From Hepatocystis sp. ex Piliocolobus tephrosceles (Eukaryota; Apicomplexa; Aconoidasida; Haemosporida; Plasmodiidae), in assembly GCA_902459845.2 (NCBI GenBank), contig CABPSV020000036.1:1-41683 (forward strand): a stretch of DNA of 41,683 nucleotides. The letters are read 5' to 3'. Positions 1 through 41,683 of this stretch are shown piece by piece (positions within the stretch are counted from its first letter, which is position 1; each line of letters opens with the position of its first letter). Under the pieces are notes generated by a model that saw nothing but the letters and a program-made list of their open reading frames with translations, was not told where the DNA came from and ran no database searches. The translations under genes and the position numbers were made by a program.

Positions 1-4
1 TTTT

Positions 5-67
<63 letters not shown>
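1..67. repeat. Long poly(T) tract at window edge
   Basis: An almost pure T run of 67 bases, broken only by an A at base 6. It lies about 600 bases upstream of the CLF1 start codon. Such tracts are typical of intergenic DNA in very A+T-rich haemosporidian genomes. The length of such a run in an assembly is often unreliable. Confidence 0.95.
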
Positions 68-69
<2 letters not shown>

Positions 70-670
70 AATTATACAAAAAAATAAACATACGTATATT
101 TGATTGAATTTAATTATTTTTTTTTATAAACACAATTTCGTAAAATGGGTAAAGAATAAACGAAAAATATAATGAAAAAAAAAAAAAAAGTAATCGAAGA
201 AGGGTTAACTTTTTGACCTGTAAAGATATGATATAAAAACTGAAGATTTTTATTTTTATAAATAACAAAAATGTTATCGATTCGCTGTTCCTTTTGTTTA
301 AAGAATGTATGTTAAATTTGAATAAAAATATGCAATATATTTTTATTAAAAAATATATATTGTTTTATAAGAATTATTTTTTATTTTTATTAAAAAATAT
401 ATATTTTTTTATAAGCATTTTTTTTTTTTTTTTGTATAACTTTTAAGCTGTTTTTTTTTTTTTTGTTTACATAGCCGTTTTACTAACTCATTAACTTGTT
501 CATATTTTATTGACCTAAGAGTTAGACGATTCTATAGTGACATATATACATATATATATTTTTTTTTTTGTTATATCTTTTTTTTTTTTTTTTTTAATTA
601 TGTAACTATATAAATTATTACTGAAGTTACTAAACAAATAAATTATCTCTCTAGAAATTGAAAGGACAAA
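68..670 (+). promoter_or_regulatory. Upstream region of CLF1
   Basis: About 600 bases of A+T-rich sequence with several poly(T) and poly(A) runs and a duplicated segment (about 345-415) in which a TATTAAAAAATATATATT-type block occurs twice. No open frame of note is present. By position it holds the 5' untranslated region and at least part of the CLF1 promoter. No specific factor-binding site can be named. Confidence 0.4.
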
Positions 671-1018
671 ATGAATATGAATAATACGAAACTACAGGTA
701 ATACATTTAAAAAAAGGAACGGAATAAAACAAAGTAGACATAATGAATTACGTTAAAACTTTGTAAGACAATTTTTTTATGTTACTTTATATTTTTCTTG
801 CTTGTACAAACATGTACACTTCTCCTGTACATTCTACCTTGTTTATGCAAATGCGTGTGTATATACATACACATAGTTGTCCTTTTTATTATTTTTATTT
901 TTTAAATAAAACATTAAAATTATACATGTTATAGTCCAATTTGAAATCAAATCGTTAGGACTAATTAGTACACATATGTTACTATACATATATACATATG
1001 TACATATATACATATATA

Positions 1019-1054
<36 letters not shown>

Positions 1055-2618
1055 GCGTTTTGTAACAGGTTAAGAACAAAAGCGCCGCGGCTGTCCAGAT
1101 AACAGCTGAGCAACTCATAAACGAGGCGCTGGAACTAGAAGAAGTCGAAAAGAAAGTAAATTATAATTTGATAGATGAAGATGAATTAAATGAATATAGA
1201 ATAACAAAAAGAAAAGAATTCGAAGATAATATAAGAAAAAGAAGATATTTAATGAGTACGTATATAAAATATGCTCTTTGGGAAATTCAACAAAAAGATT
1301 TGGCAAGATGTAGATCGATATTTGAGAGAGCATTAAATGTTGATTATACAAATAAAAATGTATGGTTAAAATATATAGATGTTGAATTAAGTAATAAAAA
1401 TATTAATAGTGCAAGAAATTTATTAGAGAGAGTAGTTTTATTATTACCAATGGAAAATATATTTTGGAAAAAGTATGCACATTTAGAAGAACTTTTAAAT
1501 AATTATGTTAATACAAGAAATATATATGAGAGGTGGGTAGAATGGAAGATTGATGAAACTTCTTTTTTATGTTATATAAATTTTGAAGAAAGATGTAAAG
1601 AAATAAAAAGATGTAGGGAAATATTTGAAAGATTAATAATAACAATACCTAAATTAGAATGTTTTTATAAATTTATAAAGTTTGAAAAAAAATATAAAAA
1701 TATTGATAGAGCTAGAGCATGTTTTGAAAAATGTATAGAACTCTTACCTAGCTCTTTTTTAGATGAGCAATTTTATATATACTTTTGTCAATTTGAAGAA
1801 GAAAATCATGAATATGAAAGATGTAAACAAATATATATAGAATGTTTAAAAAGATTACCAAAAGAAAAAAGTAAAATAATATATCAAAATTTTTTGCAAT
1901 TTCAAAAAAAGTATTCAACAAATGAAGAATTAAATCAAACATTATTGTTAAAAGAAAGAATTAAATATGAATCAGAAATAAAAAAACATCCACAAGATTA
2001 TGATATTTGGTTTAACTATATAAAATTAGAAGAATTAAATATTAGTAATATTGATAATATAATCACTAATAAAGAAAAAAATATTATTAGGATAAGAGAT
2101 TTATATGAACGAGCAATAAGTATTGTTCCTTCTATTGATAGTAAAAAATGTTGGAAACGATATATATATTTATGGTATAATTATTGTATATTTGAAGAAA
2201 TGTATGCTGAAAATGTTGATAGAGCTAGAGAAATATATAAAAAATTAATCAAATTTGTAAATAAACATAATTTTACTTTCAAAAAAATATTTTTACTTTA
2301 TGCTAATTTTGAAATACGACAATTGAATATAGAAAAAGTTAGGAATATTTTTAATTATGCTATTGAAAATATAAAAAGTGAAAAACTGTATGAACAATAT
2401 TGTGATATGGAATTAAAATTGGGAAATATAAAAGAGTGTCGTCAGATTTATGCTAAGTATGTGGAAGCTTTTCCATTTAATTCGAAGGTACTTTATATAT
2501 ATATATGTGACTACTACAGTAACAGTAGTTTATTATCAATACGGGTGTTAATATATGTACGTTATAGTTTTTATGTTTATACGACCACACACATATATAT
2601 GATGGTTATGTAATTATG

Positions 2619-2652
<34 letters not shown>

Positions 2653-3557
2653 TGATTCGTTTAGGCATGGATTTCTATGATAAATTTTGAAGTTTCCTTA
2701 GAAGAAATCGAAAGAGCACGACAAATAGCTGAAATAGCAATAAACCTCGATGGAATGAAAGTCCCAGAACTTGTAAGTTTTAAAGTTGTGCACAATATAA
2801 AAAAAAAAAAAAATGTTCTCATAATATTAATTTTTTCAAAACTGTAGTAGAAATACTTGAAATATATATTTATATTTATAATTGTGTGTGTATGTTTTTT
2901 TTTTTTTTTTTTTTTATTACAGATATGGAAAATTTATATAGACCTTGAAATAAATTTACAGGAGTATGAAAAGGCAAAAAATTTGTATGAGCGGTTGTTA
3001 AACATAACTCAACATTACAAGGTAATAATTTTTTTTTTTTTTTTTTTTTAAATTATACATAAAAAAGGTATTTATGACGCGTGTGATCATGTGCGTTCAA
3101 GATAAATGTATACATATATATATATATATATATATGTTGATGTGAGAAAGAGTTTGCCTGTGGGTTTATGAAAAATAATCACATTTTGCTTTTCTTTTTT
3201 ATAGGTTTACAAAAGCTATGCAGAATTTCAATACATATATTACGATGATATAGAAAAGTGCAGAAAAATATTAGAGAGTGGAATTGAATTTTGTAAACAA
3301 AATGAACTAAATAATGAAAGGTATATTTTAACAAATTTTTTACTTGAAATTGAAAAAGATTATGGAGATAAAGAAGTTATCAAAAAAACTTTAAAACGAT
3401 TACCAAAAAAAGTAAAGAAAACAAAAATCATTAAAAATGGCGATGATGAAATTGTTGAAGAGTGTATTACTTATGTTTTTCCAGAAGATGGCAATCAGGC
3501 ACAGGTAACCATTTGGATTTTTATTATGAAGTTTTTTCCTTACATTTGTTTCACATA

Positions 3558-3588
<31 letters not shown>

Positions 3589-3851
3589 TTTATTTTTTTT
3601 TTACTGTCATATGTTTTATTTATACTTATGCGCGTTTTTTTTATACTGCCATACATTTTATTTATATATATATATATATATATATACGTTTGTTTATTTC
3701 TTTTCTTTTTAACCAATTGTAGAATATGAAAATACTCCAGAAAGCTTTAGAATGGAAAAAAAAGATGCAAATGAAAGAAGAAGAAGAAGAAAAAAGAAAA
3801 AAGGAAGGTATAATATTAAATGAAAAAAACGATAATAAACTAATTGAATAA
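671..3851 (+). CDS. CLF1: Pre-mRNA-splicing factor CLF1 / crooked neck-like protein (HAT repeats), six exons
   Basis: Exons are 671-697, 1069-2487, 2665-2772, 2923-3021, 3205-3504 and 3723-3851. They join in phase 0 at every junction into a 693-residue protein, close to yeast Clf1. Exon 1 encodes only nine residues. Exon 2 opens with VKNKSAAAVQITAEQL, matching the diagnostic crooked-neck start (VKNKAPAEVQITAEQLL in human CRNKL1), followed by an EFEDNIRKRRY segment. The rest is a chain of half-a-TPR (HAT) repeats of the W-x-x-Y / R-A-R-x-x-[FY]-E-R type, for example ARCRSIFERALNVDYTNKNV and ERLLNITQHYK. The C-terminus is a Lys/Glu-rich tail. In other eukaryotes Clf1 is a nuclear scaffold of the NineTeen complex and is needed to form and hold the active spliceosome. 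All five introns start with GT, end in AG and are T-rich. Identity is very secure; the tiny first exon is the least certain part. Confidence 0.95.
698..1068 (+). other. CLF1 intron 1
   Basis: A 371-base intron, donor GTAATA after CTACAG and acceptor TAACAG. It carries (TA)-rich sequence and a poly(T) tract of more than 30 bases just before the acceptor. Skipping it joins MNMNNTKLQ to the conserved VKNK motif in frame. Without it, exon 2 has no ATG before the conserved N-terminus. Confidence 0.85.
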
Positions 3852-4310
3852 TAACGACATTACTTAAATAGTCATGGTAAAAAAAAAATATATAACTTTT
3901 TAAAAAATATAAGATATTACATAGTTCATAATAAAATTTTATTAGAAAATTGAATGTATAAATAAATCAGCTGAAGAAGAGCAATATGTATACGTACGCA
4001 CATGTATATATGTATGTATATACATGCAGTCTTACATATATATTAGCTCATGTTTTGTACTAATCAATATTACTACACCAAATTAATTACTTTTTTTTAA
4101 TTATATATATATATATATATGCACATATTTTTAATAACATTGATGTTTATGTCTTCTCATTATTGTGCTTATTTCATTGTGTATATTTATGATATATTCT
4201 GTTTTATTTTTTTAATCAAATTTTTCTCATTATGAAGTATACATAAAAAAAAAAATCATTAATATATAAAAATGCAAAAAAAAAACCTATCTTTTTATTT
4301 TACAATTTTG

Positions 4311-4341
<31 letters not shown>

Positions 4342-4585
4342 TCCGTTTATGTTACAGCATAATAGTAAGAATAACACCAATTAGTTAAACCAAATATATG
4401 AAAACAAATAAAAATAATAATGAAATATTGTGTTTGCTTTTTTTCTTTTTTTAATATAAGATTGTAAACCATTACAATAAATAATTTTATAGTAAACAAA
4501 AATATATGTTTTATATTATGTTTTTTTTTTCTTCTTTTTTTAATATAATAAAAAATAGGTTATAACTTACACAAATATCCGTCTC

Positions 4586-4590
<5 letters not shown>

Positions 4591-4625
<35 letters not shown>
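4591..4625. repeat. (TA)n microsatellite
   Basis: About 17 TA units. A comparable (TA)n tract lies at 5058-5091. Both are in the long gene-poor interval. Confidence 0.95.
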
Positions 4626-4629
<4 letters not shown>

Positions 4630-5053
4630 TTATTTATGTATAATTATTTCTTAATATAAGTCGTTTCTGCTGTTGCCACTCATTTAGTTAAAAGAAAAGT
4701 AATTTTTTTTAATTTTTTTTTTTAATAATAAATTTTACGCAAATATATTTGTTTAAAACATCAGAATTATTTTTTTACTCAAGCCTGTCTGAAAAAGAAA
4801 AAATATATACAATTGTATCACAAATTGTTTAGCAAAAAAAAAAAAAAACTTAACTTTATATTGTTACTATTTAACTATCATGTCACAAAGTTAAAACGTT
4901 TAAAAATTATGTTATTAATATTGTTTTTAAGTCAATTTATATTCAAATGAAATATTATGCTTTGAAGGAAAAAAAAAAATATATATTTTTTTTTTTTTTT
5001 TGCATGTAACTATTTTAACTGCTATAATCTAATAATATACATATTTACATATA

Positions 5054-5098
<45 letters not shown>

Positions 5099-6009
5099 GT
5101 ACATATGTGTACATGTGATAGTTTTATGTACATGTGTAGTGCACATATACATATATGCACAGTCCTGTATACGTGAATATATATATTTTTTATGTTTTAA
5201 TCGTTTTTTCACATTTATTACATACTTTTTTTTTACAATTTTCTTTAGTTTTTTATATAAATGTTATTTTGGTATATATTTATTTTATTTTATTTTATTT
5301 TTTACTTATATTTTTGTTGGTAATTTGCTTATATTTACATAAATGTATAAATATATATATATGTTCAAGTGTGTATATTTTTTTTCATTTTCATTTCCTC
5401 TCTCATAGTGTTCAAATAATTATTTGGTGACATATGCACAATGGATTTAGCCTAAATACACATGTATATTTCTATGTACCTATGTCATTATTAAAATAAA
5501 ATGCACAAAAAAAAAAAATAATATTTATGCGGTGCGTAGTAAATTAATCTTATGTGCATGTATAAAGAATTTACATGTGTAATACGAATAAAATAATTAT
5601 TGCGACACCCGACAAGTAGAATAATACAAAAAATATATTTAAAATTAAAAAAAAAATAACAGTTATTGTGTTTATGCTTCTTTTTTTTTTTTGTTTTTTT
5701 TGTGTTGTATATATGTGTATACAGCATATTATCAAATTTATACAAACATGTATATATGTGTTATATTTTGTATAAAAAATTGTGTTTATTTTATATATGT
5801 TTTTTAAAAAACATTATGTCAAAATAATTCAAAAAAGAACCAAAAAAAAATAAAATAAAATTTTTTTTTTTTCGTATCATCAAAAAAAAACAAAAAGGAT
5901 TATAACCATATTAGAGTGTATCTATTATAATATATTTTTTATGTGAATATTTTTATATAAATTAGTGATTAAAAAAAAAATAAATAAAATAAAAAATTTA
6001 CACTTGTTC

Positions 6010-6092
6010 TTTTTTATTTTTTTTATTTTTTTTATTTTTTTTATTTTTTTTATTTTTTTTATTTTTTTTATTTTTTTATTTTTTTATTTTTT
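6010..6092. repeat. T(7-8)A minisatellite
   Basis: About ten tandem units of seven or eight Ts followed by one A. No coding capacity or known function. Confidence 0.95.
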
Positions 6093-6665
6093 GTTCTGTT
6101 AAAACACTTAAATAAAAAATTTTATAAATCGAAGTGTTTCTTTGCTATTATTAATTTATTTACAGTAATACACAATTATAAAATATATTGTATATGTATA
6201 TATATTTTTTTATTTACTGAGCTACTTAAAATTTTGAAAAACATTAATTTGTACAGTATCGTGAAAACAGTTAACGTGTACACAAACGTGAGAAACGATA
6301 ACCCATATAATGCTGTAAAAGCATATATGTTATTAATGTTTAGGATAACAAATGAGCTATAGTATATATATATATATATATATTGGAAAGTTTTTTTTTT
6401 ATTATTTTTTTTTTTTTTATATTTAAATACATTGTGAGTTATTATTCATTTACCGTATCGTAATAAACATTACTTCAAACAATTGTGAAAATAGGTATTT
6501 AATTTAACTCAAAGAATAGTATGTTATAAAAACATGTGCATTTATACAATATGATAATTTTTATTCAGCAAAAAAAAACTGAAACAAAATAAATACATAA
6601 ACAGTTATTACTGCTGGAATAAAAAATATTTTTTACATATATGTATATATTTGTTTATAAATGTG

Positions 6666-6669
<4 letters not shown>

Positions 6670-6703
<34 letters not shown>
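6670..6703. repeat. Poly(T) tract
   Basis: A run of more than 30 Ts inside the long gene-poor interval. Confidence 0.95.
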
Positions 6704-6707
<4 letters not shown>

Positions 6708-7599
6708 ATTAAAAGGCGTTTATGTTTTTAGTGTTGTATATAAACACAAATTTTTAATAAAAAGAAAACAAAACAAAAACTGCTATTTTTTGACATATAT
6801 TTATGATTTAAAATTGAGTGTGAATGAACATATATAGACATTACGAGTCGTTAAAAAAAAAAAAAAAAAAATGCCAAGTGCATTATATACTACACATATT
6901 GTACACATATATATATATTTTAATGCATACTTAAAATATTATATATGTTTATTAAAATACACAGCTCAATTCATGCAAAAATAGCGGTAAATACATAAAT
7001 AGGAAGAAGAAAATAAAACAATTATGTTTTTTTTTTTTTAATCTAAAAGGTTATTAAAGTATAAAAAATATATGTAATTTATAATTTCTTGCAAATATTT
7101 TTCTTTTTTTTGAGTTATACATAAGTATATTTTTTTATGATTATTTTTTTGAAATAGTTTGTTTTCTGCATAATTAAAATTGATGTATTTACATGTTTTA
7201 AAAACACAATATAAATTTTATTTGTTTTTTTTATTTTGCGTTATTTTATTTTATTTTTTTTTTTTATTGTTAAGCTTTAACACTTTTTTAATGCAATACT
7301 TAATTTTTCAGAAAATATTGTATACAAAAAAAAAAAATAAATAAATGTCATTTGTATGTATATATATTTTAATATATACATGTAAAAATTTGTGTTGTTG
7401 TTTTCATTTTTTCTCATAAATTATTTTTTTGTGATATATCTACATATTCATAAATTTATTTAGATAAATATATGTGCACATAAATACTTGTTTGATTTTT
7501 TAATAAATTGTTAAGCATAATTTGAAAGTGTATTATTTTTGAACACATAATAGAGTAATCATAGTAAATATAAAACATATGTAAAGATTTATGTATATA

Positions 7600-7856
7600 T
7601 TTGTTCATCAGTTTATTTGTTTATCAGTTTATTTTTTTGCCCGTTCATTTGTTTGCCTGTTTATTTGTTTATCTGTTTATTTGTTTATCTGTTTATTTAC
7701 TTGTTTGTTTGTTTGTTTGTTTATTTGTTCATTTGTTAATTTGTTTATTTGTTTTTCTATTTATTTGTTTATTTGTTTATTTATTTATTTATTTATTAAT
7801 TTATTTATATTTATCTGTTTATTTGCTTTCCTGTTTATTTGTTTTCCTGTTTATGT
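7600..7856. repeat. TTTG/TTTA tetranucleotide repeat array
   Basis: About 250 bases of degenerate tetranucleotides (TTTG, TTTA, TTTC, CTGT). Several overlapping frames stay open and give Leu/Phe/Cys/Ile-rich translations that look like membrane proteins. This is a by-product of T-rich repeats, so I treat it as a microsatellite, not a gene. Confidence 0.85.
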
Positions 7857-8499
7857 GTATGCATATAAATGACAATTGTTACATTGTTGTATAAATTATT
7901 AAAAAAATATTAGTACATTGGATAAGATTAAGTATTAGCATAAAAAATACTTATACATTTTTACATATAAATACAAACTTTAAGAAATAATAAATTTGCT
8001 TAATATCACACTTATTAACAAAAATAAATATATTTTTTTTTTTGTTAGTTATATTTTGCTGTATATGTTTTATTAGTTATTTTTTATTGTTCTGTATTTA
8101 ATTGTATTGTGTGCTGCAATTTTATACAGAAAATTATTATTATTATTATTTTTTTTTTTTTTTTTTTTTTTTTTTACGTTATTCATTGCAATTCGATTAT
8201 TATGTTTAATTGTGTTTTTAACAATTATATGACTATACATTGCATATAGTGAAATAAATATATATAATTTTTTTTTTACTTTTTTTTTTTTTTTTTTTTT
8301 TTTATACATATCTGCGTACTTATGTACAACATTATTATAACGTTGGTTTAACAAATATTGAAAAAACTGTAACTTAGTATTTGTATAAAACAAAAGTAAT
8401 ATACTGTTAAAAACTTTAAAAGAATTAACGTTATTACAGTTTTCTTTGTAACGTTTTTTTTTTTTTTTTAGATCATATTTGTTTGAATATTTTTAAATA

Positions 8500-8513
8500 A
8501 GCGTGTTAACGCT
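8500..8513. other. Short perfect inverted repeat in a GC-richer patch
   Basis: AGCGT-GTTA-ACGCT forms a five-base-pair stem with a four-base loop, directly followed by GGCGCACG. This is one of the few GC-rich spots in the 6.3-kb interval. It could be a binding site for a dimeric factor or chance. Confidence 0.35.
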
Positions 8514-10112
8514 GGCGCACGTATATATATTTATATATACATTAATAAGATAAAATCAAAAACCAATTAAAAAAATAAGGACAAAGCAAAAAAAACTATA
8601 ATATTTAAAAAAATAGTTTGAACAAATACAATTATTAAAAATACATTGTCATATGAATATATTATACGCGTATGTAGATATTATTATTTATATTTTCCTT
8701 TTTTTTTTTTTTTTTATTGTTACATAGTGTTGTTAAAAAGTTTTATTTGATAATGATCAGTGAAAATAATAGTTCAAATTTTTTTTTTTTTTTTTTTTGT
8801 TATAAATTATTAAAATAAAAAAAAAATTTGTTATTTGAAAAAAGTTGAGAGATATTTATAAAAAAAACAGTTATTGATTGATCTGTTAAATATATAAATA
8901 CATAAGTACTTTTTTTTTGTTGTTGCTTTTTATTGATTCTATTTCATTTGTTTGGATATATATATATATATATATACATGTATTTTTTCACAAGTACGTA
9001 GTTCTTCCGTGATATAGAACATTTGTATTTGTAAATTATTATGTGTTTTTCAATATAAATCATATATTATATTATTGCTGTATTTTTTTTGATTTTTTGA
9101 TCTTCTTTTTTTGTGTATGTATTCTTAAACTAGTTTATGTATATAATTATGCATGTGTATATGTATGATACCTAAAGTGAATGCATCACATATGTCTATT
9201 ATGGAATGTTATTAATACAAATATATTTATGTATGCATGTATTTATATAATTTTTATATATTGATTAGTGAATATTTTTTTTTTTTTTGGCATAATATTA
9301 TTTGTATATTTTTTTTTTTTTTTTTTTTTTTTTGACATTTTCACATATATGTATTTGTATATACATTTGATGCTTGTATGTTTAGATTTACTTAGATAAA
9401 TAACACATAACTGTTATTGAATTATAAAATAAAAATATAAATATAGTACATAATATTACACATAGTATATATACACATTCAATGTGTTTATTTAGATTAG
9501 CAAAAACCATCTTATTAATTAATTTTTTATAGCCATTTTTAACACAACAGCTGTGTATATATATATATATATACATTTCATTTATAATTACACACATAAC
9601 ACAAAAAAAAAAACATTTTTTTTTTTTTTTTTTCTTTGTTGTTGACCATAGAATCAAGAATATTATTTCTAAAATTTATTTTATTCTTTTAGGTTAAAAG
9701 TGAGAACATAAAAAATATTATAATTCTGCCCTTATTATAATTATAGTGAGTTTGACTCTACTAGCTTTTTTTTTTATTTCCTTTGAAAAAACATAAATAA
9801 TTTTTCTTTTTCTCAATTTAAAGGATTTCTTACATTTTTATTACTTTTTTTATTGTTATTTGACTCATTTTTTCTTTTTTATATATAACTATATATACAC
9901 TCTTGTTTATGTGATTCTTGCTTTCTATTTGATGAGCATATTTATTTCACAAAAGTTATTGTTTGTTTATTTGTTTGTTAGTTTTTTTGTTTGTTTTTTT
10001 GTTTGTTTTTTTGCATTTTATTTTTTTTTTTTTTTACGTTGCTTCATTTGTTTATCACATATCGTTACATTTTATCATAGTTTGTAATTTTTTTTATTTT
10101 AAAGAACACACA

Positions 10113-10356
10113 ATGTATACAAGTATCGAGGAAGCTAATAACCATTACAGTAATTACGTATTAAATAATTTAGTAGCCGAACAATCAAACCCAGTGTGTT
10201 TGATAAATGCGGATTGCACGAACAAAATAAAAGGAACTTCATGCAACCGCGATTATTGTAGTAGTAGTAACTTAAATACTACGAACATATATAATACTGT
10301 TATGTGTAACAAACCAATGGATATAAAATATAATAATACTAATAATAATAATAATA

Positions 10357-10387
<31 letters not shown>

Positions 10388-13210
10388 AAGTAATAATAAT
10401 AATAATAATCACGATGTAAATATGTGCAATAATTCCGTATTTGTTATTAATAAGTATAATTTAAACAACAAAAATTTAAATAATAATAGTAACGAATACA
10501 TAAACATAAATACTCCAGTGTGTAATAAAAATCCTATGCAAAATATGTACATCATAAACAACCATATGTCAACTTGTTGTCACAATTTAAATAACATGAC
10601 ATACTGTAACGGATATACCACAATAAATGGTATGTAAACATGAGTATATATAACAAATGCATGTGTTAGCATTTTTTACATAAAGTAGCATTGTGTATAA
10701 TTTGATGGTTTTATAAGTATATAAGTGTGTATATATGTGATAATTCTTTTGTGTACATCATATTTAGTGATAATTTAAATTTTTTTTTTTTTTTTTTTTT
10801 CAAATCCCATATTTTGCTTTACTTATTCAACATACTTTACTTATATAACCTATTTTGCTTATACTGATTCATTTTTTTTTTTTTTTTTTTTACCCCTTTT
10901 TCAGATAATAGCAAACTGAGCCAAAGCCAATATTTAAACATAAAGAAAAGTAAACTGATCAACAATTTAAATTTTTTTATGCGAGTCTGTTGTAATAAAA
11001 AATCGTACATAAACTTCATTAATCATTATTTTAACATAATATACAGTAAAGATATTAATATATTATTTAAGTATGAATGCATTTTGCAAAAATTTGTGTT
11101 TGAAAATGAACAGAATTTAACAGAAACTGATTATTATGATGCATATGTTAAATTAAACAAAATCCCCATTTTGATAAAAGATAACAGCTCATTTAATAAT
11201 ATGACATTTGATATAAATAATGATAACGTTGATAATAATAATGAAAATAATAATATGTACTTAATGAATAATAATAGTAACTTAAAAAGTAATGTATTAA
11301 GATTTATACAAGTATATGACAGTTTAACTGCTAATTTTTTTAAATATATATTCACAAAAATAAATAATGAGGAGATAAATATACATAGTTTTAATGTTGA
11401 TAATATAATACATAATTTTTTAAATAAAAAAAATTTATTAAAAGAAAATGTTTTTAATTTATTATTAAATATAAATAAAACTTATCAAATAAAATACAAT
11501 TCAGTTATTGGGGATATATTAAATGAAGAATATATAAAAGAAAAAAATGAAAAAATAATTTTTGAGATGTTAAAAAATAAAGTAGAACGTATGTCCAATT
11601 CATTAAATAAGGAAAACGAATTTAATATGTTTAATGAGGATAATAATAATGATATTAGCAATGACAGTAGTAATGACAGTAGTAATGACAGTAGTAATGA
11701 CAGTAGTAATGACAGTAGTAATGGCAGTAGTAATGATAGTAGTAATAATAGTAGTAATAATAGTAATAATCTTAGTAACAATTTTAGTAATAATCTTAGT
11801 AACAATTTTAGTAACAATTTTAATAACAATTTTAGTAATAATCTTAGTAACAATTTTAGTAACAATTTTAGTAACAATTTTAGTAACAATTTTAGTACAA
11901 ATAATCAAAATCCTCTGTATATAAATTGTATAAATTTAATTGATAACAATTTTTATGATTATAATTTAGGTACTAACTATTATAATGATGAAGCTGTAAT
12001 AAATGATGATAACATTAAAAACAATTCAAATGGGTATGAACATAACTGTACATATCATCATAACAGTAATGATATTATGAATGGAGAACATGTTAGTAAT
12101 AATGACATTAACAATAGTGGCGTTAATATTTTTAGCAATATAATAAATACTAATAAAAAAGAATTAAGCAAATCGTTTGATGAAAATAAACAGGAAAATA
12201 ATAAATTTGATTATAATTTTAATAATAAATTAAATATAGATAATGACTCAGATTTTGTACATAATTTTTATGACGTTAAAAATAGCAGAATATATAATAG
12301 TAACAAATCGGATACTACTACAGTTGGTATTTCAGATGATGCTTCTGTTCATACTACTATGATAGATGGTAGTGATTATTCACCATGTAGTGACACTTCT
12401 TGTAGTAAAAGATCACGTAATAACAAATCTCGTAGTAACACTCTTAGCACTCATATACCAAGTAATCATGCTCATTGTAAATATGACATAAACGAAGGAA
12501 ATTATTGGAAAAGGTCTATGTTGAATACATTTGAAACAATTTCAGATAATAATAGTGAAACAAATCATTCTGATATTACTATAACAACAGACACTATAAC
12601 AACAGACATTATAAACAATCATTATTTTTACAATGAAAATATAAAAAATCCTTGTATTTTTTTTAATAATACAAACAATATATTTAAAAAGAATATATAT
12701 GATGATGATATATGTGATAATGAATCTACTAACAGTAATAATACTTCTATTACTACTACAACAATAAATGAAAAAAATCAACAACAAGGAAACATTTTAG
12801 ATACTATGTATGAATTTTTAAAAAATAATACTTTTATACCTAATAATAATATTTACACAGATTTTGTAGAGAATGGTAATGATATTTTTTTAAATAAAAT
12901 TAAAAAAAGTGATAAAAATGCATATTATAAATTATTAGATAAATTTGATAGAATGTATAACATAATAAATGAGTTTAAAAGTATTATAATGCCAAACGAA
13001 AATATTCAAAATAATATAAATAATAAAAATGTAATGCACAGAAAATTAAGAAGAAGAACATTTATGAATGATGATTATACTACATTGAATTATAATCGTA
13101 ACGTTAATCATTCGAAACGAGGCTTAAAAGTAGCAAATAATAACAGTAGCGTGATAAATAAAACAGCAAAAAGAACAAGAAGGGTAGGTAGAGGCAGAAA
13201 GCGGGTGTGA
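10113..13210 (+). CDS. Asn-rich protein of unknown function, two exons, basic C-terminus
   Basis: Exon 1 is 10113-10629 and exon 2 is 10905-13210. The donor GTATGT and acceptor TTTCAG join with one base left over from exon 1 (a GAT codon across the junction), giving 940 residues. I do not recognise the protein. Non-repetitive parts are the N-terminus (about 1-70, with several cysteines), a segment at about 195-245 (RVCCNKKSYINFINHYF...), a helical-looking stretch at about 800-875, and a basic tail at about 885-940 ending in RRVGRGRKRV, which looks like a nuclear localisation or DNA-contacting tail. Asn runs lie at about 73-98, and a four-residue repeat (SNDS, then NNFS) at about 420-505. A Ser/Thr/Asp-rich low-complexity region follows. 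No signal peptide or membrane segment is seen. An upstream in-frame extension to 9963 is T-rich and rejected. The long upstream interval would fit a developmentally controlled gene, but that is inference. Confidence 0.85.
10330..10412 (+). repeat. AAT trinucleotide tract encoding poly-Asn
   Basis: AAT/AGT/AAA triplets encode an Asn run with scattered Ser, Thr and Lys within exon 1 of the Asn-rich gene. The phase-3 period agrees with coding sequence. Confidence 0.9.
11637..11905 (+). repeat. 12-bp tandem repeats encoding SNDS / NNFS
   Basis: A first block repeats AGTAATGACAGT (Ser-Asn-Asp-Ser) and a second repeats AACAATTTTAGT (Asn-Asn-Phe-Ser) with variants. The 12-base period keeps frame. 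Both strands and all frames are open here, which explains several long antisense frames that are not genes. Confidence 0.95.
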
Positions 13211-13277
13211 TGTAGGTTCATAATAAAAAGAGAAATGAATAAAAGCGGGAAAAAAAAAATAAATAAAAAACATGAAA

Positions 13278-13570
13278 GAGACAGAACGAAAATAGAGACC
13301 GAACGAAAATAAAGACTGAACGAAAGTAGAGACTAAACGAAAGTAGAGACTGAACGAAAGTAGAGACTGAACGAAAGTAGAGACTGAACGAAAGTAGAGA
13401 CTGAACGAAAGTAGAGACTGAACGAAAGTAGAGACTGAACGAAAGTAGAGACTGAACGAAAGTAGAGACTGAACGAAAATAGAGATTGGACGAAAGTAGA
13501 GACTGAACAAAAATAGAGATTGGACGAAAATAGAGACTGAGCAAAAATAGAGACTGAACGAAAATAGAGA
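13278..13570. repeat. 17-bp minisatellite (GAACGAAAGTAGAGACT), about 17 copies
   Basis: Tandem units of 17 bases begin about 70 bases after the stop codon of the Asn-rich gene. The central units are nearly identical (GAACGAAAGTAGAGACT); the flanking ones vary (AAAATAGAGA, TTGGACG). The plus strand has a stop in each unit. The minus strand has none in any frame, so 17 bases x 3 give the same 17-residue repeat in all three minus frames. It probably lies in the 3' untranslated region. Confidence 0.95.
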
Positions 13571-15206
13571 CAGAAGGAAAACATACACAGAAGCAATAAA
13601 AAACGTTGATTATGAATTAAAATGATGTACTATTTTGACAAGTCATTATTGTGATAGCACATTAACACGTGTCAACTTAAAACAAAAAAAAAGAATATTA
13701 AATTGTTTAGTATTTATTTTATTTCATTTTCGTTTTTATTTACTCTATAATACTCTTAAAAACTGATTATACTTATTTTTTTTTTTTCTTTTCCGATTTA
13801 GTTTTTTATAGTTTTTATATGTTAAACTAATCATAAAAAAAATTATATGTTATATAACATTTGAATAATCAAATTATATGTTATTATTTAGATTTATTTC
13901 ATTTTTTTTTACTTTTTTTTAAAGTATCATAACGACAAGGGTGTATATATATATATATTTATATATGAATGTGCATATTTATCTACTTACTGATGTATGT
14001 ATGTACCTATGGCTTTGTGTACTTATATGTGCACTTACGTATTTATGTATACCTATGATTATAAATTTACGTATGCATTGACACTTGCGTGCTTTTTATT
14101 ATTTTGTATATATTATTTTGTATATATTATTTTGTATATATTATTTTGTACATGTTATTTTGTACATGTTATTTTGTACATGTTATTTTGTACATGTTAT
14201 TTTGTACATATTATTTTGTACATACATATTATTTTGTACATACATATTATTTTGTACATACATATTATTTTACCCAATTTTTTACCTCTTTACGTGTATA
14301 CCTAGTTAAATAAGCAATGACACTTTTTTTTTTGATGTTTTATTAAACTTTGTAGAAGCATTTGCCAAAAAAAAAATATCTCATAAACTTATATTTGATA
14401 TATGATCATGCATAGCATTAATAGCATTAATATATATATTTTATAAAAAAAAAAAAAAGAAAGTTAATTATTTACATTTTTTTTTTTTGTTTAGCTTTAA
14501 CTAAATTTTTTTTTATTTTCACAAAACGTGTTACAAAATGAAAAAAAAAAATTTATACACATAAAAAAATAAAACAATAAAAAAATTTTAATTTTATGTA
14601 AAATATATAAAGTGGTAGTATTTAAAAAAAAAAAAAAGAAAAAAGATGCATGAGTTTATATATATATGTATATATGTAGTTATTCTATTTGTTAAAACTA
14701 GTATTTTTTTTTATTATAATTTATTTTTTTTTTTAGTTTTATAAATATGATGTATATATTTTTAGTTGTGATTCAAATATGTATATGTTAGTGCATATAT
14801 ATATATGTATTTATACATATATATATATATTTTTTAAATTACAAAAAAACGTGTAAAAAAAAGAAAGTTAAGACCTTTTAAGTACACATTGTGGTATATA
14901 ATATGTTTTTATATATTTTTTAGCATATATATATATATACACACACATAAAAAAGGTAAGAGTACTTTTAAATTCATTGCTAATGTTTTAAAAAATGTTA
15001 CATATGGTTTCATATTATGTGTACATATATATATTTATATAAATGATCTACGCCATTTCTTTTATATTTTATCAACATTTAAGTATATGTTATGATATAT
15101 TGTATTACTTCTTTTTATTACATATTATAACTTACGGATAAATATTACTACTATTTAGGCACTGACACTAAACAAATGTGAAAAACATAAACCAACGGAA
15201 AATATT
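13571..15206. other. Intergenic region between convergent genes
   Basis: This region separates the 3' ends of the Asn-rich gene (plus) and the ubiquitin protease (minus), so it should hold both 3' untranslated regions. It contains poly(T), (TA)n and the 14/18-base tandem repeat listed separately. No supportable gene is seen. Confidence 0.6.
14093..14272. repeat. 14-bp and 18-bp tandem repeat (ATTTTGTAYATRTT family)
   Basis: Units ATTTTGTATATATT change to ATTTTGTACATGTT, and then to an 18-base form carrying an extra ACAT (ATTTTGTACATACATATT). This shows stepwise expansion of one minisatellite. Overlapping open frames here are artefacts of the repeat. Confidence 0.9.
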
Positions 15207-16352
15207 TCAAGAGACCCTCTTGAGCAACAACAGATAGATATCACTTATATTTTCCGAGTTGTAAGGATTGTTTATTTTTTTTATTTTATCATCATTGCAC
15301 TTGTAAAATCCATCACTATATTTAACAATGGCTGTATAATGGCCATTATAGCTATTACCGCTATGACATACAATACTTTCAATTATATATTTTGAGTTAT
15401 ATAATGATTCATGATTTGACATAAAAGCATATTGTGAAAAATCTACTAATCCATCTGGTGGTAATAAAACCATAGTATCAATTTTTTTTATTTTACTATT
15501 ATTATAATTACCAGATTCGAATATCCATTTAAATCTTTTTATATAAATAATTATATATATGTTTGGCATTCTGTATATACCTTTTTTAATACGACTTAGT
15601 TTTTTTAATTTACATTTTTCACATTCAAGATTAGAATAATCATCTTTTTTTACAATATTGTTTTTAAGTAAATCATTTAATGTAGTACTTTTTATATTTT
15701 CACTAGTAAACTCTAATCCTAAATCTAAACAAAATTCAAAACTATGCCTTGTATGTTCACAATTAGAACAAGTAATACTAGTAATGTTTTGAAAACCTAA
15801 TAAATCAGTTATTATACTATTATCTTTAAATAAATATTTAATCCAGTATTTGTCACTGGCTTTTTCTTTATTATCATTTTCATCTAATTTTATATCAAAA
15901 TTTTGTGGTATATTTATATCTCTACTACATTCAACATTTATATAATCGAATAATAAAAATAAAAACTCATGTGCATCATTTTGAGAGTTAACAATTAAAT
16001 TAGTATTATATTTTTTAATTTTTCTTAATATATTAATATGTTTATCTGTACATATTAAATTATCATCTGCACGATATGCTTCTTGAAAAAGGTCAAATAA
16101 GGATCTTAATATATCACCTTTATATTTAGATTTCGTTACCTGACATATTTTATCAAATTTTTTTAATACATAAATACAAAGTGGTTTTATTGATAAAACT
16201 AATTGTAATGACGCATTACAGTAACAAATATTACCATTATTGTTAAAAGAAATATGTTTTCTATTTATACTATCATAGTTATAATGTTTTGAATAATATT
16301 CATAGTTTTTTATGGGTAACACATTTAACAAGTTATTTTCTGTTATATTCAT
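15207..16352 (-). CDS. Ubiquitin-specific protease (USP family), single exon
   Basis: A 381-residue cysteine protease of peptidase family C19, which removes ubiquitin from substrates. The Cys box is GNICYCNASLQ with catalytic Cys43. A QNDAHEFL motif follows, then two CxxC pairs (CSNC and CEKC) typical of the zinc-binding fingers. The His box reads CHSGNSYNGHYTAIV with catalytic His338, then YKCNDDKI supplying the Asn/Asp (353/354). The chain ends just after the final YLLLLKR strand, so it is little more than a catalytic core. The motif order and the ND pair resemble the USP36/USP17 subgroup. There is no signal peptide or membrane segment. The first ATG is only about 40 residues before the catalytic Cys, as expected for a minimal USP. 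The gene converges with the Asn-rich gene. Substrates cannot be told from sequence. Confidence 0.95.
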   Translation of the reverse strand: MNITENNLLNVLPIKNYEYYSKHYNYDSINRKHISFNNNGNICYCNASLQLVLSIKPLCIYVLKKFDKICQVTKSKYKGDILRSLFDLFQEAYRADDNLICTDKHINILRKIKKYNTNLIVNSQNDAHEFLFLLFDYINVECSRDINIPQNFDIKLDENDNKEKASDKYWIKYLFKDNSIITDLLGFQNITSITCSNCEHTRHSFEFCLDLGLEFTSENIKSTTLNDLLKNNIVKKDDYSNLECEKCKLKKLSRIKKGIYRMPNIYIIIYIKRFKWIFESGNYNNSKIKKIDTMVLLPPDGLVDFSQYAFMSNHESLYNSKYIIESIVCHSGNSYNGHYTAIVKYSDGFYKCNDDKIKKINNPYNSENISDIYLLLLKRVS

Positions 16353-16481
16353 TTTATCTCAATGTTAAAAAAAAAAAAAAAAACCCTAAATAGAGTATGT
16401 AGTGTATATGTGTATATAATGACGAACATATATAAAAAAGGTACTATAAAAAGGTAGTATTAATGTATACAACAAATATGT

Positions 16482-16529
<48 letters not shown>

Positions 16530-16790
16530 TTATTTTTTTTTTTTTTAATTATTTTGACTTTTTTTTTTTTTTTATTTATTTATAATTTGTTTTACTATTT
16601 TTTTTTTTTATTTATTTATAATTTTTTTTTAATTTTTTTTTTTCTTTCACTTAATAATTTACAAAATTTGATATTTTTACAAAAAAACTTAATTTAACTA
16701 TAATTGTAGACGTCCTAATTTGTTATCGTAAAAATAAAAAAAAAAAAGACGTTATTCTATCTTATGTAAGGTATATTATTTAATGGCCGC

Positions 16791-16792
<2 letters not shown>

Positions 16793-16832
<40 letters not shown>
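16793..16832. repeat. (TA)n microsatellite
   Basis: About 20 TA units passing into TGTGTG. A similar tract lies at 16486-16527, nearer the protease start codon. Confidence 0.95.
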
Positions 16833-16840
<8 letters not shown>

Positions 16841-17304
16841 ATATATGTGCGAGTTTATATATTGTGAATATTTTATTTTTTACTCACGATATTTTTTTTT
16901 GTTTTATGCGTTTTTATGTTTTCCTTTAAGTTTATAAGAAAAATAACATCATAAAAAAAATTATTTGTTTATTTATGTATATATATATATATATATATAT
17001 ATTTACTTTATGTAATTACTTCTATCATTTTTTATACGTTAGATTTATTTTTTCCTTACCATTTCTATTTTTTCTTTAAGTTAAAACATATTAATTAAAC
17101 TATTTTATTTTACTAACTAGAAATATTTTTAATTGTGTCGGTAGAATACTCAAACGTGTGAATAATATAAATCAATTAAAAAAATGTAAAGAAAAAAAAA
17201 AAAAAAAATTATTTGAAATGATAAACTTGTGTCAAAGCTAAAAAAAAAAAAAAAAAATTATTTAATATGATAAACTTACATCAATGCAAAAAAAAAAAAA
17301 AAAA

Positions 17305-17367
17305 AAAAATTAAACACGAATTAAACACAAATTAAACACAAATTAAACACAAATTAAAAACAAATTA
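17305..17367. repeat. 11-bp tandem repeat (AATTAAACACA)
   Basis: About five tandem copies of AATTAAACACA, the first with CACG and the last with AAACA. It follows a poly(A) tract. No coding sense. Confidence 0.85.
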
Positions 17368-17493
17368 GTAAAGGCCAAATTTTCTTAATATATAATTAAA
17401 CAAACAATTTCAAACACGTACACAAGTGCAGCTGTTTATTTAAAACGGTAAAAAGGGCAAAAATAAAAACAGTTTTATTATGTAGATATTATA

Positions 17494-17705
17494 ATGCCTT
17501 TGAAAAAATTGAAAGAACAAAACGACAAAAGTAGGGTTTATAAAGTACATAATGTAAGGTTAAAAAAAAATAATTCTGTAGTTAAAAAAGATATATATAT
17601 TTATATATATACATATATTATATAACCATTGTTGATATACGTTTTTTGCAGATTTTTTTTTTTTTTTTTTTTTTTTGATAGGTTGGGAAGTTTGTTAAAA
17701 AATAA
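17494..17705 (+). CDS. Possible two-exon micro-gene (27 codons)
   Basis: ATG at 17494 opens 20 codons (MPLKKLKEQNDKSRVYKVHN) ending at a good donor (AAT|GTAAGG, 17553/17554). After a T-rich stretch, the acceptor GATAG leads in phase 0 to VGKFVKK and a stop at 17703-17705. The result is a 27-residue, strongly basic peptide. The exons are less A+T-rich than their surroundings. I do not recognise it. It may be a real micro-protein, part of a non-coding transcript antisense to the neighbouring promoter, or chance. Confidence 0.25.
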
Positions 17706-18044
17706 TATACGTTTGTAAATAAATCACTTCAAGTCGCAACCAAAATGTTTGCTAAAATGTGTTTAATTTTTTAATTTTTATATTTATAAAAACGTTGTTT
17801 TATATAACACAATTACGGTTAAGAAAAAAAAAAATTAAAACATACATAAAATAATAGAGAAATGCAAAACTTATGATTATATATTGAATGGTGAAATAAA
17901 TGGAGAAAGTAAAAAAAAACACAAAAATTTCAAAAGTTGTTAAAATGCAATTACTGCAAAAATGTTTAAGTTTTTTTTTTTTTTTTTTTTTTTTTTTTGT
18001 AGAATTGTACAAACACACATATTTATATATGTTATACACATGTT

Positions 18045-21000
18045 TCAATTCCACAATGTTCCGGAAAATTTTTTAAAAATGATGTTTTCACTTTCAACAT
18101 AAAAAAGCTTAACTTTTTTGTACATCATTTTGTCAATAAATAAATTGTAACTTATCAAATTCGAAGTCTTATTTTTTTTTGCAAATGATTTATTATTTGT
18201 TGTATTATGAACATTTACAAATGAGTATTTGCATGTTTTTTCATTATTTTCTGAATAATCATCATCCGTTGTAAATTCTGCCTCTGAGCTTGTATCAAAA
18301 AAATAGCAACGTTTTTCTATTTTTTTTTTTTTTTTTACATATTTGTTTATATTTTTGTCTACAGTTATGTCAATATTTATAGCTTTATTTATGCTTTTAT
18401 TCATCCTTCGCTTTTTTCTGTTGGTCTTTAAACCATCATGTGATAAAAAATAATCAAAATCATTAATCAGCTTATAATTATTTTTAAATTTATACATTGC
18501 ACTTTTTTTTGACACAAACATTAATTTAAATGAAATAAACCCATCTTGACACATTGCTCTTAACAAAAAATTTAAATCGCAAAAATTTAATAGTTCAAGG
18601 CTTTTATATATCTGCAAAAAAAAAAAATAAAATAAAAGTGAGAAGGTAAAAATGGAAAGGTAAAAGTGGGAAAGTAAAAGTGGGAAAGTAAAAGTGATAC
18701 TATTAAAAAAAACATGCTACTTTTATTAAAAATGTAATATACACTGGTGTATTGGCATATTCGTATATAATTATGAACAAATGTTAAAACAGTAACATTA
18801 TTGTGCATTTAACATAGATGTAAGTATGTTTTTTTTTTTTTTTTTTAATAAAATTATGGCGAGAATAAAATGGAATTATGCGACATAATATGCAATAGGA
18901 TATATATAAATTATAAATTATATATATATATTTATTTATTTATTTATTAATTTTTTTTTTGCTTACATCAAAGATAGAAGAATACGGATTATTTTTCAAA
19001 TAAAAAAATATTTTCAAAATGTAAAAAAAAATAAATTTAACATTGGTATAACCATTTAAATATGTAAAGCTATTTGCATGAGTATAATTATCATTTATAT
19101 AGTATAGATTGATATTTTTTCGTATATGTGTATTTTTTTTTATTTTTTTTAAAAAATTGATTTCAAAATATTTGCTAGCTTTAATGATAACTTGTTTTAT
19201 ATATTTAATAACAAATGGGTATTTTTTTTTTTTCATATAATTTAATAATGTATTTCCTATTTTAGTGTTACATATGTTATTTGTATGTAAATTATTTACC
19301 CTATGTTTTGTTATTGTATTTTCATTATTTTTGTTTTCTTTGAAGGTGCTTATTTGTTTATAATTTTCAAGTAAATACATAAAAAAATAATCATGTATTA
19401 TGATAGAACATTGTATGTTATAGAGTAATATCAATTTGGGAATAAACTTAGGTTTTGCTAATGTGTTGTTGTTAATAAAGTTTATAAATACATAATCACC
19501 ATAATGTAACGTTTTTTTATTATATATAACTTGTTCTGTAACTGTTTTTTTATAGAAATGTTTTTGTGATGCGTGTTTATAATATTCATCTGGTCCGTTC
19601 TTTTGGTTGTCATTTGAGTTATTATTATTGTTATTATTATGATGGGTAATGGTGGTATTATTTTTATGTGTTACTATATTTTTTATGTTGTTCAAAAAAT
19701 TGTCAAACTTCTTGACACAACTAGTTGTATCCTTTTTAATTTGCAATTTATTATTTTTTAAATTATAATTAATCATATTTAAAAATGGGTGTTTGTAATT
19801 ATGTTCATAAAATAAATATCTCCTCTTATAAATATTATTATTATTGTAATATTGTGCTACAAATAATTTATGCGTGTTCATAAAACTTATTATTCTTATA
19901 AAATTTAATTTATTTAAACAAAACAGAATAAAATCGTATTCTTTTTTTACACGTACATATTCACTATAACATGCCCGTTTCAAAAAATTTTTTAAATATA
20001 TTTTTTTTAAAATATCAATAAAACAACCTTTTTTTTTTTTTTTTTTAATTAATAAAAATATAAATATCATTTTTTGAATAATTTTTTTAATAACAATTGA
20101 TTTCTTTTTTTTATTTGATTTGTTTAGTACATCATCTGTGTAGTTACCAAATTCATCATAACAGCTTAAAATGTCTTTGAAGTAAAAAACTTGATGCAGT
20201 ATTTGTATAACAGCGAAAAAGTTATTTTTATATATTTTAGTACAGTTTTCGTTATTATTATTATAATTACTACTACGACTGTTACTGTTATAATTTTTAA
20301 TTGTTATCTTTTTTATAAATTGTCTTGATTTTGTTTTACTTTTTTTTGCGTATCTTGTACTTGTTTCTATGTTCCCTTCTCTTTTTTGCATGGACTTTAC
20401 ATTTCTTTCCATTTGAATTTTTTTTTTGTTTATTTGGGATATGTTATTATTGTTCGTTGTTTTAGTTTGTTTATGTTTGTGGTTTATATTTTTTCGACTA
20501 CCTTTTTTTTTGTTTGCGACAAGTGTTACTACATCGTTTGCATTTTCTGTGGTAGTTTTATTTTTTCTTTTATCACATAGTAACCAATAAACTGTATTTT
20601 TCAAAATGGATACTTGAATATCCAACAAAGTGTCTATATATTTATTTTCATTCGAAATATAAGCAATATTATATAAATGTATATTTTGGGGATATATTTC
20701 AAAATCAATAAATGTTTTTTTATTTATGTTAAATATTAATAATTTATTTTTTTTATAAATAAATGAATTTGATTTGTCACTATTATTACTTTCATTATTA
20801 TATGCTTGTACATATTTATTAAAAATATAAGTAAAATTAATATTCGTGTTTTGTATATTCAACAAATCCAAGTTTTGTAACATAATTTTATTATTTTTAT
20901 TACATTTAAATAAATGATTTTGATAAATATATAAACAATATTTTTTTAGATAATTAAAATAACAATTATTTAGATCATTTGTACCATATTGTAACTGTTG

Positions 21001-24000
21001 CAAAAATAAATAATCATTATTGGTTGCTATTTGTTCATTTTTATCATCTAAAAAAATGTTAGAAAGTATTTTCGACATTTTTGTTTTTTCACAATTATTT
21101 AAAATATAATAATTAGGTACATATTCACTTACATGTTTAGTTAAACACTTTATATGCTTTTTTATTCCTCCTAATAATGTTTTTTTATCTTTCTTTGTGT
21201 TTTCTAATAATTGGATAATTTCATAATCATCCGAAAGATTGTCATTATAAACATCTGAATCGTTTGTACTTGATAATGTTGATGAGTCATAGTATATAGG
21301 TTTGTTACTATTTCGATAAACGTTCTTTATTGATTCTGGTACTTCTGTATTTGATTTTTTTTTTTTTTTTTTTTTTAACTTCGTATACGTGATATTGTTG
21401 TTTGATTTTTTAAACTGTGAATTTGGTTGAGATGGTACAGTACGTTTATTTTTACTACGTTTGTTAACACATGTTGTATCATTAGTAGTTGTATGTTCAC
21501 TACTACTATCATTATCCATACTACCAAAATCAATGTTGTCAATATCGGTAGTACTCGTATTCGTACTCGTATCAGTCAATACATAATTATTACATGCATA
21601 TAAGTTGATGTTTCCTCTTAAAAAATTATTAATATAATAGTTAAGATCAAAAATCGTTAGCTTTTTGTTAAAATAAAACATTTTACATTCTTTATTAGAA
21701 CAATCACTTGTATCATCATAATTGTTTAATAAGTTATTAATATTATTATTACTATTATAATCGTTATTGTGATATTCTACCATCTGTTTGTTATGTTTTT
21801 TAAAATTATTACCGTTTTGCATGAAGGTATAGTTACTTGAGTAATCTCCGTTATTATTTATATATTTATCGTTATACATGTAACTGTTTTTATTATTATT
21901 GTTATAGTCGTAATCGTTCTTATGTTCGTAATCAACATTGTCATAACAAGAAAAAGCATATTCATCAGTACCATGGTTATAATGTACATTGCTCATATAT
22001 TGTTCCTCATTATATAATACATCAATATGATGTAACAGTTTTCGTATATCATTATTTGCATAAATTGATTTTTTAAATGTACATTCACTGTTTCTTGCTT
22101 GGACTATTTTAGATTCTGCATAATGTACTCGATATAAATAAACGATATCGAAGACATTATTAAAAAGATATTTTTTAGTGAAAAACGATAATTTTTTTTT
22201 ATAAAAAATACCTTTATAAACTAAATTGGAATATATATTGTTGCATATTAAATTATTTGAAATATATTTTGAGTATAAATGAGAAACATCAACTAAATAG
22301 TTTCTTTTATTTATATATATCAAAGCTTTCTGTATATTATAAATTTTTTGCAAATATAAAGATTTAATAAGTTGTTTATATAACGTAAAACTATCTCCAA
22401 AATTTAATATAAATATTTTTAATAAATCAACTAATGATATAAATTCAAAATGATATATATTTTTCACACATTTATCATAATAATAATTTACATTTGTATA
22501 TGTACAATTATATATATGTGTTGGAAAATAATTTATTATACATCTAGCTAGGTTTTCATTTAATAATATAAAAAAGTAGTTAACAATATTGTTTTTAAAA
22601 TAAATAAATAATTTTTTTTTTATATACATACATATGTCCATCTGAAATTGGTTTATCAATATATTGTTCGCTTTAACCCATTCTTTTTTTTTATAAGGTG
22701 TATTATTAATTTTATTTTTTAATTCATACATTAAACGAAACTTGTTTAATTTGTTTTTTATAAAATCTTTTTTATTCAAAATGTTTTCCATAGAATAACA
22801 ATAATTCATATTATTTTTATATCGAGCTAGCAATTTTTTATTTGTAACCTTTGGTTCATACAAATTTATACATTCGAATGATTCCTTTTGTTTAAATGAT
22901 ATTTTTGTTTTTTTTCGAGCACATTCTTTGCTGCAGTTATTACAATTTGACGAGCGCTTTTTGGTAGCCTTCTTAAAATCTCGTTCAGTATTACCCATTC
23001 TACCCCCAATTTTATCTTGACTTTTATTTTTTTTTTCGATACAATTACACCTTTTGTTCCTATTCATTATGCATTCCTGCTGTTCTTTTGTTTGTAAAGC
23101 ATCATTGCCACTTTTTTTTTCTTTTTCTGCAAGTGTACTACTATTACTATAATATATATTTTTTGTTTGTTTGTTTGTTTTTTCTAATTTTTTTTGTGAC
23201 ATAAAAAGCTGCATAATGATCGCAATATGATACATATAAACAGTTCTTAAAGTATTTTTTATTTTGAACCTTCCTAAAAAATGTTTTATATGATTGTTGT
23301 TATGTTTTTTTGTATATAAGTTGTTGCATTTGGGTACATTATTGTCATGTACTAACATGGGATCCATTTCAATAAATTTTTTACTTTTTTTTAATTGATC
23401 ATCTAAATTGAACTCTTTACTATTTATATCATTTTTTTGTTGTTTTAAATACGATTTATCATATTGACTTTGTTCAAGTTGAACATTTTTTTGAAAGACG
23501 TTTTGGATACTACTCAGATGTACATGATCATCTACAAATTTAATATGCTTTTGTGTAACGGGATGAGAGTTTAACATGGATGATTTATTTATTACATTGT
23601 CTACACCGGTTATTAGTTTTTCATTCGTGTATGGCGTTTCTATTATTTTATTTTTCCAATTATTATTTGATTTTATTATATGTGGTATATTTTCCATTGT
23701 ATTTTTTATATTTAAAATATTACTTAAATTATTATGTTTTATATGCTTATTTTTTGAAAAAAAAAAAAACATATCAGAAACACTTTGATTTATATTATGA
23801 AAAATGGATATGTGACTTAACAACTCATTTTTGTAATGAAATATTTGAATACAGAAAGGACATGAAAAAGTTAAATTTTGATCAGATATATTAGTTATAT
23901 CATTATTATTATTTTTATTAAATATATCGTAATAAAAAGTAAAATATTTTTGTATATCTATTTTTGGAATATTATATTTATTATGTAATATATGATATTC

Positions 24001-25959
24001 TTTGTATGTTGTTAAATAATCTATAAGATTCGATTTATCTGTACTTATCTTTTCTATTTTTTTAGTTAATTTTAACAATAGGCTCCTTGTTTTTCTAGTT
24101 AAAAGTGTTTTATTAGTATAGCAATTATGTAATAAAAGAAAAAGTAAGCTTCTGTTGTTAACGTGGCAATTTTTCAATACATCTTGTAGTTTTAACCTTT
24201 TACCTTTGGCGTCTCTTACATCGGCTTCGTAAATATATGTTTTACAGCGTTCCACAGTTAACTAAACAAAAAAAAAAAAAAAAAAAATATATAATAAATA
24301 AAATAAAAATATAAAAAAAATAAAATAAAAATATAACATAAATAAAATAAAAATATAAAACAAATAAAATAAAAATATAAAAAAAATAAAATGTCTATAT
24401 GCAAAAATAGGAAAAATACTATGCTAAGTGTTGGTTGATACATATGAACAGCATTCTGTAAGGGAATAGGTCCCTTTAGGGTCATTTGTGTATAATTATT
24501 TCGTATTATATATATATATATATGTGTGTATATATGTATGTATGTATACATGTACAAATGTATTGTCATATATACATTATAATGCACATATAAACATTCA
24601 AAACAAAACAAGACCAGGATAACGGTACACATACATATATACCAAAAAAAAAAAAAAATAAAAATAAAAAAATAAACTTACATATAAATTGTAATAATAT
24701 TCCTCAAAATGATTGTATCTCATCATATTATAATATGTTGAATGTTTTTTTTTATAAGAAAATAAACAAATACTTAAATTTTTTTTAATATAAATTTTTA
24801 AATTTGGTTTTTTTAAATCGTTATAAGTTACAACTAAATTATTTTGTTTCAATATATTATAATCATTATTTTCTACATTAGAACAAAATTTTTTATTTTT
24901 TTTTTTATTATTGTCTTTGAACTTATATTGAATTGCGTTTATATAATGTAAAAATTTTAATATTTTGTATAATAAATAAAATATAGATATTTTTGGATAA
25001 TTTTTTAGTATATTTATATCTTCATTGCATAGAATGTTTTTTTTGGTATTACTATCGTCACAATTATTGTAACTTTCCTTTGATATAATTGTGTCACTGC
25101 TTTTGTCACAATCTTGCTGCTGACGTAGCATATTAGTAGCAGAATCAACATAAGAAGAATCTCTCTGTAAAAATAATTGATTTGATTGATTACACGAAAG
25201 TATTTTTTCTTTAATATGTTCATAATTATTATAATTATCAAAATATGTGTTTTTATTTTGATTTAAAATAAAATTTTCAATCAAATTTTGATTTTTACAA
25301 GTTAGTAAAGAATAAGATGTCAAAAATTCAAATAGCATTGGTGGAAGATGCTTCATTTTTAATTTCTTTCTCACATTAAATAGGTAATTTTCAATATAGT
25401 TAAGTTTAATTCCTATACTTATTAATTTTAAATAATCATTCAAATATAAATTTTTTAAGATATACTTTATGGTTAATGTATTAATGTGTTTTTTTTTTTT
25501 TTTTTTTTTTTTATTGGTTTGTTGAGTAAATGAAAACGTTCTTTTTTTAGAACGGATGCTTGCGTACTGCGCGTTTTGTGTGTTCGACATGTTGTTAATG
25601 TCATCCATGTTTGGTATAAAGTTATCACCATCATTATTAGTTCCTCCGTTATTACTAATAGAACTTTTCAACTTCTTTTTTTGAAGTTTCCTATTTTTTT
25701 CTTTTACCATTCTAATTAAACACTTGTGAAATAATTTATACCTTGTCATTCTTGTAAAAATATATCCATACAACAAATTTATTTTAAAATTAAAATCTTG
25801 TGACATATTATACTTTGGATAAAACTTATATTGTTTTTTCTTTTTCTTTATATGTATATTTTTATTATAAGTAAAAGCCGATTTTTTTAATATATCAACA
25901 TATAATATATTATATAGATCTATATTACTGTTTAAAGTGTTATCATCCATTAATATATA

Positions 25960-26008
<49 letters not shown>

Positions 26009-29000
26009 GTACTACTACTATTACTACTACATAATGCGCTTTTATTATTTACGTTGTTTACATCACTGCATTTATCATTTTGTTGTGTTTCTGACAACGG
26101 TTCAACCATTGCATCATCATTTTCATTCATTTTTTTATTTTTTTCATATGTATTACTAGATGTATTATATATATTTTGTGATACTTGTAATAAATTTGAT
26201 TGATAATTTTGTATACTATCATTTATTGTTGGAGATTGTTCTATTTTGTATTTTTTACTGAATGTGATAGAATTTGAGTTGCTAAAATTTTTCCTTTTAT
26301 TACTTTCTAAATTTAAAAATTTTTTAGATATGTTTTCATTATATAAAGTATTATTATTATTATTATTATTAATAGTACTATTGTTTTTAATGGTATAATT
26401 ATATGTAGTATTATTTTTTGTGATAGTATTGCTATATTCTTCTATTTTATTTAAATTACTATCTTTATTTTTGCAATTTTTTATATGTTTTGATAACTCT
26501 TTTGTACCATATTGTATCTTCAGTTGATTGTTAATACTATTTTTTGTTGTATGATTCATATTGATATGTGTAGAATGATTTTGTTTATGTATTTTGTGTA
26601 TTTTTTTGGAGTTAATTTTATTATGCATCGTTGTTTCTACAATGTTGACATTGTTAGTAATGGTTGACTTATGAGTAAGCGGATCATTTACATGATCATC
26701 ATATGCATCTGTATCGTGTTTTAATGTATTTGGAACAAAATTATCCATCGATATGTTATAACAATATTCTGTTATATTTTTATCTAATCTGTCACCACAA
26801 TTGTGCTTATAAAAAATTTGTCCATACTGTTGTTGATATGTTGCATGCAAATCTAATGACTGTTTCTCTGATAACATATTTGAATCGTAAAAAAAATATT
26901 TTATTATTTTATTGCTTGTCAGTTTATAGATCTTAAAAAAACTATTAATTTTTGCTGAATAATCAAAAAGACGTCTAATAGATTTTCGATCAATAACTTT
27001 ACCGTTGGATTCGATTGTAGAAAACAGATCTTGTATAAAACGAAAAGTCAATACTTTTGCACAAACAAGAAAATGAGTAAAAATAAATAATCTTTTGATA
27101 AACAAATTACTTTTTAATTTATTAGTATCTTCCATAAAATATTTAATAAAAGCAATATTACTTTGGGAATTTTTGGAATTTTTAACCTGAAATTCTTTTT
27201 TAACTATTTTATTGATTTCTTTTTTTTGTTGTTCATATAATATTTCTTCTTTTGATATATCATAGTTCAAATTTCTATCGTATAACAAATCTTTGTTTGT
27301 TTTTAATTGTTTTTGTATAAATTTTAAATAATAAAAAAAATGAAAACTACATGTATAAAAGTCATATTTGCTATCAAAATATTTAATTCTATTTACATAA
27401 TAATTAAAAAAATCTATAAAATTTGTGAAGTTGTAACAACAATCTTTATATGTAGGTATAACATAAATTAAAACATCTATATTTATTTTGTTCATAGTAT
27501 TTATATAATTAAGTATATTTATTGATTCGTTGAGATTTCTAAATTCTATGGGGATTACGTTTGCATTTGGATCTGTCGAGTTAACTAGCAGATTCTCCTT
27601 TTTTGCATCTAATAATTTGTTTGTGTTGTTTTGTTTTAAAAATTGTGTGTTATTATTACAAGCATTGATAGTATCGGAGGTATTAGCACTAGTACTAACC
27701 ATGGTATTGACATTGGTATTAGCATCATTATCTATATTAACGCCATTCCCATTTTCTATATCATATTTTTCTGAAAATGCATTTTCTTTAATATCGATTG
27801 TATTTTGTTTTTGTATCGTACTTACATCAAGTTCGTTATGATCCATATACTTGTTATGTTCTTGGGCTGTATTGTTACTCAGGTTGTTGTATTCTGTTTT
27901 ATCATTCTGTGATTTTATGTTAGGTGACACAAAATTGATACTTTTTTTTTGTATATACTGATAAATAAATTTGTGAATAAATCTAAACATGAAACGTTTA
28001 TCTTTCCTTTCCGGTATTTTAATAATATTATTATTTTTTACAATTTTTTGAAGATATATATTAGTTTTTTTTATTGAAAGCTGTAAAAAAATAGATATTT
28101 CTTTTGTTGTCATACCCGTTATGCCAGTACTAAGAATTAAGTATTCCATTATTTTGTATAAAGATAAGTTATTGACATAATTGTATTTTTCGTGATAATC
28201 TACATCGTCACGGTGGTTATCATTGTTTCCACGGTTGTCACTACTGTTATCGCTACTTTTGTTATTATCCCATTTGCTTTGTTTGTTACTATCACCGTCA
28301 CCTACACCACTATGATTGCTATTTACATAAGTACAATCCGAAATATGAGAAGATCCGTTTTTTTTATTTTCCCCTTTTGTATATACATTATGTTCACTAT
28401 TTTTTATGCTCAATTCATCATTTATATTATTATCAAAAACAAAAGAAAAGTCTGACATATTGGAACTTTCTTCATCATCGTTTTGTGAGCTTGAACAATA
28501 ATAATAATCATTATAATGTAGTTTTTTGTTTATATTTAAATCTACATACTTTTCGAATTCATTTGTCAACAAATTACATTTTTTATCATTTGCACTACTT
28601 GTTTTATCTATATCTTGTACATATGGTATTATTGTATCGTTAATTTGTATATCATTTGTTGATATAGGTAACAGATGATTATTTTCAGTTATCATTTCAC
28701 ATGTGGTATTATATAAAGTGTGGGTAATGTTTGTAACACTTTTATCGTTTACCATGTTGTCCTTCTTTTTAATATTTTCCATGTCATCCTTGATACTATT
28801 TTCACTTTGTTTTTTTTTAGAAAAATTTAACGCACTTTTTAAATTCGAGGATATGGACAATTCATCATAGATACTAGATGATATAAAAGAATTATTAATG
28901 TTGTTGTAGTTTTTAAATGGTATTTTTTTTACATAATCTTCACACATAAAATAACATGAGTTGTTAATAAAATTTATAAGGTGTTCATAATTGTAGTAAA

Positions 29001-30186
29001 ACAGAATTAAAAAATTAACTATACTGTCATAATTCATTTTATCTTTGTTTTCGTAATTTATATAACAAACTTCATAATTTGTGCTAATTTTTATTTTGCA
29101 CATACATATTGTTTTGTTACTTATTAAATTTAATAATACATTTTTAAAAAGTTTTAAAGCTTTTTTGATATGTACAAAATAATAGGGATTATAAAAAATT
29201 AATAATTTGAATAAAATTAATGACATAATTTTCTGCGGAATAATAATGAATTTATTTAAAAGAAAAAGTATTATTTTATTTATTGATAATACATTTTGTG
29301 AATATAAAATATTTTTAATAAATATTGGTAACAAATTATATATAAAATATATATTAAAATATAAAATGTATGATGAGTTTAATTTGATAGTGTTATTATT
29401 ATTATTATTATTAGGGTTATTACTATTATAGGAATTGTAATTACTAGAGCTATAATCAAGACTATTAGTATCGTTATTATAATTATTATTGTTATTACTA
29501 GTGCTATAATTAATAATGCCATTGGTATAGCTATCATTATTTGTTACGTTATTATGATAAGAAGTGATGTTAAGCATATTATTATACTTTACACCATTTC
29601 CTAAATTATTTATATTGATACTTATTTTTTTAATTAACAAATACTGATATAAAATTTTTAAATGATAATGTATCATCTTGACATCAATGTTAATATATTT
29701 TGATAAAGAACTTTGTAGTGAGCCATTATATCTATTAGAAACTAAGTATAATAAAATAAAAATTTTTTCTTTACATTCTTTTATTCTCTCATAATAAAAT
29801 AAATTGTATTTATTATATATATATACATTATTTATGGAAACATTGTATTGGTTAGCATGATTTAATATTAAATCGAATGTATTAATATTTATATTTATAT
29901 CTATGATGTTATTATATATATCCATTTTTTTGTTTTCTATCCCTTGCTTTATAATACATATATCTTTACAATAAAATATGTTTTCTAATACTTCCCTTTT
30001 CATATATATGTCCATATGTATATTTTTATTTCTTTCCAAATTGTCAAATAAATCTTGCAGTGATATTAAATAACTAACTTCTGTGTTATTATTGTTTTCT
30101 TGCCTCTTTTTATAATCATTTGCCGCTGCTTTATTGAAACTTGTGCACAGCTCATCAAACACATATTTCAGTAAAATTCTGTCCAT
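18045..30186 (-). CDS. GTF3C1: TFIIIC largest subunit (tau138/GTF3C1-like), giant multi-exon gene with C2H2 finger
   Basis: Exons on the minus strand are 30186-24682, 24261-18967 and 18611-18045. Donors are GTAAGT and GTAAGC, acceptors TTTAG and TTGCAG, all phase 0, giving 3,788 residues. The ATG follows an in-frame TAA. A B-block-binding winged helix lies at about 141-190 (YNGSLQSSL, MIHYHLKILYQYLLIKK). Further winged-helix-like segments follow at about 675-735 (GITGMTTKEISIFLQL) and 1029-1090 (IDRKSIRRLFDY). The C-terminal half of exon 1 (IFYLLYKILKFL, FEEYYYNLY) and the last exon (FYVESENIIF...LWN) also resemble human GTF3C1 by eye. A C2H2-like finger (CPFC...H-x4-H) lies at about 1969-1990. 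Long Asn, Lys and Ser/Asp inserts explain its size beside human (about 2,100) and yeast (about 1,160). TFIIIC binds the internal B box of tRNA genes and recruits TFIIIB for polymerase III. Exon 2 has no usable ATG before its finger, which argues against separate genes. Confidence 0.87.
18612..18966 (-). other. TFIIIC-like gene, last intron
   Basis: A 355-base intron with donor GTAAGC after TTTGAT and acceptor TTTTTTGCAG before ATATATAAAAGCC. It includes a small 14-base tandem repeat (GGGAAAGTAAAAGT on the plus strand, about 18650-18700). Splicing it in phase 0 joins PYSSIFD to IYKSLELLNF, giving a continuous winged-helix-like segment. Confidence 0.8.
24262..24681 (-). other. TFIIIC-like gene, first intron (420 bases, or two introns flanking a microexon)
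   Basis: Donor GTAAGT at 24681-24676; acceptor TTTAG ending at 24262, after a long T tract. Most of it is A/T simple sequence. A less A+T-rich patch at 24420-24490 contains a candidate 36-base microexon (see separate entry). It is too short and too intron-like to be an intergenic region between two genes on the same strand. Confidence 0.8.
24420..24455 (-). other. Candidate 36-nt microexon of the TFIIIC-like gene
   Basis: On the minus strand CCCTTACAG precedes, and GTATTT follows, a 36-base open stretch encoding NAVHMYQPTLSI. It is phase 0 on both sides, so it can be included or skipped without a frame change. In human GTF3C1, as I recall it, a short L-x-T-P-L-G-type segment follows the motif equivalent to FEEYYYNLY, which loosely fits QPTLSI. 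The donor is only moderate. Confidence 0.45.
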
Positions 30187-30313
30187 CGTTTAAATTCTTC
30201 ATATATATAAAGGATTAAAAAGGGTTGAAATGGTTAACACAAATTAATGAAAACAAAAATAAAAAAAAAAAAGGTTACATGTCTGGTGAGGTATATATAT
30301 ATATATATATAGT

Positions 30314-30365
30314 AAGAGAGAGAGAGGGGGAGAATGAGAGAAAGGGGGAAAGGGGGAAAGAAAGA
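30314..30365. other. Homopurine tract with three G5 runs
   Basis: Fifty-two bases of almost pure A/G on the plus strand, broken by one T at 30335, with GGGGG at 30326-30330, 30344-30348 and 30352-30356. It sits about 130-180 bases upstream of the TFIIIC-like ATG, where the sense strand reads as a C/T tract. Such sequence can adopt triplex or G-rich structures; no function is shown. Confidence 0.8.
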
Positions 30366-31579
30366 CTTGTATAATGTAAAAATACTTTCTTATTTTTTTT
30401 TTTTGATTAAAAAATACAAAACTGAGGAAATGGTAAAAAAAACAAAAAACAAAAACAATACATGGTATTTTAGTGATATACCGAAGGAATAATATAGTAA
30501 CAAGGTAACGTAAGCATAAATCTACATACATAAATATATATATATATATATATATACATTTATTAAAGAAAAGTCATATTTATGAATATAATTTTTTAGC
30601 GATTAAAATTAGTCTTTCCAAAAAAAAAAAAAAAAAAAAAAAAGCTAAAAAAATAAAAACAACTTTAAGAAACTATTGTCACAAAAATATATAAAATATG
30701 TCAAAAAAAAAAAAAAAAAAAAAATAGAGTAATGCTTGTGGATCTATATATCATTTTGTAATGAAAAACTTAACAATGACAAAAAAAATTAAAAGAAAAG
30801 AAAAACAAAAAAAAAAGGAAATAAGTTTTATTTTTTATTTTAAGATACAGTAAGTTGATACAAAATATGCTGGTAAAACATATATACATATATATATATA
30901 TATATATATGTACATATTTTTAAAGCAAGAAGAGAACATCTTACAGAGACAAAACATCTCTTGCGTATTTTTGTTAATTACAACTATATAAACAGAATTA
31001 CATATAAAATCCAAAAAAACAATAATACAACAAAGTAGTTAATATGAATATGTATAAATACGTACAAATGTATATATATACATAGATTTATACAAGAAGA
31101 GAATTCCTACTCATTTCTTCATAAAATGACTGTTATACTGAGAAAAGCATATATATATATATATATATATATATTGTAAGGATTAATACAAAAAAAAACA
31201 ACAATATGTAACAAATAAAAAAAATTTATTATGTAAACATAAATACAAAATATATATAATATGTTAATAACTTATATTTTTTATTTACGTCAAAATTATA
31301 TAATAATTGTAATGAGATTATTATTTTTTTTTTTTTTTTATGAATAATGTGATCATAAAAATATAGGTTTATATTATTTATTCCTTTTTCTTTTTGCTTT
31401 TTTTTCTTTTCATGATACATGTTCGGCTAGTACATGTAAATATATAGCTAACAACTTTCATAAAATTTTTTTTTTAAACTTTTTATAATATATCTTTTTG
31501 AAGAATTTTTTTTTTCTTTTGCAACTATATTAATCACGTTATATATACGAAAATAATTTTTTTTTTTCAATTTTACTTA

Positions 31580-31581
<2 letters not shown>

Positions 31582-31629
<48 letters not shown>
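31582..31629. repeat. Poly(T) tract
   Basis: An uninterrupted run of 48 Ts in the divergent intergenic region. Confidence 0.95.
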
Positions 31630-31632
<3 letters not shown>

Positions 31633-32307
31633 CTATTTTTAAATTGTTGCATATAATTTATACATTATTCACCCTTTTGTATGTTTTAACATTTTGATAT
31701 TGCGTCAATAATTTTTCAGAAATTCTGCTACAACGTAAATATGAAGATATTTTATAACACTTTTATCTTTATTTAATTTTAATAAATTTTAATATCATTT
31801 AAAAAAAGTTAAAATTAATAAAATTTAAAATAATTACATCTATAATTTATATATTATAGTTAAGTAAAAAAAAAAATAAAAAAAATGGAATATAACAATC
31901 ATTGATGTAGTTTTTGTTTAACGTTATATGAAGTTGGTGAATAACAATTTGTAAAAAAAGAGAAAAAAAAAAAGCTTATCACGTAATGTTGTAGTTTAAT
32001 AAACAAATTAAAAAATGTACAGATATAAAGATTATCTATGTTGTTTTATCTGATATATTTTATATTAAAAGGTTATATATAGTACGCTTAATTATCGTTT
32101 TAAATTTTGTAACAAAACAAAAAAAAAAAGGAAAAAAAAAAAGGCAAAATTTGGTACATTTTAAAAACTCATGAATAAAATAACAAATTTGGAAATAACC
32201 ATTAAAAGAGTCTTATTATTCAAATGTACACATATAGTTTCAGATTGATATAAATACGTACATATTTAATCAAATGGCTAGTCAATTTTTATTTTCCATT
32301 TAGAAGC

Positions 32308-33397
32308 ATGAGATCAACAATACTTAACATTTTTTTTTACTTATGTTTTATATATATTATAAAGTCTTATGTATACAAAAAGAGCCCAATAATTGTAATA
32401 AATCGTAAATGGCTATATGGAACAAATAGAGATAAAACAAACCTTAAAATAAATGATATAATTAATTTTAAAAGTATGAACTAAAAATATAATTTCATTA
32501 TAAATATGACATATGAAAATTACAATATATATAACACATGCTTGTTATATTTATACACTTTAATTTATCATCGTAATTTTTTTTTTTCTTTTTTTTATAT
32601 ACATTAAAATAGACAAAAAGGAACTAAAAAAGGAAATTGTGGCGCACTCCAAAAAATTGTCCTTAGATTTAAATAATAAGCAAGTAAAAAAATCAATTAA
32701 ATCTAAAAAAAAATACTAAACGTAAAGCATTAAAACAAATGTGACAAAAAACTTTAAAACATTTTGTTTTATTAGTTATAGTATATATGTTTATTTTAAA
32801 CTTTTATTATTTTTTTTTTTTTAAGCTAAACAAAATTGGAAATAATTTATTTGAGTTTTTTTCTTATATAAAGTTAATGGATATGAAAATAGTAATGAAC
32901 TAAAAAATAAAATAATATAATAAATACAACAAAAATGCAAAACGTTTATATCATTGGAATGCATATTTATGTAATATTAAAAAAATGTTAATATACGTAA
33001 ACAAATATATAAAAACGTAAATGTATATATGTGTGCCTTAAACTTAATATATTTTTTATTTCTTTATATCTTAATGTTAATTTAACAATTTTAAAAGAAT
33101 TTTAAGAAAAAGAAAATTAAACGCAAGATAAAATTATTACCACTGTGTGAGAAGCAAAATAAATACAAAAAGGTACAAAAAAAAAAAAAAAAAAAAAAAA
33201 AATATTTATATAGTATATTTAGTATATGTAAAATAAAACAAATTAAGTATTATATAAATTGCACAGATGTTAATTTATATATATATTATGAATATACTTG
33301 TTTATTTTATCTTTTTATTTTTATACAGTTTCATACACAGAACATGAAGAAAGAGGGCAATTATTTTATTACTTTTATGAGTAGCTATATACACTGA
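32308..33397 (+). CDS. Small secretory- or apicoplast-type protein of unknown function, five exons
   Basis: No single long frame is present, but five short exons fit together: 32308-32473, 32613-32683, 32826-32891, 33098-33172 and 33329-33397. Lengths and phases agree throughout (phase 1 at the first junction, 0 at the others), giving 148 residues and a stop. Donors are GTATGA, GTAAAA, GTAATG and GTACAA; acceptors are AATAG, TTTAAG, AAAAG and ATACAG. The N-terminus MRSTILNIFFYLCFIYIIKS looks like a signal peptide. A Lys/Asn/Arg-rich stretch with few acidic residues follows, as in apicoplast transit peptides. The remainder is basic and probably helical (KKELKKEIVAHSKKLSLDL, then KKKKIKRKIKLL). 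I do not recognise a family. Two acceptors end in AAG, a weaker form, and reading through the second donor would give a shorter protein, so the exact 3' structure is less sure than the existence of the gene. Confidence 0.7.
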
Positions 33398-34065
33398 GTA
33401 CTATTATATCTTATAAAATATTATTTGTTATATTAATTTTTGACCTAAAAAAAAACAATTACAAAAATATAAGGATAAACATAAAAAACGAATGGCAGAT
33501 AATCAACTGTTTGTATGGTATGTTGTTTATAAAGTTAGGCTATAAAAATAAACATACATATATATATATATATATATATAGAAAAAGAAAAGTCGATGTA
33601 TATCATTAATTTTTACTTTCAATCATATTATTTTTGAAATGTGTTTGTCTTTTACTAATATAAATGATTTGTGATAGTATAATTTTTTCATCAGCTACCA
33701 TTATTTTTTTTAAATAACTATATCATATGTTAAATAAAAACTTATTTTCGTCTATATATATACATACATATATATAGAGGGAAGTTGCATATTGAAAACA
33801 CACATATTTTTGTTTCAGTATTTTAAAAATTCGACATATAACTGTTTTCTTTTTTTTTTATTTCCTTTTTTTTTGAGGGCTTCGTTCACCTGCTTTTTTA
33901 ACATTTATTTTAATTACTATTTATATGAACTTGAATATATAAAAATATTTTTTTAAAATAATTTTTCTCCGATTTTTATTTATATTTAGCTGTTTATTTA
34001 TTTTACACAATCATATGTTTTTTTTGACTATTATTTTATCATCAATATTTTTTTTTTGTTTTTTT
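33398..34065. other. Intergenic region between convergent genes
   Basis: The 668 bases between the stop codons of the five-exon gene (plus) and CWC25 (minus) should contain both 3' untranslated regions. A (TA)n tract lies at about 33557-33580. No open frame worth reporting is present. Confidence 0.6.
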
Positions 34066-35406
34066 TTAATTCTTTTTTCTTCTTTTTTCACGATAATCGC
34101 TATGCGTATCGGTATACGTATCACTACTACTATCACTATAATTATTCTTATGTTTGTTCTTATAATTATCCTTATATTTATTAATATATATATTCTTATC
34201 ATTATCTTTATGGCTGTTTTTATATTTATTTCTGTCCATATTATTATCACTATATTTATATTTATCCATATGGTCATTTTTATAGGTATCCTTATTATCA
34301 TCTTTATATTTATCTCTATAACTATCTTTATATTTTTCTCTATGAATGTTTTTATATTTATCTTTTTGACTTTCCTCATATTTATCCATCTCACGTATAT
34401 GTTTGAATCGTTGTTTTTTGTTTCCGTTTATAATTTTATGGTTATTATGTTTGATTTCATTTGTTCGTTGACCTTGTTTTTTACTATCATCTGTGTCACT
34501 ACTTTCACTAGTGTTTTTATGTTTATGTTTTCCTTTGTTGTAATACTGTTCTTCTATATTATATATTTTTTCATATCTTTTTTGATTACTAATTTCTTTT
34601 TTTTTTTTATTTTTTTTTTCATTTCTTTTTTTTTCATGCTTTTTGTTTCTTGACCTTTCCATTTCTTCTTTTTCTGTTTCCGTTTCCGTTTCCATTTCCG
34701 TTTCCATTTCCGTTTCCGTTTCCGTTTCCGTTTCCGTTTCGTTTTCTGTTTTACTTTCCGATTCAGTGCTTGGATTCGTGTCAAATTTTTTCTTATGTTG
34801 TTTATATCCTTTTTCATTTACTTTTTTTTTTTTTTTTTCGTGTTCTAATTCATCCCTTTTATTTTTTCTTTCACTTATTGTCTCTTTTTTCATTTTTTTT
34901 TTATGTTTTTTTTTATGTCTTTCTCGTTCTGTTTCCCTATGTTTTTTCATTTTTTTTTTTTCATCCATATTTTCACTGCTTGAATAAGATGGTGATTTGT
35001 TCCGATTATTTTTTTCATGTATATTTTTCGATCTTTGCATATTTAATAGCCTCATTTTATCGCTTATTATTTTTTGTTGCTGTAATTCAAATTGTTTAAT
35101 AATAGTTAATGGATCTTCTCTTGATTTATTTAATAAATCTTTATTATCTTTGTAGGTATTATTTTCTTTCAGTGTTTCTTCTTCTTCTTCCTCAAGTAGT
35201 TTTTTCATATCAACATTTTTACCTAATAAAAATTCTTCTTGTTCTTTAACTTTTTTTTCTTCATTTGTTTCATACATCCATAAAATATCTTCATCTATTG
35301 TGTTATAATTGATATTATTTTTTGCTTTTTCTAGTTTCTGTTTTTTTTCTTCATATAGCTGACAAATTTTTCCATATTCTTCCATATCATTGTAAAGGTT
35401 CTCCAT
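34066..35406 (-). CDS. CWC25: Pre-mRNA-splicing factor CWC25
   Basis: A 446-residue, highly charged protein. Residues 1-35 (MENLYNDMEEYGKICQLYEE) align by eye with the second half of the CIR_N segment of CWC25. ILWMYETNEE...EEFLLGKNVD (41-66) matches the family motif LDWMY...EYLLGR.ID, and KSREDPLTIIKQFE (94-107) matches KIREDPLF.I+K+E. The rest is Lys/Arg/Glu-rich low complexity, including an ET-dipeptide run (about 221-245) and KYKD-like repeats (about 350-446). In yeast, Cwc25 joins the activated spliceosome in the nucleus and promotes the first transesterification. The usual start (DLNxKKSWHP) is missing. The frame stays open six codons upstream of the ATG to a possible acceptor at 35427-35428, so a 5' exon may exist. 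A phase-matched ATG exon at 35644-35575 is possible but lacks the expected motif. CWC25 shares a 1.1-kb upstream region with the RCC1 gene. Confidence 0.85.
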   Translation of the reverse strand: MENLYNDMEEYGKICQLYEEKKQKLEKAKNNINYNTIDEDILWMYETNEEKKVKEQEEFLLGKNVDMKKLLEEEEEETLKENNTYKDNKDLLNKSREDPLTIIKQFELQQQKIISDKMRLLNMQRSKNIHEKNNRNKSPSYSSSENMDEKKKMKKHRETERERHKKKHKKKMKKETISERKNKRDELEHEKKKKKVNEKGYKQHKKKFDTNPSTESESKTENETETETETETEMETEMETETETEKEEMERSRNKKHEKKRNEKKNKKKKEISNQKRYEKIYNIEEQYYNKGKHKHKNTSESSDTDDSKKQGQRTNEIKHNNHKIINGNKKQRFKHIREMDKYEESQKDKYKNIHREKYKDSYRDKYKDDNKDTYKNDHMDKYKYSDNNMDRNKYKNSHKDNDKNIYINKYKDNYKNKHKNNYSDSSSDTYTDTHSDYREKRRKKN

Positions 35407-36016
35407 TGTGTTCAGATAACAAAAATCTAATAATTAATTTTTTTTTACTTAAAATATATATAATCAAATAGACTAACGTAACATTAGTTGTTTTATATTA
35501 TTTTTCCCTTATTATTTTTCATGTGTTTTGGTTAAGTGTCCCTCTTTTCTTTTCTTCGTTCATTAATGTTTTACTAAAATTATTAATAATTCGTTCAATT
35601 ATATTTTGGTTGATTATTGTTTTTTGTCCATTATAAATGATCATTGTAATATTTTATTAGGAGAAAATTGTCTCAGAGTTTTTATTTTAGTATTATTAAT
35701 ATTTTAATAGCTTCATATTTTAAATGTTAAAAAACGGATTACTAAAGAAAATGTTATAAAAAATTAAAAAAAAAAAAAAAAGTTAAACATTACTATATGT
35801 GATATTAATATATATACTTACGTATATAAATATATATATTATTCATGTAAACATTTTTATAAAGTTTCATCAATTTTGTTTTTTAACGATAACTATTTTG
35901 AAAATATTAATTATTTATGATGGGAACAAACTATTCAATTCGTTATTTGTATATTTCATAACATTTAATATTTTTTTTTTTTTTTATTGTTTGTCGGTAA
36001 AAGCTATATGCTTTTT

Positions 36017-36049
<33 letters not shown>

Positions 36050-36399
36050 GCGTTTAATTTTTTAACATATATTTTTGTCGTTACATGTTGAAGATTAAAA
36101 AGTCGTTAAAAAAAAAAAAAAAAAAAAACTACAAAAAAAAACTACAAAAAAAAAACTACAAAATTTGAAGCGTATAGCTTATTTATTAACTGTTATATAA
36201 ATACAACTTTATTCTTAAATACATATACATGTATATATGTTTGTATATAAATATACATTTATTTTTCTACGTATATATAAAGGCTTATTCCGCTTTTATT
36301 GCTTACATTCGACAACAATATATTTTTATATACTTAGCGCAAAAGAGATATTTATTTGTATTTACATATTTATATTTTTAAAAACTGTCAATAAATAAA

Positions 36400-36433
<34 letters not shown>

Positions 36434-36494
36434 AAAAAAATATATATATATATATATTTATGTAATAAAATTAAAATAAGGCATAAACACAATA
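35407..36494. promoter_or_regulatory. Divergent promoter region, CWC25 and the RCC1-repeat gene
   Basis: About 1.1 kb between two head-to-head start codons. It includes poly(T) near 36020-36046, a poly(A) run of 30 at 36401-36430 just upstream of the RCC1-gene ATG, and a possible non-canonical first exon of CWC25 (35575-35644). No defined regulatory motif can be named. Confidence 0.5.
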
Positions 36495-38219
36495 ATGGTT
36501 CCCCGAGTTCCAATATGTGTTTCCCTTTTTTTAAAAAGTTACATTATATTTAAATGTAAAAAACAATTAACGTTTTGTGATAACAATAATAAAGCAGAAG
36601 AAAAGGTTTTTTTGTTAGGAGATGAACGTTGTTTAATTAAAGACACTAAACAAAATGGGGAATCACTGTTTTTTGAAAAGAATAAAATAAAAGCAAAAAA
36701 AATAACATTCGGAAATTGCATTGGAAGTTGTATAACTGAAAATAATGACGTATATATATGGGGTTCTTATGATAATGATGAAAAAAATGAAATAGTTTAT
36801 GTTAATCCGATAAAGTTAAATATTAATGAAATTTTTACTGATGTGCAGTTTTCGAACAATGATATATATTTAGTGAATGAAAATGGAGAATTAAAAATTA
36901 TAAAAAATTATAATGAATGTTTGAAAAATAAAAAGTTTATAATTGAAAAATTTTATAAATGTCAAAATTATTTTTCTTTCCCATTTTTTAGGGAAAAAAT
37001 AATAAAGTTAAGTGTAAATAAATTCCATTTAGCTTTTGTTACGAATAAAGGAAATATGTATTGTTCAGGTAACAATTTTTATGGACAATGTGCAAAAGAA
37101 CCTTTTCACAAAAACAATTTAAATATAAATTATAATTTTTTATATTCAAATTACTTAATGAATTCATTTAATATGATGAGTAATGTACATACGAAATGGT
37201 TGCAAGAGAATGTAAAATCAGAAACTGATTATGTTGAAGATACATATATATCTAAAGAATATAATCTTAATTCAGAAAATAACTCATATAATGAAATGAA
37301 TGAATACAGGGGGAATGAAACAGATAAAAGGAATTATAACTTATCCATTAATAATAATCATATGATAAAATTTAATAAAAGTGATATACATAACAACAAT
37401 GACACTATTACAAATTTGAATAATAAAAATGATAATATGGAAAAATATGATGATGATAAAAAAGATGAATATTTTACAATAAAGAATGGGACAGATTTAT
37501 TTTATAAGAATAATTATGTTTTTATGAATAAAGTACCATTTGAAAAAAAAACAAAAATTGTTGATGTTTCTTGTGGTTTAAATCATACATTATGTTTGGA
37601 TGATGAAAATAATATTTACAGTTTTGGAGATGATAGTAAAATACAATTGGGGTTAGGTGAAAGTAGAACAAATAAAAATTCTTTAGCAGGAACAAGGTGG
37701 AAAGATCAGTTAAAACATGGCTATTCAATTATTACAAAAAATTTGGCTAACTATTCTTTTTATGATAGGCACATACAAAGTAGTCCACAGATAATTTTAA
37801 AAAAATTAAATGATAAAGAAATAGTAGGTAATATATATAAAATTGTTGCTGGTGGAGAATTTTCTATAATATATTCAAACGACAAATTTGGTAAACAACT
37901 ATTTTGTTTTGGTGATAACATGTATAATCAATGTGGGAGACATTTAGGAAAACATCAACAAACATTATCTACTGTTAAATTATCGAATCACAAAATAAAT
38001 GATATTTCTTGTGGGGATAGGCATTGTTTATTGAATTTAAATGATCAATTATATGGATGGGGATATAACAATAAATACCAAATAACACCTTTTAAAAATA
38101 AAGGAATTATAAATAATCCAATATTTACATTATCTACGAAACATTACCCTAATAATGCTCATATCAAATATGTAAATGCGGTATATAATAATTCAGCTAT
38201 CATCATTACGCAAAAGTGA
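36495..38219 (+). CDS. RCC1-repeat (beta-propeller) protein
   Basis: A single exon of 574 residues. Several RCC1-type blades can be seen: ITENNDVYIWGS (about 80-95), AFVTNKGNMYCSGNNFYGQC (about 178-198), VSCGLNHTLCLDDENNIYSF (about 355-380), VAGGEFSII...LFCFGDNMYNQCG (about 453-485) and ISCGDRHCLLNLNDQLYGWG (about 505-527). The GxxHTL and L[YF].[FW]G pairs are diagnostic for the fold. A large Asn-rich insert (about 205-340) lies between the second and third visible blades. The N-terminus (MVPRVPICVSLFLKSYIIFK) is hydrophobic and basic with no acidic residue in its first 28 positions, so organelle targeting is possible, as in RCC1L-type mitochondrial proteins. RCC1 itself is a nuclear Ran exchange factor, but these divergent blades do not show that activity. 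The family is secure; the cellular role is not. Confidence 0.9.
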   Translation: MVPRVPICVSLFLKSYIIFKCKKQLTFCDNNNKAEEKVFLLGDERCLIKDTKQNGESLFFEKNKIKAKKITFGNCIGSCITENNDVYIWGSYDNDEKNEIVYVNPIKLNINEIFTDVQFSNNDIYLVNENGELKIIKNYNECLKNKKFIIEKFYKCQNYFSFPFFREKIIKLSVNKFHLAFVTNKGNMYCSGNNFYGQCAKEPFHKNNLNINYNFLYSNYLMNSFNMMSNVHTKWLQENVKSETDYVEDTYISKEYNLNSENNSYNEMNEYRGNETDKRNYNLSINNNHMIKFNKSDIHNNNDTITNLNNKNDNMEKYDDDKKDEYFTIKNGTDLFYKNNYVFMNKVPFEKKTKIVDVSCGLNHTLCLDDENNIYSFGDDSKIQLGLGESRTNKNSLAGTRWKDQLKHGYSIITKNLANYSFYDRHIQSSPQIILKKLNDKEIVGNIYKIVAGGEFSIIYSNDKFGKQLFCFGDNMYNQCGRHLGKHQQTLSTVKLSNHKINDISCGDRHCLLNLNDQLYGWGYNNKYQITPFKNKGIINNPIFTLSTKHYPNNAHIKYVNAVYNNSAIIITQK

Positions 38220-38332
38220 GCTCTTAGAGGTATAGTTTGAGAAGGATATGGAGAATATCCTTTTTAATTTTTAACATATATAAATTTTTTTTTTTTTTTT
38301 TTTCTATACTATTTTACGTTGTTCATATGTAA

Positions 38333-38364
<32 letters not shown>

Positions 38365-38767
38365 AAGTATTATTTTACTTTTATCGTTTTATTATTTTAA
38401 ATATAATATAATTACAAGTAGTAATATTATGTACAAATATATATAAGTAAAACTTTGGTAATATTTTTAATCGTGCTACATTTTCAATTGCCTTTAATTA
38501 TTCTTTATATGCTAATTAAAAACTATTTTTTTTATATCTTTTTAAGTTAACTTTCATTATGAAAAAAACAAACAAGTAAATAAATAAACATAATGATTAA
38601 TTGTATATGTTTATAATTACAAATTATATTTTTTAATGTAAACAATATAACAACATGTTTAGCATAAGCCAATTAAGTTATTCTTAAATTTTAAGATATA
38701 TTCGTTTATTTATTTACTCTTGTTTATTATATATTTATTTATTTTACATATATAAACATATACATAT

Positions 38768-38845
38768 ATTTATTTGTTTATTTGTTTATTTGTTTATTTG
38801 TTCATTTGTTCATTTGTTTATTTATTTATTTATTTATTTATTTAC
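38768..38845. repeat. ATTTGTTT / ATTT tetranucleotide repeat
   Basis: Alternating TTTG and TTTA units change to pure TTTA. It is the same repeat family as the array at 7600-7856. Confidence 0.9.
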
Positions 38846-39044
38846 TTTGTGTAGGTATGATACCTATATTTTTCACATTTTTAAAACTTTCCACATGTAC
38901 CTTATTCAAAAAATATTTTATAAAATATAATGCATAAATATGGGAATAAATAAAAATGAACATAACTTTTATATATATACATATAGACCTTAATATTAAA
39001 AAAATTAAAAAAATATATATTAAAAAAAAATATTAAATTAAATT

Positions 39045-39054
39045 AAAAAAAAAA
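39045..39054 (-). terminator. RNA polymerase III terminator (T10) of tRNA-Asn
   Basis: Ten As on the plus strand, that is ten Ts on the tRNA strand, begin two bases after position 72 and one after the discriminator. This is the normal polymerase III stop signal. Confidence 0.9.
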
Positions 39055-39066
39055 TCGGTACCGGCT

Positions 39067-39077
39067 GGGATCGAACC
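39067..39077 (-). promoter_or_regulatory. tRNA-Asn B box
   Basis: GGTTCGATCCC on the tRNA strand matches the GGTTCGANTCC B-box consensus. It is the site contacted by TFIIIC, whose largest subunit appears to be encoded at 18045-30186. Confidence 0.92.
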
Positions 39078-39110
39078 AACGACCTTGCGGTTAACAGCCG
39101 CACGCTCTAA

Positions 39111-39122
39111 CCAACTGAGCTA
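39111..39122 (-). promoter_or_regulatory. tRNA-Asn A box
   Basis: TAGCTCAGTTGG on the tRNA strand matches the A-box consensus TRGYNNARNNGG and spans the D arm. Confidence 0.92.
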
Positions 39123-39589
39123 CGGAACCTTGAATGTATAGAGAGCACATATAGATAATATTATAATTTTTTTTAATATATTATAAAAAAAAAAAATTAT
39201 ATGTTACGTTTAAAATATATATATTACGACATGATGATAATTTTTTTACTTTTCAGTATACCTTTAATAAAAAATATATACTTCATATATAGTAACATAT
39301 ATATCGTAGAAAAAAAAAAAAATAAAATAAACACTTACATTATGAAAGTATAAAAGTTGTACATGTAAATAAATATAAAAATGAATTTTTAAACATTCGA
39401 GCATTCGCTTTTTTCGTTTGATTGATTTATTCCTTTATACTTTTGTTTGTTCTCCATGTGTTCTTTTATGTTTTTTTATGCTTTTTTTTTTTTTTTTTAT
39501 AATATTTGTTTCATGTTTTTTTTAATATATTTTATAAGAGTAAGTCAAAATATTCATTAGTATTTGTAACAATTTTTTTTTTATTTTTT

Positions 39590-40340
39590 TTATTGTTGAT
39601 ACTGCGCCTTTTCTCGAAACCTGATAAGCGCATATCCATATTAATTATTTTATTGAAGGCAATGATGATAATAAAGGAAAAGGAAACATTAAAAACGTAA
39701 TAAATTTTTTCATTAACTAAGGAAATAGACTTTTGTAAATTTTTTTTTGGTTTTTTTCTTTCTTTTGTGTGACTTACAGAAGTTAATAAGGAACACATGT
39801 ACATTATCTTTATACCAAAAAAACATATTATATATTTTGATAACGATATAATGAATGTAACATATAACAAGCTAAAAAAATACATTGAGGCAATAATTAT
39901 TCAAAATTTTAAAAAATATTAGTATACATTATTTACCACATGTCATTTTTATGACAAAATGTAAAAGAGTTATAAGTTTTTAAATTTATATCTCCTTTAA
40001 GTTGTTCATCACTGTTCGAAATCTGTAAAATATTATTATAAATATTCACATGTAGTTAATGATGCTGATTGCTTTGTTATTGAAAATATACATGTTGTTA
40101 ATTTTTATTATATATCATGTGCTTCATTTGAAACAATTATTGGTGAAACTAGTACGTATTCTTATTGTAAATCTGTAAGTAAATGAAGAAAAGAACAATT
40201 TAAGATAAATTAATTTGAGTTAACGAAACTTCTAATAGAGTTTTAAACTGCTTTTTTCTTCAGAAACAGACCAAACTGTAATTGGTGATAACAGTTTTTT
40301 ATATAATAAAACTATATTACTAAAATATGTAATATGAGAA
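39590..40340 (+). other. Coding-like, splice-flanked islands without a consistent gene model
   Basis: Several less A+T-rich segments look exonic on the plus strand. 39629-39696 follows AAG and ends at a GTAATA donor (reads HINYFIEGNDDNKGKGN). 39791-39919 reads EHMYIIFIPKKHIIYFDNDI and ends in TAG or a GTATAC donor. 40002-40174 is open for 57 codons between a TTTAAG acceptor and a strong GTAAGT donor (VNDADCFVIENIHVVNFYYI...). A further segment starts at 40264 after TTCTTCAG (QTVIGDNSFLYNK). The phases do not chain: the third island needs phase 1 and the second supplies phase 2. I see no start exon with a clear ATG. It could be a gene with a missed exon, a decayed gene or a spliced non-coding RNA. 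Confidence 0.35.
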
Positions 40341-41683
40341 TAACAAATAATATATTTAGCTAAGATTTATTAGTCTCTAAATTAGTAAGTACTTATGTTT
40401 ATGTAATGAATGTAATAAAATTTATGATTTATATTATATACATTAAAAACATATATTTTTTTTTTTTTTTTTTTTTACTGTTAATCATAGTACGATTGTT
40501 ATATTGTTACATGGTATCCCTCTTTCAGAATCAGATTTATTCGTTTGTTATTGTAATTAAAAATTCTTTTTATGCGCAGTTACACAAATTTACTTATAAC
40601 ATTTAGGTTACATTTATAGCATTGGATTCAGTGTTAAACAAAAAATTCGAATAAAAAAATAAAATGTGCTCATGATTTCGGAATGTATTACCAATGAGTT
40701 GTGTGAGAAAGCAAAAATCATTATGATGGTCAATAACAGGAAAAAAAAAAAAAATACGAATTTAGTAATACATTAAAGTTTTGCGTTATTATACATTTTT
40801 ATTGAAATTATTTTTGTTTTTGCTATAACGTAATATTTACACAAACTTTTTTTATTCTTGCATAAATTTTTCTTAACTTGTGTCAATACATGACTCTTTT
40901 TTTTTTTTTTTTTCTATGTTATTGTATTAAATAATAAATAAAAAAAAGATGAAATATAATGAAATATGCATATAAAAATTTTAGTAAGTATATAATATTT
41001 ATTTAGTACTAATTATTTCAGTATAAAGTATTAAGTAAAAAGAAAATATTTTTTTTTTCTGTTATAAAAAAAAATAAAATTATATCTATATTAGTTTGAC
41101 ACACATGCAAAGCATTATTGTTTTTTTTATAATTTGTTTAAATGTGCATTATTTTGTTAAATTATAATTTTGAATATAATCATTATGTAACAATATGTAA
41201 ACCCTTTTGTTAAATGAAAAATATTTATAATTACAAACGTGTAATAAAAATAACAAAATATATAAAAAAAAAAACTGCATTTTCATAAAAATAATATTAA
41301 TATCACAAAAAAGAATGTTAATTTAACTAAAAATAAAAAAATATGTATTTATGTGACATAGAACAAATAAGACAAATACAAAATTTCAAAATAGTTTATA
41401 TAAATATAAGTCGTTTATATGTGTATATTACTAATAATAATTATGATCGTAAAACTTTTTTTATTCATTTTAATAGTAGTCAACTTTATAAATGTAATTT
41501 TTTTTTTTATCTATTTTTACTCAGAATTAACAAGTTATGATAATACTTTTAAGAAAATATATATATATATATATATTTTTATCTATGGTATAGTTATTAT
41601 TATTTGTTTTTTATTTTTTTGCTAATTATTTTTTCCATATTTTGCCCATATTTTTCGCATTTTTTTAATATACATATATTAAA
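40341..41683. other. Terminal intergenic sequence
   Basis: A+T-rich sequence with short coding-like scraps at 40490-40675. One 65-codon frame (41343-41540) is less repetitive than most but has no recognisable domain, and its second half runs into T-rich repeat. I do not support any gene here; the region may be the flank of a gene beyond the window. Confidence 0.5.

What the first reader, a model, noticed from the sequence alone, without database searches (positions are those of the whole stretch)
18045..30186. Full-length TFIIIC largest subunit (B-block-binding, GTF3C1/tau138-like) in a haemosporidian, about 3,790 residues
Seen: a B-block-type winged helix at residues about 141-190 (NRYNGSLQSSL ... 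MIHYHLKILYQ), two more winged-helix-like segments in the expected order, then IFYLLYKILKFL and FEEYYYNLY, then in exon 2 GCFIDILKKIY and KLFVAQ, and a C-terminus FYVESENIIF...LWN that matches the order of conserved blocks I recall in human GTF3C1. Known: TFIIIC's largest subunit contacts the tRNA-gene B box. Inference: this is the parasite orthologue, stretched by low-complexity inserts to nearly twice the human size. Divergence and inserts would hide it from ordinary similarity searches, so it may be annotated as unknown.
Basis: partly seen in the sequence, partly recalled or inferred. Interest (0 to 1): 0.85.

Follow-up and report, generated by a model that had tools for sequence, protein, structure and literature searches.

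The report
Malaria-relative TFIIIC largest subunit gene
This looks like the gene for the giant DNA-reading subunit of TFIIIC, the factor that recognises tRNA genes, in a malaria-parasite relative; its Plasmodium counterparts are filed under other or no names, and they share an unexpected zinc finger in the middle.

Summary
The minus strand at 30186-18045 carries a three-exon gene of 3,788 codons; the first splice junction is ungapped against 14 of 14 Plasmodium proteins, the second against 12 of 14. Exon 1 holds a B-block_TFIIIC winged helix at residues 143-191, well over Pfam's cut-off, the only match found in the parasite's 12.4-Mb assembly. Fourteen Plasmodium orthologues (3,142-3,783 aa) carry it; none is called TFIIIC in the names shown. 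The assembly also has Tau95 and BRF1 over cut-off and a near-cut-off Tau55-type match. I read it as the TFIIIC largest subunit (tau138/GTF3C1). Only the N-terminal part is shown by profile; central and C-terminal blocks stay unconfirmed, since both AlphaFold models were poor and profile searches of PDB sequences gave no TFIIIC chain. New here: a C2H2 finger at residues 1969-1990, present in 15 of 15 proteins, not mentioned for this subunit in the human and yeast structure passages I read. A new member of a known kind with a small twist.

The parts
24682..30186 (-). exon 1, residues 1-1835: N-terminal winged helices and start of the middle region
   Evidence: open frame, donor GTAAGT, phase 0; junction ungapped against 14 of 14 orthologues
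24262..24681 (-). intron 1
   Evidence: GTAAGT...TTTAG; exon-1 frame closes within it
18967..24261 (-). exon 2, residues 1836-3600
   Evidence: open frame
18612..18966 (-). intron 2
   Evidence: GTAAGC...TTGCAG; junction ungapped against 12 of 14 orthologues
18045..18611 (-). exon 3, residues 3601-3788 and stop codon
   Evidence: open frame; C-terminus conserved among Plasmodium orthologues
29803..30180 (-). WH1-like domain, residues 3-128
29614..29760 (-). B-block_TFIIIC winged helix (WH2), residues 143-191
   Evidence: PF04182 44.9 bits, E 1.2e-11, cut-off 22; only match found in the own assembly
27976..28158 (-). third winged helix, residues 677-737
   Evidence: below cut-off: TFIIE_beta E 8.5e-4, DUF7646 E 0.0035; DUF7646 matches 14 of 14 orthologues at E<=1, best 3.7e-6, and this is its only match in the own assembly at E<=10, though it also rings in 2 of 14 prokaryote controls; winged-helix rows for residues 670-728
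23797..23862 (-). C2H2 zinc finger, residues 1969-1990 (C-x2-C-x12-H-x4-H)
   Evidence: pattern in 15 of 15 proteins, in 13 of 2,000 shuffles of this protein; Pfam zf-Di19 and zf-C2H2_4 below cut-off

Best explanation
The gene encodes the haemosporidian orthologue of the largest TFIIIC subunit (yeast tau138, human TFIIIC220/GTF3C1). Shown by profile: a B-block_TFIIIC winged helix near the N terminus of a very long protein conserved in Plasmodium, with no second such gene found in the assembly. Inferred: the N-terminal winged helices clamp the B box inside tRNA genes (the tau-B role), the long middle acts as a tether, and the C-terminal part binds the tau-A subunits (Tau95 and a Tau55-like protein are encoded in the same assembly), which then place BRF1-containing TFIIIB upstream so that RNA polymerase III starts. 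The C2H2 finger in the middle is an addition of unknown use, most simply an extra contact with DNA or a partner at the hinge between the two halves.
For: PF04182 over cut-off, only match found in the assembly, and no other family above its cut-off for residues 1-200. The order at the N-terminus fits: a winged helix at 1-124 directly before the B-block domain, as WH1 then WH2 in human (1-163, 175-247) and yeast (1-97, 108-172) (PMC11811891 and PMC11724288, passages). 14 of 14 orthologues match PF04182 and, weakly, DUF7646. Tau95 over cut-off with two Pfam models on one contig, BRF1 over cut-off, TFIIIC_sub6 22.3 bits against a cut-off of 22.7. An Eimeria maxima protein list names a B-block-binding TFIIIC subunit, so the family is annotated in another apicomplexan (PMC5885459, passage).
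Against: Only one domain is over a curated cut-off, and that model also matches 4 of 14 prokaryote control genomes, so alone it does not prove TFIIIC. Against PDB sequences, exon 1 alone, a whole-family profile and four profiles of parts gave no TFIIIC chain, although yeast tau138 is in that library (found with a consensus recalled from memory). Foldseek gave no match at E<=0.001, and no TFIIIC chain is among its 50 listed rows. In the structure comparison the TFIIIC220 row is outranked by unrelated winged helices. TFIIIC_delta, zf-TFIIIC and the Bdp1 Myb model were not found in the assembly, though nothing rang in the controls either.
Confidence: 0.88

Rival explanations
1. A large nuclear protein that merely contains a B-block-like winged helix and a zinc finger, for example a chromatin or regulatory protein, not part of TFIIIC.
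For: UniRef names 12 of 14 orthologues after a C2H2-type domain; the PF04182 model rings in 4 of 14 prokaryotic control genomes; middle and C-terminal blocks have no confirmed TFIIIC match.
Against: The assembly has Tau95 and BRF1, so a B-box-binding partner is expected, and no other PF04182 gene was found in it; winged helix then B-block at the N terminus and great length fit tau138.
Confidence: 0.1
2. Two genes wrongly joined: an N-terminal B-block protein and a separate downstream zinc-finger protein.
For: The two long frames are separated by a 420-base interval and the B-block and finger sit in different exons.
Against: 14 of 14 annotated Plasmodium proteins run through the first junction without a gap, with the FEEYYYNLY|LTVER surroundings kept, and the intron ends are canonical.
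Confidence: 0.02

Closest known systems
Human TFIIIC220 (GTF3C1) and yeast tau138 (TFC3)
   Same: N-terminal winged helix followed by the B-block winged helix, a further winged helix downstream, very long chain; Tau95 and BRF1 encoded in the same assembly.
   Different: 3,788 aa against 2,109 and 1,161 (lengths from PMC11811891 passages); one conserved C2H2 finger. In PMC11811891 the two uses of 'zinc' shown concern fingers of TFIIIC90, and PMC11724288 has none; PMC10781861 in contrast says that human Tau138 contains a zinc finger (passage), which I could not trace further.
Plasmodium proteins P0004-P0017, named hypothetical, uncharacterized or unknown (e.g. PCYB_031100, PCOAH_00006190)
   Same: Orthologues: 43.0-46.8% identity over 2,897-3,397 aligned positions, same B-block domain and finger.
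   Different: Length 3,142-3,783 aa; some models look mis-annotated (P0004 lacks the C-terminus, P0005 has an extra stretch at junction 2).
Trypanosomatid four-subunit TFIIIC (Tau95, Tau55, Tau131, Tau138)
   Same: A protozoan-parasite TFIIIC with a Tau138; that paper suggests Tau60 and Tau91 are absent (PMC10781861, passages), and I found no Tau60-type model here.
   Different: There partners of Tau95 were identified by mass spectrometry (passages); here sequence only, Tau131 not found or tested properly, and absence of Tau60 not established.
Archaeal B-block proteins
   Same: Same small winged-helix unit (abstract of PMC3945056).
   Different: About 100 aa (same abstract) against 3,788 aa.

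Membership tests
TFIIIC largest subunit (tau138/GTF3C1) | B-block_TFIIIC winged helix near the N terminus | tested here: met
   PF04182, residues 143-191, 44.9 bits over cut-off 22
TFIIIC largest subunit (tau138/GTF3C1) | WH1 domain before the B-block domain | tested here: inconclusive
TFIIIC largest subunit (tau138/GTF3C1) | further winged helices WH3, WH4 and extended WH | tested here: inconclusive
   one more winged helix at 670-737; others not resolved, mean pLDDT 33.3; profiles of 114-425, 1005-1120 and 1460-1760 gave no TFIIIC chain
TFIIIC largest subunit (tau138/GTF3C1) | C-terminal tau-A module with homeobox-like domain and WH5-8 | tested here: inconclusive
   model of residues 2340-3534 had mean pLDDT 31.1; C-terminal profile gave no PDB match
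TFIIIC largest subunit (tau138/GTF3C1) | length over 1,000 residues (PMC3945056 abstract) | tested here: met
   3,788 aa
TFIIIC largest subunit (tau138/GTF3C1) | partner TFIIIC/TFIIIB subunits in the same genome | tested here: met
   Tau95 and BRF1 over cut-off; TFIIIC_sub6 just under; TFIIIC_delta, zf-TFIIIC, Bdp1 Myb not found
TFIIIC largest subunit (tau138/GTF3C1) | binds the B box and co-purifies with TFIIIC | not testable with these tools
   needs experiment
C2H2 zinc-finger transcription factor (the UniRef label) | recognised C2H2 domain(s), usually in arrays | tested here: inconclusive
   one pattern match per protein, in 15 of 15; zinc-finger models below cut-off for the window protein and for P0013, the one orthologue whose full table was shown
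Archaeal-type small B-block protein | about 100 residues | tested here: not met
   3,788 aa

The most novel reading that the evidence does not exclude
Haemosporidians run a reduced TFIIIC (Tau138, Tau95, Tau55-like, without recognisable Tau60) in which the largest subunit has gained a C2H2 finger in the tether between its B-box-reading and TFIIIB-placing halves, giving it an extra nucleic-acid or partner contact, perhaps at 5S or other non-tRNA Pol III genes.
Probability: 0.15. Interest if true: 0.6.

Novelty: new member of a known kind. Interest (0 to 1): 0.35.

Why it matters
The likely B-box reader of malaria parasites appears in the databases seen here only as an unknown or C2H2 protein (14 of 14 names). 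In P. falciparum, RUF6 non-coding RNA genes carry A and B boxes, RUF6 and tRNA transcription falls with a Pol III inhibitor, and RUF6 is tied to var gene expression (PMC11208047, passages). Naming the subunit that should read those boxes makes the first step of Pol III recruitment in these parasites testable. I saw no paper on a Plasmodium TFIIIC subunit in the lists (25 of 38 listed; 6 of 6; 15 of 166; 15 of 208; 2 of 2; 3 of 3; 15 of 6,476) tells nothing, and the library lacks most subscription journals.

Tried and rejected
AlphaFold of residues 1-1195 (15-row alignment) and of residues 2340-3534 (14 rows): mean pLDDT 33.3 and 31.1, of no use beyond residues 1-124 and, weakly, 670-728. I did not search with the second model.

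PDB sequence searches: exon 1 alone gave one chance match, E 4.1; the family profile, residues 114-425 and the C-terminus 3562-3650 gave nothing at E<=1, 10 and 10; the 1005-1120 profile and the 1460-1760 profile gave only matches that I read as chance: an N-glycosidase at E 0.28 and 13 neurotoxin rows at E 1.1-1.7; designed leucine-rich repeats, best E 3.8e-4 but with no single stretch passing, and CCDC47 at 0.79. (39 rows) ranked yeast tau138 first and listed no human TFIIIC220. Foldseek on model 1: 498 matches at E<=10, none at E<=0.001, best 0.53, no TFIIIC in the 50 rows listed.

Homologue searches returned Plasmodium only (in some only 7,994 and 7,980 candidates sharing most words were scored): no Toxoplasma, Eimeria, Babesia or P. 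falciparum protein was listed, so I cannot say whether the finger is older than haemosporidians; the word filter and length window may be the reason. A TPR_16 search for a Tau131 lead found 0 matches here but rang in 14 of 14 controls; since other TPR models match a frame of this window, I do not read that as absence. A zf-C2H2 search for a TFIIIA-like protein found one weak match (E 0.5); the model is too short for a conclusion. One search (12 of 192 papers listed) showed no study of Plasmodium C2H2 proteins.

Full report
Gene model. The minus strand holds three long frames. Joined at canonical splice sites they give 3,788 codons and one terminal stop: exon 1 30186-24682, exon 2 24261-18967, exon 3 18611-18045. 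Against 14 Plasmodium proteins the first junction is ungapped in 14 of 14 and the second in 12 of 14; P0005 has an extra stretch there and P0004 stops short.

Homology. Pfam gives one confident family on the three frames: B-block_TFIIIC, 39.3 bits, E 7e-10, cut-off 22; on residues 1-200 alone 44.9 bits. It is the only match found in the 12.4-Mb, 611-contig assembly. A protein search returned 14 Plasmodium orthologues of 3,142-3,783 aa, 14 of 14 with precomputed PF04182 and 0 of 14 called TFIIIC in the names shown; 12 of 14 carry a UniRef 'C2H2-type' name, one is 'Uncharacterized', one shows no UniRef name. The window protein is 43.0-46.8% identical to each, about equally far from all, so the organism is probably a haemosporidian outside the sampled Plasmodium species; I did not identify it further.

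Zinc finger. Residues 1969-1990 read C-x2-C-x12-H-x4-H. The pattern occurs once in each of 15 of 15 proteins and in 13 of 2,000 shuffles of the window protein; the two cysteines and two histidines are invariant in the 14-orthologue alignment. Zinc-finger models score below cut-off on the window protein. The finger lies between the N-terminal block and the C-terminal blocks, in what would be the tether between the tau-B and tau-A halves if the assignment holds. The passages read on human and yeast TFIIIC do not describe such a finger in this subunit, but PMC10781861 states in passing that human Tau138 has a zinc finger.

Partners. The same assembly has Tau95 with both of its Pfam models on contig C63 (E 8.8e-29 and 5.7e-15), BRF1 (E 1.5e-17) and a TFIIIC_sub6 match at 22.3 bits against a cut-off of 22.7 in a frame that reads plausibly as Tau55-like by eye. 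TFIIIC_delta, zf-TFIIIC and the Bdp1 Myb model gave nothing, nor did they ring in the prokaryotic controls, so absence is not shown. A tRNA-Asn gene with A-box-like TAGCTCAGTTGG and B-box-like GGTTCGATCCC lies 8.9 kb from the gene's start (the box consensus is recalled).

Mechanism. By homology the N-terminal winged helices bind the B box and the rest tethers tau-A, which places TFIIIB. Shown here: the B-block domain, conservation, partners in the genome. Inferred: DNA contact, complex membership, tether. Literature: a B-block-binding TFIIIC subunit is named in an Eimeria protein list (passage). The paper lists I saw (several capped, see Why it matters) showed no study of a Plasmodium TFIIIC subunit. 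In three Plasmodium papers that mention TFIIIC the word stood in the reference list only.

Verdict. A correct identification, in all likelihood, of an ordinary gene that databases leave unnamed; the twist is the conserved finger. Interest 0.35.

Noticed in passing
window 39056-39129 (-): tRNA-Asn (GTT) gene with A- and B-box-like sequences, 8.9 kb upstream of the TFIIIC gene.
   Followed up: partly
window 1066-2613 (+), 15207-16358 (-), 34066-35433 (-), 36480-38219 (+): Neighbouring frames match a HAT-repeat splicing factor (Syf1/CRNKL1 type), a ubiquitin hydrolase, CWC25 and an RCC1-repeat protein.
   Followed up: no
window 9936-10637 and 10868-13210 (+): Two long frames (233 and 780 aa) without a Pfam match at E<=0.01.
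   Followed up: no
L003 1366-2304 (-) (assembly contig C342): 312-aa frame with a just-below-cut-off TFIIIC_sub6 match; a plausible Tau55-like subunit.
   Followed up: partly
P0004, P0005, P0011 (database proteins): Gene models that look imperfect: the P. cynomolgi protein lacks the C-terminus, P. coatneyi has an extra stretch at the second junction, P. brasilianum lacks a block conserved in the other rows shown, near window residues 1571-1605.
   Followed up: no
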